Of a stretch of 54,110 nt of DNA, positions 1 through 54,110 are shown one piece after another. Source of the stretch: Syntrophobacterales bacterium. GTDB taxonomy: Bacteria; Desulfobacterota; Syntrophia; Syntrophales; UBA2192. The stretch is taken from assembly GCA_018053845.1 (NCBI GenBank), contig JAGPKU010000006.1:1-54110 (forward strand). Direction: 5' to 3'. A program made the position numbers and the translations under genes. How positions within the stretch are numbered: position 1 is the first letter of the stretch; every line of letters starts with the position of its first letter. Below the pieces are notes generated by a model that had not been told where the DNA came from, searched no databases, and saw only the letters and a program-made list of their open reading frames with translations.

Positions 1-229
1 CGATGATGACGGCGATGACCTCCTTGGTCGTCACCATCATCCCGTCCTTCTTGATCGCCTTGATGGCCTTCTGCGGGTCGTCCACGATGAGGTTGATGAC
101 GCCGAAGGTCGCCGTCGTGGCGATCGTCGTGGCGCGGATGTTCACCTTCGCCTTGCCCAGGATCCCGGTCAGCCTCGCCAGCTGCCCGGGCTTGTTCTCC
201 GCGAAAACGGAGATCTGATGCACGATCAT
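1..229 (-). CDS. ACT domain protein (3' part beyond window edge)
   Basis: The reading frame starts at ATG 229 and runs off the left edge, so only the first 76 codons are visible. The start MIVHQISVFAENKPGQLARL followed by VNIRATTIAT is the usual beginning of an ACT domain, a small ligand-binding regulatory fold that often senses amino acids. A Shine-Dalgarno GGAGAGGAC lies just upstream. The gene sits downstream of paaK on the same strand, a pairing common in anaerobes that degrade aromatic acids, so it may tune phenylacetate activation. That role is inferred; the family assignment is good for the visible part. Confidence 0.85.
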   Translation of the reverse strand, partial: MIVHQISVFAENKPGQLARLTGILGKAKVNIRATTIATTATFGVINLIVDDPQKAIKAIKKDGMMVTTKEVIAVII

Positions 230-295
230 GGTCCTCTCCATCATTCATGTCGGTCCGGTCGAAAACGCCCGGACGCAAGGCACCCTGGACAGCCA

Positions 296-387
296 GAAGT
301 CAGGAAGCGATGAAGAGCGGAAGATAGGCGTGGATGAAAGATTTCTGTATATTTCCGCTCTTCCTCACTTCTGCTCTTCCTCACTCC
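296..387. repeat. Snap-back intergenic repeat, family A copy 1
   Basis: The left arm carries TCAGGAAGCGATGAAGAGCG (300-319). The right arm carries TCCGCTCTTCCTCACTT (354-370) and then a second partly matching unit. The right arm read on the other strand is a tandem version of the left arm, so the transcript could fold on itself. The same two words recur in the same arrangement at 38324-38391. The repeat lies between paaK and the ACT gene. Confidence 0.7.
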
Positions 388-452
388 ACAAACGCCAAGC
401 CGGCAGACGATCGCAGCGCAAAGAAAGGGGTGCGCCCCCGGTCACCCGCCCG

Positions 453-1751
453 TCAGTCCTTCCGGTTGTCGATCACCCGCACGGCCTTCCCCTCCGACTT
501 GGGGAGGCTCCCCGGCTCGACGAGCTCGACCTTCGGGGTGATCAGGATGTCGGCCTTGAGTTCGTCCGTGATCCGGCGCTGGAGCTTCTGGAGCTTCAGC
601 AGGTCCCCGTCGAAGAACTCCTGCGCCACCTCGACCTTGACGATCATCTCGTCGTTGAACCCCTTGCGCTCCAGGATGATCTGGAAGTTCGTCCCCACGC
701 CCGGGATGTCCATGAGCTTCTTCTCGATCTGGATCGGGAAGATGTTGACCCCCTTGAGGATCATCATGTCGTCGGTGCGGCCCTTGATGCGCTCGATGCG
801 CCGGTGGGTCCGGCCGCACTCGCAGGGCCCCGGGATGATCCGGGTGAGGTCCTTCGTGCGGTATCGGACAATCGGCATCCCCTCGCGCACCAGCGTCGTC
901 ATGACCAGCTCGCCCTCCTCGCCGTCCGGGACGGGCTTCAGGGTCTTCGGGTCGATGATCTCGACGAGGAAATTGTCCTCCCAGATGTGCAGGCCGTTCT
1001 GGGCGGGGCACTCGAAGGCCACGCCGGGCCCGTTCATCTCGGAGAGGCCGTAGGAATTGAAGGCCTTCCAGCCGTAGAAGTCCTCGATCCGCCTGCGGGT
1101 CTTCTCCGTGTGCGGCTCCGCCCCGACGAAGGCGATCCGAACCTTCGTGTCCTTTCGGGGATCGACCTTGAGCTCCTCGAAGACGGCGGTCAGATGCAGG
1201 GCATAGCTCGGGATGATGTGGATGACCGTCGTCTCGAAATCCTGCATGAGCTGGATCTGGCGCTTGCTGTTGCCGGCCCCGGCGGGGATGACCAGGCAGC
1301 CGATCCGCTCCGCCCCGTAGTGGAACCCCAGGCCCCCCGTGAAGAGACCGTAGGTCATCATGTTCTGGAAGACGTCGGAGCGGCGCACCCCCGTCATGTA
1401 CATGCAGCGCGCCACCAGGTTGGTCCAGGCGTCGAGGTCCTTCGCCGTGTGGAAGATGACCGTCGCCCGGCCCGTCGTGCCCGACGAGGAATGCATGCGG
1501 ACGAGCTCCTCCCGCGGAACGGCGAGGAACCCGTAGGGCCAGTTTTTGCGCAGGTCGTCCTTGGTCGTCAGGGGCAGGCTCGGCACGTCGGCCATGGTCC
1601 TGAAATCACCGGGGTTGAACCCCGCCTGCCTGTACACCTCCCGGTAATGGGGAGAGTCGGCGGCCTTCACGAGGGTTGCCTTCAGCCGCTCGAGCTGAAG
1701 GGCCTCCAGCCGCTCGCGCGGCAGGGTCTCGATCTCTTTTTCCCAGTACAT
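453..1751 (-). CDS. paaK: Phenylacetate-CoA ligase
   Basis: Adenylate-forming ligase of 432 residues, the normal PaaK length. It would activate phenylacetate (or a related aryl acid) with ATP and CoA in the cytoplasm. Visible signatures are the AMP-binding loop SSSGTTGR (residues 88-95), the YGLSEMNGPG segment and the C-terminal region around GRTDDMMILKGVNIFP. The start ATG at 1751 has GGAGG about 10 nt upstream. The ACT-domain gene follows on the same strand after a 220-bp gap that holds a snap-back repeat. The substrate could be phenylacetate or another aromatic acid; sequence alone does not decide. Confidence 0.93.
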   Translation of the reverse strand: MYWEKEIETLPRERLEALQLERLKATLVKAADSPHYREVYRQAGFNPGDFRTMADVPSLPLTTKDDLRKNWPYGFLAVPREELVRMHSSSGTTGRATVIFHTAKDLDAWTNLVARCMYMTGVRRSDVFQNMMTYGLFTGGLGFHYGAERIGCLVIPAGAGNSKRQIQLMQDFETTVIHIIPSYALHLTAVFEELKVDPRKDTKVRIAFVGAEPHTEKTRRRIEDFYGWKAFNSYGLSEMNGPGVAFECPAQNGLHIWEDNFLVEIIDPKTLKPVPDGEEGELVMTTLVREGMPIVRYRTKDLTRIIPGPCECGRTHRRIERIKGRTDDMMILKGVNIFPIQIEKKLMDIPGVGTNFQIILERKGFNDEMIVKVEVAQEFFDGDLLKLQKLQRRITDELKADILITPKVELVEPGSLPKSEGKAVRVIDNRKD

Positions 1752-1940
1752 GGCTTCGGATCCTCCATGGTGATCGAGCGTTTTTTGTACCCCTCCCCGT
1801 GAAATTTATCAAGACCTATCTCAGGCCGAAGAGATTCACGCCAAGTTCCCCCTTGCGAATCAGGGCCGTTCGCGGATATAGAAAGCAGAAAACCACGCCG
1901 CAGGCAGGCGAAGAGCGACCCGGGACAAAAAGGGATTCTT

Positions 1941-1963
1941 TCCTGAAGCCTGTTGCCTGACGC
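1941..1963. repeat. CAGGC-type intergenic repeat, family B copy 1
   Basis: Iterated word CCTGTTGCCTGACGCCTGATGC directly upstream of the alcohol dehydrogenase start region. Its reverse complement closely matches the unit at 48181-48198. Only one clear arm is seen here. Confidence 0.45.
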
Positions 1964-1988
1964 CTGATGCTTGTTTCCGGAGGAAACC

Positions 1989-3155
1989 ATGCAGAACTTC
2001 GTATTCGAGAACCCCACGAAGATCATCTTCGGGAAAGGCTCCATCGCCAGGATCGGCGCCGAGGCCAAACGCTTCGGCCGCCGGGTGCTCATGGTCTACG
2101 GGATGGGAAGCGTCCGGGCGAGCGGCGTCTACGAGCAGGTCCTGAACTCCCTCAAGGAGGCGGGCGTCGACGTCGTGGAGCTTTCGGGCGTGAAGTCCAA
2201 CCCCCTGCTCTCCAAGGCCAAGGAGGGCATCGCGCTGGCGCGCGCAAAGCCGGTCGACGCGGTCCTCGCCGTGGGCGGCGGCAGCGTGATCGACACGGCC
2301 AAGACGATCGCCGCGGGGGTCAAGGCCGATCACGACCCCTGGGAGTTCTTCGTCTACACGAAGCTCGTCCGGGAGGCCCTGCCCGTCCTGGTCGTCCTGA
2401 CGATGTCGGCCAGCGCGTCGGAGATGAACGCCGCGGCGGTCATCACCAACGACGAGACGCTCCAGAAGTTCAGCGTGCGCTCGCCCCTGATCCAGCCGAA
2501 GGCGTCCATCCTCGACCCGGAGGTCCTCTACACCGTGAGCCCGGCCTACACGGCCTACAGCGCCGTCGATATCGTCACGCACATGCTCGAGGGCTACTTC
2601 ACCAACACCGAGCCCGGCGAGAGCCCCCTGCAGGACCGGATGGTCTACGCCTTCATGAAGACGATCATGGAGGCCACCGCGAAATCGCTGGCCGACCCGC
2701 GGGACTACGACGCCCGGGCGAACTTCATGTGGTCGGGCACCCTGGCCTTCAACGGCCTGACGACGGCGGGGATGGGGATCGTGGGATTTCCCGTGCACAT
2801 GATCGAGCACTCGCTGTCAGCCCTCTACGACATCGCGCACGGGGCGGGCCTCTCCGTCGTCCTGCCCGGCTGGATGACCTGGTCCGCGGCGAAAAGGCCG
2901 GCACGCTTCGCCCGCCTGGCGAGGGAATTCTTCGGGGCGGCCGAGGCGGACGACGCGAAGGCCGCGGCGGCGGGCATCGCGAAACTCAGGGACTGGTTCC
3001 GTTCCATCGGGAGCCCCGTTTCCCTCAAGGAGGGGGGCATCCCCGAGGGCGACATCGAAAAGATCGCCGACAACGCCGTCGAGCTGGCGAAGACCTGGAA
3101 GCTGAAGGACTACACAAAGGACGTGATCGTCGAGGTCTTGAACCACTGCCGATGA
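1989..3155 (+). CDS. Iron-containing alcohol dehydrogenase
   Basis: Group III alcohol dehydrogenase of 388 residues. It starts MQNFVFENPTKIIFGKGSI, typical of the butanol-dehydrogenase/YqhD-like branch. The nucleotide-binding glycine motif GGGSVIDTAK is present. Candidate metal ligands are seen in SAVDIVTHMLEGY (Asp, His) and in MIEHSLSALYDIAHGAG (two His). It would interconvert an aldehyde and an alcohol with NAD(P)H. ATG 1989 is chosen because GGAGG lies 6 nt upstream; a TTG at 1971 is also in frame but lacks a site. The gene diverges from paaK. Substrate cannot be told from sequence. Confidence 0.9.
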   Translation: MQNFVFENPTKIIFGKGSIARIGAEAKRFGRRVLMVYGMGSVRASGVYEQVLNSLKEAGVDVVELSGVKSNPLLSKAKEGIALARAKPVDAVLAVGGGSVIDTAKTIAAGVKADHDPWEFFVYTKLVREALPVLVVLTMSASASEMNAAAVITNDETLQKFSVRSPLIQPKASILDPEVLYTVSPAYTAYSAVDIVTHMLEGYFTNTEPGESPLQDRMVYAFMKTIMEATAKSLADPRDYDARANFMWSGTLAFNGLTTAGMGIVGFPVHMIEHSLSALYDIAHGAGLSVVLPGWMTWSAAKRPARFARLAREFFGAAEADDAKAAAAGIAKLRDWFRSIGSPVSLKEGGIPEGDIEKIADNAVELAKTWKLKDYTKDVIVEVLNHCR

Positions 3156-3174
3156 AAAACCTTTCCTTGTACTT

Positions 3175-3209
3175 CCTCTCTCCCGGCGGGAGAGGATTGA
3201 GGTGAGGGG
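3175..3209. repeat. REP-like palindrome with GAGG tail, copy 1
   Basis: A perfect hairpin CCTCTC TCCCGGCGGGAGAGG (3175-3195) is followed by ATTGAGGTGAGGGG. A diverged copy with the same layout (hairpin and then ATCGAGGCGAGGG) lies at 28230-28268. Short palindromes of this type are dispersed in many bacterial genomes. Here the tail supplies the purine-rich ribosome-binding region of the mobA-like gene that follows. Confidence 0.6.
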
Positions 3210-3220
3210 GGAATGCATCC

Positions 3221-3817
3221 TTGCACGACATGACCGGCGTCATCCTGGCCGGCGGCCGGGCCGGCCGCCTGGGCGGCATCAACAAGGCCTTCATCGAGAT
3301 CGACGGCGAGCGCCTCATCGACCGGACGCTGCGGGTCTACCGGGCCCTCTTCCGGGAGATCATCATCTCCACCAACGCCCCGCTGGAGTACCTGGAGTTC
3401 GACGCCCGGATCGTCACGGACATCCACCGGGAGAAGGGCCCCCTGGGCGGCATCCACGCGGGGCTTCTCCACGCGACCGGCGAGCGGGCCTTCGTCTCGG
3501 CCTGCGACATGCCGCACCTGAGCGAGGCCTTCATTCGCCACATGATGGCGCTGGCTGAGGGGCACGACCTGGTGGTCCCCGTCACGGACGACGGCTACGA
3601 ATCTCTGCATGCGATCTATTCCCGAACGTGCCTCCCCGTCATCGAATCTCAGATCGAGCGGGGCGACCTGAAGGTCTCCCGCCTGTTCCGGAAATTCAGG
3701 ACCCGCGAGATCCCCGCCGACGAGATCCGCCGGTTCGACCCCGAGGGTCGGCTTTTCGCCAACCTCAACCTCCCCGAAGACCTCAAGGGTCTCGCCCACC
3801 GCCCGATCGGCCGTTGA
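3221..3817 (+). CDS. mobA: Molybdenum cofactor guanylyltransferase-like protein
   Basis: Protein of 198 residues with the MobA nucleotidyltransferase layout: N-terminal GTP loop VILAGGRAGRLGGINKA, then KGPLGGIHAGL, then the metal/substrate motif SACDMPHLS. MobA attaches GMP to molybdopterin to make the bis-MGD cofactor of formate dehydrogenases and related enzymes. The family motif usually reads RMGxDKA; here it is RLGGINKA, so a different NTP-transferase substrate is possible. Start is TTG 3221 (9 nt after GAGGGGGG) or ATG 3230. The gene stands alone between the alcohol dehydrogenase and the OFA transporter. Confidence 0.75.
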   Translation: MHDMTGVILAGGRAGRLGGINKAFIEIDGERLIDRTLRVYRALFREIIISTNAPLEYLEFDARIVTDIHREKGPLGGIHAGLLHATGERAFVSACDMPHLSEAFIRHMMALAEGHDLVVPVTDDGYESLHAIYSRTCLPVIESQIERGDLKVSRLFRKFRTREIPADEIRRFDPEGRLFANLNLPEDLKGLAHRPIGR

Positions 3818-3982
3818 GGTCTGCCGGGGACCCGGTGTTCCATCAAGATTTCTCGAACCAGGGGGCCGGGAATCAAAAAACGCAAGCGACGGGTTCATCC
3901 GTCATCACGACCCCACAGCGAGCCGCAGGCGATGCGCGTGCGATCGTTTTCAATATCCCCGTGTACTCAAATCCTTTTTCGA

Positions 3983-4009
3983 TTGACAATTCCCCGGAAT
4001 TCCGATAAT
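3983..4009 (+). promoter_or_regulatory. Sigma-70-like promoter with palindrome in spacer
   Basis: TTGACA (3983-3988), 15 bp, GATAAT (4004-4009), about 100 bp upstream of the OFA transporter. The spacer holds a perfect inverted repeat AATTCC-CC-GGAATT (3988-4001), placed where a bound repressor would block polymerase. The 15-bp spacing is short. The rest of the 291-bp gap (3818-4108) shows no other feature. Confidence 0.5.
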
Positions 4010-4108
4010 CGTGGCGCGATTTTGCGTTTATCCGGCAGGGAGGCGCAAACGGCGTTTTCCATTCAATTCACACTTGTCGGGTTCAGGATCTGAGGAGGGA
4101 GGGTTCCA

Positions 4109-5341
4109 ATGAGTGAGGAGAAACTTTTCGGGATGCCGGCCGAGAAGGGCCGGTGGATGTTCGTCTTACTGGGCTTCATCATCAACATCTGCCTGGGCAG
4201 CGTCTACGCCTACAGCGTGTTCCGGGGCCCTGTGTCAAAGCTGCTCAACATGAGCGCCACCGAGGCGGGGCTTCCCTTCATGGTCTTCCTGGCCCTGTTC
4301 GCCACCATGGTGTTCTTCGGCGGCCAGGTCATGGCCAAGCTCGGCCCCAAGATGCTCGGCATAATCGGGGGCGCCATCGTCGGTGCGGGCTGGATGCTGG
4401 CCAGCTTCTCCACGAGCGGAATCATGCTGACAATCACGTACGGGGTCATCGGCGGAGGCGGCGTGGGCCTGGCCTACGGTGTTCCCCTGGCCGTCGCCGG
4501 ACGCTGGTTCCCCGACAAGCGGGGCCTTGCGCTGGGCCTGACGCTCGCCGGCTTCGGCGGATCGCCCTTCGTGTCGGCCAACGTGGCGGCGGCCCTCATC
4601 AAGGCCGTGGGCCCTATGCAGACCTTCTTCTACATGGGTGCGGCCTTCCTGGCCATCATGACCCTTTGCTTCATCCCCTTCCGCTTCCCCAAGGACGGCT
4701 GGCTCCCCGCGGGCTGGAAGCCGCCGGCAGCGGCGGCGGCCGGCGCCGTCGACCTCAACATGGGGGAGATGGCCAAGACAACCACGTTCATGGGCCTTTT
4801 CCTGTGCTACATCATCGGCTCCCTCGCGGGGCTGATGGCCATCGGGATCTCCGCCTCCGTCGCCCAGGAAATCATCAAAATCGACGCGGTCACGGCGGCC
4901 ACACTGGTCGGCGTGTTCGCCATCTTCAACGGCGTCGGGCGGCCCCTGTTCGGGGTGCTCACGGACAAGCTATCGCCCAAGGTGGCGGCGCTCATCTCCT
5001 TCGTCCTCATCCTCGTGTGCTCTCTGGGCATGCTGATGGCGGGCCCCGGAAGCGTGATGCTCTACACGATCTGCTTCATCGGCTTCTGGCTCGTGCTCGG
5101 GGGGTGGCTGGCGATCGCGCCCACGGCGACGACGATCTTCTTCGGCGTGAAGAACTACGCCAAGAACTACGGCCTCGTCTTCTTCGCCTACGGACTCGGC
5201 GCCATCCTGGGCGGCATCATCGCCGGCCAGGCGAAGGACACCTTCGGCTCCTTCACCTTCGCCTTCTACCCCACGGCGGGGCTGGCAGTCCTCGGAATCC
5301 TCATCGCCATGGCCCTGATGAAGCCGGTCAAGAAGGCGTAG
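4109..5341 (+). CDS. OFA-family MFS transporter (oxalate/formate antiporter-like)
   Basis: Polytopic protein of 410 residues with about 12 hydrophobic segments and a polar, Ala-rich central loop near residues 200-215. The start GRWMFVLLGFIINICLGSVY followed by AYSVF is characteristic of the OxlT/OFA branch of the major facilitator superfamily. These carry small carboxylates or formate across the inner membrane. Ribosome site GGAGGGAGG precedes ATG 4109. It is a single-gene unit, with its own promoter candidate upstream and an intrinsic terminator after the stop. The exact substrate is unknown. Confidence 0.88.
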   Translation: MSEEKLFGMPAEKGRWMFVLLGFIINICLGSVYAYSVFRGPVSKLLNMSATEAGLPFMVFLALFATMVFFGGQVMAKLGPKMLGIIGGAIVGAGWMLASFSTSGIMLTITYGVIGGGGVGLAYGVPLAVAGRWFPDKRGLALGLTLAGFGGSPFVSANVAAALIKAVGPMQTFFYMGAAFLAIMTLCFIPFRFPKDGWLPAGWKPPAAAAAGAVDLNMGEMAKTTTFMGLFLCYIIGSLAGLMAIGISASVAQEIIKIDAVTAATLVGVFAIFNGVGRPLFGVLTDKLSPKVAALISFVLILVCSLGMLMAGPGSVMLYTICFIGFWLVLGGWLAIAPTATTIFFGVKNYAKNYGLVFFAYGLGAILGGIIAGQAKDTFGSFTFAFYPTAGLAVLGILIAMALMKPVKKA

Positions 5342-5372
5342 GACGCGGCTATCTCAGATTCGCCTCAAACGG

Positions 5373-5405
5373 GAGCGCCGGTCTTGCCGACCGGCGCTCT
5401 TTGTG
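5373..5405 (+). terminator. Rho-independent terminator of the OFA gene
   Basis: Perfect 11-bp stem GAGCGCCGGTC (5373-5383), loop TTGCC, GACCGGCGCTC (5389-5399), then TTTGTGT. Confidence 0.9.
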
Positions 5406-5435
5406 TATCCGCTCGCTTCCCCGCGGCATTTTACC

Positions 5436-5464
5436 TTGACGGGCCTGATGGCATATTGTAGTAT
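5436..5464 (+). promoter_or_regulatory. Promoter of the left VapBC module
   Basis: TTGACG (5436-5441), 17 bp, TAGTAT (5459-5464), 29 bp before the antitoxin start. AT-rich and partly palindromic around TATGCATAATC and TGTGCATG, as expected where a VapBC complex autoregulates. The right module has a comparable promoter. Confidence 0.65.
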
Positions 5465-5493
5465 GCATAATCAATGTGCATGCGGGAGGCATC

Positions 5494-5709
5494 ATGAGGA
5501 CCACCATCGTGATCAACGAGGATCTGCTCGACGAGGTCAAGACCCTCTCCGGGGCAAAGTCGAAAAGGGACGCTGTGGAAAAAGCGCTGGAGGAGTTCGT
5601 CAGTCGGAGAAAAGCACGCAGGCTGATGGAATTGGAGGGGAAACTGGACCTTGCCTTCACGCCCGAGGAGTTCCTCGAGAGGAGAAAACGGGATGTTCCT
5701 CATCGATAG
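5494..5709 (+). CDS. vapB: VapB-type antitoxin, left module
   Basis: Seventy-one residues starting MRTTIVINEDLLDEV, a ribbon-helix-helix type N-terminus found in VapB antitoxins, followed by a basic/helical tail that would wrap the toxin. The start at 5494 has GGGAGG 5 nt upstream. It overlaps the toxin gene by 17 bp, which implies translational coupling. The antitoxin should bind its own promoter and neutralise the PIN toxin. It is clearly homologous to the antitoxin at 20346-20552 on the opposite strand (shared MRTT.INE.LL and LTPEE/FTPEE segments). Confidence 0.85.
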   Translation: MRTTIVINEDLLDEVKTLSGAKSKRDAVEKALEEFVSRRKARRLMELEGKLDLAFTPEEFLERRKRDVPHR

Positions 5710-6091
5710 CTCGGCCTGGATCGACTATCTTCGCCCGTCCGGTTCCGCGAAGATCAAGGCCCGAATCCGGAAAATCCTCGAAAGCGAAGAGGCCGCCACC
5801 TGCGGGATCATTGTCGTCGAAATCCTTCGCGGAGCCCGGACGGAAAAGGATTACCGAACCCTCCGGGATTCGTTCCTTTCGCTTCCGGGAATACCCATTA
5901 CCCGGGACGTGATCGACAGGGCTTCCCGCTGGGGTTTCCTGCTCGACAGGAAAGGAAAGCAGGTCCCGACGACGGATCTCATCATCGCATCCTGCGCCCA
6001 CAAAACAGCCCGGCTTGTCCATGCTGACGGGGATTTCGAGATCATCGCCTCGATTTGCGAACTCGACCAGGAGAGACTCCAGACCGCCTGA
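5693..6091 (+). CDS. vapC: VapC-type PIN-domain ribonuclease toxin, left module
   Basis: PIN domain of 132 residues. Acidic residues typical of the active site are visible in FLIDSSAWIDY, in VVEILRGAR and in PTTDLIIAS. VapC toxins cleave tRNA or rRNA when not bound by VapB. Start ATG 5693 lies inside the end of vapB. A palindromic repeat begins 11 bp after the stop. Its paralogue is at 19955-20356. Confidence 0.88.
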   Translation: MFLIDSSAWIDYLRPSGSAKIKARIRKILESEEAATCGIIVVEILRGARTEKDYRTLRDSFLSLPGIPITRDVIDRASRWGFLLDRKGKQVPTTDLIIASCAHKTARLVHADGDFEIIASICELDQERLQTA

Positions 6092-6102
6092 GACTCAGGG
6101 CT

Positions 6103-6129
6103 GCAGGACAGGCGAGACGCCTGTCCTGC
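6103..6129. repeat. Palindrome GCAGGACAGGCG-AGA-mirror
   Basis: Perfect 12-bp inverted repeat GCAGGACAGGCG (6103-6114), loop AGA, CGCCTGTCCTGC (6118-6129), just after vapC. A related element GGCAGGCG-AGA-CGCCTGCC lies at 19779-19797, on the other side of the island. It could also act as a terminator, though no T-run follows directly. Confidence 0.75.
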
Positions 6130-6150
6130 CAGGGGATTTTGTTTGACTGT

Positions 6151-6175
6151 GGGACGGGCGTCTCACCCGTCACCC
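6151..6175. repeat. Second palindrome, inverted orientation
   Basis: GACGGG-CGTCTCA-CCCGTC (6153-6171) resembles the 6103 element in reverse orientation, with GTCTC in place of GAGAC. It contains the stop codon of the AbiEii-like gene on the minus strand. Confidence 0.55.
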
Positions 6176-6802
6176 GGCACAGTGTTTCACCCACGACTGG
6201 ACGGTCTTCCGTATTTTCTTCCAATCCACGTTCCAGAGCATACGGGGCATCCGCTCCTTGTCGGCCTGATCGAAACAGGAAAGCCCGTAAAGGATATGGC
6301 CGATGTCTTGCACATCATATTTCCTTCGATAGAAAGCCAGCATGTCGGTCAGTGAATATCTTTCCTGACCGAGTGCATCAAGGTCGATGAAATCCTTTTT
6401 CGATCCTCGCTGGGCGATGGCAGCCAGCTTCATGCAGGCCAAGTCGGCGAGCGACGCGATTGGACAGTCAACCTCCCTCCAGAGGAGCACCGGTTTGAGC
6501 AGAGGATAGGCATACTCGAAAAAGCTGAGCTGCACCCGGTATGCCCTGCCGAGAAGTGTTCCCCTTTCCGCCTGGCCCGTCACGAAGGGGCTCTTTTCCT
6601 GTCTCAGGGATGCCGCCAGACGCAGGGGGTCGGCCGGCTGCACCGACGTAAACCAGCCGAGGTCCACCGATCGGCGGTGGCCCAATTGAAGCGCCATCGC
6701 CGTTCCGCCGCCGAGATAGAAGCCTTCCTGGAAGGCAAACGGCCCCAAGCGCCGGAGGGCCCTTTTCCGGGCAGCCGTCAGGCTATCGGCATGAATCTTC
6801 AT
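6170..6802 (-). CDS. AbiEii-like nucleotidyltransferase with altered DxD
   Basis: Protein of 210 residues from ATG 6802. The segment FYLGGGTAMALQLGHRRSVD (residues 28-47) is the hallmark of the AbiEii/AbiGii nucleotidyltransferase family, which includes toxins of abortive-infection systems. The family motif usually continues Asp-x-Asp; here it reads Asp47-Leu-Gly49, so the second metal-binding Asp is missing. A later KLAAIAQRGSKKDFIDL segment is also typical. It overlaps a 62-residue upstream ORF by ATGA. Activity is uncertain: it could be an inactivated toxin or an enzyme with a shifted acidic residue. Confidence 0.8.
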   Translation of the reverse strand: MKIHADSLTAARKRALRRLGPFAFQEGFYLGGGTAMALQLGHRRSVDLGWFTSVQPADPLRLAASLRQEKSPFVTGQAERGTLLGRAYRVQLSFFEYAYPLLKPVLLWREVDCPIASLADLACMKLAAIAQRGSKKDFIDLDALGQERYSLTDMLAFYRRKYDVQDIGHILYGLSCFDQADKERMPRMLWNVDWKKIRKTVQSWVKHCAG

Positions 6803-6987
6803 CGGAAGGCCCTTCGATCCCACACCTGTCGAGTCTTGCCTCGGAGCCGATCGTCGACGTCTTGTTCGGGCAGGTCCAGGACAAGTTCCCAGAACCTGAG
6901 CTTCGGCGGACTCAACCCGGCTCCCCGTCGGTCCACGAGCCAGTTCCTGAGATCCCGATCGGAAAATCTCGTCCGAAGCCACTGCAC
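6799..6987 (-). CDS. Small ORF coupled to AbiEii-like gene, unknown
   Basis: Sixty-two residues from GTG 6987, rich in Arg and Trp (MQWLRTRFSDRDLRNWLVD). Its TGA overlaps the ATG of the next gene, which suggests co-translation. It sits where AbiEii-type genes often have a partner or antitoxin. The ribosome site is weak, and the start is only 16-20 bp from the left end of the transposase-associated repeat, so the true N-terminus may have been cut by that element. I do not recognise a family. Confidence 0.45.
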   Translation of the reverse strand: MQWLRTRFSDRDLRNWLVDRRGAGLSPPKLRFWELVLDLPEQDVDDRLRGKTRQVWDRRAFR

Positions 6988-7003
6988 CGCTTCCCAGGGA
7001 CAG

Positions 7004-7745
7004 AAAAGGGGACAGGCAACATTTTCAATATTGGAGTTTTTTGGGCCGGCCTCTTGGTCTCATAGTCGATTCCAGACCAAATTCCCGGCCCACTTGATCC
7101 CGCCACGTCGACGACCCGAATGGCGCCTGGCGATTCACACATTCTCGAACCCGCTCAATTTCCGACTCTGTCCACTTCGCGTCTACGTAACGAGTCCAGA
7201 ATTCCGGCAGAGCGATTGGGACCTCTGCAAGGAGCCGCTTGGGGGATTCTCCAATCCTTTCCCGGTGGGATGACCACAGCCAATCTCTCGCCGTGGCCGT
7301 CAAACCGGAACGAACGGGGTTTCCCTCCACGTAGCGCATCAGAACCAGAAGATGCTCGTCCCTCTGCACAGGAAAGCTTTTGAAGCGACCTTGCCAAACG
7401 TGTCCGCTGACCTCGTAATATTTATTGTAGCGGCGAACGTGGCTTGTCATGATCAAGTGCATCCAGGCGGAAAGTGCCGTGCCCTGTTCCGGGGATACGA
7501 CGAAGTGAAAATGGTTGGGCATCAGACAATAGGCATAGAGCTTGACGGAAAAACGTTCTGTCGCGCTTGCCACCAAATCCATGAACACATCGTAATCCGG
7601 ATCCTTATGGAATACCTTCTGTTTGTTATTTCCCCTGTTGATGACGTGATAGACAAAGCCGTCAGATAGTCCTCTCGCGATTCTCGGCACTTTGACTCAC
7701 CTTTCGATTGACGCATCAAGCACAAAATGTTGCCTGTCCCCATTT
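7004..7745. mobile_element. RAYT unit with 18-bp inverted flanks
   Basis: GGGGACAGGCAACATTTT (7008-7025) and its exact inverse AAAATGTTGCCTGTCCCC (7724-7741) bracket one REP-associated tyrosine transposase gene. Flanking A/T bases extend the match (GAAAAGGGGAC on the left, GAGAAAATGGGGAC as read from the right). The transposase stop codon abuts the left repeat. REP-type palindromes with the same GGGGAC core occur at 13470-13491 and 14106-14127. Confidence 0.75.
7025..7690 (-). CDS. REP-associated tyrosine transposase (RAYT, Y1_Tnp)
   Basis: Protein of 221 residues. The start PRIARGLSDGFVYHVINRGN and the metal-binding motif MPNHFHFVV (His60, His62) define the IS200-like/REP-associated transposase family. 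A catalytic tyrosine is expected in RRYNKYY, around residues 92-97. These single-strand nucleases recognise and spread REP palindromes, and are usually single-copy domesticated genes rather than classic insertion sequences. The 18-bp inverted flanks and the REPs in neighbouring genes fit this. It separates the AbiEii pair from the RiPP-like operon. Confidence 0.92.
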   Translation of the reverse strand: MPRIARGLSDGFVYHVINRGNNKQKVFHKDPDYDVFMDLVASATERFSVKLYAYCLMPNHFHFVVSPEQGTALSAWMHLIMTSHVRRYNKYYEVSGHVWQGRFKSFPVQRDEHLLVLMRYVEGNPVRSGLTATARDWLWSSHRERIGESPKRLLAEVPIALPEFWTRYVDAKWTESEIERVRECVNRQAPFGSSTWRDQVGREFGLESTMRPRGRPKKLQY

Positions 7746-7747
7746 TC

Positions 7748-8917
7748 TCAACGGCGGGCCAGGGCCCGGAGGATCGGCTCGCTGTGGCGGCCGGCCATGT
7801 GCAGGGGCCGGAACAGATAATAGAAGGGGGCGAGCACGTCGGGCAGGGCAGAGGGGTTCCACTCGCCCGCGGCCAGTGTCGCCATCAGCCTGCCCGCGAA
7901 AAGAAGCTGGTCCCGCCTGCAGTCCTTGGCCTTCAGGTAGAAGAGATACCGGGCCGGGTCGACGTCCGGGTTCACCGGGGTTTTCGCGATGACCGCGGCG
8001 GCCTGCCTTGCGAGGCAGGACACCATGAGGTCCGCATCGATCCGGTCCGTGATTTCCTGCGGCAGGCGCGAACCCGCCAGTCGCTCCGCCAGGAGAAGCC
8101 CGAGCAGCAGGAGCCGCGTCACACCGCAGCGCCCCGCCAGCTCCAGGGTCCGCTGCAGGTCCGGGGGCGTCGGCGACGCGAGCAGGCCACCCACGTCGCA
8201 CACCCATCCCAGCTTGCACCACATGTGCTTGGCGCCGTGCACGCAGAGTATCAGGAGCGTCTCCTCCGGCGGGAGCGCCGGAAAGTCCAAACCGCCCCAT
8301 GTGCGCTTCTCCAGTCTGGACCAGATGTCGAGCCTCTCGTGGTCGAACCCGAAATAGCCGGGCACGACGGACCATTGAAGTTCGACCTGAACCTTCCCGT
8401 CACGGCGGACGAAAGCCGTTTCGTACTCGGTTCGCCGGTGCGCGGAAAGCCGCGCGCCGTCCAGCTCATGATGCGTCCTGTATCCCAGCGCGTCGAGGGC
8501 CTTCATGGCCCTGGGGAGCTTCTCCTTCGGCACGAGGATGTCGAGATCCTTCGACTGCCGGTGCGCCGGGTCCCCGTAGAGCATCACGGACAGGGCAGGC
8601 CCCTTGAAGGGGTACGCCGGAATGCCGTAGGACTCGAAGGCGCGCAGGACCCGGGCCAGCTCCGTGGCGAGCAGAAGCGACCGGGCCGTGTTGTTCTGAT
8701 GAAGACCGCGGAGGCGGCTCAGGGCGGCAGGCGGGACGGTCCCGTTCAGAGTGGCCCGAAGGACCCCGCAGACTGACGGGATCACGTTGTGCCACTCGCA
8801 GAGGCTTGCGAAGCTGTTCCAGTCCAAGTTTGCCGGCAAGGCAGGCGGTGGAGCAAGCCCGTCCTTTCGGAATGCGCCCCTGACAAGGGTCGACAGAACA
8901 TCATTTTCCCGTCGCAT
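7748..8917 (-). CDS. Nucleotidyltransferase family protein (NTP_transf_5 type)
   Basis: Protein of 389 residues from ATG 8917, overlapping the end of the glycosyltransferase gene by 17 bp. The segment PAYPFKGPALSVMLYGDPAH followed by RQSKDLDILV is the KGxxL...R..D.D pattern of the uncharacterised nucleotidyltransferase family often found in RiPP and exopolysaccharide clusters. It could transfer a nucleotide or prime a sugar; the substrate is unknown. It is the last gene of the long minus-strand run starting at 19744. Its end lies next to the RAYT element. Confidence 0.8.
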   Translation of the reverse strand: MRRENDVLSTLVRGAFRKDGLAPPPALPANLDWNSFASLCEWHNVIPSVCGVLRATLNGTVPPAALSRLRGLHQNNTARSLLLATELARVLRAFESYGIPAYPFKGPALSVMLYGDPAHRQSKDLDILVPKEKLPRAMKALDALGYRTHHELDGARLSAHRRTEYETAFVRRDGKVQVELQWSVVPGYFGFDHERLDIWSRLEKRTWGGLDFPALPPEETLLILCVHGAKHMWCKLGWVCDVGGLLASPTPPDLQRTLELAGRCGVTRLLLLGLLLAERLAGSRLPQEITDRIDADLMVSCLARQAAAVIAKTPVNPDVDPARYLFYLKAKDCRRDQLLFAGRLMATLAAGEWNPSALPDVLAPFYYLFRPLHMAGRHSEPILRALARR

Positions 8918-9926
8918 GGAGACACACCTCGTGTGTCGGCTCCTGCACGGTGGCGGCACTCATGCCTGCCCCGAGCCTGCCGTTCAGAAGAGGCCCGATC
9001 TTTCGGGCGTAGAGCCGCGGGATGACATGCGCCGGGTGCATGGCGGCCGCGGCAAGCAGGGTCAGAATCATCCTGAACGGGCGCTGCTCGGCGTAGTGCA
9101 GGGCCGCGTTCTGGTAGAGCCGCTCGCCCGTCTCCCGGCGGACGATGCGGGCCCGTTCACCGACGGGGCGGCGCTTTTCGCTCTCGATAAAGTTGTCGAC
9201 GGACGGCTCCGTCAGGCCCTTCACCCGCGCCTCGCCGCATGCGATCGCCCACCGGTGCAGAAATCGCTGCCTTGCATTTTGCGTCATCGTGAGAGACGCC
9301 CCGTGCAGCCGGTAGAGAAGCAGGGGTTCGGGAACCTTGAGCATGAGGTGCCCTCTCTCGGCCATCCGGATCCACAGGTCCACATCCTCGGCCGGCGCAA
9401 AGGCCTCCCGGTAGCCCCCGACGGCCAGGACGGTCTCGCGGTGCATCAGGGTGGAGGAATTCACGAAGTAGACAGGACGGTTTCCCCGGACAAGCCGGTC
9501 ATACTCGGCGGGCGTGAACGGGCCTTCCGTTCCCACGAGACCCAGGGGCTTCCCTGCATGGTTGATGAAGCAGGCGAGCGTGCCGACGATCTTCGCGACG
9601 GGGTATCGTGCAAGGAAGGCGATCTGGCGCTCAAGCTTCTCTGGCAGGAAAACGTCGTCGGCGTCGAGACGCGCCACCCACGCGGCGTGTGCTTCTTCGA
9701 GGCCCCGGTTCGCCGCGGCGGCAACGCCCCGGTTCTCCTGGCACAGGCAGCGGACGCGGGGGTCTATCGCTGCATAGTGACGGAGGATCGAGGCCGTCGC
9801 ATCCGTGGAGCCGTCGTCGACGATCAGCAGCTCCAGGTCCCGGTGCGTCTGGGACAGAACGCTTTCGATCGCCTGCGCGAGGTATCGCTCCCCGTTATGG
9901 ACGGGTATGACGACGGAGACTTTCAT
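8901..9926 (-). CDS. Family 2 glycosyltransferase
   Basis: GT-A fold enzyme of 341 residues. VSVVIPVHNGERYLAQAIES, the nucleotide-binding VDDGSTD and the metal motif ARLDADDV are all in place, as is the acceptor-side EDVDLWIRM. It transfers a sugar from a nucleotide-sugar to an unknown acceptor. It overlaps the ABC exporter gene by 32 bp and the nucleotidyltransferase by 17 bp, so the three are probably translated together. In this operon it may glycosylate the modified peptide or a carrier lipid; that is inference. Confidence 0.88.
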   Translation of the reverse strand: MKVSVVIPVHNGERYLAQAIESVLSQTHRDLELLIVDDGSTDATASILRHYAAIDPRVRCLCQENRGVAAAANRGLEEAHAAWVARLDADDVFLPEKLERQIAFLARYPVAKIVGTLACFINHAGKPLGLVGTEGPFTPAEYDRLVRGNRPVYFVNSSTLMHRETVLAVGGYREAFAPAEDVDLWIRMAERGHLMLKVPEPLLLYRLHGASLTMTQNARQRFLHRWAIACGEARVKGLTEPSVDNFIESEKRRPVGERARIVRRETGERLYQNAALHYAEQRPFRMILTLLAAAAMHPAHVIPRLYARKIGPLLNGRLGAGMSAATVQEPTHEVCLHATGK

Positions 9927-11760
9927 AGGGGATGACCTTGCCTTTTCTCCCGTCGGGGATCAACTGGCACTCGGCGAGTTTCCGGTAGGTGTCGCTCGTT
10001 TTCAGGAGCTCGGCGTGCGTGCCCTCGGCGACCAGGCGGTTTTCGTCCAGCAGCAGGATCCGGTCGCAGCCGACAACCGTCGAGAGCCGGTGGGCGACGA
10101 CGAAGAGCGTTTTGCCGCGGGTCTCGCGGGGCAGCGCCTCGAGAAGCGACTTCTCGGTCAGGCCGTCGAGGGCCGCCGTGGGCTCGTCGAGGACGAGGAT
10201 GTCGGGGTCCTTCACCAGGGCCCGGGCGATGGCGAGCCGCTGCTTCTGCCCCTCGGAGAGGTTCACCCCCTTTTCGCCGACCTCGCTTTCATAGCCGCCG
10301 GGCAGGCCCAGGATGAAGTCGTGGATGCCCGCAACCCGGGCCGCTCGGGTGATCTCCTCGTCCGTCGCCCCGGGGTTTCCGTAACGGAGGTTCTCCCCGA
10401 TCGTCCCGGACATCAGGATCGGGCTCTGCGAGACATAGCCGATCCGCTGCCTCAGCGACTGAACGTTGTAATTCCCGGCGGGCCTGCCGTCGTAGAGGAC
10501 CTCGCCCGCCGTCGGGCTGTAGAACCGGAGCAGGAGGCTCAAAAGCGTCGTCTTGCCCGCGCCGCTGGGGCCGACAACGGCAACGTGCTCGCCCGGTCGC
10601 ACATGGAAGGAAACATCCCGGAGGACGGGGTTTACAGGGTCGTAGGCGAAAGAGACGTTCCGGAACTCGACCTCCCCCCTGAGCGACCCGACCACGGCTC
10701 CATCGCCGGCTTTTCCTTCCGGTTCCACGTCGAGGAGGGCCGTGAGGCGTTCGAGAGATGCGCGGATATTCTGCATCTGCAGCCCCGTCGAGGCGAGCGA
10801 CTGCGCCGGGCCGAAGACGCGGCCCAGGTAAGCCTGGAAGGCGAAGAGAGACCCCAGGCTCCAGTGGCCCGTGATCACCCAGTACGCGCCGATCGCGAAG
10901 ACGCAGAAGTTCACGAGGCTCGGCGTCGACGAGAGGGCAAGCCCCGTCACGGAGCCCACCACGGAGCGCTCCGCCGACAGGCGGAAGACCTCCCGGAGGC
11001 CGGCCAGGATCTTCCCGACGGCCCTCTCCTCGGCCGCAAAGGCCTTGACGAGAGGAACGGAGTGGAGCGTCTCCTGGAAGCCGCTCATGTAGCGGGCGTT
11101 CTCCTCGCTGCCCGCGTGGTTCAGGGCGTGCATCCGGTCGGAGAAGCGCCGCAGGGCGAGCAGGTACACGGGCACGGCGGCGAGGGCCGCCAGCGCGAGT
11201 CTCCACTCCAGCCAGAACAGGAGGCAAAGCCCTCCGATGAAATACAGGACGTTCGTCAGAATGCCCACGAGGCTCCCCGAGAGAAACCACGTCACCCCGC
11301 CGATGTCGCCCGTCATGCGGGCCATCAGGTAGCCCGCCTGGTTTTTGTCGAAAAAGGATTTCGGGAGCCGGAAGGAATGCTCCAGAACCTGCTTCTGGAT
11401 GTCGAGGGTCACTTCCTGGCTGTAGCGCAGGAAGAACCAGTTCTGGAACAGGCCCAGGGCCCGCGTGAAGACGGCGATGGCCGCCATCAGCAGCAGCACC
11501 CAGGGAAGAAGCGACAGCTGTTTCCCTAGGATCACGTCGTCGATGACAAAGCGGGAAACGAGCGGCATGGGGAAGGCCATGAGGGCGTTGAGCAGGATGA
11601 ACCCCGCGCCCAGTGCTCCTTTCTTCCAGTGCCGCCGGAAGAACGGCCGGTGGCGGCGCAGGTTCTCACCGATTCCGGCGTAGTTCTTCCCACCGGCGAT
11701 CCGGTCCTCCGGCGCCTTGCGCGCAAGCCCGCTTTTGAGACATTCAATCCAGGTTTTCAT
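9895..11760 (-). CDS. ABC exporter, fused membrane and ATPase domains
   Basis: Protein of 621 residues with an N-terminal six-helix ABC exporter domain (about residues 50-330) and a C-terminal ATPase: Walker A VVGPSGAGKTT, signature LSEGQKQR, Walker B ILVLDEPTAALDG, H-loop VAHRLS. It should pump a substrate out of the cytoplasm as a homodimer. There is no N-terminal C39 peptidase domain, so leader removal would need a separate protease; the S26-type peptidase in the same gene run is a candidate. Location makes it the likely exporter of the peptide product. Confidence 0.92.
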   Translation of the reverse strand: MKTWIECLKSGLARKAPEDRIAGGKNYAGIGENLRRHRPFFRRHWKKGALGAGFILLNALMAFPMPLVSRFVIDDVILGKQLSLLPWVLLLMAAIAVFTRALGLFQNWFFLRYSQEVTLDIQKQVLEHSFRLPKSFFDKNQAGYLMARMTGDIGGVTWFLSGSLVGILTNVLYFIGGLCLLFWLEWRLALAALAAVPVYLLALRRFSDRMHALNHAGSEENARYMSGFQETLHSVPLVKAFAAEERAVGKILAGLREVFRLSAERSVVGSVTGLALSSTPSLVNFCVFAIGAYWVITGHWSLGSLFAFQAYLGRVFGPAQSLASTGLQMQNIRASLERLTALLDVEPEGKAGDGAVVGSLRGEVEFRNVSFAYDPVNPVLRDVSFHVRPGEHVAVVGPSGAGKTTLLSLLLRFYSPTAGEVLYDGRPAGNYNVQSLRQRIGYVSQSPILMSGTIGENLRYGNPGATDEEITRAARVAGIHDFILGLPGGYESEVGEKGVNLSEGQKQRLAIARALVKDPDILVLDEPTAALDGLTEKSLLEALPRETRGKTLFVVAHRLSTVVGCDRILLLDENRLVAEGTHAELLKTSDTYRKLAECQLIPDGRKGKVIPYESLRRHTRP

Positions 11761-11857
11761 GCTGATGAAAATGGGGACCGACCATTCTTTCCCCAGAAGA
11801 TGCCAGAATCATGCCCGGTTAGGTTCAATCGGGAAAGGCCCTATCGCTTCGTCCGGA

Positions 11858-12061
11858 TCACCCGGGTCCCGTCGAGACGACGCGGTGGACGACACGCTCC
11901 CCCTGCCCCGGCGACGTGAAGATGATGTCGTCGCCCCGCCGCAGTTCCTCGGCACGGCATGGGGCGAATCGGATCCGGTCCCCCGGCTGAAAGAGGGGCC
12001 GCATGCTGTCGCCCCTCACGAACAGGGACGGTCCTGCATCAGCTGGTGAGCGCATGGTCAT
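11858..12061 (-). pseudogene. Truncated S26 peptidase, duplicate of 13495-14082
   Basis: Sixty-seven codons from ATG 12061, overlapping the methyltransferase end by 23 bp. From RGDSMRPLF to VVHRVVSTGPG it is nearly identical to the full peptidase at 13495-14082, and the DNA matches over about 150 bp (11868-12013 versus 13918-14058). It stops where the full protein continues for about another 130 residues. Ser19 and His59, the expected catalytic pair, are retained, so a reduced function cannot be excluded. Most likely the relic of a duplication. Confidence 0.75.
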
Positions 12062-13310
12062 GGCCCCCTTTCCCCGGTCTTTGCGCCGGGACATCAGCCT
12101 CAGTCCTAAACGACGGGGCGACGCGATTACCGTCTCGGCCAAGCAGTTGCCCGAGGCAGTGCAGAACCGATTCGGCGCTTGGCCCCAACTGGGTCAGGCA
12201 ATCCGCACCCCGCCCCCCTTCTTTAAAGAAAGAAGCAACCGCTTCTGCATGCCGCTCGAGGTCCATGCAAAGAATTTCCACATCCTCCAGGGTGCCGTCG
12301 GTCACGGAAAGATCAACCGGCGCCGTCTCCGGCGCTCCGATCTCTCCCTCCGCCTCCCGGCCCGATGCGCCTTCCTTTTTCGTCACGACAGCCAGTACAT
12401 AGCGGGGATCGGCCTGGTACCGGCAGGAGAGAACTTCGAAGGTCCGGGAAAGCTCCGACGACAGGGACTCCGCGGTGTGGCAGCGGCTGAACAGCCCGTA
12501 TTGCAGCCGCTCCTCGCAGGCATCCCTTTCCCCGAAGCAGAAATCGAGCGAGACCTGACCCCGCAGCCACGCCACCATGGAATCGGGCCACGAGGAGCCC
12601 ATCAGGAACCACCAGCAGGGATAAATCTTCCGCTCGGCAACGACCAGGCCGATCCCGCCCGGCCGCAGGACCCTGGCCAGTTCTCTTTGGAGCGCCACCG
12701 CACGCTTGGCATCCGGGAGCCCTCCATAGACCTCGAGGAGAAAACCGTCGAAAGCGCCCGGCCGAAATCCCAGCTCCATCATGTCCATCCCGGCAAAAAC
12801 GGCAGGGACGCGCAGAAGACCAGCCCAGTCCCGGGCCAGCTTCACGAGTGACAGGTCGGTGTCGACCCCGACGACGCGCAGACCCTCTTTCGCCCAGGCC
12901 AGGCACTCGCGACCTGTCCCGCACCCGATATAGAGGACACGGCCGTCCCGGCCAAGATATTTGCACAAGGCATTCCGGCGGTCCCCAGCACACGGCGATT
13001 CGTCCACGTCGAAGGTGCCGCTCTCAAGCCGCATCTGCAAATCCCGCTGCAGGGTTTTCAGATTCCGTTTCCACTGCTCCCTGCAGGCGTTGACGATCTC
13101 CCCCTGGGAGGATGTCTTCTTCAGAAGCGCGAGGAGCTTTTTCTGGAGAAAATCATCGAAATCCCAGAGCTGCCGGTGGAAGAACCCCTGTCCAGACTGA
13201 CGCGTCGCAAACCGGACGAAGGGCTTCATGGCAGGGCTGGAAATGGAGATCCGCAAGGAGAGATCGAGAATTCTTGACACACGATCTTCGGGATTCTTCG
13301 CGCCCCTCAT
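12039..13310 (-). CDS. Class I SAM-dependent methyltransferase
   Basis: Protein of 423 residues. The SAM-binding motif VLYIGCGTGRECLAW and the acidic end of strand 2, VVGVDTD, lie in the middle third; RVLRPGGIGLVVAE is the usual post-strand-4/5 region. An N-terminal stretch of about 100 residues and a C-terminal tail of about 100 residues flank the domain and are not recognised. It lies inside the peptide cluster, between relics of duplicated genes, so methylation of the peptide or of a sugar is plausible but unproven. Confidence 0.82.
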   Translation of the reverse strand: MRGAKNPEDRVSRILDLSLRISISSPAMKPFVRFATRQSGQGFFHRQLWDFDDFLQKKLLALLKKTSSQGEIVNACREQWKRNLKTLQRDLQMRLESGTFDVDESPCAGDRRNALCKYLGRDGRVLYIGCGTGRECLAWAKEGLRVVGVDTDLSLVKLARDWAGLLRVPAVFAGMDMMELGFRPGAFDGFLLEVYGGLPDAKRAVALQRELARVLRPGGIGLVVAERKIYPCWWFLMGSSWPDSMVAWLRGQVSLDFCFGERDACEERLQYGLFSRCHTAESLSSELSRTFEVLSCRYQADPRYVLAVVTKKEGASGREAEGEIGAPETAPVDLSVTDGTLEDVEILCMDLERHAEAVASFFKEGGRGADCLTQLGPSAESVLHCLGQLLGRDGNRVAPSFRTEADVPAQRPGKGGHDHALTS

Positions 13311-13363
13311 GACATCACCGACGCGCTCCCGGCCGGAAGCCTGCCGCCTGTACCGTGTTCGTC

Positions 13364-13472
13364 CTAACTCCGCTGCCTTCGCGTCTCGGGAAACAGGCCC
13401 TGGAAGTCGGCCTCTTCACAGAACCAGTGGGGAGCCCACACATCGCGGCGCCGGTAGTAGCCTCTAACGAAA
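13364..13472 (-). pseudogene. Relic of a second scmF (C-terminal end only)
   Basis: The minus strand encodes GYYRRRDVWAPHWFCEEADF then GLFPETRRQRS and a stop. This matches the C-terminus of the scmF product at 15460 (NYYRSRNLWAPFWFCEEARS, GLFPETRIRR). Nothing else of a radical SAM enzyme is left. A REP palindrome (13470-13491) sits exactly at the upstream break. Evidence that a second scmF gene once stood here. Confidence 0.8.
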
Positions 13473-13491
13473 AAGGGGACTGTCCCCATTT
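13470..13491. repeat. REP palindrome, copy 1
   Basis: GGGGAC-T-GTCCCC (13475-13487) with A-rich and T-rich edges. Shares the AAAAGGGGAC core with the RAYT flanks and is nearly identical to 14106-14127. It marks the edge of the scmF relic and the 3' end of the peptidase gene. Confidence 0.8.
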
Positions 13492-13494
13492 CTT

Positions 13495-14082
13495 TCATGG
13501 CAGGGCCCGCTCGTCGACGAAGACCCTGAAGGGCCGGCGAATGGTCCACGTGCCGGCGCCCGGGGGGCGCCTGCCGATGATGCGCCGTCCCAGGACGAGT
13601 TGCATTTCCCTTGCCCCGTCACGCTCGAAGGTGATGACCCTCGGGCGAATGGCGGGGGGCAGCAGCGCCCGGAAAAACCCGCAGCGCGCAAGGCCCCGGT
13701 AGCAGGGGTTCAGGGCGTAGGACGCCAGGTGATCCGCCCTCCGGGCGGCGCGGATGCAGGCGGCCATCAGGCGCCCCGCGGGGCCGCCCGCGACGGACAT
13801 CACTTTCCCCCGGCGCTCGACGGCCACGGCGCGGCCGATGAGGTCCGCCTTTCCCAGGACCCAGGCATCGGCGCACGGGTTCGCGTCCCCCCGGGTCCGG
13901 ATCCCCCCGGGCCCCGTCGAGACGACGCGGTGTACGACACGTTCCCCCTGGCCCGGCGACGTGAAGATGATGACGTCGCCCCGCCGCAATTCCTCGGCAC
14001 GACAGGGCGCGAATCGGATCCGGTCCCCGGGCCGGAAAAGAGGACGCATGCTGTCTCCCCGGCAGAAGATCTCACGTTCCAT
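13495..14082 (-). CDS. ER-type S26/S24-like signal peptidase, soluble
   Basis: Protein of 195 residues that begins almost at the active site: RGDSMRPLF (Ser11), a second GD at RRGDVIIF, and VVHRVV (His51). The Ser/His arrangement is that of ER/archaeal-type signal peptidases (SipW-like), which use His rather than Lys as base. No transmembrane anchor precedes Ser11, which is unusual for a signal peptidase and suits a cytoplasmic leader peptidase. The start overlaps the end of scmC by 11 bp. Within the cluster it is the best candidate to cut the precursor leader. A truncated copy exists at 11858. Confidence 0.75.
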   Translation of the reverse strand: MEREIFCRGDSMRPLFRPGDRIRFAPCRAEELRRGDVIIFTSPGQGERVVHRVVSTGPGGIRTRGDANPCADAWVLGKADLIGRAVAVERRGKVMSVAGGPAGRLMAACIRAARRADHLASYALNPCYRGLARCGFFRALLPPAIRPRVITFERDGAREMQLVLGRRIIGRRPPGAGTWTIRRPFRVFVDERALP

Positions 14083-15022
14083 GGGCTGATGCCCCCCGCC
14101 CGCGGAAAAGGGGACTGTCCCCTTTTTCCAATACCTCCTCGATCTTTTCCCAGAAGCGGCCCGTGAGGCTCACCCGGAGCCGGTAAGCCGGCAAGGCCAG
14201 GGAAAAATCGACGGCATTCTCGAAAGCCCTTGTTGCGATATTCATCGGGTCTTCTCTCAGCACGAAAGGTCCCACGGACCAGAAGACCTCCATGGCGGCA
14301 CGCCTGCAGGCAACGGCCGCCTCGCCTCTCCCCGCCGGAGTTGCCTCGTCCGCTTCCGACTGATCCAGGAAGAAGATTGCCTCCAGCGGCACCGATCGCC
14401 GGACGTCCCAGGTGCTTTCACTCCCCGCGCGAAGATCGCTCCAGGTGGGAAGCGCGTGCGCCCGGTAGTACCCGGAATCGTCACGAATCACGAGAGCAAG
14501 ATCATCGGCAAGCGCTCTCCAGGGCGGCGGCAGGCGCCTGCAGCACGTCGATTTGCCGATCCCGCCGCGGCCGGCGAGCAGCACTCCCCGCCCGTTTCTC
14601 TCCACCAACGCAGCATGGGCGGGGAAGCCTCCCATCCGAAGGGCCTCAAGGTAAAGGGGCAGCAGAACGTGGCGCATGCTCTCGAGATCCGTGACTTCGT
14701 CTCGCGCGGGAGGAAGGAGGCACAAGATCTCCTGCCCTGCCCTCGGACGGTCGAGAACGGCGCCGGGAACCCGCCGGAAATCCCATACCACTCCTTCCCA
14801 GGCCGGCCTGTCCGACGCCCCGGGGCCGGGCCTCATCCCGGCTGCGCGCTTCAACGTCACGGTTTCAGCGTACCCGCAGCCTGCACTCGGGGAAAGCCCC
14901 AAGATGACGGAGAACCGCTCGAGCCAGTCCTTCGCTTCCGCCGTCGCCTGCAGCACCCATCCTGCCCTGTCGTCCATGCTCAGTTCGTACATCGCCTTGG
15001 TCTCGTCGAAAAGATCCTTCAT
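14072..15022 (-). CDS. scmC: HPr-kinase-like cassette protein ScmC
   Basis: Protein of 316 residues with a P-loop GRGGIGKSTC at about 151-160, followed by WRALADDLALV and by PTWSD...TWDVRRSVPLEAIFFL. This pattern is that of the ScmC family of the SynChlorMet cassette, related to HPr kinases (assigned from memory of the family). Role unknown; it may phosphorylate or nucleotide-activate the peptide. It follows the Cys-rich peptide gene after 12 bp. The last residues (EKGDSPLFRGRG) are encoded by a REP palindrome at 14106-14127, so the C-terminus has been changed by REP insertion. Confidence 0.8.
   Translation of the reverse strand: MKDLFDETKAMYELSMDDRAGWVLQATAEAKDWLERFSVILGLSPSAGCGYAETVTLKRAAGMRPGPGASDRPAWEGVVWDFRRVPGAVLDRPRAGQEILCLLPPARDEVTDLESMRHVLLPLYLEALRMGGFPAHAALVERNGRGVLLAGRGGIGKSTCCRRLPPPWRALADDLALVIRDDSGYYRAHALPTWSDLRAGSESTWDVRRSVPLEAIFFLDQSEADEATPAGRGEAAVACRRAAMEVFWSVGPFVLREDPMNIATRAFENAVDFSLALPAYRLRVSLTGRFWEKIEEVLEKGDSPLFRGRGASAHGT
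14106..14127. repeat. REP palindrome, copy 2, inside scmC
   Basis: AAAAGGGGAC-T-GTCCCCTTTT is a perfect inverted repeat around a single T. It is read through as EKGDSPLF in scmC. Same core as 13470-13491 and the RAYT flanks. Confidence 0.85.
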
Positions 15023-15034
15023 GGCCGGGACGGA

Positions 15035-15424
15035 TCAGGCACAACCGCCGTTGCACTCTTCATAGGCAGAGTACCCGTTGAGACAGACGCACGACACCCG
15101 TCCCCCGGTGTAGCAAAGTGCCGCCGCATTGGCTCCGCCGGTACACTGGCATGCCACCGTGATACCAGAGCCGCCGCCGTAATACCCGGTGGACGCGCCG
15201 TTTGAGCAGCAGATATAACACACCGAGCTGTAGCTGCAGGCCCCGGCCCCTTGTTCGCAATAGCCCGTATAATTTCCGTCCTGGCACCAGGCGGTAGGGA
15301 TGCAGGAGCCGAGCATGCACTCGTTGACACAGCTGCCGCCATTGCAGTATCCCGAGGCGCCGAGGGCGCTTCCCGAGGCCATGTCGACGAGAACGGGTTT
15401 TTCGTATTTCCGCCGCTTACCCAT
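15035..15424 (-). CDS. Cys/Gly-rich candidate RiPP precursor
   Basis: Protein of 129 residues with 17 cysteines. A short basic leader-like start, MGKRRKYEKPVLVDMASG, has no cysteine. From residue 27 on cysteines recur every few positions (27, 32, 36, 41, 47, 56, 63, 69, 72, 73, 92, 94, 104, 112, 114, 124, 128), among many Gly, Ser, Tyr and Ala. The core opens with CNGGSC and closes with CNGGC. There is no signal peptide. GAGGTGA lies 7-8 nt before ATG 15424. It sits between scmF and scmC in one strand-wise run with a PqqD-like protein and two SPASM radical SAM enzymes. This is the expected context for a modified-peptide precursor. Function is inferred; no family recognised. Confidence 0.8.
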   Translation of the reverse strand: MGKRRKYEKPVLVDMASGSALGASGYCNGGSCVNECMLGSCIPTAWCQDGNYTGYCEQGAGACSYSSVCYICCSNGASTGYYGGGSGITVACQCTGGANAAALCYTGGRVSCVCLNGYSAYEECNGGCA

Positions 15425-15459
15425 TAGGATGTCACCTCGCGTTAAGACTCGCCGGGAAC

Positions 15460-16629
15460 CTATGCCGCTGCGGCGCTGTCGGCTGCAACCGCTTCATTTC
15501 GCCTGATCCGTGTTTCGGGGAAAAGGCCTTCGCTCCGCGCTTCCTCGCAGAACCAGAAGGGCGCCCAGAGGTTGCGGCTCCGGTAATAGTTCTGGGCGAT
15601 GCAGCTGCCCAGGCAGACTCCTTTCATGAGACACTCGCCGCACACCCCTTCGAGGCGGCGGGGCATCCCATCGCGTATCTCATTCAGGACGGGGCTGTCT
15701 TTCCATACCCCGGAAAGGTCGTCCTTCGCTGCATGGCCGAAGACCAGCTCCGGGACTGACTCCCCGATCCCGCAGAGGGCATAGGAACCACCGGCCAGAA
15801 CGCCCAAGATGTGCCGGATGCCGCAGATGCCGCAGTCGCCGTCCGGACTGAACAGCCTGCCCAGGGCGCGAAAGGCGACCGGATGGCCGTAGAACAGCCG
15901 GACCTTCGCCGTCCGGGCCAGGTCGTTTTCGACCCACTTCCCCAGGGCGATCAGTTCCTCGACGCCGAGAGTCTCCCCCTTCTCGTGCATCTTCTCGCCA
16001 CGCGCCGTGGGCTGGACGAGGTTGAACTTCACCGAAGAGGCGCCCAGCGATTCGGCCAAGCGGACGACCGCCTCGATCTGCTCCACGTTTCGGCGCATGA
16101 GGGTCATGATCAGCTGCGGCCGGATGCCTGTCGCGACGAGATTCCGGATGCCTGCGACGGCGGCATCGAAGCAGCCCTTGACGCCGCGGACCCACTCGTG
16201 GGTTCCGGCGTCGGCCCCGTCGAGGCTCACGGAGATGTGGTAGAGGCCCGAGCGGGCGAGTTCCCGCGCCAGCTCCGGCGTGCAGAGCACGCCGTTGGTC
16301 TCCATGTTGAAGCGGATCTTCTCTTCCCGGAGGATCTCCAGGATTTCCCCGATCCGCGGGTGCATGAGCGGCTCGCCCCCGGTGAGCTTCACGGACGAGA
16401 GGCCGAGAGGTTTCGCCTGCTCCAGGATGTGCCTGAACAGCTCCGGCTCGACGGCCGGGTACTGCCGTTTGGCCGTCTGGTGGGGCGGCTCGATCCAGCA
16501 GTGCCGGCACCGCAGGTTGCAGCCCCCGGTGAGGTAGAAGTAGAGCGTATTGAGGGGCGGGACGGGACGGGCGGCCGTTTCGACCCCGCCGCGGCGTTCG
16601 AGAACAGGCGCTGTCTGATTCGCACTCAC
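15460..16629 (-). CDS. scmF: Radical SAM/SPASM peptide maturase ScmF
   Basis: Protein of 389 residues. The start LNTLYFYLTGGCNLRCRHCW places the radical SAM cluster motif CxxxCxxC at Cys37, 41 and 44. KLTGGEPLMHPR is the SAM-binding GGE motif. The C-terminal SPASM region has CGICG, CGIGE and GVCGECLMKGVCLGSC for auxiliary clusters. The HCWIEPP..and tail NLWAPFWFCEEA fit the ScmF branch as I remember it. GTG 16629 is preferred (GGGGAGG 9 nt upstream) over GTG 16635. It overlaps the membrane protein stop codon region. Likely cross-links or epimerises the Cys-rich peptide. Confidence 0.88.
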   Translation of the reverse strand: MSANQTAPVLERRGGVETAARPVPPLNTLYFYLTGGCNLRCRHCWIEPPHQTAKRQYPAVEPELFRHILEQAKPLGLSSVKLTGGEPLMHPRIGEILEILREEKIRFNMETNGVLCTPELARELARSGLYHISVSLDGADAGTHEWVRGVKGCFDAAVAGIRNLVATGIRPQLIMTLMRRNVEQIEAVVRLAESLGASSVKFNLVQPTARGEKMHEKGETLGVEELIALGKWVENDLARTAKVRLFYGHPVAFRALGRLFSPDGDCGICGIRHILGVLAGGSYALCGIGESVPELVFGHAAKDDLSGVWKDSPVLNEIRDGMPRRLEGVCGECLMKGVCLGSCIAQNYYRSRNLWAPFWFCEEARSEGLFPETRIRRNEAVAADSAAAA

Positions 16630-16631
16630 GA

Positions 16632-18311
16632 TCACGATCCTCCCCGGCCGGCGTCGGCCGCAGTCAATTCAGGGGCGTTCACCCTCACCAGATAATCCCT
16701 TTTCCCCTTGCAGGAGCCGCCGCAGCAGGATTTCGACCCCGGCGGGAGGGGAAATTCCGGCGATTTCTCCATGCTGTACGGGTCAAACCCCCCGAGGCCC
16801 ATCGGGTTTCCCGTCCAAGCGTAGGCGTTTTCGACCTTCTCCGCCGCGAGCGTCCGGAAGAGGCGATCTTGATCGCCGGGACTCCGCGCCACGAGAAAAA
16901 CGCGGTCGAAAAAGAGCGGGCCTGCGTGCTCCATCTTGCCCGTGTCATCGAACACGACGGCATCTCCCGACGAGGTGTGCTTCTCCAGGAATGCAATCCG
17001 TGCGGCATTGTAGTCCTTGTATTTCAGGAATCCGTCCCTTGACTCCTGGATCCCGTTCACGAAAGCAACCCCGCAGAAGAAGGCCAGCACGAGGCACATC
17101 CCGCGGGCTGCAAAAATGGCCTTTCTCTCCAGGGCAATCAGGAGGATGACGAAGGGCACAACGGGCAGCCATACGGAAACGACGATCCATGCCCCCGGGC
17201 GCAGGATCGCGGCGCCGAGGGCGAGGCAGACAACGATGGTGGCCGTCAGGATTGCCTCGAGAGCCCCTTGCCCCTTCTTCAGCCTCTCGAGCCGCCCGGT
17301 AACACCGCAGAAAACGAAGAGCACGGCCGGGAAGAGGGCCATGAGATGGGACACGGTGATCCGGGCCGCCGTCATGAGCACGGCGCCGAACAGCAGGACG
17401 ACGGACAGGACCGACAGAACCGCTTTTCGGACCTGGCCGCTCCCTTCCCGCCGGGACAGGATGAACAGGGCGCACGATAGGGCAAGGCCCCCGCCAAGGG
17501 CCGCAAGGCGGATCGGGGAAAGAGCGTAGAACGGCAGAAGGAGCCGGAGGTAGGGGCCGGGGAAACGGCCGTGAAAAACAACGTCATGGAGGATCAGCAC
17601 GATCAGACAAAACAAACCGCCGGCAAAGACCGTCCACAGATCGCCCAGGCGTCTATGCGCAAACAGGACGACTGCCGAGCCGAGATAATAGGAAAAGACG
17701 ACGGCGAGGCACTCGATCCTGACGATCGCCGAAGTCCCCACCAGCACCGATGCGAGGAACAGTTTCGCCCAGGAAGGGTTGCCCCCGAAATGGCCCGCCA
17801 GAAGCCAGAGCGCCGAGACGATCAGCAACAGGGAAAGGGCCGTCCCCGAGAACTGAAAGCCCTGCATCAAGACGGGGGAACCGAGAAGAAAGGCCGCAAG
17901 CAGGAGCCAGTAGAGGAACTCCCTCTGCATCACCCGGTCCAGGATCAGGCCCAGGACGAGCGCCGAGAAAAAGACGAAGAGGATCGGCGCGAAGTCGACG
18001 GCCCGCTCGCCGAAAACCGGGTAAAGGAGGCTCGCCGTCCAGGGAAAGAGCGGGGGCGGAATCGCGTAGAGTTTTCCGCCGCGGGATTCGAAAAAGCCCC
18101 GAGGTCCCGAAAGATCCTCCGCCTCGAAGCCGAGGGCAAGAGCCGGCGCGTGGATCTCGAAAGACCCGTTCAGGGCGAAGTTTTTCATCTGGACATAGTG
18201 GACGCCTTCCTCGTTGGATGCGAGGCCCGGTGGCGCCAGCACGTACACCGCCCCCGCGAGCGCCGCGAGGAGGACAACGAGAAAAAGTCTTTCACCGGGA
18301 TTTCTGTTCAT
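16632..18311 (-). CDS. Polytopic GT-C-like membrane glycosyltransferase
   Basis: Protein of 559 residues from ATG 18311. About 10-12 hydrophobic helices follow an N-terminal anchor. The first exported loop contains LASNEEGVHYVQMKNFAL, which resembles the acidic catalytic loop of GT-C/PMT-type transferases that use lipid-linked sugars. A soluble C-terminal part of about 130 residues ends with a Cys motif SCCGGSCKGKRDY. It lies between scmE and scmF. It may glycosylate the exported product at the outer face; the enzyme class is a moderate call and the role is inference. Confidence 0.65.
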   Translation of the reverse strand: MNRNPGERLFLVVLLAALAGAVYVLAPPGLASNEEGVHYVQMKNFALNGSFEIHAPALALGFEAEDLSGPRGFFESRGGKLYAIPPPLFPWTASLLYPVFGERAVDFAPILFVFFSALVLGLILDRVMQREFLYWLLLAAFLLGSPVLMQGFQFSGTALSLLLIVSALWLLAGHFGGNPSWAKLFLASVLVGTSAIVRIECLAVVFSYYLGSAVVLFAHRRLGDLWTVFAGGLFCLIVLILHDVVFHGRFPGPYLRLLLPFYALSPIRLAALGGGLALSCALFILSRREGSGQVRKAVLSVLSVVLLFGAVLMTAARITVSHLMALFPAVLFVFCGVTGRLERLKKGQGALEAILTATIVVCLALGAAILRPGAWIVVSVWLPVVPFVILLIALERKAIFAARGMCLVLAFFCGVAFVNGIQESRDGFLKYKDYNAARIAFLEKHTSSGDAVVFDDTGKMEHAGPLFFDRVFLVARSPGDQDRLFRTLAAEKVENAYAWTGNPMGLGGFDPYSMEKSPEFPLPPGSKSCCGGSCKGKRDYLVRVNAPELTAADAGRGGS

Positions 18312-18327
18312 GTTTTCCGTGTCCGTT

Positions 18328-19446
18328 TCAGCACAACAGGGCCCGGTCGGGCAGCCTTCCGCCCTCTGCAAGGAATGTCCGCAGGCAGGCGTCGGGGCTC
18401 GGGTGGTTGACCTCGCCCATGAGCGTGTAGGAGAGCCCCGGGCAGTTGCCCGTGCAGAAATTCACGTACGGGCACCCCTCGCAGAAGGAAAAGCCGGAGA
18501 GGGGAATCTCGTCGCGCCGGCGCAGGGCGTTGAGGGCCGCATGCTCCCTCCAGATCACGCCGAGATCATCGCGGTTGATCCTGCCGAGTTCGATGTGGGA
18601 CAGCATCGTGCAGGGCGTGATCGCGCCGTCGGCCCTCACGGCAAGCCCCGACCGGTAGCATCCGCAGCCGGTGAGATATCCCCGCTTCGGCGATGTCAGC
18701 TGCTTTTCCCCGTTCCGGGCATCCTCCATGTCCCACCAGCCCCTGGCTTCCGCCAGCGGTCCCGCCATGGCGTTGATCCGCCCGTTGTATTTCTTCGTCA
18801 GCCGAAGCAGGGTCTCCATGGCAACCATCCGGTCTTCCGTCGTCAGCTGGACCATCTCGGCGTTCTTGCGGCACAGGCCCATGGCGCCGGCGCTGTTGGT
18901 CCCGAAGGAGGGAAGGCCGATGTCCTCGAGGAGAAACCGGGCGATGGCCTCGAGGTCGCGGACGTTCTTTCGGTGAATGGTCACGCGGACCGCGGCGCGG
19001 ACGCCGTTTCGCCGCAGGGTCAGAAGCCCCTCCACGGCCCTGGCGAAGCTTCCCCTGCCCCGCATGGCGTCGTGGCTCTCCGGCATGGAGCCGTCGATGG
19101 AGACCTGGACGTAGTTGCAGCGCCCCGTCGCTGCGAGAAAGGCCGCCGTCTCGTCGGTGATGAGCGTCCCGTTCGAAAGGACCGCGAAGCGCATGCGGTT
19201 TTTCACGATGCCGCCGATAATTTCCTTGAAATCCTCGCGGATGAAAGGCTCGCCTCCCGCCAGCGTCACCTCAGTGACGGCACAGCGGTTGAGTTCCCCG
19301 AAGAACCGGAGCCACTCTTCCGCCGGGAGGTCGCCGTCGGCGTCGCCCGCGCTCTCGAAGTGGTAGCAGTAGCGGCACCGCAGGTTGCAGCGGTTCGTGA
19401 TGTCGATGTCAACCTTCTTCGGGGTCCGCATCAGCCGCATGGACAT
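18328..19446 (-). CDS. scmE: Radical SAM/SPASM peptide maturase ScmE
   Basis: Protein of 372 residues. ITNRCNLRCRYCYHF gives CxxxCxxC at Cys20, 24 and 27; VTLAGGEPFIRED is the SAM site. The SPASM region shows GCGCYRSG, a Cys in ITPCTML, and CEGCPYVNFCTGNCPG. The overall order and the ending HPSPDACLRTFLAEGGRLPD match the ScmE family of the SynChlorMet cassette as I recall it. ATG 19446 lies 1 nt after the scmD stop, so the two are translationally coupled. With the PqqD-like partner it should modify the ribosomal peptide. Confidence 0.88.
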   Translation of the reverse strand: MSMRLMRTPKKVDIDITNRCNLRCRYCYHFESAGDADGDLPAEEWLRFFGELNRCAVTEVTLAGGEPFIREDFKEIIGGIVKNRMRFAVLSNGTLITDETAAFLAATGRCNYVQVSIDGSMPESHDAMRGRGSFARAVEGLLTLRRNGVRAAVRVTIHRKNVRDLEAIARFLLEDIGLPSFGTNSAGAMGLCRKNAEMVQLTTEDRMVAMETLLRLTKKYNGRINAMAGPLAEARGWWDMEDARNGEKQLTSPKRGYLTGCGCYRSGLAVRADGAITPCTMLSHIELGRINRDDLGVIWREHAALNALRRRDEIPLSGFSFCEGCPYVNFCTGNCPGLSYTLMGEVNHPSPDACLRTFLAEGGRLPDRALLC

Positions 19447-19447
19447 T

Positions 19448-19744
19448 TCACCCTGCCGCTTCCGCCGCATCCAGCTCGTAGCCCACGAGCCCCTGCTGCT
19501 CGAGGGCCGCGATGAACTGGCGGGTGTGCTCGGCGGCGTCCTCGGGAACATCCTCGGCTTCATCGCGGAGACTCTTCACGATGTCCTCCACGCCGTGCCT
19601 GCCGTCGAGGAGCTTCCAGATGAAGACCCCCGTGGGGTTGAGGCCGAAGGCGTTGCCCGTGTCGGGGTCGAAGAGGATCGCCCAGTCGTCGAATTCCTCG
19701 CGCAGCACGATCAGGGGGTTGGCGATGGGGTTTTTAGCTTCCAC
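19448..19744 (-). CDS. scmD: PqqD-like peptide-recognition protein ScmD
   Basis: Protein of 98 residues with the PqqD/RRE fold pattern: DWAILFDPDTGNAFGLNPTG, then VFIWKLLDGRHGVEDIV and a C-terminal helical part. Such proteins bind the leader of a precursor peptide and present it to the radical SAM enzyme. It matches the ScmD branch. It is the first gene of the minus-strand run; the ~200 bp upstream hold a palindrome (19779-19797) but no promoter I can defend. Confidence 0.88.
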   Translation of the reverse strand: MEAKNPIANPLIVLREEFDDWAILFDPDTGNAFGLNPTGVFIWKLLDGRHGVEDIVKSLRDEAEDVPEDAAEHTRQFIAALEQQGLVGYELDAAEAAG

Positions 19745-19778
19745 GGCATGTTCCTTTCAACTGCATGCATCACTGGAT

Positions 19779-19797
19779 GGCAGGCGAGACGCCTGCC
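19779..19797. repeat. Palindrome GGCAGGCG-AGA-CGCCTGCC
   Basis: Perfect 8-bp arms around AGA, the same loop and core as the element at 6103-6129. It lies between scmD and the right vapC. Confidence 0.7.
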
Positions 19798-19954
19798 CCA
19801 CGCACCATGCCTGTAGCCGACAGCCATCAGGCTCTGCGGAATTTTTGCAAGAAGCATACCGGGTAAATCACAGGCGTTGCTCATGATTTGCAGCGGAGCA
19901 CCGAAGGAAAGATTCTCGGGAAGACGATCCTCTGACAGGCAGGAGAAAATGACG

Positions 19955-20356
19955 CTAAAAGGCAACCGTTTTCAGGGACGTGTGGCGGGACAGGAGTTCG
20001 TAATGCCGGTCCGAGTGCATCAGCGTTGCGCAGTGGCGCATGGCAACGGACGCAATCAGGGTATCCAGCGCCGGGATGTTGAGGCCCCGCTGGCGGCAAA
20101 GAAAGGCCGTTTCCCAGGCTTTCTGCCAGGCCTTTGCATCCAGCGACAGGGCGGGAAGCGCCGAAAAATCCTTCAGCAGCATGTTATATTCTTTTTGCGA
20201 CCTTGCGCCTCTCAACAGCTCGAAGATGACGATCTCCGTCATGCAGACCCGGTCGTCGGCGATCAGGCCTGCCATGCGGACCTTCAAGGAGTCGTTCCCC
20301 CCCCGGAAAAAATTGACCCAGACGGTCGTATCCACCAGGAATCGTTCATCGCTCAT
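19955..20356 (-). CDS. vapC: VapC-type PIN-domain toxin, right module
   Basis: PIN domain of 133 residues: FLVDTTVWVNFF, VIFELLRGARS and PALDTLIAS carry the expected acidic residues. It overlaps the antitoxin gene by 11 bp. It aligns along its length with the left vapC (shared E.LRGAR..K.Y and D.LIAS). Transcribed toward the peptide cluster, as is the left module. Confidence 0.88.
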   Translation of the reverse strand: MSDERFLVDTTVWVNFFRGGNDSLKVRMAGLIADDRVCMTEIVIFELLRGARSQKEYNMLLKDFSALPALSLDAKAWQKAWETAFLCRQRGLNIPALDTLIASVAMRHCATLMHSDRHYELLSRHTSLKTVAF

Positions 20357-20552
20357 GCTCTCTGTACCTTTCCACTTCCTCGGGGGTCAATTCCGTCAGG
20401 GCCTTGCCGTAAAGACCGGCCAGGTGATCCCGCCTCTTTTTTCGGATCAGCTCCCGCAGGGAATGGTTGACCAGGTCCTTCTTCGTCCGGATCCCCGTCA
20501 GCGCCCGCGCCTCTTTCAGCAACGCTTCGTTGATGTCCAAAGTGGTTCTCAT
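20346..20552 (-). CDS. vapB: VapB-type antitoxin, right module
   Basis: Sixty-eight residues, MRTTLDINEALLKEARALTG, with the same N-terminal DNA-binding pattern as the left antitoxin and a basic second half. AAGGAGG lies 7 nt before ATG 20552. Overlap with vapC suggests coupled translation. Probably autoregulatory at the promoter just upstream. Confidence 0.85.
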   Translation of the reverse strand: MRTTLDINEALLKEARALTGIRTKKDLVNHSLRELIRKKRRDHLAGLYGKALTELTPEEVERYREHER

Positions 20553-20572
20553 AATGCGCCTCCTTGAGGCAT

Positions 20573-20601
20573 ATTATTATGCAATTTATTGTGCCTGTCA
20601 A
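20573..20601 (-). promoter_or_regulatory. Promoter of the right VapBC module
   Basis: On the minus strand TTGACA (20601-20596), 17 bp, AATAAT (20578-20573), about 20 bp before the antitoxin start. The region is clearly more AT-rich than its surroundings. Confidence 0.75.
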
Positions 20602-20686
20602 GCCTGGAAATGTTTGATCCTTTACAAAAAAGTGATTCTGTGGTCTACTTCGGGGCATTCAAAGGCTCATCCGGAATGGAGATGCC

Positions 20687-20998
20687 ATGGATATCCAAAA
20701 GGAAATCGAGAGCATCAGCTCCCAGATCGTCGAGAAGTACCGGCCCGACAAGGTCATCCTCTTCGGGAGTGCTGCACGGGGAGAGGCGGGGCCGGACAGC
20801 GATCTCGACTTTCTCATCATCAAGAAAGACACTCCGTACTATGGAGCGGACAGGATCCGCGAGTTGAGCCGTATGATCGACAGGAATGTCCCTGTGGATT
20901 TTCTTGTCTACCGGCCCGAGGAGTGGGAGCTGCGCTTGCAAATGGGGGATCCCTTCCTTAAGCTCATCCTCCGGGAAGGAAAGGTTCTCTATGGCTGA
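20687..20998 (+). CDS. mntA: MNT nucleotidyltransferase (MntA-type antitoxin)
   Basis: Protein of 103 residues. The minimal nucleotidyltransferase motif GSx10DxD is exact: Gly27-Ser28 and Asp39-x-Asp41 in FGSAARGEAGPDSDLDFLI. In HEPN/MNT modules this protein AMPylates and silences the HEPN ribonuclease. It overlaps the HEPN gene by 8 bp. It diverges from the right VapBC module. Lower GC than the neighbours suggests acquisition by transfer. Confidence 0.88.
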   Translation: MDIQKEIESISSQIVEKYRPDKVILFGSAARGEAGPDSDLDFLIIKKDTPYYGADRIRELSRMIDRNVPVDFLVYRPEEWELRLQMGDPFLKLILREGKVLYG

Positions 20999-21401
20999 CA
21001 GCGAAACCGTCCGCGAATGGCTGTCGAAAGCGGACGAGGATTTCGAGTTCGCGTCAGTCATCCTCACGGAAGGCAAGCCGTCCCACCCTCAAATCTGCTT
21101 TCATTTCCAGCAGGCGGCTGAAAAATATCTCAAAGCGTGCACCGTTCTCTACGATCTGGAATTTCGCAAGACACTCGACCTGACCCTGATCTTGAAAAGT
21201 CTCCTCGGCCGTGAACCGGGGTTCGAGATGCTCAGGGATGACGTGGAGTTTTTGAACGTCTTTTACATTGATACCCGGTATCCCGTTCACTGGCCCATCA
21301 CGTATTCCCGCGGAGAGGCGCAGAAGGCACTCGAAGCTGCATCGAGAATCCGGGACTGTGTTCGAAAAGCGGTCTCTTGCAAGGAGCCTTTGCTCAGGTA
21401 A
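20991..21401 (+). CDS. hepT: HEPN-domain protein (HepT-type toxin)
   Basis: Protein of 136 residues from ATG 20991. WLSKADEDFEFASVILTEGK and FHFQQAAEKYLKACTVLYD are typical HEPN helices. The catalytic Rx4-6H motif of HEPN RNases is not in canonical spacing; the nearest candidate is RYPVH (R-x3-H) in the FYIDTRYPVHW segment common to MNT-linked HEPN proteins. Toxin role therefore rests on the pairing with the MNT gene. Confidence 0.85.
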   Translation: MADSETVREWLSKADEDFEFASVILTEGKPSHPQICFHFQQAAEKYLKACTVLYDLEFRKTLDLTLILKSLLGREPGFEMLRDDVEFLNVFYIDTRYPVHWPITYSRGEAQKALEAASRIRDCVRKAVSCKEPLLR

Positions 21402-21471
21402 CTGAAAAACGCGGCGGTTTCGCAGAAATCGCCATGTCATCGCAAACAACTGGTTTCCTGTCCGGGTATCC

Positions 21472-22758
21472 ATGGAGAAATTCGACGTCATCATCGTGGG
21501 TGCGGGACTGGCCGGGCTGGCGGCGGCATGGACGCTGGCCGGCGAGGGCATCGAGGTCGTGGTCCTCGAGCGGGGCGACTACCCCGGCGCCAAGAACGTC
21601 TCCGGAGGCCGCCTCTACCTGAACCCCGTCCGCGACCTCTTCCCGGGCCTCTGGGACGAGGCCCCTCTCGAGAGGGCCATCGTCCGCGAAGGGGCCACAC
21701 TCATGGCCCGCAACCGCTCCTTCACCTTCCACTACACCGGCAGCGAGCTGCGGACCGACAGGCCCCAGAGCTACAGCGTCCTCCGCTCGAAATTCGACCG
21801 CTGGTTCTCCGAGCGCGTCGAGGAGCGCGGCGGCATGATCCTCGCCAAGACCCTCGTGACCGACCCGGTCCGCGAAAACGGCAACGTCTGCGGCGTCGTC
21901 GCCGGGGGCGACGAACTGCGGGCCGACGCGGTCATCGCCTGCGACGGGGTGCTTTCGTTGCTGCCGGAGAAAGCAGGGCTGAGGGCCCCGGGACGGCCGC
22001 ACGACTACGCCGTGGGCCTCAAGGAAGTGATCCGCCTCGACCCCGCCGTGATCAATGACCGCTTCGGCGTGGGCGAAGGCGAGGGGTCGGCGCACCTCTA
22101 CGCGGGGGACATCACCAAGGGCCTCTTCGGCGGGGGTTTTCTCTACACAAACCGCGACAGCGTGAGCCTCGGGCTGGTCGTCTCCATCGAGGACATCGCG
22201 AAGGAAGAGGCGGCGGGCGATGCGCCGGCACTCTTCGAGGCCTTCAAGGCGCGCCCTGAGATCGAGCCCCTCATCCGCGGGGGTGAAACGATGGAATACG
22301 GCGCCCACGTCATCCCCGAGGGCGGCTACCGGGCGCTTTCCCGCCTTTTCGGCGACGGGATCCTCGTGGCGGGCGATTCGGCGGGCCTCGCCCTGAACCT
22401 CGGCTTCACCGTGCGCGGGATGGAATACGCCCTGGCCTCGGGGTATTTCGCAGCCAGGGCCGTCATCGAGGCGAAAAAGGCGGGGCGGTACGACGCGGCA
22501 ACGCTTTCCGCCTATCAGAAAACCCTGGAGGACAGCTTCGTCCTCAAGGACTTCCAGACCTTCAAGGACACGCCCCGGGTGCTCTCGAACCCGCACCTCT
22601 TCGGCCATTACCCGGAGCTGATCGGAAACCTGTTGCGCGATCTCTACACGGTGCCCGCCGGGCCCAAGTCGCCCGTCTTCACCACACTGCGCAAGCACCT
22701 GACGCTGGGCGAGCTCTGGACGATGCTGATGGACGCAAAGGAGGTTGCAAAGATATGA
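21472..22758 (+). CDS. fixC: FAD-dependent ETF:quinone oxidoreductase-like FixC
   Basis: Flavoprotein of 428 residues, the normal FixC length. N-terminal dinucleotide motif IIVGAGLAGLAAAWTLAGEG and the later GDGILVAGDSAGLALNLGFT bind FAD. It takes electrons from ETF (etfBA downstream) and passes them to quinone, with FixX as the iron-sulfur partner. Its stop overlaps the fixX start by 4 bp. Opens an operon with fixX, acd, etfB and etfA. Confidence 0.92.
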   Translation: MEKFDVIIVGAGLAGLAAAWTLAGEGIEVVVLERGDYPGAKNVSGGRLYLNPVRDLFPGLWDEAPLERAIVREGATLMARNRSFTFHYTGSELRTDRPQSYSVLRSKFDRWFSERVEERGGMILAKTLVTDPVRENGNVCGVVAGGDELRADAVIACDGVLSLLPEKAGLRAPGRPHDYAVGLKEVIRLDPAVINDRFGVGEGEGSAHLYAGDITKGLFGGGFLYTNRDSVSLGLVVSIEDIAKEEAAGDAPALFEAFKARPEIEPLIRGGETMEYGAHVIPEGGYRALSRLFGDGILVAGDSAGLALNLGFTVRGMEYALASGYFAARAVIEAKKAGRYDAATLSAYQKTLEDSFVLKDFQTFKDTPRVLSNPHLFGHYPELIGNLLRDLYTVPAGPKSPVFTTLRKHLTLGELWTMLMDAKEVAKI

Positions 22759-23030
22759 GCGACCTCAAGGCGAAGCTGGGTCTGAACGTCTTCAAGCCGC
22801 TGCCGGCTCCCCATATCCGGATCAGGCCGGGCATGGAGCGCGACCCGCGGCTCAAGGCGGCCGCACGGGCCTGCCCCGCAGGCCTGTACGCGGAAGGCGC
22901 CGACGGGACCTTCACGCTGACCATCGACGGCTGCCTCGAATGCGGCACCTGCCGCATCGCCTGCGGCACCGCGGTGCTCGAGTGGGGATACCCGGAAGGC
23001 GGCGCGGGCGTGCAGTTCCGGTTCGGATAG
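22755..23030 (+). CDS. fixX: Ferredoxin-like protein FixX
   Basis: Protein of 91 residues with CLECGTCRIACG plus an earlier Cys in RACPAGLY, ligands for one [4Fe-4S] cluster as in the iron-sulfur part of ETF:quinone oxidoreductase. Overlaps fixC by ATGA. Works with FixC at the membrane. Confidence 0.93.
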   Translation: MSDLKAKLGLNVFKPLPAPHIRIRPGMERDPRLKAAARACPAGLYAEGADGTFTLTIDGCLECGTCRIACGTAVLEWGYPEGGAGVQFRFG

Positions 23031-23036
23031 AAAGAA

Positions 23037-23158
23037 CGTTTTGAATTTTGAGTGTTGCGTTTTGAAGGAAGGCAAGCGACATCTTGCCTGACCGGATTCG
23101 GGGCATCAAGACCGGAAAAGCCCGTACAATCGTTTTCAAGACTCAGAACTCAACATTG
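23037..23158. repeat. Snap-back intergenic repeat, family C copy 1
   Basis: Left arm around TTGAATTTTGAGTGTTGCG (23041-23059) and right arm around CAAGACTCAGAACTCAACAT are inverted versions of iterated TTGAGT words. A small hairpin GGCAAG-CGACAT-CTTGCC lies between. Same word family as 51339-51430. Fills the gap between fixX and acd. Confidence 0.65.
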
Positions 23159-23199
23159 GAGCGGGCCTTGGCCTGCGAGCCAGAAGGAGGGAGAGGACG

Positions 23200-24339
23200 A
23201 TGAATTTCAAGCTGACCGAGGAACAGGAACTCATCCGCAAGAACATCCGGGAATTCTGCGTGAAGCACGTGGAGCCCATCGCCGCCGAGATCGACGAGAA
23301 GGAAGCCCACCCCGCCGATCTCTTCAAGAAGCTCGCCGAGGGCGGCTGGATGGGCATCCCCATTCCCGCGCAGTACGGCGGCTCCGGCGCCGACTACCTG
23401 ACCCACGCCGTCGTCGTGGAGGAGCTCTCGCGCGCGTGCTCCTCGACGGGGTTCACCGTGTCGATCCACGTCGGAATCGCCTGCATGCTGATCAACCTCC
23501 TGGGCAGCGAGGAGCAGAAGCAGAAGTACCTCGTGCCGCTCGCGACGGGTCAGCACCTCGGGGCCTTCGTGCTCACCGAGCCGGGGGCGGGAACGGACGT
23601 CATGGCCGCCACGACGACGGCCGCGAAGGACGGAGACGCCTACGTCCTCAACGGCACGAAAACCTTCATCTCCAACGGGCCGCTGGCCGACACCTACCTC
23701 GTCTTCTGCTGGACCGACAAGGCCGCGGGCCGCAAGGGCATGAGCTCCTTCATCATCCCCAAGGGAACGCCGGGGCTGAAGCCGGGCGAGCACTTCCACA
23801 AGATGGGCCTGCGCTCCTCGCAGACCTCGGAAGTCGTCTTCAAGGACTGCCGCGTGCCCGCGGCAAACCTGCTGGGCGCCGAGGGCGCGGGCATGGCGAA
23901 CGCCGGGGTGGCCTTCGACCACGGCCGCGTGGGCATCGCCGCCCAGGGCGTGGGCATCCTCCAGGCCGCCCTCGACGAGTCCATCCGGTACGCCAAGCAG
24001 CGCGTCCAGATGGGGAGCCCCATCGCGCGCCATCAGGCCATCTCGTGGATGATCGCCGACATGGCCACGGACCTGCAGGCCGCCCGCTTCCTCACCTACT
24101 ACGCCGCCTGGCTCAAGGACAACAAGCAGCCCTTCACCAAGGAGGCCTCGATGGCGAAGCTCTTCGCCGCCGAGAAGGCCATGCACCACACCACCAAGGC
24201 CGTCCAGATCCACGGCGGCTACGGCTACATCAAGGGCGCCAAGGTCGAGCGGCTGATGCGCGACGCCAAGATCCTCGAGATCTACGAGGGCACCTCGGAG
24301 GCCCAGCGGATGGTCATCTCGGGGACGGTTTTGCGGTAA
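23200..24339 (+). CDS. acd: Acyl-CoA dehydrogenase
   Basis: Protein of 379 residues, standard short-chain acyl-CoA dehydrogenase length. LTEPGAGTDVMA is the first signature; IHGGYGYIKGAKVERLMRDA and IYEGTSEAQRMVIS are the second, with the catalytic Glu expected in YEGTSE. It oxidises an acyl-CoA to enoyl-CoA and reduces ETF. A good ribosome site (GAAGGAGGGAGAGG) precedes ATG 23200. Being placed between the ETF:quinone oxidoreductase and ETF genes, it likely feeds electrons straight into the quinone pool. Chain length is not clear from sequence. Confidence 0.94.
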   Translation: MNFKLTEEQELIRKNIREFCVKHVEPIAAEIDEKEAHPADLFKKLAEGGWMGIPIPAQYGGSGADYLTHAVVVEELSRACSSTGFTVSIHVGIACMLINLLGSEEQKQKYLVPLATGQHLGAFVLTEPGAGTDVMAATTTAAKDGDAYVLNGTKTFISNGPLADTYLVFCWTDKAAGRKGMSSFIIPKGTPGLKPGEHFHKMGLRSSQTSEVVFKDCRVPAANLLGAEGAGMANAGVAFDHGRVGIAAQGVGILQAALDESIRYAKQRVQMGSPIARHQAISWMIADMATDLQAARFLTYYAAWLKDNKQPFTKEASMAKLFAAEKAMHHTTKAVQIHGGYGYIKGAKVERLMRDAKILEIYEGTSEAQRMVISGTVLR

Positions 24340-24400
24340 TCTTCTCGCAAAGGCGTAGAGGTGGATTTCGTTTACGATGGTTTGAACACGTATCGCAGAC

Positions 24401-24500
24401 CAGGTAGCAGGTATCAGGTTACAGGTGGCAGGGGTAATGGATGAATGAAAGGATTCTCCAGTCTTTTACCTGTCACCTGCTGCCTGTCACCTGTCACCTG
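24401..24500. repeat. Snap-back intergenic repeat, family D
   Basis: Left arm repeats CAGGT words (CAGGTAGCAGGTATCAGGTT, 24401-24420, and onward to 24432). Right arm is the inverse (ACCTGTCACCTGCTGCCTGT, 24469-24488, and onward to 24500). The arms pair over more than 30 nt with mismatches. It ends just before the etfB ribosome site. Confidence 0.75.
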
Positions 24501-24517
24501 AAATCCGGAGGATTTCA

Positions 24518-25288
24518 ATGCCTGTAGTGGTGGCCTGTTTCAAGTGGGTCGTCGACGAGGCCTACATCCGTCGCGGCGCGGGCGGGGCGCTGGACTTCTC
24601 GTCGGTGGACTACAAGATCGGCGAGTACGACCGCAACGCCATCGAGGAGGCAGTCCGCCTGCGCGATGCCGGCGGCGGCGGGAGCGTGATCGGCCTGACC
24701 GTCGGTCCCCCCGAGTCCGCAAAGGGCGTCAAGGACGCGCTTTCGCGCGGGATGGACCAGGCGATCTTCGTCTCCGATCCCGCCTTCAGGGACCTGGAGC
24801 CGTCGCAGACGGCGGCGATCCTCGCCGAGGTCATCGGCACGCGCATCCCGCAATACGACCTGATCACCTGCGGCGAGGGGTCGAGCGACCTTTACGCCCA
24901 GCAGGTGGGGCCGAGGCTCGCCGAGCTGCTCGGTATCCCCTGCGTGTGCTTCGTCCAGAAGCTCGCCCTCGAGGGGGACAGGCTCAAGGCCGAGAGGCGC
25001 GTCGAGGACGGCGTGGAGGTCGTCGAGGCGCCCCTGCCGGCGCTCGTCACGGTGCTGCCCGACATCAACACGCCGCGGATCCCGGGCGTGAAGGACACGC
25101 TCATGGCCGGGAAGAAGCCCGTGACGACCGTCAGAAAGGAAGAGCTGGCGGGCGGCTTCGAGGCAACGCTGAAAGCCGGGGCCATGACGGCGGCAAGTCT
25201 GGAGCGGGCGGGGGAGAAGCTGGCGGCCGATGCCGCCGGGATCGCCCGCTTCGTCGATGCGCTGCGCAAGAGCGGCCTGATCCGATAG
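24518..25288 (+). CDS. etfB: Electron transfer flavoprotein beta subunit
   Basis: Protein of 256 residues in the ETF-beta/FixA family: VVVACFKWVVDEAYIRR at the N-terminus, EYDRNAIEEAVRLRD, and VLPDINTPRIPGVKDTLMAG for AMP/FAD-site contacts. GGAGGATTTCA precedes the ATG. Forms a heterodimer with the next gene product and shuttles electrons from the acyl-CoA dehydrogenase to FixCX. Confidence 0.93.
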   Translation: MPVVVACFKWVVDEAYIRRGAGGALDFSSVDYKIGEYDRNAIEEAVRLRDAGGGGSVIGLTVGPPESAKGVKDALSRGMDQAIFVSDPAFRDLEPSQTAAILAEVIGTRIPQYDLITCGEGSSDLYAQQVGPRLAELLGIPCVCFVQKLALEGDRLKAERRVEDGVEVVEAPLPALVTVLPDINTPRIPGVKDTLMAGKKPVTTVRKEELAGGFEATLKAGAMTAASLERAGEKLAADAAGIARFVDALRKSGLIR

Positions 25289-25298
25289 GGAGGACGAA

Positions 25299-26246
25299 AT
25301 GGCTGGGATCTGGATCGTCGCGGAAACCCGGGAGCAGGCGTTCGAGCTGCTCGGGGCGGGCTGCACGCTGGCCCCGGGCATGGAAGCCGCGCTGACGGCC
25401 GTCGTCCCGAAAGGTTCCGCACCGCCCGGGGAATACATCGCCCGGGGGGCGGACGAGGTCCTGCTGCTCGCGGCCCTGGCGCCGGGCGAGCCCTTTGGGG
25501 CCCACCTGCCGGTGATCGAGCAGGAGGCCGGGGCAGGATCCCCCGACCTGATCCTGTTCGCCGCGACGGCACGGGGAAAGGAGTCGGCCGCGCGCCTGGC
25601 CGCACGGCTCGGCTGCGGGCTCTGCAGCGGCTGCACGGCGCTTGCCTTCGACAGGGAGGCGCGGTCGCTCCGGATGGAGCGCCTGGCCTACGGCGGCGCC
25701 GCGATCCAGAAGCTGGACGCCCTTTCGAAGCCCGTCATCGTCACGGTGCCCCCGCGCAGCTTCGAGGCCGCAGCGGCTGCGGAAGGCAGGCAGGGACGGG
25801 TCCGTGAGCTTCCGGCCCCTCCCCCGTCGCCCGTGAAGATCGTGGAGCGCAAGCCGAAGGAAAAGGCGGCGAGGGACATCGCCGAGGCCCGGGTCATCGT
25901 CTGCGCGGGCCGCGGGTTCGACAGGAAGGAGGACCTGGCGCTCGCCCGGGAGCTGGCCGACGCGCTGGGCGGGGAGCTGGGCGCCACGCGCCCCGTCACG
26001 GAGGAGCTGCACTGGCTCCCCGAGGACCTCTGCATCGGGCTTTCGGGCGTGCAGGTCAAGCCGGAGCTCTACGTCGGCCTGGGCGTTTCGGGCCAGGTGC
26101 AGCACATGACGGGCGTGCGCGGCGCGAAGGTCGTCTGTGCCGTCAACCGCGACGAGAACGCCCCCATCTTCGCGCTCGCCGATTTCGGGATCGTGGGCAA
26201 CCTCTACGAGGTGGTGCCGAAGATCATCGAGGCGTTGAAAACGTAA
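25299..26246 (+). CDS. etfA: Electron transfer flavoprotein alpha subunit
   Basis: Protein of 315 residues. The C-terminal FAD domain is clear: VICAGRGFDRKEDLALAREL, LSGVQVKPELYVGLGVSGQV, QHMTGVRGAKVVCAVNRDE and APIFALADFGIVGNLYEVVP. The family position usually occupied by RxxG..R before the FAD segment reads TRPVTEELHWL, as in FixB-like proteins. Follows etfB after 10 bp; last gene of the operon, followed by a terminator. Confidence 0.93.
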   Translation: MAGIWIVAETREQAFELLGAGCTLAPGMEAALTAVVPKGSAPPGEYIARGADEVLLLAALAPGEPFGAHLPVIEQEAGAGSPDLILFAATARGKESAARLAARLGCGLCSGCTALAFDREARSLRMERLAYGGAAIQKLDALSKPVIVTVPPRSFEAAAAAEGRQGRVRELPAPPPSPVKIVERKPKEKAARDIAEARVIVCAGRGFDRKEDLALARELADALGGELGATRPVTEELHWLPEDLCIGLSGVQVKPELYVGLGVSGQVQHMTGVRGAKVVCAVNRDENAPIFALADFGIVGNLYEVVPKIIEALKT

Positions 26247-26270
26247 GTTCCCTCCGGCGACCCCAAGGGA

Positions 26271-26298
26271 CCCTCGCCCGCCCGGGCGGGGGTTTTTT
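26271..26298 (+). terminator. Rho-independent terminator after etfA
   Basis: GC-rich palindrome around CGCCCGCCCGGGCGGG, followed by GTTTTTTAC. Confidence 0.8.
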
Positions 26299-26388
26299 AC
26301 GGGCGCCCCAAGATTTCCGTTGTGATTGAGGCGGCGATTTAGTATGCATGCCCGGACACCAGACCAGCCCGGAGGGTTCAGGCGTCCC

Positions 26389-27408
26389 ATGAACGACGTG
26401 CAGGAGATTCTTCAGGTCATCTGCCGAAACGAGGAGGTTGCCCGAAAGTTCTTCGAGATCGAGACGAGCATCCTCACGATCCACAATTTCCGCGATCTCT
26501 TCGAGAAGCTCCTCACCGAGATCCACGACAAGTTCAGCGTCCCCCACGTCTGGATCGCCATGACGGAGGACAACGACGTCTGGCGGCTCCTCGACCGCAT
26601 GACGACGGGGGGCACCTTCGGGGAGAGATTGCGGGTCGTCGACGCGACGGCCTTCGGGCAGATCGTCGGGGGCGGCGACGCGCCCATCCTGGCCAACGAG
26701 GGCCTGGAGCGTTTTTCGCCCCTGATGCCCGAGGGAGGCCGCTTCCCGCTGGGATCGCTGGCCGTCGTGCCCCTCACCTACGAGGGCAAGGCCATCGGCA
26801 GCCTCAACCTGGGCGATGAATCGCCCGAGCGCTATGCCCCGGGGATGGAGGTGAGCCTGCTGAAACAGCTCGCCGTGAAGGTGTCCATCTGCCTGGCCAA
26901 CGTCATGGCCCACGAGCGGCTCGCCATGCTGGCCTTCCGGGACCCGCTGACGGACCTGCTGAACCGGCGGGTGATGGAGCAGGTCCTCCGCAGGGAGTTC
27001 GACCGGGCGAGGCGCTACGGGATGGAGCTGGCCGTCGTGTTCCTCGACATCGACCGGTTCAAGGACATCAACGACCGCTACGGCCATGACACGGGCGACG
27101 AGGTGCTCAAGTGGGTCGGCGGCCGCCTCGTCGCCATGAGCCGCCAGAGCGACGTGGTCGCCCGGTTCGCGGGAGACGAGTTCGTCGTCGTCCTGCCGAA
27201 CACGGGGGCCGACCGGGCGTACCGCTTCGTCGACCGGCTGCAGACCTTCTTCCTCTCCACGCACCTGGCCCACGAGGGGAACGTGATCCCCGTCTCGGTG
27301 AGCTGCGGCATCGCCACGATGGCCGACGCCGGCATGACCGACGCCGCCGCCCTGCTCAAGAAGGCCGACGAGCGCCTCTATCAGAGCAAGAACGCGAAGA
27401 AGGAATAA
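26389..27408 (+). CDS. GAF/DUF484-like sensor diguanylate cyclase
   Basis: Protein of 339 residues. N-terminal 170 residues resemble DUF484/GAF sensors (FEIETSILTIHNFRDLFEKL, then a ligand-type fold ending LLKQLAVKVSICLAN). The C-terminal GGDEF domain starts at RDPLTDLLNRR; the active loop reads RFAGDEF, an accepted variant, with an RxxD inhibitory site (RQSD) five residues before AGDEF. It should make cyclic di-GMP, which a PilZ protein at 37710 could sense. ATG 26389 is preferred; ATG 26344 is in frame and possible. Confidence 0.88.
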   Translation: MNDVQEILQVICRNEEVARKFFEIETSILTIHNFRDLFEKLLTEIHDKFSVPHVWIAMTEDNDVWRLLDRMTTGGTFGERLRVVDATAFGQIVGGGDAPILANEGLERFSPLMPEGGRFPLGSLAVVPLTYEGKAIGSLNLGDESPERYAPGMEVSLLKQLAVKVSICLANVMAHERLAMLAFRDPLTDLLNRRVMEQVLRREFDRARRYGMELAVVFLDIDRFKDINDRYGHDTGDEVLKWVGGRLVAMSRQSDVVARFAGDEFVVVLPNTGADRAYRFVDRLQTFFLSTHLAHEGNVIPVSVSCGIATMADAGMTDAAALLKKADERLYQSKNAKKE

Positions 27409-27443
27409 AAAATCCCCCTCTGCCCCAAGGGATCCGTCCACCG

Positions 27444-27536
27444 CGTCATTGCGAAGGAGCGAAGCGACAGAAGCAATCTCGCGGATAGACGCAAACTGCG
27501 AGATTGCCGCGCTCCCTTCGGTCGCTCGCAATGACG
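27444..27536. repeat. Dispersed palindrome CGTCATTGCGA type
   Basis: CGTCATTGCGAAGGAGCGAA at the left (from 27444) pairs with CGGTCGCTCGCAATGACG at the right (to 27536), with AGCAATCTCGCGG against ACTGCGAGATTGC inside. This is a widely dispersed bacterial intergenic palindrome family. Confidence 0.8.
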
Positions 27537-27568
27537 AGGGGCGCAGCCTCGGAAGCAGAGGGGGATCT

Positions 27569-27585
27569 GCCTTTAGCCTTTAGCC
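27569..27585. repeat. GCCTTTA tandem, family E copy 1
   Basis: GCCTTTAGCCTTTAGCC abuts the stop codon of the cam gene on the minus strand. A longer copy of the same 7-mer lies at 46547-46570. Confidence 0.6.
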
Positions 27586-28196
27586 TATTTCTGTGCCCCG
27601 TACCCCTTCGCCAGCGACGTGTTGACGTGCACGACACCCTTGTTGATGGTCTTCAGGGGGTAGTCGTCGGTGATGGCGGGCAGCCTGTCCGCCGCGGCCT
27701 GGTCCCGCAGGACGGTGCCGGCCGGCACGTAGCGGCCGTCGGGCACGGAGACGCCCATGAGGATGCAGCCGGGCTCGACGACGCAGCCCCTGCCGACCCT
27801 GGAGCGGAAAACGAGAACCTTCATCCCGACGAACGTATCGTCGAGGACTACGGCGGGACCGTGGATCTGGACCTGGTGGGCCAGCGAAACGCGGTTGCCC
27901 ACGTAGACGGCGTACTTTTTGCCGCCCACCTCCACGAGGTTTTTCTCCACGGGCCTTCCGTGTTCCTCCGTCTCGAGGGCGTGGATGATCACGCCGTCCT
28001 GCACGTTGGAGTCGTCGCCCACGTGGAGGGGCTGGCCCTCGTCGCCGCGGACCGACGCGAAGGGCGCCACGAAGACGTTTTTCCCGATGACCACGTTGCC
28101 GATCACGGCACCCAGCGGATGCACGCAGGCCGTGGGGTCGATCACGGGATCGCAAACCTTCGAGCTGAAATCGGTCTTGACGTTCTTGCCTATCAT
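27585..28196 (-). CDS. cam: Gamma-class carbonic anhydrase, Cam type
   Basis: Protein of 203 residues, left-handed beta-helix repeats. Zinc ligands His72, His107 and His112 are in GVIIHALE, SLAHQVQ and IHGP; Arg50 and Asp52 (VRGDEG) and Gln66 (NVQDG) are also conserved. The acidic loop after HALE (TEEHGRPVEKN) is the feature of true archaeal Cam, absent from the short CamH forms. It hydrates CO2 and is often linked to acetate or formate metabolism. ATG 28196 has GGAGG upstream. No signal peptide, so cytoplasmic. Confidence 0.9.
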   Translation of the reverse strand: MIGKNVKTDFSSKVCDPVIDPTACVHPLGAVIGNVVIGKNVFVAPFASVRGDEGQPLHVGDDSNVQDGVIIHALETEEHGRPVEKNLVEVGGKKYAVYVGNRVSLAHQVQIHGPAVVLDDTFVGMKVLVFRSRVGRGCVVEPGCILMGVSVPDGRYVPAGTVLRDQAAADRLPAITDDYPLKTINKGVVHVNTSLAKGYGAQK

Positions 28197-28229
28197 CTCC
28201 ACCTCCCTGTAATGGTCCCTGCCCCGAGC

Positions 28230-28268
28230 TTCCTCTCCCTCGAGGGAAGCGGATCGAGGCGAGGGTGA
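28230..28268. repeat. REP-like palindrome with GAGG tail, copy 2
   Basis: TTCCTCTCCCTCGAGGGAAG followed by CGGATCGAGGCGAGGGTGA. Same layout as 3175-3209. Confidence 0.6.
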
Positions 28269-28321
28269 ATTCCGTCCGCCCGGTCTGTACAGATCCCGCT
28301 CTTTCCCCCTTTGCAAAGAGA

Positions 28322-28453
28322 CTGTGTCGCAATATTGAAAAACACCGCAATCATGTCATTGCCGCGAAAGCGGAAATCCAGAACGCATGGAAAGGGCTGG
28401 ATTCCGCGTCGCGCTGCGCTTGTGCGGAATGACGACATCGGAATTGCGACACG
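28322..28453. repeat. Composite dispersed palindrome GTGTCGCAAT / GTCATTGCCGCG
   Basis: Outer perfect arms GTGTCGCAAT (28324-28333) and ATTGCGACAC (28442-28451) enclose an inner pair: GTCATT...GGAAATCCAG (from 28355) and CTGGATTCCGCG...GGAATGACGAC (to 28436). The inner unit is of a family dispersed in many bacteria. It occupies most of the cam-coaE gap. Confidence 0.75.
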
Positions 28454-28481
28454 GCCTCAAAAGGGGGATGAAAGGGGGATT

Positions 28482-29099
28482 TCATGCCCGCTTTTGGCGT
28501 TCCCGCGCCAGAAGCTCCTGCCAGACCTCGTCGACGCGCTTCTCGAGGTCCCCCATCGTGGAGTCGTTGCGGATCACCACGTCGGCGCGCCTGAGCTTCT
28601 CGTCGATGGGCATCTGGGCCGAAAGCCTCGCCGCCGCCTCCTCCCGGGTCATCCCGTTTCGCTTCATGACCCGTTCGATCTGCACCTCGGGGGGCGCGTA
28701 GACGAGCAGGATCAGGTCGAAGCGATCCTGCATCCCCACCTCGAGAAGCAGCGGGATGTCGGACAGCACGATCGCCCGCCCGTCCTGCCGCCCGATCCGC
28801 TCGCGCTCGCGCTCGGCCTCCTCGAGCACGGCGGGGTGGACGATGCCCTCGAGCGCCTTGCGCCGCACCTCGTCGCCGAAGACGAGGGCCCCGAGCCTCT
28901 TGCGGTCGATCCGCCCGCCGTCATCGAGGATCCCGCGCCCGAAGACCTCGACGATTTGCCGCCAGACGGGCCGGCCCGGCTCCTGCAAGGCATGGACGAG
29001 GGCGTCGTGGTCGATGACCCGCGCGCCCCGTCTCACGAGCATCCGGACCACCGTGGACTTGCCCGTCGCGATCCCCCCTGTGAGCCCCACGTTCAGCAT
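28482..29099 (-). CDS. coaE: Dephospho-CoA kinase
   Basis: Protein of 205 residues from ATG 29099. P-loop VGLTGGIATGKSTV at the N-terminus, VIDHDALVHAL for substrate binding, DIPLLLEVG and RADVVIRNDS at the C-terminus are family marks. Catalyses the last step of coenzyme A synthesis. Single gene, convergent with nothing on its left; the ABC operon diverges on its right. Confidence 0.94.
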   Translation of the reverse strand: MLNVGLTGGIATGKSTVVRMLVRRGARVIDHDALVHALQEPGRPVWRQIVEVFGRGILDDGGRIDRKRLGALVFGDEVRRKALEGIVHPAVLEEAERERERIGRQDGRAIVLSDIPLLLEVGMQDRFDLILLVYAPPEVQIERVMKRNGMTREEAAARLSAQMPIDEKLRRADVVIRNDSTMGDLEKRVDEVWQELLARERQKRA

Positions 29100-29206
29100 C
29101 GGCACGCTTCTACCACAAGGCCCCCGTTCCGGCAACGAAAAAGGAGACGGAGTTTGGCAGGTCTTTTGCAATGAATCTCCGGGTACTGCTGCGGCCGGAT
29201 ACATCC

Positions 29207-29920
29207 ATGATCAACGTCAAGAATCTCCGAAAAACCTACGGCGACGTCGTCGCCCTCGACGACATCTCCTTCGAGGCGAAGAAGGGCGATGTCGTGGGCT
29301 TCATCGGCCCCAACGGGGCCGGCAAGACGACGACCCTGCGCATCCTGTCCTGCTTCATCGAGCCCGACAGCGGCTCGGCGAGCGTCGGGGGGTTCGACAT
29401 CCGGACCCAGCCGGTCGAGGTGCGCCGCGTGCTGGGGTACGTCTCCGAGAAGTGCCCCTTCTACGGGGAGATGACGCCGCGGTGGTTTCTCAAATTCGTC
29501 TGCGACATCCGGGGCATCAACGGCACCCGCTACAGGTCCGAGATCGACCGGGTCGCCGCCATCAGCTCGCTGCAGGGCGTCATGGACCGCCGGATCGAAA
29601 CCCTCTCGAAAGGCTTCCAGCGGCGCCTCGGGCTGGCCCAGTCGCTGCTGGGGGACCCGCCGGTGCTCATCCTCGACGAGCCCCTGTCGGGCCTCGACCC
29701 GAACCAGAAGCAGGAGATCGTCGAGTTGATCCGGTTCATGGCCGCCGACAAGTGCTTCATCCTCTCCACCCACGTGATGGAGGAGCTGGAGACGATCTGC
29801 AACCGCGCCATCCTGATCAGCAAGGGGAGGATCGTGGCGGATTCCACGCCGCAGGATTTCAAGGAAAAGGGCCAGGGAAAGATCGACGCCTTCTTCCGCA
29901 GGGCGACCAACGGGAGCTGA
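29207..29920 (+). CDS. ABC transporter ATPase, GldA-like
   Basis: ATPase of 237 residues from ATG 29207 (ATG 29171 is in frame upstream). Walker A FIGPNGAGKTTTLR, a signature region LSKGFQRRLGLAQ, Walker B VLILDEPLSGLDPNQ, switch His in STHVMEE. First gene of a four-gene unit with an ABC-2 permease, a GldG-like protein and a DUF4340 protein, an arrangement found in many bacteria with no gliding. Substrate unknown. Confidence 0.92.
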   Translation: MINVKNLRKTYGDVVALDDISFEAKKGDVVGFIGPNGAGKTTTLRILSCFIEPDSGSASVGGFDIRTQPVEVRRVLGYVSEKCPFYGEMTPRWFLKFVCDIRGINGTRYRSEIDRVAAISSLQGVMDRRIETLSKGFQRRLGLAQSLLGDPPVLILDEPLSGLDPNQKQEIVELIRFMAADKCFILSTHVMEELETICNRAILISKGRIVADSTPQDFKEKGQGKIDAFFRRATNGS

Positions 29921-29921
29921 G

Positions 29922-30656
29922 ATGCAGACCATCGGGGCGATCCTGAAGCGCGAGTTCCGCAGCTATTTCACGACCTCCATGGGGTACGTGATCCTCGTCG
30001 TGTTTCTCGTCCTGGCGGGGTTCCTCACGATCAAGGGCCGGTTCTTCGAGATGCGGCAGGCGGATTTGCGGGTCTTCTTCGACAACCTGCCCCTGCTGTA
30101 CCTCTTCTTCGTCCCCGCCGCCGGGATGCGCCTCTGGGCCGAGGAGCGCAAGGCGGGCACCATCGAGTTCCTCTTCACGCAGCCCGTGACGGTCACGCAG
30201 GCCGTGATCGGAAAGTTCGCGGCCGGCTGGCTCTTCCTCGCCGTGGCCCTGCTGCTCACGGCGCCCCTCGTGATCGCCGTGTCCCGGCTCGGCAACCCCG
30301 ACTTTTACGTGATCGCCTCGGGCTACCTGGGCGCCCTCCTGATGGGCGGCGCCTACCTGGCCGTGAGCGTCTTCTGTTCTGCCATGACCCGCAGCCAGAT
30401 CGTCAGCTTCGTGCTCTCCATCGGGATGATCGGCCTGATGGCCTACACCGATTCGCCGGCCGTGCTGACGTGGCTTGCCGGCATCGTGCCCCCGTACCTC
30501 ATCGAGGCCCTGGCCAACATGAGCCTCTCGGGGCACTTCGAGTCCATGCGGCGCGGCGTGCTGGAGTTTCGCGACCTCTCCTTCTACGGGATCCTCATCG
30601 CCGGCCTGATCGCCGTCACCTGCCTTGTCGTCGACAACCGAAGGGAGTCATGCTGA
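29922..30656 (+). CDS. ABC-2 type permease, GldF-like
   Basis: Protein of 244 residues with about six membrane helices. AILKREFRSYFTTSMGYVIL and AEERKAGTIEFLFTQPVTV are typical of the ABC-2 permease of GldF type. It starts 1 nt after the ATPase stop and overlaps the next gene by 7 bp. Confidence 0.9.
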   Translation: MQTIGAILKREFRSYFTTSMGYVILVVFLVLAGFLTIKGRFFEMRQADLRVFFDNLPLLYLFFVPAAGMRLWAEERKAGTIEFLFTQPVTVTQAVIGKFAAGWLFLAVALLLTAPLVIAVSRLGNPDFYVIASGYLGALLMGGAYLAVSVFCSAMTRSQIVSFVLSIGMIGLMAYTDSPAVLTWLAGIVPPYLIEALANMSLSGHFESMRRGVLEFRDLSFYGILIAGLIAVTCLVVDNRRESC

Positions 30657-32503
30657 AGAAGAACGCCAAGGTCCTCGCGGCCGTCTTTCTCATCGCGCTG
30701 ATCACCTTCTCGTCCATCACCCTGCTCGCGAAGGCGGGCCGGGCGCTGAAGGTCGATCTCACGGAGGACCGCATCTACTCGCTGACCGACGAGACGAAAA
30801 AGGTCCTGGCAGGGCTCACGCACCCGGTGCGCCTCAAGCTGTTCTATTCCCGAACGGAGGCCCTGAAGGGGTTCGACTCCCTGCGGTCCTACAGCAACTA
30901 CTTCTTCTACATCCGCGACCTGCTGCGGGAGTACGCGTCGCGCTCCCGGGGGAAGATCACCCTCGAGATCATCGACCCCCGGCGGGACTCCCGGGAGGAA
31001 CGGGAGGCCCTGCAGTACGGCCTGCGGCCGATCCCCACGGCGGGTGACGACCGGTTCTACTTCGGGCTCGTCCTCGCAACCGAGTTCGGCCAGGAGAAGG
31101 CCATCGCCCTGCTTTCGCCGGAGCGCCAGCAGCTCGCCGAGTACGACATCACCGAGATGATCCACAGCGCCACATCCAGGACGAAGAAAAAGATCGGGAT
31201 CCTCTCCACGGTCAACCTCGGCGCCGCCGCCTACCCCACAGAGACGGCACGGGCGATGGGTCTTGCGGAGAACGCCTCGAAGGCCCCGTCGGCCCTGGAG
31301 CCGCTCGCGTCGCACTACGACGTGACGACGCTCGGCCCCGACGCCGATTTCGGGAAGTTCGACGCCGTGGTGGTCGTCCACCCCCGCCATCTCCCCGAGC
31401 AGACGCTCGCGGCCCTGGACCGCTACGTCACGGGGGGCGGAAAGCTCGTCGTCTTCCAGGACCCGGCCTTCATGGCCGACCCCTCCGCCGCAGCCGCGGG
31501 GGACGCCTACACGCCCGGGCAGAACGCCTCGAACCTCAACCGCCTGCTTTCCGCCTGGGGCTGCGAGATGGCGCCCGACAGGCTCGCCGCAGACCCGGGG
31601 CTCGCCACGCGCGCAGCGGCAGGGCCCGCCACCCTGATGACGCTCAGGGGAAGGGCCATCGGCCGCGAAGACGGCCTCAACACCGGGGTGAACCAGGTCC
31701 GGGTCTTCAATGCCGGCAGCCTTCAGATCAAGCCGACCCCGGGGATTGCAGCGGCCGTCCTGCTGAAGACAGGGGAGACGGGCTTCACCGTCCGGGCCGA
31801 GAGCCCGCAGCAGCGAGCCTCCGAGGGAAACGAGGCCGTCATCCTCGGGGTTCGCCTCACCGGAAACTTCCCGAGCGCCCTGGCGGGCAATCCCGCCGCG
31901 GATGCGCCCAAGGCGGGCGCGGCGAAACAGCCGGAGGCCGGGGGCAGGACGGCCCCGGTCGTGGTCGTGTTCTCCGACGTGGACATGCTGACGGGAGCCC
32001 TGGCGACGCCGGCGGCCGCCGGCGGCAACGCCGATCTGCTCCTTGCCACCATGGAAGGCCTCACGGGCTCGGTCTCCCTGGCCGCCATCAAGGCCCGGGG
32101 CCGGATCATCCGGCCCTTCAGCGCCGTCGACCGGATGGAGGCCGACTACGAGGAGGCGACGGCGCAGGCGATCGCCGCCCTGCAGGCCGAGATCGCCGCC
32201 GGGGAAAGGGAGCTCAACGCCCTGGCCCGGAAGAGCCCGGAAGGCGAGGAATCCCTGCTCAAGGAGGAGATCCTGCGCAGCCGCAAGATGACCGAGGCGA
32301 AGGTCGCGCGCGCGAAGGAGGAGCTGGCCGCCCTGCAGCACAAGAAGCGCGCCATGGTCGAGGGCCTCTTCACGACGTGGAAGGTCGTCATCCTGCTGGC
32401 GGGACCGATTCTGGTGCTGATGATCCCGGCCGCGGCGCTCGCCGCCCGCCTGTTCGGCCGGGTCGAATGGGCCAAGAGGAAGCCATGGACACGAGGCATC
32501 TGA
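30650..32503 (+). CDS. GldG-like periplasmic ABC accessory protein
   Basis: Protein of 617 residues from ATG 30650 (GGGAG just upstream). One N-terminal membrane helix is followed by VDLTEDRIYSLTDETKKVL, the mark of the GldG/ABC-type auxiliary family. A large extracytoplasmic region, a coiled-coil stretch rich in Glu/Lys near residues 540-585, and a C-terminal helix complete it. Overlaps the DUF4340 gene by 19 bp. Acts with the ABC transporter; substrate unknown. Confidence 0.88.
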   Translation: MLKKNAKVLAAVFLIALITFSSITLLAKAGRALKVDLTEDRIYSLTDETKKVLAGLTHPVRLKLFYSRTEALKGFDSLRSYSNYFFYIRDLLREYASRSRGKITLEIIDPRRDSREEREALQYGLRPIPTAGDDRFYFGLVLATEFGQEKAIALLSPERQQLAEYDITEMIHSATSRTKKKIGILSTVNLGAAAYPTETARAMGLAENASKAPSALEPLASHYDVTTLGPDADFGKFDAVVVVHPRHLPEQTLAALDRYVTGGGKLVVFQDPAFMADPSAAAAGDAYTPGQNASNLNRLLSAWGCEMAPDRLAADPGLATRAAAGPATLMTLRGRAIGREDGLNTGVNQVRVFNAGSLQIKPTPGIAAAVLLKTGETGFTVRAESPQQRASEGNEAVILGVRLTGNFPSALAGNPAADAPKAGAAKQPEAGGRTAPVVVVFSDVDMLTGALATPAAAGGNADLLLATMEGLTGSVSLAAIKARGRIIRPFSAVDRMEADYEEATAQAIAALQAEIAAGERELNALARKSPEGEESLLKEEILRSRKMTEAKVARAKEELAALQHKKRAMVEGLFTTWKVVILLAGPILVLMIPAAALAARLFGRVEWAKRKPWTRGI

Positions 32504-33510
32504 TCATCCTCGCCGCCGTCGCCGCCGTCCTCACCGGGGCCGTGGCCCTGCTCGGCGTCATGGAGGACCGCCAGGAGGTGACCCTCAAGGAGGGCAGCTA
32601 CATCCTCCAGGGGTTCAACCCGGAGAAGGTCTACGGGATCTACCTCCAGCAGGGCGGCGAGACGCTCACCTTCAAGCGCCGCGACGAGCGGTTCTTCCTG
32701 ACGGGCAGGCACGACTACCCCGTCTCGAACGAGCAGATCAACCGGATCGTGAAGGTCATCGCCGACATCCGCTGCGCCGAGCGGGTGACCGCCGACGAGC
32801 GCAACCACGGGGCGCTGGGCGTCGCGGGTGACAGGGGGGGCCTGGTGGTGCGCTTCTTCAACGAGGCGGGCCAGAAAATGACGGGGGTCGTCATCGGCCG
32901 GGACCGGCCGGGGTTTCCGGGGTTCTATGTACGGCTCGAAGACGAGAAGCAGGTCTACCTCAGCACGGATGCGCTGCCGGCGGTGAGCACGAAACCCGTG
33001 GACTACATCCGCCGCGACCTTCCCCCGGGACGCAAGAGCGACTACGTCCGGATCGCCTGCGTGAACGGCTCGGGGGCCTTCTCCCTCGACCTGCGCGAGG
33101 GCAGGCCCGTGGTGGAGGACATCCCGAAGAAGCAGCGGCAGGACGACCGCGCCGTCGCGGAGCTTCTGAAAGCCCTGCAGCAGTTCCCCGTCCGGAACCT
33201 GCACCGCAAGGCCGATCTGGCAACTCTGACCTGGCCCGCCCGGCTGGAATTCCACCGGAAGGACGGGACCGTCTACCGCATCGAGCTTGCGGAAAAGGAC
33301 GGGCGGCACTTCGCCCGCGCCGAGGCGTTCCCCGGCGGCGGGGCGGCGAAGGAAAACGCGGCGGCGGGCGCCGCCAAGGGGCAGGATTCGCCGCAGATGC
33401 CCCTCGACACCGTGGGGGCCTTCAACCGGGACCACGGGGACTGGGTCTACGAGATCGACCCCTCGTGGATGCGCGTGGCCCGGATGACGCAGGCGGACCT
33501 GCTGGAATGA
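32485..33510 (+). CDS. DUF4340 domain protein
   Basis: Protein of 341 residues. An N-terminal membrane helix (about 5-24) anchors an extracytoplasmic beta-rich domain (KVYGIYLQQGGETLTFKRRD). An Ala/Gly-rich low-complexity loop lies near residues 285-310. DUF4340 proteins almost always follow GldG-like genes, as here. Function unknown. Confidence 0.85.
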   Translation: MDTRHLIILAAVAAVLTGAVALLGVMEDRQEVTLKEGSYILQGFNPEKVYGIYLQQGGETLTFKRRDERFFLTGRHDYPVSNEQINRIVKVIADIRCAERVTADERNHGALGVAGDRGGLVVRFFNEAGQKMTGVVIGRDRPGFPGFYVRLEDEKQVYLSTDALPAVSTKPVDYIRRDLPPGRKSDYVRIACVNGSGAFSLDLREGRPVVEDIPKKQRQDDRAVAELLKALQQFPVRNLHRKADLATLTWPARLEFHRKDGTVYRIELAEKDGRHFARAEAFPGGGAAKENAAAGAAKGQDSPQMPLDTVGAFNRDHGDWVYEIDPSWMRVARMTQADLLE

Positions 33511-33525
33511 AGAAGGTGTGAACGT

Positions 33526-33580
33526 GAGAAGGTAAGAGGTTGAGAAAGAACTCCACCTCTTACCCTCTCAATTTCTTCCC
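33526..33580. repeat. Snap-back intergenic repeat, family F copy 1
   Basis: Left arm GAGAAGGTAAGAGGTTGAGA (33526-33545), right arm CCTCTTACCCTCTCAATTTC (33556-33575). A close inverted pair between two convergent operons; the right arm encodes the last residues of the cytochrome b5 protein. It may act as a bidirectional terminator-like structure. Related words occur at 36765-36875. Confidence 0.75.
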
Positions 33581-34305
33581 TTCCCCGTGGGGAACGTCAG
33601 CTCGCCGCCGTGATACCCGATGACGCTCACGATCGGGGCCAGCGACAGGAGCATGGCGATGTAGGCCCAGTGGCCGGCCCCCGCCTCGTCCATCACGCCG
33701 GGCACGCAGAACCGCCACACAAACGCCGCCGCCGCGATCGCCAGCAGGACCCAGGAGAGCCGCATCTTGACGGTTACGGGAGCCATGGGCCTGGCCATGT
33801 AGTTGAGCCACCAGGTGAACCAGCCCGTCAGCATGGCCGGCGGCATGAACAGGATCCCGCCCGCCAGGCAGTGGAATGCCGTCACCTCGAAGGCCTTCTC
33901 CCCCGTGACCATGTAGAGGAGGTCGAAGACGGTGGCCGAGTACATGAAAACGATGGGGAAGTGGACCACCATCGGGTGGGGGTGACGGCGGAGCAGCGGG
34001 AACGCCTCGAGAAGGCGCGAAAGCCATCCCGGCAGCGCGGGCCCCTCTTCGGCGCTTTCTTTTTTCAGCGTGCCCGCCCGCCGGACCTTCTCCAGCACCT
34101 CCCTGCCGTGGGGGGCCGCGGCGATCTCCGCGGAGAGGTCCCGGCCGGCCCGGTGGCGCTTCATGTGCAGGCCGCCTTTCCAGAGCCGGCTTTCACTGAC
34201 GTCGTAGACGACGCCGTCGACGGCCACGCAGGCCGGCTTCCCGCTGCCGCCGTCGCACCCGGCGAGCGTCTCCGCGTCGTATTCCTTCCCTTCCGGTCCG
34301 GCCAA
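33568..34305 (-). CDS. Cytochrome b5-like plus DUF2231 membrane protein
   Basis: Protein of 245 residues. The N-terminal 80 residues look like a cytochrome b5-type heme/steroid-binding domain (VAVDGVVYDVSESRLWKGG, HMKRHRAGRDLS). From about residue 105 a DUF2231-type membrane part starts with RRHPHPMVVHFPIVFMYSA and has four helices. It follows cydB after 18 bp, so it belongs to the cytochrome bd operon and may handle heme or electrons there; that is inference. Confidence 0.8.
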   Translation of the reverse strand: MAGPEGKEYDAETLAGCDGGSGKPACVAVDGVVYDVSESRLWKGGLHMKRHRAGRDLSAEIAAAPHGREVLEKVRRAGTLKKESAEEGPALPGWLSRLLEAFPLLRRHPHPMVVHFPIVFMYSATVFDLLYMVTGEKAFEVTAFHCLAGGILFMPPAMLTGWFTWWLNYMARPMAPVTVKMRLSWVLLAIAAAAFVWRFCVPGVMDEAGAGHWAYIAMLLSLAPIVSVIGYHGGELTFPTGKGRN

Positions 34306-34323
34306 GAAGCTCCCTCCTCAGGA

Positions 34324-35337
34324 TCAGTGCCCCGGCTTGCCCCCCTGCCCCGCCTTGCCGCGGAACACGAGGTACTGCCAGGCATTGTAGGCGAGCATCA
34401 CGGGCAGCAGCACGGCACTGACGGCGAAGAGGAACCACAGCGAGCGCGGCGGGGCCGCCGCGTCGAAGATCGTCAGTCCGGGCGGCACGGCCGTGGGGTA
34501 CAGGGCGGCGGCGATCCCGACGACCAGGGTGAGAAAGAGCAGCACGCTCCACTGGAAGGACTTTTCCGGCTCCGCCTTCCTGAGGTTCCGCAGCAGCATG
34601 GCAAACTCGAAGAGGAAGATGGGCACCGTGAGGTAGACGTAATGGCCCTGCCTGAGCGCGAGCAGGGAGAAGCGGCCCTCCCGGTGCTGCAGGGACATCC
34701 ACAGCAGGATCACGGCGAGGCCGGCCAGGACGGCCCACGCGGCGATCGCGGCGGTCCTGAGGGCGCGCCCCCGGAGCTCCCCGTCGGCCTTCATCGCGAG
34801 GTACGTCGTGCCGAGCAGGACGAAGCCCGCGGCCCCGCCGGAGGCGACGAGGGCCGAAAAGGGGTTGAGCCAGTCTCCCCAGCCGCCGGCAAACTGCCCG
34901 TTGACCACGGGCATGCCGCTCAGCAGCCCCCCCAGGGTGAACCCCTGGGCGACGGTCGCCACGAGGCTGCCCAGCCCGAAGGCCAGGCCCCAGCGGGCCC
35001 GGTCGGGCGATTCGTCGTAGAACTCGATGGCGACACCCCGGAAGGCAAGCCCCGCCAGCATGATCATGACGGGGACGTAGAGGGCCGACATGGCGACCCC
35101 GTAGACGACGGGAAAGGCGCCGAAGAGAAGGCCGCCGAGGATGACGAGCCAGGTCTGGCTCGCGTGCCAGGTGGAGGCGATCGAGTGGATCATGACGGAC
35201 CGCTCCTCTTCCCGCCGGGCCGCGAGCGAGAAGATCCCCAGCCCCAGGTTGTAGCCGTCGGTGGCCATGTAGAGGAAAAGCAGGAGCCCCAGGGCGAGGA
35301 AGAAGTAGTCGGGCAGGTAGGTCTGCAGGGTTTCCAT
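34324..35337 (-). CDS. cydB: Cytochrome bd oxidase subunit II
   Basis: Protein of 337 residues with about nine helices. LFLYMATDGYNLGLGIFSL and STWHASQTWLVILGGLLFG are subunit II signatures. ATG 35337 is chosen because GGAGG lies 6 nt upstream; ATG 35343 would be too close. Forms the quinol oxidase with CydA. In an anaerobe it protects against oxygen and supports microaerobic respiration. Confidence 0.93.
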   Translation of the reverse strand: METLQTYLPDYFFLALGLLLFLYMATDGYNLGLGIFSLAARREEERSVMIHSIASTWHASQTWLVILGGLLFGAFPVVYGVAMSALYVPVMIMLAGLAFRGVAIEFYDESPDRARWGLAFGLGSLVATVAQGFTLGGLLSGMPVVNGQFAGGWGDWLNPFSALVASGGAAGFVLLGTTYLAMKADGELRGRALRTAAIAAWAVLAGLAVILLWMSLQHREGRFSLLALRQGHYVYLTVPIFLFEFAMLLRNLRKAEPEKSFQWSVLLFLTLVVGIAAALYPTAVPPGLTIFDAAAPPRSLWFLFAVSAVLLPVMLAYNAWQYLVFRGKAGQGGKPGH

Positions 35338-35350
35338 GGGCATCCTCCTC

Positions 35351-36715
35351 TCAGTTCCCCTGCGGGGGCTCGAGCATCGAGGGGTCGGGCCCCTGCGCCA
35401 GCACCCGAGCAACCAGGGCGACAAACGCCGCCGTCAGCAGTCCGGCAATGACGAGATAGCCCGCCAGAGAGGCGGCGACGGCCCCTGCCGGAAGGGGGGT
35501 GGCGGCCTCGCCGGTCCTCACGAGGCCGTAGACGAGCCAGGGCTGGCGGCCCACCTCGCGGGTGACCCAGCCGCCCTCCACGGCGGCCCAGGCGACCGGC
35601 CCCGCCGCGATCCACGCGTAGAGAAGCCGTTTCTCGCCGGCAAGCCGCTCGGCCGTGAGGGCCCCCTTCTTCCATCGCCACCCCGTCCAGAGCGCGAGGC
35701 CCAGGAAGGCGAAGCCGGCGAAGACCATGACCCGGAAGGGGTAGAAGGTCATGAGGATGGGGGGGTGCAGGTCCCTCGGGAAATCCTTGAGGCCCTTGAC
35801 CTCACCCGTCGGCGAGTGGGTGAGCAGGAGGCTGAGCACGTAGGGGACCTCCACGGCCCAGGCGTTTTTCTGGTTTGCCTCGTCGGGCCAGGCCGCGATG
35901 ATCCAGGCGGCCCCCTGCCCCGCGGGGTTCGTCTCCCAGTGGGCCTCCATGGCCGCAAGCTTCGTCGGCTGGAGGTTCGCCACCTCGCGGCCGTTCTCGT
36001 CGCCGACCCAGACCTGCAGCGGCGCGACGACGAGGGCGGCGATGAGGGCCGCCTGGAAGGACCGGGTGAAAAACGCGGCGTGCCGTCCGCGAAGGACGTA
36101 CCAAGCGCTGATCCCTCCGATGACGAAGAGGCTCGTCTGGAGGCAGGCGAGGTACATGTGGGCCGTGCTGATCACCATGTCGGGGTTGAAGACGGCCTCG
36201 CGAAAACTCGTGACGATGATCCTCCCCCCGTCGACGACGACCCCCGCCGGGGACTGCATCCAGGAGTTGGCCACCATGATCCAGAACACCGAGAGCGAGG
36301 AGCCGAGGACGACCATGCAGGTCGAAAAGAAATGGAGCTTCGGGGGCACCCGGTTCCAGCCGAAGAGCATGACGCCCAAAAACCCCGCCTCGAGCATGAA
36401 GGCCGAGAGGGTCTCGGTGCCGAGGATCTCGCCGAAGAAGGCGCTCCGGGCCGCGAAGGGCGCCCAGTTGTTCCCGAAGGCGAACTCCAGGGGAAGCCCC
36501 GTGACGACGCCGATGCCGAAGTTCAGCAGCAGCAGCCGGCTCCAGAATCGGGCGTGGCCGTAGTAGACGGGGTCCTTCGTCCTGAGCCAGAGGCCCTCCA
36601 TCACGGCGATGAAGAGCGCAAGACCCACGGTCAGCACCGAGAAGGAGATGTGGACCACGGCCATGGCTGCGAACTGCAGCCGGGAGAGCGTCACGGAATC
36701 GAAGAGCGTGTCCAT
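35351..36715 (-). CDS. cydA: Cytochrome bd oxidase subunit I
   Basis: Protein of 454 residues. Candidate heme ligands: the N-terminal His in AMAVVHISFS, His in ISTAHMYLA, and Met in the PFRVMVFAG region. The quinol loop is short (VGDENGREVANLQPTKLAA), as in the cyanide-insensitive/CIO-like branch. Gene order cydA-cydB-cytb5/DUF2231, all minus strand, 13-18 bp apart. Confidence 0.93.
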   Translation of the reverse strand: MDTLFDSVTLSRLQFAAMAVVHISFSVLTVGLALFIAVMEGLWLRTKDPVYYGHARFWSRLLLLNFGIGVVTGLPLEFAFGNNWAPFAARSAFFGEILGTETLSAFMLEAGFLGVMLFGWNRVPPKLHFFSTCMVVLGSSLSVFWIMVANSWMQSPAGVVVDGGRIIVTSFREAVFNPDMVISTAHMYLACLQTSLFVIGGISAWYVLRGRHAAFFTRSFQAALIAALVVAPLQVWVGDENGREVANLQPTKLAAMEAHWETNPAGQGAAWIIAAWPDEANQKNAWAVEVPYVLSLLLTHSPTGEVKGLKDFPRDLHPPILMTFYPFRVMVFAGFAFLGLALWTGWRWKKGALTAERLAGEKRLLYAWIAAGPVAWAAVEGGWVTREVGRQPWLVYGLVRTGEAATPLPAGAVAASLAGYLVIAGLLTAAFVALVARVLAQGPDPSMLEPPQGN

Positions 36716-36764
36716 CGCACCTCACCCATCAAGAAAAACCCGGTCCGGGACCGGGCGGACAAAA

Positions 36765-36875
36765 TCAAGAAGGTAAGAACGCGGGAAGTTAAGAAGGTTG
36801 GAAATGCCCACCGTTTGTGACATTCTCCTACTTTCTTGCCCTCTTCCCCTCGTACCTTCTCACCCTCTTCTTCCG
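36765..36875. repeat. Snap-back intergenic repeat, family F copy 2
   Basis: Left arm CAAGAAGGTAAGAACGCGGG and AGTTAAGAAGGTTGG; right arm CTACTTTCTTGCCCTCTTCC and CTCGTACCTTCTCACCCTC. Inverted, iterated AAGGT words, as at 33526-33580. Lies just upstream of cydA. Confidence 0.65.
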
Positions 36876-36880
36876 TTAGG

Positions 36881-37150
36881 TCACTGGATCCGGGTCACCA
36901 TCAGCGTCGCCGTGTCGAACCCCTCGACGGCGAGAAGGCGGACCTCGTAGAGCGCCCCGTCGGCGCCCTGGAACTGAACGAACTCGCCGAGGTTGAGACG
37001 TTCCACCTCGAGGTTCTTGGCCCCCACGGCGCCGATGCGGATGTGCACGAAGCTGTGTGCGACGCTGACGATGCTCACGAGCAGGGCCCCCTTGGCGGCA
37101 ACCGCCGTGGAGTACTGCTTGACCGTGATCGTCTCGCTCGGGAAGGCCAT
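36881..37150 (-). CDS. Small protein of unknown function
   Basis: Eighty-nine residues from ATG 37150 with GGAGAACG upstream. Starts MAFPSETITVKQYSTAVAAK and is predicted mostly beta strand with no membrane helix. No family recognised. It reads in the same direction as cydAB but is separated from cydA by 165 bp with a repeat, so it may be its own unit. Confidence 0.6.
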   Translation of the reverse strand: MAFPSETITVKQYSTAVAAKGALLVSIVSVAHSFVHIRIGAVGAKNLEVERLNLGEFVQFQGADGALYEVRLLAVEGFDTATLMVTRIQ

Positions 37151-37394
37151 GGTTCGTTCTCCGTGATGCCTTGCAGATCGGGCGCCGTCGGGTACGGGAA
37201 AGGGGGGCTCGGGCCCCCTGTCGAATCCTCGGCCTGCCCCGCGAAGAGTGAACCCGCAGGGCACGCGGGGCCATTTTAGCAAATCACCGCCTGATTGCCA
37301 GTTTTTTTTGAAACGGGCCCGGCCGGGCCCTTACCGCGCGAAGGTCCATGCTTTTCAAGAGGTTGGCCGTCAAAGAAAATCCTGCGCCCGCCTA

Positions 37395-37697
37395 TTGCTT
37401 TTCAACGGGGGAAACGCTATATTAGGTGCAAATGTAATACGCCGGTTTCGGTATCGCTCTTGCTCCTCTTCTTTTTCGGACTCTTCCTCTCGCGCGGTCC
37501 AAACGAATCTCGCCCCAGCCCTACCGGAGCCAGCAGGCATTCAGCCTCCCCCTCCTTGGCTGCTTGCCTTCGCGGGGGCTTTCCCTCCTCCTTTGGCCCC
37601 TTGTACGACGGTAGGGCAGGGCCTGAAAAACAGCCCGCCCGGGCATAAGCTGGCAAATGGGCAAAAAAAAGCAGGGCGCTTCGCCCTGCTTTTTCAT
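37395..37697 (+). ncRNA. Possible small RNA (promoter plus terminator, no ORF)
   Basis: TTGCTT (37395-37400), 17 bp, TATATT (37418-37423) form a good sigma-70 promoter. An intrinsic terminator ends about 270 nt downstream. No protein frame with a ribosome site lies between. I do not recognise 6S, SRP or RNase P RNA in it. Confidence 0.3.
37663..37695. terminator. Bidirectional terminator, PilZ gene side
   Basis: A-run, GCAGGGCG (37671-37678), CTT, CGCCCTGC (37682-37689), TTTTT. The A-run to the left gives a T-run on the minus strand, so it works for the PilZ gene and for any plus-strand transcript. Confidence 0.88.
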
Positions 37698-37709
37698 TCC
37701 GGTTGTCTG

Positions 37710-38081
37710 TCAGTTCATGGCTTCCCGAAACGGGGTGATCAGGTATCCCCCGTCGAAGCCGATCGCCATCCCGGAAGGCCCTGAGCGGATGACGGTCCCG
37801 TTGACCTTGATCAGCCCCCGGGGGTTGTCGCCGGCGGTGCCGGCATTGCGGACCGGCAGCAGGATGTCGAGCTTGACCTTGGTGCCCGCGGCGAGGGCCG
37901 TCTTGGTGGGGAAATAGGCGCCCCCCGCGCAGATATCCTTCGTCAGGAGTTCGAGGATCGATGCCGTGTCCGGTGAGGACAGCACCTCGATCTTGGCGGG
38001 GACCTGCAGATCGAAGCGCTCGAGCCTCCGTCGCTCGTAGACCAGATCGTAGCTGTCGGCCATACGGGTTATCTTCCTCAT
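37710..38081 (-). CDS. PilZ-domain cyclic di-GMP receptor
   Basis: Protein of 123 residues from ATG 38081. The RxxxR motif lies in ERRRLERFDLQVPAKIEV. The second motif, usually D/NxSxxG, reads DICAGG, with Cys in the Ser position, so binding should be tested. PilZ proteins bind cyclic di-GMP and change motility or secretion. Stand-alone gene with its own terminator. Confidence 0.85.
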   Translation of the reverse strand: MRKITRMADSYDLVYERRRLERFDLQVPAKIEVLSSPDTASILELLTKDICAGGAYFPTKTALAAGTKVKLDILLPVRNAGTAGDNPRGLIKVNGTVIRSGPSGMAIGFDGGYLITPFREAMN

Positions 38082-38471
38082 CGCCTCGTTTTCCTTTCCT
38101 TTCCCCGGTCGGCGCCGTGCGTGGCGGGCGGGAAAATGACAGCCCTTTGTCATCAAGATCAAACTACCGGTATTTTATTCAGAATTCGTGCCAACTCGGG
38201 AAGGGTTCAGGGTGCAGGGGACAGGGTCCAGGGGGATCCGGCGTTCGTGCGTGCAGGGGCGATCGGACACGGGCGGACGGGTCGAAATCGCCCGCAGGCG
38301 AGGCGCTGCATGACGTCGTGAAATCAGGAAGCGATGAAGAGCGATGGATCGGAACGGACGGAAAGATTCTCTTGTCCGCTCTTCCTCACTTGCGCTCTGC
38401 CCCTCTTCGCGGACAGGACGCCCGCGGGCAGAGGCAGGGCAACCGGCGGAATGCGCACTCCGTCGGCGGCA
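38082..38471. other. 390-bp gap, repeats only
   Basis: Contains a GGGTTCAGGGTGCAGGGGAC iterated word (38207-38226), a small hairpin ATGACA-gccct-TTGTCAT near 38136-38153, and the snap-back repeat at 38320-38410. No gene or clear promoter seen. Confidence 0.6.
38320..38410. repeat. Snap-back intergenic repeat, family A copy 2
   Basis: TCAGGAAGCGATGAAGAGCG (38324-38343) and TCCGCTCTTCCTCACTT (38375-38391) are identical to the two words at 300-319 and 354-370, in the same order and at similar distance, 38 kb away. Confidence 0.8.
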
Positions 38472-39992
<1,521 letters not shown>

Positions 39993-40200
39993 ACCGGCTT
40001 ACCGTCCTTCTGGACCTCGCGGGCCCCTGCACCGTGCAGCCCGGCTGGCGATCATCAGGGTTTGGACACTATTTCCCCGCCTCTTGCAGCTTCTTTGCAA
40101 GGAGTCTGCCGGATTTCCCCTTTTTACCCATTTATTTAGAGGGGATAGGAACGATCTCCCCGGAAAACCGCCCCCACTTTGTCGTCTTTCATCGAATTTT

Positions 40201-41739
40201 TCAACAAAAATTTAGCAGAAAAGGCGCGTGATTGGACGTGAAGAACGGCGGCTGGCGCCTGACGATGGGCGCCACGGAGGGGTGACGGCGGAACTCCCGC
40301 TCGAGGAAACCCCGCACCGCCTTTCGTCCCCAGCCGGCGGGGTGTTCGAAATCGGCATACAGCGAGAGGTCCCCCTCGTAGAAGGGGCGGACCTTCAGCC
40401 CCGCCGCCGCATCCGAATCGGCCGGCAGGTTGAAGACGGCGAGGTTGAGGAAATCGATCCACTCGGCGTGACGCGCGGTGAAGGCCAGGGTGCGCCGGGC
40501 CGCCTCGGGGGTCTCGGCGGGGGTCCCGAAGAGCAGGTAGACGTAGGTCCCGATCCCCGCGCCCTTCAGGGCCTGCAGGGCCCGCGAGGCCTCGTCGACC
40601 CGGATGCCCTTCTCGAGGGCGTCGAGCACCCCCTGGTCGCCCGACTCGAGGCCGAGCTTCAGCATGACGCAGCCCGAGTCCCTCAGAGCCCTGCAGAACT
40701 CCGCGTCGCCCAGCCGGTCACTCACCCGGGCAAAGCCGTACCAGGGGGCGCCCGGGGCGTGACGGGCCAGGTGCTCGAGGAGCCGCGGGCTCATGGTGCT
40801 GTCGAGAAAATGGATCAGGGCCGGCCGCATCTCCGTCCCGAGCGCCCGGAGATCCGCCAGGACCTGCTCTTCCGGGACGGGGCGGTGGCGTTGCCCCTCG
40901 GCCCTCTCGGGGCAGAAGGTGCAGCGGCGCCAGTGACAGCCCGCCGAGGCCCCGTAAGGGAGGATCGGCCCCGGCGCAAGGTAGGCCCCCCGGGGGAAAC
41001 CGCCGTAGTCGGGGCGGGCGAAGCGACCCCCGCCGCCCTGGATCCCGGCAAGCCTCAGGAGAAAATCCTCCCCGGGGCCCGCGACGCAATGGTCGATCAG
41101 CCCCTCGAAGGGGTTTCGGCCGCCCGTGCGCCTGAGCCAGGACGTGACGAGCCCGCCGCCCAGCACGACGGGAATGCCGGGGAAACGCCCGCGGATGAAC
41201 CCGATCAGGGCGAATGCGCTCAGGGCCTGGCTCAGGTAGTTCAGGGAGACGCCGACGGCGTCGGGAGCGCCCTGCTCGACCAGGGCCTCGATCCGGCCGG
41301 CAAGCCAGGGCATGAACACGCTGGATCCGGGGTCCCGGGCGGCCCGGTGCAGGTCCTCCGACCGCAGGGGCGAGAGCCGCCGGTCCTGGTAATCGGCCAG
41401 CGAAAGCGAGACCCCGGCCTCGCGGCCCCGCTGCTCGAGCAGGCGGTTGACATCGCTGACGCAGCGCCGGTAACGATCCTCCCTGCCGTAGAGCCCCGGG
41501 CCCCGCAGCCCCGCCAGGTTCTCGGGCAGCCTTCGCCGCGCCCGGACTGTCCAGGTGTCAAATTTCCGGCCTTTCTCCCGGGCCGCCTCGCCCAGAAGAT
41601 GCAGCTGCCCCTCGAGGTTGGCGTCCAGGACCGTGCATCGCACCCCGTGTTCGGCGAGGCAACCGGCCAGCCGCGCGATGCCGCCCGGCGGCTCGCAGGC
41701 CTTCGCGACGGGGGGGTGGATGAGCAGGAAGTGCTTGAT
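40201..41739 (-). CDS. B12-binding-type radical SAM protein
   Basis: About 513 residues. N-terminal Rossmann-like part (HFLLIHPPVAKACEPPGGIA, LAEHG, VLDANLEG) is that of cobalamin-domain radical SAM enzymes; the cluster motif is CHWRRCTFCPE (CxxxxCxxC spacing by the letters: Cys, Cys, Cys). Later LKLGLESGDQGVLDALEKGI and YVYLLFGTPAET are typical of the family. A strong site AGGAG is placed 7 nt before an in-frame ATC at 41739, where ATG would be expected; the frame stays open to TTG 41817, which lacks a site. The start is therefore unresolved. Function unknown. Confidence 0.82.
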   Translation of the reverse strand: MKHFLLIHPPVAKACEPPGGIARLAGCLAEHGVRCTVLDANLEGQLHLLGEAAREKGRKFDTWTVRARRRLPENLAGLRGPGLYGREDRYRRCVSDVNRLLEQRGREAGVSLSLADYQDRRLSPLRSEDLHRAARDPGSSVFMPWLAGRIEALVEQGAPDAVGVSLNYLSQALSAFALIGFIRGRFPGIPVVLGGGLVTSWLRRTGGRNPFEGLIDHCVAGPGEDFLLRLAGIQGGGGRFARPDYGGFPRGAYLAPGPILPYGASAGCHWRRCTFCPERAEGQRHRPVPEEQVLADLRALGTEMRPALIHFLDSTMSPRLLEHLARHAPGAPWYGFARVSDRLGDAEFCRALRDSGCVMLKLGLESGDQGVLDALEKGIRVDEASRALQALKGAGIGTYVYLLFGTPAETPEAARRTLAFTARHAEWIDFLNLAVFNLPADSDAAAGLKVRPFYEGDLSLYADFEHPAGWGRKAVRGFLEREFRRHPSVAPIVRRQPPFFTSNHAPFLLNFC

Positions 41740-41824
41740 GGTCCAACTCCTGTCATGCAGTCGATGACGGTGTCGTTGCCCGTGGACGCTGCATCGCTTG
41801 TTCCTTATCCCGGGCAAATATCAT

Positions 41825-41854
41825 TTGACAAGGGGCATTTCGTGTGCACATTAA
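41825..41854 (+). promoter_or_regulatory. Candidate promoter of the HesB-like gene
   Basis: Perfect TTGACA (41825-41830), then 18 bp and CATTAA (41849-41854), a weak -10. About 30 bp before the start codon. Confidence 0.45.
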
Positions 41855-41884
41855 AGGCAATTGAAATTCTCCGGAGGATGTTTG

Positions 41885-42205
41885 ATGTTCGAGATTACAC
41901 CCAAAGCGGAAGAGATGATGCTCGCGTTCTTCAAGGAGCGCAACGAGAAGGCCCTGGTGAGGATCTTCCTCAACGAGGGCGGCTGAGCGGGGCCCTCCCT
42001 GGGCATGGCTCTGGACGAGTCCAACGATGGCGACGAGATTTTCACCCGAAACGGCCTGACGTTCATGATCGAGAAGGGCCTCTACGAGGAAGTGAAGCCG
42101 ATCAAGGTCGATTTCATCGAAACGCCCCGCGGGTCGGGGTACGCGATTGAATCGAACCTCAAGAGGGCGGACGGCTGCGGCGGCTGTGCCGGATCCTGCG
42201 GCTGA
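41885..42205 (+). CDS. HesB/IscA-like selenoprotein (in-frame UGA = Sec34)
   Basis: One 107-codon frame with a single in-frame TGA at 41984-41986. Before it: MFEITPKAEEMMLAFFKERN and VRIFLNEGG. After it: AGPSLGMALDE, FMIEKGLYEEVKPIKVDFIE and a Cys-rich end DGCGGCAGSCG. The TGA falls on the conserved GGC-x-G cysteine of the IscA/HesB iron-sulfur carrier fold, the position used for selenocysteine in known HesB-like selenoproteins. Bases after the TGA can fold (GAGC...CCC-TCCCT-GGG...GCTC, 41985-42010), a candidate bacterial SECIS. GGAGG lies 7-8 nt before ATG 41885. A terminator follows. An ordinary caller would break it in two or miss its first third. Confidence 0.85.
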
Positions 42206-42233
42206 TCGGCCGTCGACCCGCATGAAGACGCAA

Positions 42234-42259
42234 GGGGAGCCCCGGGCTCCCCTTTTTTT
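42234..42259 (+). terminator. Terminator of the HesB-like gene
   Basis: GGGGAG-CCCCGGG-CTCCCC (42234-42252) followed by TTTTTTT. Convergent with the ABC-F gene, whose stop lies in its T-run. Confidence 0.9.
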
Positions 42260-44246
42260 ATCCTCCCCCGTGCACCGGTTCCGACCCCTCCCTTTCGATG
42301 GCATCGATCATCCCCTGCAGATCGTCCCACCTACGGTAGAGGCCCTCGAGCAGCGGCGCAAGGTCCCGGTATTCGGCGCCGAGCCGCTTCACCCGGCCGC
42401 CGTCCCCGTAGGTCGCGGGGTCGGCCAGGAGGGCCTCCAGCTCGGCCTTCCGCTTCTCCCGGACGTCGATCTCCGCGAGCAGCGCCTCCAGGTCGTCCCG
42501 GAGGGGCTTGACGCGGCGGTATCGCTGCTGCCTCCGCTCGGCCTCCCCGCGCTTGCGCTCGCGCTCCTGCCGCAGGCGGGCCTTTCCTTCCCCATCGGGG
42601 TCCGCCGCGCCGGCTTTCGAGCCCCGGGCCTCCCGCTCGTGCCAGATCCGCAGGTAGTCGTCGACGGAGCCCGGGTAGAGGACGAGATCCCCGTCCTTTG
42701 CCACGAGCACCTTCGTGACGAGACCCGCCAGGAAATCGCGGTCGTGCGACACGATCACGAAGGTGCCGTCGAAGGCGCGCAGGGCCTCCTTGAGCACTTC
42801 CTTGGAGCGCATGTCCAGGTGGTTCGTCGGCTCGTCGAGGATGAGGAAATTGGCCGGCACGAGGAGCATCCGCGCCAGCGCCAGCCGGCTCTTCTCGCCG
42901 CCCGAGAGCACGGAGACGCGCTTGAAGACATCGTCGTCGGAAAAGAGGAAATGACCCAGCAGGGTCCGCAGGTTCCCCCCGGCGCCGAAGGCGGCCACCT
43001 CCTCGACGGACTCCAGGACGGTCCTTGACGGGTCGAGCGCGTCGGCCTGGTTCTGGGCGTAGTAGGAGACGGTGACCTGGTGTCCCTCGATGCGCCGGCC
43101 GCCCTGGATGGGCTCGATCCCCGCCAGGAGACGGGCCAGCGTCGATTTCCCCGCGCCGTTGACCCCCAGCACGGCGATGCGGTCCCCCCGCTCCACGGTG
43201 AGCGACACCCCCTCGAAGACGGCCGCATCCCCGTAGCGCTTCGTCACGTTCTCGAGCCGCAGGACCACCCTGCCGGAGCGGGGCGGGGACGGGAAGCGGA
43301 AGGCGATCTCCTGCTCGTCCGTCTCGAGCTCGATCCGATCGAGCTTCTCGAGCCGCTTCAGGCGGCTCTGCACCTGCCGGGCCTTGGTGCTCTTGGCGCG
43401 GAAGCGCTCGACGAAGCGCTCCGTCTCGCGGATCATCTTCTGCTGGTTCTCGAAGGCCGCCTCCAGGAGGCGGCGCCGGGCTTCCTTCTCGCGGAGGTAG
43501 CCCGAGTAGTTGCAGGCGTACTCCGTCGCCCGGCCCTGGGAAATCTCGACGGTGCGCCCGACGAGGTTGTCCAGGAACCGGCGGTCGTGGGAGACGAGCA
43601 GCAGGGCGCCCATGTAGGCCTCGAGGTAGCCCTCGAGCCACTCCAGGGACTCGATGTCGAGGTGGTTGGTCGGCTCGTCGAGGAGCAGCACCGAGGGCTC
43701 GCGCAACAGGAGCCTCGCCAGCTCGATCCTCATCTGCCAGCCGCTGCTGAACTCGCCCGAGGGGCGCTCCAGGTCCCGCTCCCGGAAGCCGAGACCGAAG
43801 AGGATCTCCTTGGCCCGGGCCTCGATGCGCCAGCCCTCGCCGTCCTCGATCCGATGCTGGATCCGTCCCATCTCGGCAAGCAGGGCTTCGAGCTCCGCGC
43901 CGGTCCGGCCCGCGTCGGTCCTCGACCGGATCTCCGCGGAGATCTCGTCGAACCGCAGCTGCAGCTTCCGGATGTCCTCGAAGGCCCTCAGGGCCTCCTC
44001 CAGGAGCGTCCGGCCCCCGTGACCGATCAGCTCCTGGGGCAGGTAGCCGACGGTGGTGAAGCGGGACCTGTGCAGGGTGCCCGAATCGGCCTCCACCTCG
44101 CCGGCGATGATCTTCATCAGCGTCGACTTGCCCGTCCCGTTGGCGCCGACGACGGCGATCCGGTCGCGCTCGCCGACGAACAGGGAGAGCCCCTCGAAGA
44201 GGACCTTCGGGCCGTATTGCTTTGAGATGTTGTTCAATGAAAGCAT
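42258..44246 (-). CDS. ABC-F family ATPase (duplicated ATPase, ribosome-associated)
   Basis: Protein of 662 residues from ATG 44246 with two ATPase domains and no membrane part. Domain 1: [38 protein letters not shown]. Domain 2: [38 protein letters not shown] linker rich in Arg/Lys ([20 protein letters not shown]) and a C-terminal coiled coil complete the Uup/YheS-type layout. ABC-F proteins act at the ribosomal exit site. The exact subfamily is not decided. Confidence 0.92.
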
Positions 44247-44260
44247 GGCATACGGCAAAG

Positions 44261-44322
44261 GGCTTGCGGCTCGAGGCAAGAGACGAAGGGCAAGACGACC
44301 ATCGCTCTTGAGCCTTGCGCCG
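44261..44322. repeat. Snap-back intergenic repeat, family H
   Basis: Left arm GGCTTGCGGCTCGAGGCAAG (44261-44280), right arm TCGCTCTTGAGCCTTGCGCC (44302-44321). Inverted copies of iterated GCTTGAGGC words, just upstream of the ABC-F gene. Confidence 0.65.
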
Positions 44323-44328
44323 TGAAGG

Positions 44329-44362
44329 TCAAATAAAAGGCGGGGTTGAAACCCCCCGCCTT
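44329..44362 (-). terminator. Terminator of the cyclic-nucleotide-binding gene
   Basis: On the minus strand AAGGCGGGG-stem (44354-44362 with 44337-44345) followed by TTTTATTT. Confidence 0.85.
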
Positions 44363-44393
44363 GCGGATTCCGTAACCGTGCGTGGACGGCGCG

Positions 44394-44891
44394 TCACGCG
44401 TACTCCGTGTCCGCCGTGAGCGTCGCCAGGGCGCGCTCCCCGATCAGCAGCACCCGGGTGTGGTTGAGACGCGTGGCGAGCAGCCGCGCGAGGCCCTTCA
44501 TGACCTCGTAGCCCATTCCGCAGTCCTCCTCCATCATGGCTCTCAGCTTGCCGCCGTCGAAGGTGATGATCTTGGTCGGCTCGGCGATCAGCGCGCTCAG
44601 GGTGTGGAGGTTGGGTTCCACGAACGCGGACCAGCCGAAGGCCTCACGGCGGGTGACGACGTCGATGATGACCTGCATCGGGGGCCGGGTGGGCCCCATG
44701 TCGGTTTTCATCTCCAGGAAGACCTTCCCCTGCTGGACCAGGTAGAGGTGAGTCGACGGGTCCCCCTCCTTGTACAGAAGGGTCCCGGTCGGGTAGGACT
44801 CCTCCTTGGCGATCGACACGAGCTTCTCGATCTGCGCGTCGTTCAATCCCTCGAACACGTTGCACTCCTTCAAAAAAGCCGCTGACACCAT
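44394..44891 (-). CDS. Cyclic nucleotide-binding domain protein
   Basis: Protein of 165 residues: FLKECNVFEGLNDAQIEKLV, then the beta-barrel with YKEGDPSTHLYLVQQGKVFL and EAFGWSAFVEP. This is the CRP-type effector domain without a helix-turn-helix, so it is not a complete transcription factor. The Arg that contacts the cyclic-nucleotide phosphate in classic CNBDs is not evident, so the ligand may be different. Single gene with its own terminator. Confidence 0.85.
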   Translation of the reverse strand: MVSAAFLKECNVFEGLNDAQIEKLVSIAKEESYPTGTLLYKEGDPSTHLYLVQQGKVFLEMKTDMGPTRPPMQVIIDVVTRREAFGWSAFVEPNLHTLSALIAEPTKIITFDGGKLRAMMEEDCGMGYEVMKGLARLLATRLNHTRVLLIGERALATLTADTEYA

Positions 44892-45026
44892 GGGACCTCA
44901 CCTCCTTGTAGAATGAGCGGGAAAGCAGGAATGATGAATCCGGCGACCGATGGTGTATCTATATCAGCCTTTGCGTCCCAATTCTATCGGAAATTTCCGG
45001 ATCCCCCGTCGGGACGGCCCCCGGGC

Positions 45027-45055
45027 AAAAAAAAGCGGCGCCGGGCGGGCGCCGC
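45027..45055 (-). terminator. Terminator of the cold-shock gene
   Basis: GCGGCGCC (45035-45042) pairs with GGCGCCGC (45048-45055); the A-run at 45027-45034 is the T-run on the minus strand. Confidence 0.88.
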
Positions 45056-45077
45056 CTCTCTCAGGGTCTGGTTGCGC

Positions 45078-45278
45078 TCAGATCACTTCCACGTTCTTCG
45101 CCTTCGGGCCCCTGTCCGTCGTCTCGACCTCGAACTGGACCCGCTGCCCTTCCTGCAGGCTCCTGAACCCGGCTGCCTTGATGGCCGTATAATGGACGAA
45201 GAGATCGCCGCCCCCGTCCTGCTGAATGAAGCCGAACCCTTTCTTCTCGTTGAACCACTTGACGATTCCCTGCGCCAT
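45078..45278 (-). CDS. Cold-shock domain protein (CspA family)
   Basis: Sixty-six residues, single cold-shock domain. [20 protein letters not shown] carries RNP1 (KGFGFI); LFVHYTAI is RNP2. Binds single-stranded RNA/DNA and melts mRNA structure. GGAGGGAACACG precedes the ATG. The 240-bp 5' region up to the divergent exonuclease gene may hold the long leader usual for csp mRNAs. Confidence 0.95.
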
Positions 45279-45521
45279 CGTGTTCCCTCCTGTGCAAAAT
45301 TCTCGACGGCCGGGAGCAGACACTCTGAAAAAGCGGGAACCGTCCGACAGACCCTGGATCAGCGGCCCCCATTCCCCCCAGAATGGTCCCCCCCTTAGAC
45401 CACGAGGCGAACCATATCGCCCCCGCGCAAGGCCTGTCAAGCACATTTTCGGACGTCTGCGCCCGACGGGGAAGCCGTCTTCGTTGCAGGGGCCCGGGGT
45501 TTGTGCCATACTGCGGACATC

Positions 45522-46520
45522 ATGATTCCCCTGCGGATGACAGCCTGGGGCCTCGTCTGCGAGGACGGCGGCTTTCACATCGATCCCTGGGGCCCCGTGG
45601 AATGCGCCGTCATCACCCACGGGCACGCCGATCACGCGGCGCGCGGCTGCGGGCGGTATCTGGCGGCGCGGCCGGGCGCCCACGTGTTGCGGACCCGGCT
45701 GGGAAACGAGGCGCAGATCCGGTTCGCGGCCTACGGGGAGACCGTCGACCTCGGCGGCGTCCGCCTGTCGCTGCACCCGGCCGGGCACATCCTGGGATCC
45801 GCCCAGGTCCGGATCGAACGCCGGGGTCACGTCACCGTCTTCAGCGGCGACTACAAGCTCCAGCCCGACCCCACCTGCACCCCCTTCGAGCCCCTCCGCT
45901 GCCACTGCTTCATCACGGAGTCCACCTTCGGCCTCCCCCTGTACCGCTGGGACGAGCCGGCGAGGCTCTTCGCGCAGATCCGCGCCTGGTGGCGCTCCAA
46001 CCAGGGGGCGGGCCGCCCGAGCGTGATCTTCGCCTACGCCCTCGGCAAGGCGCAGCGGGTCCTCATGGGGCTCGACCCCGACCAGGGGCCCATCCTCACG
46101 CACCCCTCCGTGGAGGAGATGAACCGCCGCTACCGGATGAGCGGGGTGGGGCTGCCGAACACGACCCCGGTCGAGGCGGCGGGGAAGAAGGCCGGTTTCA
46201 GCCGGGCGCTCATCCTCGCGCCGCCCTCGGTGCGCGGCACGGACTGGGTACGGCGCTTCGGCGAATGCGCCACGGCGCTGGCCTCGGGCTGGATGCGCCT
46301 GCTCGGGGCCGCGCGGCGCCGCGGCGTCGACCGGGGGTTCGTGCTCTCCGACCACGCGGACTGGCCGGGCCTCATGGAGGCCGTCGCGGCGACGGGCGCA
46401 GGCGAGGTCTTCGTCACCCACGGCACGGTCGATCCCGTCGTCCGGATGCTCCGGGAGAAGGGCATCGACGCGAAGCCGCTGAAGGCGAGGTTCGCCGCGG
46501 ATGAGACGACGGAAGATTAG
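45522..46520 (+). CDS. Ligase-associated MBL-fold DNA exonuclease
   Basis: Protein of 332 residues. Metallo-beta-lactamase motifs: [29 protein letters not shown] and [10 protein letters not shown]. It belongs to the exonuclease family encoded next to ATP-dependent DNA ligases in bacterial repair clusters, and the ligase follows 57 bp later. The usual helicase partner is not seen here. ATG 45522 fits the conserved N-terminus. Confidence 0.88.
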
Positions 46521-46546
46521 AAATCTGAACCCCCAGGGCTGACGTT

Positions 46547-46570
46547 GCCTTTAGCCTTTAGCCTTTAGCC
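46547..46570. repeat. GCCTTTA tandem, family E copy 2
   Basis: Three tandem 7-mers plus a partial one end 7 nt before the ligase ATG and take the place of a normal ribosome site. Same unit as 27569-27585. Confidence 0.7.
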
Positions 46571-46577
46571 TGTATTT

Positions 46578-48173
46578 ATGCGACACTTCACCGATCTGTA
46601 CTTCGAACTCGACGAGACGACGAAGGCCTCGCGCAAGGCCGAGGCGCTGAAGCGCTATTTCGGGGATGCCCCGGCGGAGGATGCCGCGTGGGCCCTGTTC
46701 TTTCTGCTCGGCGAGAAGACCGGGCGGGCCGTCGCGGCGGCCGGTCTCCGGCAGTGGGCCTGCGAGGCGGCCGGCATCCCGGGGTGGCTCTTCGACGAAT
46801 GCCGGAAAGCGGCCGGCGATTCGGCCGAGACGATCGCCCTCATCGTGCCGGGGGCGGGCGATTCGAGCCCCTGGGGCCTGCGGGCCCTGGTGGAGGAGAG
46901 GCTCCTGCCGATGCAGGACGCCGGCGAGGGGCGGCGCCGGGAGTGGGTCGAAGAGACCTGGCGGCAGATGGACGAGCGCCAGCGCCTCGTCTGGAACCGG
47001 ATGCTCGCGGGCGGCTTCCGTGCCGGCGTCTCGCGGCAGACGGTGATCCGCGCGCTGGGCGAACTCTCGGGCATCGAGGCCCATGTCATCGCGCACCGCC
47101 TCCTGGCCCCCTGGGAACCGACGGCGGAATTTTTCCGCCGTCTCCTCGCGGCCGGCGGCGCCGACGCGGAGCGAAGCCGCCCCTACCCGTTCCATCTCGC
47201 CTGCCCGCTCGACGGGATGCCCGAGGCGCTCGGCCCCCGGGCGCAGTGGTGCGCCGAGTGGCAGTGGGACGGGATCCGGGCCCAGGCCGTGAAGCGCGGC
47301 GGTTCGGTTTTCCTGTGGTCCCGCGGCGGCGAGCTGCTCAACCGGGCGTTCCCGGAGCTCGCCGGGGGGGCGGGCGGCCTGCCCGATGGAACGGTCCTCG
47401 ACGGGGAGATCCTGCCGTGGAAGGACGGGGCGCCCCTCCCGGGCGGGCTGCTGCAGAAACGGATCGAGCGCCTCTCCGCGCCCCGGAAACTCCTCGAGGA
47501 AGTCCCCGCGGTCTTCATGGCCTTCGATCTGCTGGAATCGGGGGGCGCGGATGCCCGGCGGCGGCCCCTGCGGGAGCGGCGGGACGCCCTGGCCGGGCTC
47601 CTCGCACACCGAGGCCCCGGGGAGCGGATTCGCCTGTCGCCTCTGCTGGGCGACACGAGCTGGGAGGACCTGACGGCGAGGCGCAGGCAGTGCCGGGACA
47701 TGCGGGCCCGGGGGCTCATGCTCAAGCGCCTCGATTCGCCCTACGAGGCCGGTCGGCACCGGGGCAGCTGGTGGACGTGGAAGCTCGAGCCCTGCACCGT
47801 CGACGCGATCCTGCTGTACGCGCAGCCGGCACCGGGGGGGCGGGAGGACCGGACGGCCGACTACACCTTCGGCCTGTGGCGCAGGGGGCAGCTCGTCCCC
47901 GTGGCCCGCATCGCGGAAGGGCTCACGGACGAGGAAATCCGGCGCATCGACGCCTTTATCCGCCGCAACACCCTCGAGCGATTCGGCCCCGTCCGCGCCG
48001 TGAGGCCGCAGCTCGTCTTCGAGATCGCCTTCGAGGGCATCGAGCCTTCGGCGCGACGCAAGTCGGGGGTCACCCTGCGCCGGCCCCGCATCGTGATGTG
48101 GAAGGACAAGCCGCCCGATGAGGCGGACACGCTCGAGACGCTCAAGGCCCTGCTGCACGGCGGGGACCCCTAG
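46578..48173 (+). CDS. ATP-dependent DNA ligase homologue lacking catalytic Lys
   Basis: Protein of 531 residues with the N-terminal domain, nucleotidyltransferase domain and OB fold of the repair-type ligase paired with an MBL exonuclease. The active-site motif should be KxDGxR; here it is EWQWDGIR, with Gln229 (CAG, 47262-47264) in place of the AMP-accepting Lys. Motif IV reads ARGLMLKR where Glu is usual, and motif V reads WWTWK where WWKWK is usual. The rest of the fold is well kept (DGEILPW, AFDLLESGG, LTDEEIRRIDAFIRR). It may be inactive as a ligase or use another chemistry. No canonical ribosome site precedes ATG 46578. Confidence 0.85.
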   Translation: MRHFTDLYFELDETTKASRKAEALKRYFGDAPAEDAAWALFFLLGEKTGRAVAAAGLRQWACEAAGIPGWLFDECRKAAGDSAETIALIVPGAGDSSPWGLRALVEERLLPMQDAGEGRRREWVEETWRQMDERQRLVWNRMLAGGFRAGVSRQTVIRALGELSGIEAHVIAHRLLAPWEPTAEFFRRLLAAGGADAERSRPYPFHLACPLDGMPEALGPRAQWCAEWQWDGIRAQAVKRGGSVFLWSRGGELLNRAFPELAGGAGGLPDGTVLDGEILPWKDGAPLPGGLLQKRIERLSAPRKLLEEVPAVFMAFDLLESGGADARRRPLRERRDALAGLLAHRGPGERIRLSPLLGDTSWEDLTARRRQCRDMRARGLMLKRLDSPYEAGRHRGSWWTWKLEPCTVDAILLYAQPAPGGREDRTADYTFGLWRRGQLVPVARIAEGLTDEEIRRIDAFIRRNTLERFGPVRAVRPQLVFEIAFEGIEPSARRKSGVTLRRPRIVMWKDKPPDEADTLETLKALLHGGDP

Positions 48174-48180
48174 AGAGAAT

Positions 48181-48260
48181 CAGGCATCAGGCAACAGGGT
48201 GAAGAGAGAATCCCCCGCAACACGGCGCCTTGCCGCTTGGCCCTTGCTGCTTGTGCCTCA
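48181..48260. repeat. CAGGC / AAGC intergenic repeat, family B copy 2
   Basis: CAGGCATCAGGCAACAGG (48181-48198) matches the unit at 1941-1963 in inverse orientation. A second, unrelated iterated word (GCCTTGCCGCTTGGCCCTTG) follows at 48227-48246. Confidence 0.5.
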
Positions 48261-48261
48261 T

Positions 48262-48471
48262 TCATTTCCTCGTCAGATTCCGGACGGCGAAATAGAAGGC
48301 GATGGCGAGGATGACGACAAAGCCCGAGAGCCGAACCATGAGAGCGAACTCGGCGTCGCGGGCGATCGACGGCATGCCGTCCCGGAACAGCTCCGGCCAC
48401 GCCGTGTACCACAGCCAGGCGAGCACCGAGGCCGCAACGACCACGGGCAGGGTGCGGACGAAACGGTTCAT
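48262..48471 (-). CDS. Small two-helix membrane protein, unknown
   Basis: Sixty-nine residues with two hydrophobic stretches (about 7-24 and 46-63). GGAGG lies 5 nt before ATG 48471, which is the main reason to call it. It follows the FAD protein on the same strand after 187 bp. No family recognised. Confidence 0.6.
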   Translation of the reverse strand: MNRFVRTLPVVVAASVLAWLWYTAWPELFRDGMPSIARDAEFALMVRLSGFVVILAIAFYFAVRNLTRK

Positions 48472-48658
48472 CGGACCCTCCTTCCCGGCTTTGCGTCGTC
48501 AGCGCCGGTCGCCCCTGCCGCCGATGTTCCGGATCACCGGGGAGAGGTAGACGGCGCCGATGAAGACGAACCCGGTCAGCCGCTGGCGGCGGCCGGAAAC
48601 GCGACGGACAGGATCTCTCGCACGGCCGCGGGCACGCCTGCAGGCCTCGCTTCCCCGC

Positions 48659-50233
48659 TCAGGCGTCCTCCGCGGGCAGATGACGAACCGCGAAGCCGCC
48701 GCCTGCCGCATCGTACTGCAGGCAGGAGTTTCGGCGCCAGCGGCCGTCGTCCTGCCCCGGGTGGTCGCTCCGCAGGAAGCTCCCGCGGCTCTCCGTCCTC
48801 GCCAGGCCGGCCAGCAGGACGGCCCTGAGCGTCAGGGCCCCGGCGCGCAGGTCGCCGTGCGCCAGCCGCTCCGCCACGGTCCGCGGGGCCAGGCGCCCGA
48901 GCCTCTCCTCGACCGTGTCGAGCGCCTGGAGGGCCGCGCGCATGGAACCTTCCGCCCGGACGACCCCGGCGCCGCTCCAGGCCGCCTCCCGCAGGCCCCT
49001 GAGGATCTCGCGGTATTGGACCGCCGTCCCCGCGCCTTCGGCCCGGGCCGCGGGCTGCGCCTTCTGTCCGCACGAGGGCGCGGGCGGCATGGCCAGGGCC
49101 CGCTCCGCGGCGAACCGGCCCGCGAGGGCCCCGGAGACGACGCACTCCGTCAGGGCGTTGCCGCCCAGGCGGTTGGCCCCGTGCAGGCCCCAGAGGATCT
49201 CCCCGCAGGCAAAGAGCCCGGCGAGGTCCGTCTCGCCCGTCTCGGCGGCGCGCACGCCGCCCATCATGAAATGCACCGCGGGAGCAACCGCCGCGGGCCT
49301 TTCCCGGAAGGGAAAGCGGAGCCGCCGGAAGATCGCCAGGGGATGCGCGTCCCAGGCTGCGGCGGGGACCCCCCGGAGGTCGAGAAAGACGCCCCCCGCC
49401 CGCGCTTCCTCGAAGAGAAGGGCCGAGAAGCGGTCGCGCTTCTTGACGATCGCGTCGTTGACGTCGGCCAGGCCGTGCTTTTCCAGGATGTCCTCGCCGG
49501 AGGCGCCGATCAGCTTCGCCTCCCGCGCAAAGGGCGGATAGACGATCAGGGCCGGGAGCCCCGGTTCGGCCAGCACGAGGGGATAGAACTGCACGAACTC
49601 CATGTCCAGAAGGGCGAGGCCGGCCTCAGCGGCCAGGGCATAGCCCTGCCCCATGATCCGCTTCTGGTTGTCGTGCCGCCGCCAGACGGCCCCGGCCCCG
49701 CCTGTCGCCAGGACCACGGCCGGCGCCTCGATCTCCAGCTGCCCGCCCCTGCGGTCGAACCCCCGGATCCCGCGGGCCCTGCCGTCACGGCGGAGGAGTT
49801 CCGTCACGCAGAACCCGGGCAGGGTGTGGACGCCGTCGAGGCCGCGGACGTGATCCGCCAGCATCCGCATGAGGGTCACCCCGGGGATCACCGACGGGTC
49901 GGGCGACACGACCGTCCGCTGGGCGCCGCGCTCCCGGATGGGGATCCCGACGGAGCGCAGGAACCGGAAGGCCGACGGCGCCTCGCGGGCCATGAGCCTG
50001 ACCCGGGCTCCGCAGTTGAGCCCGCTGCCGGCGCGGAGCGTGTCGCGGATGTAGTCCTCGGCGCCGTAGCGCTCCGAGGGACCCGACATCACCCCGTTGG
50101 CCAGGGCGGAGTTCGTCCCCAGGCCGATGGGGCCCCGGTCGACGACGAGCACCGCCGCCCCCTCCTTCCGGGCGGCAAGGGCCGCCGTCAGTCCCGCCAG
50201 TCCCGCCCCGATGATGATCACCCGTCCGGCCAT
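48659..50233 (-). CDS. FAD-binding oxidoreductase, fumarate reductase/NadB-like
   Basis: Flavoprotein of 524 residues. VIIIGAGLAGLTAALAARKE binds FAD; VHFMMGGVRA and GANRLGGNALTECVVSG are the conserved active-site segments of the succinate dehydrogenase/fumarate reductase/L-aspartate oxidase family. The C-terminal helical domain is present. No iron-sulfur or membrane subunit gene lies beside it, which favours a soluble oxidase such as L-aspartate oxidase, but the nad neighbours are absent too. Overlaps the ADP-ribosylglycohydrolase remnant by 16 bp. Confidence 0.82.
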   Translation of the reverse strand: MAGRVIIIGAGLAGLTAALAARKEGAAVLVVDRGPIGLGTNSALANGVMSGPSERYGAEDYIRDTLRAGSGLNCGARVRLMAREAPSAFRFLRSVGIPIRERGAQRTVVSPDPSVIPGVTLMRMLADHVRGLDGVHTLPGFCVTELLRRDGRARGIRGFDRRGGQLEIEAPAVVLATGGAGAVWRRHDNQKRIMGQGYALAAEAGLALLDMEFVQFYPLVLAEPGLPALIVYPPFAREAKLIGASGEDILEKHGLADVNDAIVKKRDRFSALLFEEARAGGVFLDLRGVPAAAWDAHPLAIFRRLRFPFRERPAAVAPAVHFMMGGVRAAETGETDLAGLFACGEILWGLHGANRLGGNALTECVVSGALAGRFAAERALAMPPAPSCGQKAQPAARAEGAGTAVQYREILRGLREAAWSGAGVVRAEGSMRAALQALDTVEERLGRLAPRTVAERLAHGDLRAGALTLRAVLLAGLARTESRGSFLRSDHPGQDDGRWRRNSCLQYDAAGGGFAVRHLPAEDA

Positions 50234-50433
50234 GCGCCCGTGATGCCCCCTTGCCCCGTCCTTCGTTTCTTCCGCAGGAGTTTTGCCGGTCGGTCAATGC
50301 GGCGTCCCGGACGCGTCGATCGCCTCGAGCAGGGCCTCGTGCCCGTCTCGTATCGAGAGGCCGTCTCCCCGATGGCGTCTCCCGGGGCGCCCCCGGCCAA
50401 GGCCCCGATGAACCTCGCGGGCAGCCTCTCCAT
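50218..50433 (-). pseudogene. ADP-ribosylglycohydrolase N-terminal remnant
   Basis: The frame from ATG 50433 begins MERLPARFIGALAGGAPGDA and IGE, the usual N-terminus of ADP-ribosylglycohydrolase (DraG-like) proteins, then becomes Arg-rich and meaningless. In another frame shortly after, HEALLEAIDASGTPH and a stop appear. A complete enzyme needs about 250-300 residues; only about 30 remain. It lies 9 bp after the pfkB stop. Confidence 0.65.
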
Positions 50434-50442
50434 GGGCTCACC

Positions 50443-51330
50443 CTAGTCGTATCCCCTGTCGCGCAGGTCCGCTTTCGCGGGGATTCCCGCGCGACCGCCC
50501 ATTCCCGTGGCCACCTGCGCCGCCGCCCAGGCCGCGAGGTCGAAGCTTTTCTCGGGGTCCCACCCGCGGGCGAGGCCGTAGGTGAGCCCGGCATGGAAGA
50601 CGTCGCCGCAGCCCGTCGTGTCCACGGCCTCGACGGCCCGGGCGGGCTTGACGATCCTTCGCCCGTCGAACATCGCCGCGTAGCCCCTGGCCCCCAGGGT
50701 GACGCCGGCGATCCGGCAACCGGACCCGAGGATCCGCCTGCAGGCCTCCAGGGGGTCGTCCCCGCCGACAAGCGCCCGGGCGAAGGATTCGGAGCCGACG
50801 AAGCAGTCGCTTGCGCGGGCCAGCTCGAGCATCCCCTCCCGCAGGGTTCCCGCGTCGACGGCGACCAGGACGCCCGCCCGTTTCGCCTCCGCCGCCGCGG
50901 CGAGGGACGCCTCGATGAAAAGTCCGTCGGTGTGCAGCACGCGGCAGGCGCGAAGGACCTCCATCCGGATCTCCCGGGGCCGGAGCGCCTCGCCCGTCGG
51001 CCTTTGCCAGAAGATGGTCCTGCGGCCCCCGGGCTCCACGGCGATGAAGGCGAACTGCGAGCGGTGGCCCGGCCTCTCGACGAGGCCCGACACATCCACG
51101 CCCTCGTCGCTCAGAAACCGGGCGATCTGCCGGCCGAAGGGGTCGTCGCCCGCCACCCCGGCGAAGTGGCAGGCAAGCCCCCAGCGCGACAGGGCCACGA
51201 GGGCCGTGGCCACGGGCCCTCCCCCCTGGATGACCATGTCATGGAACTCGCATTTCGTGTCGGGTCCGGGCCAGGCGGGGATGCGCCCGAGATAGTCGAG
51301 GGAACACTGGCCGAGGCCGAAGACGTCCAT
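50443..51330 (-). CDS. PfkB-family sugar/nucleoside kinase
   Basis: Protein of 295 residues from ATG 51330. N-terminal GGGPVATALVALSRWG and the C-terminal signature AVDTTGCGDVFHAGL, with catalytic Asp in GCGD, define the ribokinase/PfkB family. Phosphorylates a sugar or nucleoside; the substrate is unknown. A glycohydrolase remnant follows, which fits a role in nucleoside or ADP-ribose salvage. Confidence 0.92.
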   Translation of the reverse strand: MDVFGLGQCSLDYLGRIPAWPGPDTKCEFHDMVIQGGGPVATALVALSRWGLACHFAGVAGDDPFGRQIARFLSDEGVDVSGLVERPGHRSQFAFIAVEPGGRRTIFWQRPTGEALRPREIRMEVLRACRVLHTDGLFIEASLAAAAEAKRAGVLVAVDAGTLREGMLELARASDCFVGSESFARALVGGDDPLEACRRILGSGCRIAGVTLGARGYAAMFDGRRIVKPARAVEAVDTTGCGDVFHAGLTYGLARGWDPEKSFDLAAWAAAQVATGMGGRAGIPAKADLRDRGYD

Positions 51331-51338
51331 GGAACACC

Positions 51339-51430
51339 GAGTTTTGAGTGATGAATTTTGAGTTATGAATTGGAGAAGGTTTGGTGCCTCCTTTTCAACT
51401 CGTAACTCGAAACTCAAAACTCATAACTGC
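51339..51430. repeat. Snap-back intergenic repeat, family C copy 2
   Basis: Left arm GAGTTTTGAGTGATGAATTT and TGAGTTATGAATTGG; right arm CAACTCGTAACTCGAAACTC and AAAACTCATAACTG. The arms pair over about 40 nt with mismatches. Same words as at 23037-23158. Fills the gap between pfkB and the TPR gene. Confidence 0.8.
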
Positions 51431-51443
51431 TTTTTCAAAGGTG

Positions 51444-52370
51444 TCAATCGCAGAGGCTCTCTGCCGTCTCCCCCTTGAGCCAGTGCTCGGCCAGGGTGCG
51501 GGTGAGATCGATGTCGAGGTTCGATCGGCCGGCCGCCTCCTCGAGCAGGACCATCGTCGAGCGGACCTTTTCCTCCATCCCCAGGAGGGCATAGATCCGC
51601 ACGCTCTGCTCCCACGATGCCACGGCCGCCGCATCGTTGCGCAGTCCCGCATGGCAACGGCCCAGGGCGGCGAGATCGTCGGCGATTCCCCTGTAAAAGC
51701 CCGCCCGGCGGTCTATCTCGAGGGCCTTTTCGAGATGGGAGACGGCCTCCTCGTATCGGGCCGCCCCCAGCAGCAGATCCCCCAGGGCGTAATGCGCAGC
51801 CGCCGCCCCGGCGGGATTCTTGTCGCCGATCGGATCGAGGGCCTTCCTGAACATCGCCTCGGCCCCCCCGGGATCTCCCTGCCTGGCCAGGAGGATCCCC
51901 TTCACCGTCATCGCCGGCGTGAACGGTCCGCCCCGGATATCGATCCGGAGCGCCTCGTCGATGTTCTTCCCTGCCGACCCGTAATCCCCCGCATCCACCT
52001 GGGCGGCCGCCAGGTTCGAGAGGGCCTGGCGCACCTGCGCCCGATCCCCGAGACTGCGGTACGTCCGCAGGGCATCCTCGAAGAAGGGGATGGCCGCCCC
52101 GGCCTCGCCCATGGCGCGGTAGACGACGCCGATGTTGTTTGCGCTCATGGCCATGCCGCGGCTGTCCCCGACGGCCGTGTACAGCTCGTGGGCGCGGGTG
52201 AAATGCTCCAGGGCCCTGGCGTAACAGCCCCGCTCGAAAAAGGGCATCCCCCGGGCCGTCTGCTCGGCGCCGGCGCTCAGGTGCCCGGGAACGACGGCCG
52301 CCTTGCCCCCGCCGCAGGAAACCGCCAGGACCGCCAGAACCGTCAACAGGCCGTATCGGATCGTTCTCAT
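51444..52370 (-). CDS. TPR-repeat lipoprotein
   Basis: Protein of 308 residues. Lipoprotein signal with lipobox LAVSC, Cys19. About six tetratricopeptide repeats follow (for example ALEHFTRAHELYTAVGDSRG, AIPFFEDALRTYRSLGDRAQ, AVSHLEKALEIDRRAGFYRG). A periplasmic scaffold anchored in a membrane. Seven bp after the MlaD-like gene, so part of the lipid-transport operon. Confidence 0.88.
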   Translation of the reverse strand: MRTIRYGLLTVLAVLAVSCGGGKAAVVPGHLSAGAEQTARGMPFFERGCYARALEHFTRAHELYTAVGDSRGMAMSANNIGVVYRAMGEAGAAIPFFEDALRTYRSLGDRAQVRQALSNLAAAQVDAGDYGSAGKNIDEALRIDIRGGPFTPAMTVKGILLARQGDPGGAEAMFRKALDPIGDKNPAGAAAAHYALGDLLLGAARYEEAVSHLEKALEIDRRAGFYRGIADDLAALGRCHAGLRNDAAAVASWEQSVRIYALLGMEEKVRSTMVLLEEAAGRSNLDIDLTRTLAEHWLKGETAESLCD

Positions 52371-52377
52371 CGCCGTC

Positions 52378-53325
52378 TCACTTCCTCAGCCCCGCGTCCA
52401 GTTCCTTCCCCTCGGGCTTCGGGGGGAGGTTCCCCCGGATGAGGGGGTTCTTCTCGATGGCCTGGACGACGCGGTTGATCTCGTCGATGCCGTCCCGGAT
52501 CTCCTGGATGCCGCGCTTCGTGGTCCGGATCACGGCGGGGATGTCGCGGCTGCCCCTCTCGAGATTGGCCGTGATCTCCCGGATCTTCTCCATGCTTTCC
52601 TTCAGGTTCGCCGTGACCTCGGGCGTGGCCCCCTCGAGGTTCGCCAGGACGTGATCGAGCCGCTCCATGGACGTGTTCACCCGGCCGATCAGCTCGTCGG
52701 AGCGCAGGAGCTGTCCCACCGTCCCCTTGCCCTCCTTGAGGTCGGCGGTGACGGTCTCCATGTTCTTCAGGTTCCTCTCGATGCTGCCGAGGGATTTGAA
52801 CAGGGGCCCCTCGGGGTCCCGCAGCTCGTCGATGATGTCGGCCAGGTTCCGGATGGTCTCCGTCAGGCGCTTGGCCGTCTCCTCCACCTCGTACTCGGCC
52901 ATGATCTCCGAGATGGTCTTCTTCTCCTCGGACTTGACCGTCCCGCCCTCCGGGATCAGCGCGCTTTCGGGCTTGCCGGGCCGGACGGCCACGTACTCGG
53001 ACCCGACGAAGGTGGGGCTCTCGACGGTCACCACCGTGTCCTGCCGGAACCGCGTGTGGTACTCCTCGAAAATGGAGAGCCGGACCCGGACGGCGTCGCC
53101 GACGAGCGTGACGTCCTTCACCTTCCCGATCTCGGCCTTGTAGAGCTTCACGGGCGAGCCCGGGGACAGGTTGTAATTCTCCTTGAACTGCGCATAGTAG
53201 GTCACCGTCGGGCGGAACCAGTCCTTGCCGCGCCCGACGAGGACCACCGAGCTCACCATGAGGGCGACGACGAGAATGATGAAGACCCCGACGACGCGAT
53301 CCATCCTGCTGAATTTCAGTTCCAT
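52378..53325 (-). CDS. MlaD/MCE-domain lipid transport protein
   Basis: Protein of 315 residues from ATG 53325. One N-terminal membrane helix (about 8-28), an MCE domain (YNLSPGSPVKLYKAEIGKVK ... VGSEYVAVRPG), then a long helical C-terminal part with regular heptads (NLADIIDELRDPEGPLFKSL). MCE proteins form periplasmic tunnels for phospholipids with an MlaE-type permease and an ATPase. Confidence 0.9.
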   Translation of the reverse strand: MELKFSRMDRVVGVFIILVVALMVSSVVLVGRGKDWFRPTVTYYAQFKENYNLSPGSPVKLYKAEIGKVKDVTLVGDAVRVRLSIFEEYHTRFRQDTVVTVESPTFVGSEYVAVRPGKPESALIPEGGTVKSEEKKTISEIMAEYEVEETAKRLTETIRNLADIIDELRDPEGPLFKSLGSIERNLKNMETVTADLKEGKGTVGQLLRSDELIGRVNTSMERLDHVLANLEGATPEVTANLKESMEKIREITANLERGSRDIPAVIRTTKRGIQEIRDGIDEINRVVQAIEKNPLIRGNLPPKPEGKELDAGLRK

Positions 53326-53349
53326 GACTCCCCCGAGACCGGACGGCAC

Positions 53350-54015
53350 TCAGACGACGCTGACGACGCCGTCCCGGATGTAGATGTCCCGTTTCTTGAA
53401 CAGGCGATCGTACTGCGTCAACCCGGCATAGTAGACAAAGGGAACGCCCGAATCGGCCATCTTCCGGATCATCCCGATGTACATCTCGACGGCCTGGCGC
53501 GGCAGGTTGACAAAGGCCTGCTCGACGAGGAACACCTCGGCGCCCTTCGTCATCTCCCGGACGATGACGGCCGCCCGCGCATCCTCCGGCGCCACCTGCG
53601 CGGGGCGAAGGTCGAGCTTGTCCTCGATGCCGAAGAGGCGGCACAGGTCCAGGACGTCTTCGCCCAGGGACAAATCGAGCCGGTTCTCGGCGTAGTAGCG
53701 GCCGAGCAGCAGGTTCGTCCGCAGCGTGCGGTTTCCGATCAGGGCCGCATCGACCCCGAGGTAGCCGATCCTCCTGCGGACGGCCAGAAGCCGCCGGCGT
53801 TTCGCAAAATTCAGCTCCTCGCCGTCGAACCGGTAGCTCCCCTCCTCCGGCGGCTCAAGGCTCGCCAGGGCCCGCAGGAAGAGGTGCGCGTCGTCGACCC
53901 GGTCGGCGTGGAGGCTGAACGCATCGCCGGGCGAAAGCGAGAAGGAGAACTTTGACAGCCCCTTCCCCCGGCCCGTGGGCGTATGCGCGTAGTCTCTGAG
54001 TTCGATGAGCGCCAT
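53350..54015 (-). CDS. Degenerate MlaF-like ABC protein without Walker A
   Basis: Protein of 221 residues between the MlaD-like and MlaE-like genes, where the ATPase belongs. The overall ABC pattern is visible (ALIELRDYAHT, FSFSLSPGDAFSL, RRRIGYLGVDAALIGNRTLR). However, the P-loop is absent (HADRVDDAHLF), the LSGGQ signature is not recognisable (RPAQVAPEDARAAVI) and Walker B reads VFLVEQA. It should not hydrolyse ATP. It may be a structural subunit, with a true ATPase elsewhere. Confidence 0.75.
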   Translation of the reverse strand: MALIELRDYAHTPTGRGKGLSKFSFSLSPGDAFSLHADRVDDAHLFLRALASLEPPEEGSYRFDGEELNFAKRRRLLAVRRRIGYLGVDAALIGNRTLRTNLLLGRYYAENRLDLSLGEDVLDLCRLFGIEDKLDLRPAQVAPEDARAAVIVREMTKGAEVFLVEQAFVNLPRQAVEMYIGMIRKMADSGVPFVYYAGLTQYDRLFKKRDIYIRDGVVSVV

Positions 54016-54022
54016 GGGGGAC

Positions 54023-54110
54023 CTACAGGAAGAAGGCGGCAAAGAGCGCGAAGTTCACCGCCACGCAGTAAAAGAGGCACGCCACGGCCCCCCTCGAGGT
54101 CATCACGGGG
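54023..54110 (-). CDS. MlaE-like permease, C-terminal end (5' part beyond window)
   Basis: Only the last 28 residues are visible: VMTSRGAVACLFYCVAVNFA then LFAAFFL and a stop. A hydrophobic end in this position fits the MlaE permease. Identification rests mainly on the operon. Confidence 0.55.
   Translation of the reverse strand, partial: PVMTSRGAVACLFYCVAVNFALFAAFFL

Follow-up and report, generated by a model that had tools for sequence, protein, structure and literature searches.

The run of genes described here raises the question of whether it encodes a whole RiPP pathway, including a precursor, a leader protease and an exporter, as a sequence-only reading of the DNA had proposed. The stretch analysed (the window, 54,110 nucleotides) forms a single contig in a genome of 2.65 Mb. 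We consider it likely that the whole locus is such a pathway, of the radical SAM type and built on a chassis like that of the linear polyphosphorylated peptides (LPP; lppAKBSDN of Paenibacillus alginolyticus; Popov 2026, PMC13381572), with binding, modification, phosphorylation, cutting and export of a peptide all included. Comparative evidence supports the gene set and the precursor family, the fold assignments of ScmD and ScmC, and the association of the genes through co-occurrence and fusion. The proposal of a full pathway, from precursor to leader protease and exporter, gains comparative support: the Cys-rich ORF family, ScmC, the S26 peptidase, an ABC exporter and the PF14907 nucleotidyltransferase are found again next to scmDEF in distant genomes, but not in control radical SAM loci.

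Gene content and proposed pathway

The locus contains 11 genes on the minus strand, identified from the sequence, its open reading frames, and Pfam and NCBIfam searches, and read from 19744 to 7748 in the order scmD, scmE, a gene for a GT-C-like membrane protein, scmF, a Cys-rich ORF, scmC, an S26 peptidase, a methyltransferase, an ABC exporter, a GT2 glycosyltransferase and a PF14907 nucleotidyltransferase (NTase). All genes named in the sequence-only reading are present on one strand in the order it gave, the GT-C protein by weak matches only, and the NCBIfam check that it suggested placed ScmC, ScmD, ScmE and ScmF above their cut-offs (Table 1). The ScmE frame is open from 19563, with a likely start at ATG 19446; likely starts of the GT-C and NTase genes are ATG 18311 and ATG 8917, respectively. 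The top NCBIfam match of the ABC exporter, TIGR02204 (MsbA_rel), is under its cut-off. The genes had been described as mostly overlapping or a few bp apart, which holds for several junctions, but ~184 bp separate the methyltransferase gene, and ~278 bp the ABC gene, from the gene before it. Promoter and terminator scans of the cluster gave nothing above shuffled sequence. The scmF 3' remnant listed in Table 1 is also found in a congener (locus L036, 8570–8797).

The small Cys-rich protein of the earlier reading is real, but the overlapping ORF at 15019–15342 lies in another frame, has three Cys and no relatives, and was rejected as spurious; the true frame, 15035–15424, begins MGKRRKYEKPVLVDMASGSALGASGYCNGGSCVNE.

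Table 1. Features of the locus, in order of transcription, with their supporting evidence.
Feature	Coordinates	Strand	Evidence
ScmD, discrete PqqD-like RRE (leader-binding, predicted)	19448..19744	-	TIGR04248 132.6 bits, cut-off 100
ScmE, radical SAM/SPASM enzyme, CNLRCRYC	18328..19446	-	TIGR04250 591.9 bits, cut-off 400
GT-C-like membrane protein, putative sugar transferase	16632..18311	-	NF047440 97 bits, cut-off 200 (below); PF09594 E=0.006
ScmF, radical SAM/SPASM enzyme, CNLRCRHC	15460..16635	-	TIGR04251 602.3 bits, cut-off 400; alignment
ScmA-like precursor peptide (predicted), 129 aa, 17 Cys	15035..15424	-	Translation; family of 77 curated relatives
YEKPVL leader motif, predicted ScmD binding site	15389..15406	-	YxxPx[LVI] in 77 relatives
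Predicted leader MGKRRKYEKPVLVDMASGSALG, inferred cut after ALG	15359..15424	-	A.[GA] enrichment before first repeat Cys
ScmC, HprK/PEPCK-superfamily P-loop kinase (GRGGIGKST, DD)	14072..15022	-	TIGR04249 261.2 bits, cut-off 125
S26 archaeal/SipW-type signal peptidase, predicted leader peptidase	13495..14082	-	TIGR02228 54.5 bits, cut-off 51.85
Second scmF 3' end, remnant	13367..13498	-	tblastn with ScmF: 52% identity, 54 bits (locus L001 739-870)
Class I SAM-dependent methyltransferase, accessory	12039..13310	-	PF08241/PF13649
MsbA-like ABC exporter	9895..11760	-	PF00664 142.9 bits, PF00005 122.6 bits
GT2 glycosyltransferase	8901..9926	-	PF00535 118.3 bits
PF14907 nucleotidyltransferase	7748..8917	-	PF14907 200.7 bits, cut-off 31.2

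We infer that binding, modification, cutting and export would proceed as follows. The ribosome would make the 129-aa Cys-rich peptide, whose YEKPVL leader would be bound by ScmD and the peptide passed to ScmE and ScmF, which would use radical chemistry to alter the CxxG repeats in its core. By analogy with LPP, ScmC, an HprK-like kinase, would phosphorylate the peptide, and the S26 signal-peptidase-like protease would take off the leader, probably after ALG. The MsbA-like ABC protein would export the product, and the PF14907 NTase would decorate it, here perhaps together with the GT-C, GT2 and methyltransferase proteins. The assembly line would be near-complete.

Precursor family and predicted leader recognition

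The scmF loci of 395 genomes of the phylum and those found in the GTDB genome set were reduced to 85 distinct loci, both bacterial and archaeal. A regular expression for a small ORF with YxxP followed by at least two CxxG matched in 64 of the 85 Scm loci, compared to 3 of 85 when the same loci were reversed; 245 kb of control sequence gave four matches, none of them family-like. The family architecture is a YxxP leader followed by CxxG[S/T] repeats about 10 residues apart. Among 77 curated precursors, the Tyr and Pro of the YxxPx[LVI] motif are present in 96% and 100%, respectively, these two positions having been selected for. Unselected positions of the leader are also kept, with L/I/V at Y+5 in 79% and L at Y+8 in 70%. 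The repeat spacing, likewise unselected, is 9–11 residues in 218 of 281 cases, Gly occupies the +3 position of 85% of all Cys (19% Gly overall; CxxG was partly selected for), and Ala or Pro, unselected, lies six residues after Cys in 62%. The four closest members retain the Cys and Gly, and the residues between them vary. The window peptide is longer and has more Cys than most relatives.

The Scm families had been taken as a cassette with no identified precursor. This is contradicted by NCBIfam, which already holds TIGR04252, "SynChlorMet cassette protein ScmA", and the notion that no precursor family exists is thereby ruled out, even though the model is blind to the window ORF (no match at E 10, and none at the cluster in a search of its own genome). 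The TIGR04252 cut-off of 35 bits was not reached by any matched relative among 10 tested (best 28.6), 9 of 27 members of the precursor profile described below match it weakly, and it matches 2 of the 395 genomes, neither over the cut-off. Because the window ORF fails this model, its product is named ScmA-like and is not assigned to TIGR04252. A corresponding ScmB model was sought in NCBIfam and rejected, the adjacent accessions TIGR04247 and TIGR04253 being unrelated families. The precursor idea itself is therefore not new; what this comparison adds is a much broader family and a binding motif.

The converse was also tested: a profile built from 27 precursors (A6) found matches in 33 of the same 395 genomes. 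The precursor is present in 26 of the 27 genomes with an ScmF-like match of at least 200 bits and in 7 of the 368 others (Fisher 3e-33, a value that is inflated and partly circular, many training rows having come from these genomes). One of these seven (G260) has a piece of scmF, cut by the contig end, beside its precursor; the other six are three congeners of Scm genomes (G031, G078 and G116) and three weak matches. Additionally, in three genomes outside the training set (G157, G291 and G087), the scmF locus (L044, L046 and L049) has no precursor beside scmF, but each genome has one at another place. No second precursor was found elsewhere in the window's own genome.

These distributions bear on the alternative in which the Cys-rich protein functions on its own, secreted or as a metal binder, and the Scm enzymes act on another substrate. 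Its composition (17 Cys in 129 residues) would suit that role, and no product is known. Against it, the protein has the family-conserved, RRE-binding YxxPx[LVI] leader, with a conserved leader and a variable core; across phyla it is found next to scmF or in genomes with Scm genes, and it is almost missing from all other genomes of the phylum; and a related short peptide already has an NCBI model as the cassette precursor ScmA. We regard this alternative as highly improbable, and the ORF as the probable precursor.

The YxxPx[LVI] motif is the one bound by the recognition domains of lasso and LPP systems. A profile of 28 ScmD proteins has its best PDB match in 9x8z_B (E 2.7e-10), which is LppB in complex with its own leader, followed by the lasso B1 proteins TbiB1 and TfuB1. 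The ScmD model (pLDDT 90.6) is closest in fold to the TbiB1–leader and TfuB1–leader complexes (prob 1.00, TM-score ~0.7 by query length), in a fold library that predates 9x8z. The modelled ScmD thus appears to have the PqqD-like winged helix fold of an RRE. Asn36 and Phe77 are invariant in ScmD and align with Asn33 and Phe74 of LppB, which contact the leader proline and divide two pockets (PMC13381572). YEKPVL is the predicted ScmD binding site.

Linkage and probable function of the processing genes

The sequence-only reading had proposed checking whether the accessory genes accompany the Scm genes in relatives. The Cys-rich ORF family, ScmC, S26, ABC and NTase do recur, but the methyltransferase (4 of 85 loci), GT-C (2 of 85) and GT2 (2 of 85) rarely do. 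Among 37 Scm loci with full flanks, the precursor was found in 32, ScmC in 18, S26 in 18, ABC in 19 and NTase in 14; in the stricter ScmF group of 19 loci, the corresponding numbers are 17, 15, 13, 13 and 8. The thresholds of the profiles built here were set in this analysis, and contig ends may hide genes. ABC transporters are common genes. In 18 control radical SAM loci, ScmC, S26, ABC and NTase were all without a match over threshold. The ScmC–S26 association across full-flank loci is significant (p=5e-5). ScmC and S26 are fused, in either order, in loci L051, L056, L103 and L042, and S26 and NTase are fused in locus L063. These fusions, together with the co-occurrence, argue for one shared pathway for the genes of this set. 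ScmC, S26, ABC and NTase are missing in about half of the Scm-like loci, mostly those of the divergent ScmF group, and are therefore not obligatory. Homologues of the methyltransferase show 65% (L089), 39% (L070) and 39% (L080) identity; GT-C is found in the window and congener G271 only, and GT2 has a strong homologue only in the congener. Given this rarity, the methyltransferase, GT-C and GT2 genes would be lineage-specific additions at best.

The same counts allow a narrower reading, in which the system is ScmACDEF alone and the peptidase, exporter, NTase and sugar genes serve another function, for example as a polysaccharide locus. The scarcity of GT-C, GT2 and methyltransferase, the two gaps before the methyltransferase and ABC genes, and the absence of the accessory set from half of the loci would all fit. 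However, S26, ABC and NTase recur in Scm loci of archaea, Aminicenantes, Nitrospirae and Bacteroidetes, the accessory genes are significantly associated with one another, the ScmC–S26 and S26–NTase fusions join them physically, and the same gene set is the core of LPP clusters. This restriction to ScmACDEF is improbable in our judgement, and the wider pathway is preferred.

By sequence, the best PDB relatives of ScmC are HPr kinases. The ScmC model (pLDDT 85.5) matches a PEPCK fold with a Z of 14.7 over 258 residues (rmsd 4.4). PEPCK belongs to the same kinase superfamily as HprK. PEPCK relatives fill the list of fold matches and no HPr kinase is among those listed; therefore, the HprK assignment rests on sequence and not on the fold search. 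The P-loop Gly-Lys and the DD are invariant in 18 ScmC relatives. An expected enrichment of Ser and Thr in the core of kinase-bearing loci was not observed, the Ser/Thr content being no different from that in kinase-free loci. This result, and the fact that the clearest PDB sequence relatives are HPr kinases, would agree with ScmC being a regulator that acts on HPr-like proteins, or a degenerate ATP-binding scaffold, in place of a peptide kinase. Degeneracy is argued against by the invariant P-loop Lys and DD, and a role outside the pathway by the fusion of ScmC to the leader peptidase in several genomes; moreover, the analogous LppK has been shown experimentally to phosphorylate a core Ser of its own LPP precursor (PMC13381572). 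We therefore consider the non-peptide-kinase reading unlikely, and take ScmC as a putative peptide kinase.

In the S26 protein, Ser11, His51, Asp66 and Asp72 are invariant in 17 relatives, in line with the catalytic Ser, His and Asp residues that were tested in LppS. LppS, like the S26 protein a signal peptidase of the archaeal type, removes the LPP leader in a cut that requires the recognition domain LppB, as shown experimentally (PMC13381572). An A.[GA] pattern directly precedes the first repeat Cys in 36 of 77 precursors, compared to 15 expected by shuffling. A-x-G occurs more often where the locus has S26 (20 of 41 precursors) than where it does not (8 of 36; p=0.019, uncorrected for multiple tests). 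The A-x-G/A pattern would fit a signal-peptidase-like cut, although it is suggestive only, and the presence of A-x-G in only about half of the S26-locus precursors counts against the predicted site.

The reactions of SPASM radical SAM enzymes include ranthionine-type thioethers, C–C or C–O crosslinks and epimerisation. Our leading guess for ScmE and ScmF, a tentative one, is that every CxxG may become a four-residue ring closed by a thioether from Cys to the Gly alpha-carbon, because streptosactin contains such a Cys31–Gly34 alpha-carbon thioether made by a SPASM enzyme (PMC8172795). The odds are about even that the pathway is the same and the chemistry another one: ScmE and ScmF would then make beta or gamma ranthionine thioethers, C–C or C–O crosslinks, epimers or another change, and the Cys may become disulfides or a metal site. 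All such reactions are known for this enzyme class, the conserved Ala or Pro at +6 is a possible acceptor besides the Gly at +3, and two distinct SPASM enzymes suggest two reactions. Two points favour the Cys–Gly ring: no other residue is associated with Cys nearly as strongly as the Gly at +3, and streptosactin is a precedent for exactly this bond.

Relation to known peptide systems

The Scm cassette has so far been a bioinformatic orphan, with named enzymes, a very narrow precursor model and ScmC without a known function. An open-access search found no paper on the Scm system, which is weak evidence of absence as most subscription journals were outside its scope. The present comparison gives a broad family of precursors with a binding motif; it also points to a likely kinase and a likely leader protease and yields a precise guess at the chemistry, each of them testable. 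It further ties radical SAM peptides to the lasso/LPP chassis and widens the range of that chassis to methanogenic archaea and many uncultured phyla. A bolder generalisation, which we hold to be possible though somewhat doubtful, is that Scm loci represent a widespread, unrecognised class of bacterial and archaeal RiPPs, in which ScmC would phosphorylate peptides bearing arrays of four-residue Cys–Gly thioether rings every ~10 residues, with capping or glycosylation to follow, on a chassis common to lasso peptides and LPP. If true, lasso closure, phosphorylation only and radical crosslinking would be alternative modules on one chassis of RRE, signal-peptidase-like protease, kinase, nucleotidyltransferase and exporter.

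Compared with the SynChlorMet cassette (TIGR04248–TIGR04252), the window has ScmC, ScmD, ScmE and ScmF over their cut-offs in one cluster and a small Cys-repeat peptide beside scmF, but the ScmA model fails on this peptide, and the S26, ABC, NTase, glycosyltransferase and methyltransferase genes are outside the five NCBIfam families.

Lasso peptides of the paeninodin and pseudomycoidin type likewise have a YxxP/WxxP leader, a B1-type RRE, an HprK-like kinase and nucleotidyltransferase tailoring. Searches of the cluster proteins with Pfam and NCBIfam found neither a lasso macrolactam synthetase nor a B2 cysteine (leader) protease; therefore, the cluster is not of the lasso kind. With streptosactin and other sactipeptides, the window has in common SPASM enzymes that act on Cys, and the Cys-x-x-Gly thioether of streptosactin is compatible with the CxxG repeats found here. 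In contrast to sactipeptides, the window has long repeat arrays, a separate RRE, a kinase and a signal-peptidase-like protease, and its thioether is conjectural.

In gene set, the window parallels LPP, with which it shares an SpI-like peptidase, a discrete RRE, an HprK-like kinase, an NTP transferase (here the PF14907 protein; lasso clusters also carry an NTP transferase), an MsbA-like exporter and a YxxP leader. Of the LPP leader motif YxxPxVLxHQxIxFETxxS (PMC13381572), only the YxxPx[LVI] part is present in the window. The core set described for LPP names no radical SAM enzymes and has phosphorylation as its primary modification (PMC13381572), whereas the window has two SPASM enzymes and CxxG repeats. 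Additionally, LPP were described from Bacillota (PMC13381572), and Scm loci are found in other phyla and in archaea. The locus would be LPP-like in its workings, yet it is no LPP.

Precursor-kinase module and palindrome

The congener locus L036 carries two pairs of the Cys-rich precursor gene and scmC, the HprK/PEPCK-type kinase gene, with an scmF tail in between (7345–10238). Beyond its single precursor-scmC pair, the window (13367–15424) retains only the scmF tail, placed after the gene for the S26 peptidase. This looks as if a precursor-kinase module had been duplicated and lost. The sequence GGGGACTGTCCCC, a 13-bp palindrome bordered by A/T runs, is located alongside the scmF remnant (13475–13487) and again, within the reading frame, at the end of scmC (14110–14122). 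The same palindrome encodes EKGDSP, with which both congener scmC genes end. A pattern search of the genome returned five occurrences of the 19-bp pattern and none of a reversed-pattern control. The palindrome is possibly the site of the module's duplication and loss.

Borders of the window cluster

Genes at the two borders are listed below; the two downstream genes together span 6170–7690.

Genes bordering the Scm cluster in the window
Feature	Position	Placement
VapC-like PIN-domain protein	19955–20356	directly upstream of scmD
Small ORF	20353–20658	antitoxin position relative to the PIN-domain protein
IS200-like transposase	7025–7690	downstream border
AbiEii-type nucleotidyltransferase	6170–6982	downstream border

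Other Scm loci

Long ORFs matching both the ScmD profile and radical-SAM profiles (L070, 4505–5932; L110, 6608–8020; L118, 5093–6538) are candidate ScmD-ScmE fusions, and the ScmD profile may itself contain fused rows. Locus L165 (genome G031) holds precursor, ScmC and S26 together, with scmF only as a fragment, and is apparently a decaying cluster. A Bacteroidetes locus (L084, 6305–7505) contains a tandem array of five precursor genes; their leaders are almost identical, and their cores, of two repeats each, vary. In L145, L164 and L170 (genomes G087, G157 and G291), precursors lie far from scmF, on other contigs; some Scm systems may therefore act in trans. In L164 a PF14907-type nucleotidyltransferase adjoins the precursor.

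Follow-up and report, generated by a model that had tools for sequence, protein, structure and literature searches.

A cysteine-rich open reading frame as the probable ribosomal precursor of a SynChlorMet cassette in a Syntrophobacterales bacterium

The candidate precursor gene and its cassette

The window, the whole stretch of DNA analysed here, comprises 54,110 nucleotides of a Syntrophobacterales genome (assembly GCA_018053845.1, contig JAGPKU010000006.1, positions 1 to 54,110). Translation of its minus strand at 15035–15424 gave a 129-amino acid product with 24 Gly and 17 Cys, the latter at residues 27, 32, 36, 41, 47, 56, 63, 69, 72, 73, 92, 94, 104, 112, 114, 124 and 128, preceded by a Cys-free segment with a basic start. 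A Shine-Dalgarno sequence, GAGGTG (15433–15438, minus strand), lies 8 nt before the ATG, and the gene sits directly between scmF, whose stop is 35 nt upstream, and scmC, whose ATG is 12 nt downstream. A sequence-only reading of this DNA had described the same ORF, its good ribosome site and its placement, all of which were confirmed. It had also claimed that the product lacks a signal peptide and would need the ABC transporter for export; the start is indeed not signal-peptide-like, and an MsbA-type ABC gene is present in the operon. The predicted leader covers residues 1–22 (15359–15424, minus strand), containing Y7-E-K-P10-V-L12 and ending in A20-L-G22, and the predicted core, residues 23–129 (15038–15358, minus strand), is Cys/Gly-rich with a degenerate CxxGxxAxxx repeat.

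No match to the ORF was found in NCBIfam or Pfam. With the wider precursor set described below, a PDB profile search gave no match, and a Pfam search matched a single member, which was judged spurious. AlphaFold returned no confident fold for the precursor (mean pLDDT 41). Overlapping ORFs at 15019–15342, 15060–15320 and 14456–15205 were set aside as genes solely for want of support.

The cassette genes all lie on the minus strand, and ScmC, ScmD, ScmE and ScmF each exceed their NCBIfam cut-offs, placing the operon among SynChlorMet cassettes. ScmD (19448–19744; TIGR04248, 133 bits, cut-off 100) is a PqqD-like protein with predicted leader contacts N36, H73 and F77. It is followed by scmE (18328–19563; TIGR04250, 592 bits, cut-off 400), whose true start probably lies downstream of that of the ORF, the match to the model beginning at residue 47, and, beyond a glycosyltransferase-like membrane protein (16632–18371; NF047440 below cut-off), by scmF (15460–16635; TIGR04251, 602 bits, cut-off 400). 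Both ScmE and ScmF carry the radical SAM/SPASM motifs CX3CX2C and CX2CX5CX3C, and the motif Cys residues are invariant in 23/23 ScmF rows. Downstream of the precursor, scmC (14072–15022; TIGR04249, 261 bits, cut-off 125) encodes an HprK-like protein, and the next gene (13495–14082) an archaeal-type S26 peptidase (TIGR02228, 54.5 bits, cut-off 51.85) with Ser11 and His51, the predicted leader peptidase. Further along are a SAM methyltransferase domain protein (12039–13310), the MsbA-type ABC protein as candidate product exporter (9895–11760), an accessory family-2-type glycosyltransferase (8901–9926) and an NTP_transf_5 nucleotidyltransferase (PF14907; 7748–8959). Among the best 80 ScmF loci (see below), the nucleotidyltransferase recurred in 35, the glycosyltransferase in 6 and the membrane protein in 4 loci other than the window; the methyltransferase protein was present in only 4, so it is probably accessory. 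A search of the available literature for SynChlorMet, ScmE/ScmF or TIGR04248–TIGR04252 returned nothing about the cassette.

Several rearrangements were observed around these genes. A 155-nt direct repeat, 90% identical (11861–12015 and 13906–14060), places a partial copy of the S26 gene 2 kb from the intact one. After the S26 gene, a fragment at 13367–13501 (minus strand) resembles the ScmF C-terminus (52% over 44 amino acids), and a similar scmF 3' copy at 8636–8860 of another locus (L062) precedes the second precursor there, hinting at duplication of a precursor module. As read from translations only, the flanks at 7025–7690, 5651–6091, 19955–20356 and 20687–21401 resemble genes for a transposase of REP type, for two proteins with PIN domains and for a nucleotidyltransferase/HEPN pair.

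The precursor had been called the missing one of the cassette, which does not hold in that form: NCBIfam already has a model, ScmA (TIGR04252), though it is blind to this ORF and nearly all its relatives. The precursor from NaphS2 (locus L081) scored 69 bits against this model of only 49 positions (cut-off 35 bits), and the window ORF gave no match. At E ≤ 0.01 the model matched 17 of 81 precursors, only two of them near cut-off level (2e-8), and ScmA was found above cut-off in none of 23 genomes of the window's phylum with ScmF at 1e-100. In a wider sense the window ORF is an ScmA: it belongs to the same cassette, is a small ORF adjacent to scmF, and shares with L081 an RRE-type leader and a Cys/Gly repeat core. 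The idea of a precursor is thus known to the NCBIfam curators, whereas the window ORF, like most others of its type, goes unrecognised.

Similar ORFs at other ScmF loci

Related loci were collected with a 23-row ScmF alignment, and the best 80 matched loci from named genomes were used; more exist. A strict rule (a Y..P.[LVIMFA] leader and two CxxG, outside scmF) found ORFs in 54/80 loci; five dinucleotide-shuffled sets gave 1, 0, 1, 2 and 2. A relaxed rule of the same type, also accepting a Trp leader, found them in 64/80, against 2–4 in shuffles, and returned a single ORF, an MFS transporter frame, from 55,963 bases of other real DNA. Review by eye removed MFS transporter frames (window 4658–5341, L060 and L062), L077, L092 minus strand, L096 3550–3849 and, as doubtful, L132, and added L072, which has a Trp leader; with L077 and L132 out and L072 in, 63/80 loci carry an ORF with a [Y/W]xxPx[L/V/I] leader and a Cys/Gly core. 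No acceptable precursor was seen even by eye in the other 17, several of which are short contigs; among these 17, L108 is a contig of genome G326, which has a precursor on another contig. The precursor-bearing records carry about nineteen phylum-level names in their titles, including methanogenic archaea; nearly all are metagenome-assembled genomes, so single records may be misbinned. The sequence-only reading had proposed a search of scmE/scmF loci for a comparable small Cys-rich ORF, whose absence would have counted against it; such ORFs proved common beside scmEF.

Alignment of 81 precursors gave the consensus YExPxLxxL, a short tail of small residues and then CxxGxxAxxx repeats. The core unit is a C-x-x-G-x-x-A-x-x-x decapeptide, with 60% of 483 Cys gaps at 9–11 residues compared with 12% in shuffled cores; Cys spacing is independent of the selection rule, of which CxxG was part. 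In precursors of the window's genus this repeat takes a condensed form of 14–17 Cys, with CC and CxC pairs. Five same-genus copies of the window's kind (type A), 34–44% identical to it, keep Y-E-x-P-x-L invariant together with 8 Gly and 11 of the window's 17 Cys, the Cys figure being somewhat inflated as aligners favour Cys columns. In 6/10 same-genus precursor pairs (those with computable dS) dN was below dS, with dS saturated. The genus also carries a second kind of precursor, type B.

Cassette composition was examined by tblastn in those 38 of the best 80 loci that had 5 kb or more of flanking sequence on each side. ScmD and ScmE were present in all 38, ScmC in 32, the S26 peptidase in 31, the ABC transporter in 29 and the NTP-transferase in 22; ScmD, ScmE, ScmC and S26 travel together. 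ScmF (TIGR04251, E ≤ 1e-100) occurs in 11/297 genomes of the phylum and 15/41 near relatives, and ScmE in 7/7 genomes of the window's genus. When all loci are counted, only 37/91 precursors are followed by a ScmC within 250 nt. Precursor and scmC have been duplicated together in the window's genus. L060 has three precursors, each ahead of its own ScmC, and L062 two such pairs, which suggests that each ScmC is matched to its core.

Precursor arrays took other forms elsewhere. L113 holds at least seven precursor ORFs, one of them (11440–11967) frameshifted-looking, with three ScmC copies. L129 (8374–9505, upstream of scmF) has five short, similar tandem precursors of two CxxG units each, and in L047 (12608–13051) a (DR)n linker joins the leader to a core of about ten CxxG units, many of them CDSGSAAGGK.

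Co-occurrence was then assessed in 155 genomes of the window's class, using an ScmF threshold of 1e-100 and a precursor profile, A2. ScmF was found in 27 genomes and an A2 match in 34, including 26 of the 27 with ScmF. Training rows of A2 had come from 14 of these 27; among the 13 ScmF genomes that gave no row, all 13 had an A2 match, compared with 8/128 genomes without ScmF at this threshold (Fisher 2.6e-13, a guide only, the genomes being related). Weaker ScmF matches were tallied in those eight A2-positive genomes only, and seven of them have an ScmF-like match at 1e-94 to 1e-99. The eighth (G316) has a precursor match at E 6e-13 and no close ScmF (best 5e-44), possibly owing to an assembly gap or another maturase. 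In four genomes (G157, G291, G326 and G416) the precursor profile matched on a contig other than that of scmF, which may mean that the precursors there work in trans, or else that the assemblies are broken. One genome, G424, has three ScmF and four precursor matches on several contigs. The recurrence at ScmF loci and the genome-wide co-occurrence with scmF support the earlier proposal that the ORF is the cassette's precursor.

Leader recognition and leader removal

The best PDB match of the ScmD profile was LppB (9x8z, E 8.4e-8) of the linear polyphosphorylated peptide (LPP) system (Popov et al. 2026, PMC13381572). According to the available text of that paper, LppB D70 hydrogen-bonds leader Tyr-16, as established by crystal structure and mutation, and N33 fixes the kink at the leader Pro (PMC13381572). 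In the alignment, ScmD N36 corresponds to N33, position 73 to D70 and F77 to F74; of 76 rows, 91% keep N36 and 96% keep F77. With this homology to a solved RRE–leader complex and conserved predicted leader contacts, ScmD can be assigned to the RREs of the PqqD fold.

Leader type was also compared with ScmD sequence, with L091 set to Tyr by hand, as the WxxP matched first in it stands ahead of its YMKP. Residues D, E, H or Q occupy position 73 in 50/50 Tyr-leader loci and in 4/9 Trp-leader loci, and this position was the strongest leader-linked column of 1200 tested across five cassette proteins. The next ScmD column, position 35, aligns to LppB L32, likewise a contact in the available description. 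Ranked by mutual information, column 73 leads the others only narrowly, and the Trp-leader loci, few in number and clustered, amount to some five changes on a tree of poor resolution; the support from covariation is therefore real but modest. Leader recognition by ScmD, whose sequence bears the marks expected of leader binding, is thus supported by inference, and the N-terminus, which had been put forward as the part bound by ScmD, is the part most likely to be read by it.

For the leader end, an A-x-[GA] motif 13–17 residues past the Tyr or Trp and before the first Cys was found in 39/81 precursors, against 10.0 ± 2.8 and a maximum of 21 in 1000 shuffles; for this count the 81 comprised 10 Trp leaders, L091 still among them. 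Signal peptidases prefer small residues at −3 and −1, with which this leader end is consistent. In the window, A20-L-G22 would place the leader Tyr at −16, as in LppA as described in the available text. Ser11, His51 and D72 of the S26 peptidase are invariant in 58/58 rows; Ser11 and His51 match in kind, and at near-equal spacing, their counterparts in the LppS triad, given there as S29, H68 and D93 (PMC13381572). In type B leaders a Cys follows just 14 residues past the Tyr with no A-x-[GA] ahead of it, so their cleavage must differ. ScmC keeps the Walker A motif and the DD pair in the alignment, and against the PDB it matched HprK weakly (E 0.034).

Proposed pathway, alternatives and related systems

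On balance the ORF most likely encodes the ribosomal precursor handled by the SynChlorMet cassette, with a leader bound by ScmD; we put the probability of this reading at about 85%, and the identity of the ORF as a precursor is strongly supported. In the pathway proposed, ScmD, as a PqqD-type RRE, would hold the leader through Y7-x-x-P10-x-L12, as covariation and homology suggest. ScmE and ScmF, both full SPASM radical SAM enzymes, would work on the Cys/Gly core, most likely forming one Cys-centred link per CxxGxxA-like repeat. Judging by homology, the HprK-like kinase ScmC would phosphorylate core Ser/Thr, the Ser-His S26 peptidase would cut the leader after A20-L21-G22, where the site motif matches, and the MsbA-type ABC protein would export the product. 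The NTP-transferase and the glycosyltransferases are possible decorators.

Links centred on Cys are slightly favoured over other core chemistries. SPASM enzymes perform several chemistries, and a precursor whose non-Cys residues are modified by ScmE/ScmF, for example by alpha-carbon epimerisation, C–C cross-links or methylation, with Cys kept for disulfides or metal after export, is the chief competitor, though the less probable of the two; Cys is the most conserved core residue, at about one per repeat, which speaks for its direct involvement. Far less probable is an unmodified metal- or cluster-binding structural protein that merely resides in the operon. The ORF's 17 Cys, including the CC and CxC pairs typical of the window's genus, would suit such a protein, but the leader motif fits an RRE and covaries with ScmD, the ORF co-occurs tightly with scmF, its Cys are regularly spaced with Gly and Ala, and it matches no family. 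Consumption of the precursor into a small cofactor, as PqqA into PQQ, is suggested by the PqqD- and PqqE-like enzymes of the cassette and made equally improbable by cores that are long, repetitive, variable and up to seven per locus, and by the ABC exporter in 29 of the 38 well-flanked loci.

The nearest described system to the proposed precursor pathway is that of the LPPs, whose gene set comprises SpI, a discrete RRE, an HprK-like kinase, an NTP transferase and an MsbA-like exporter (PMC13381572); the window operon has a counterpart of every one. Insofar as the available text describes them, the two systems share an archaeal-type signal peptidase, the other four components, a [Y/W]xxP leader with Tyr at −16, and one to three variable precursors. 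They differ in that SynChlorMet adds two SPASM enzymes, whereas that text mentions no radical SAM enzyme, describes no Cys/Gly repeat and gives LPPs as restricted to Bacillota, with their own leader end, FET before the cut (PMC13381572). Multiple phosphorylation of core Ser3 is a further mark of LPPs, and in place of their leader, YxxPxVLxHQxIxFETxxS, the window has YEKPVLVDMASGSALG. Lasso peptides of the paeninodin and Bsf types likewise share a YxxPxL/WxxP leader, a discrete RRE and an HprK-like kinase, as far as the available descriptions extend (PMC10368454, PMC13381572). Neither a macrolactam synthase nor a B2 peptidase was found among the eleven window proteins scanned. In sactipeptides and ranthipeptides, SPASM radical SAM enzymes act on Cys-rich cores, and the defining feature is a thioether from Cys to an acceptor carbon; SynChlorMet differs in having two SPASM enzymes plus a kinase and an S26 peptidase. 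Four points go beyond the sequence-only reading: the ten-residue repeat, the S26 enzyme as predicted leader peptidase, a kinase role for the HprK-like ScmC, and the resemblance to LPPs.

More tentatively, SynChlorMet may be a large unrecognised class of exported CxxGxxA-decapeptide-repeat peptides, in which the RRE–kinase–signal-peptidase line of LPP and lasso type has gained two SPASM enzymes, with one cross-link per repeat giving rigid phosphorylated rods, in bacteria and archaea, mostly anaerobes, that carry about nineteen phylum-level names. With the precursors described here, the SynChlorMet cassette gains a substrate recognisable at most of its loci, and the current ScmA model is shown to miss nearly all of these precursors; the cassette also gains predictions for the leader, the core, the cut site and the leader-contact residues. 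An orphan radical SAM cassette is thereby tied to a pathway with solved structures, and the chemistry of ScmE and ScmF becomes directly testable with short, regular precursors, such as those of loci L114 and L102, rather than the complex 17-Cys one.
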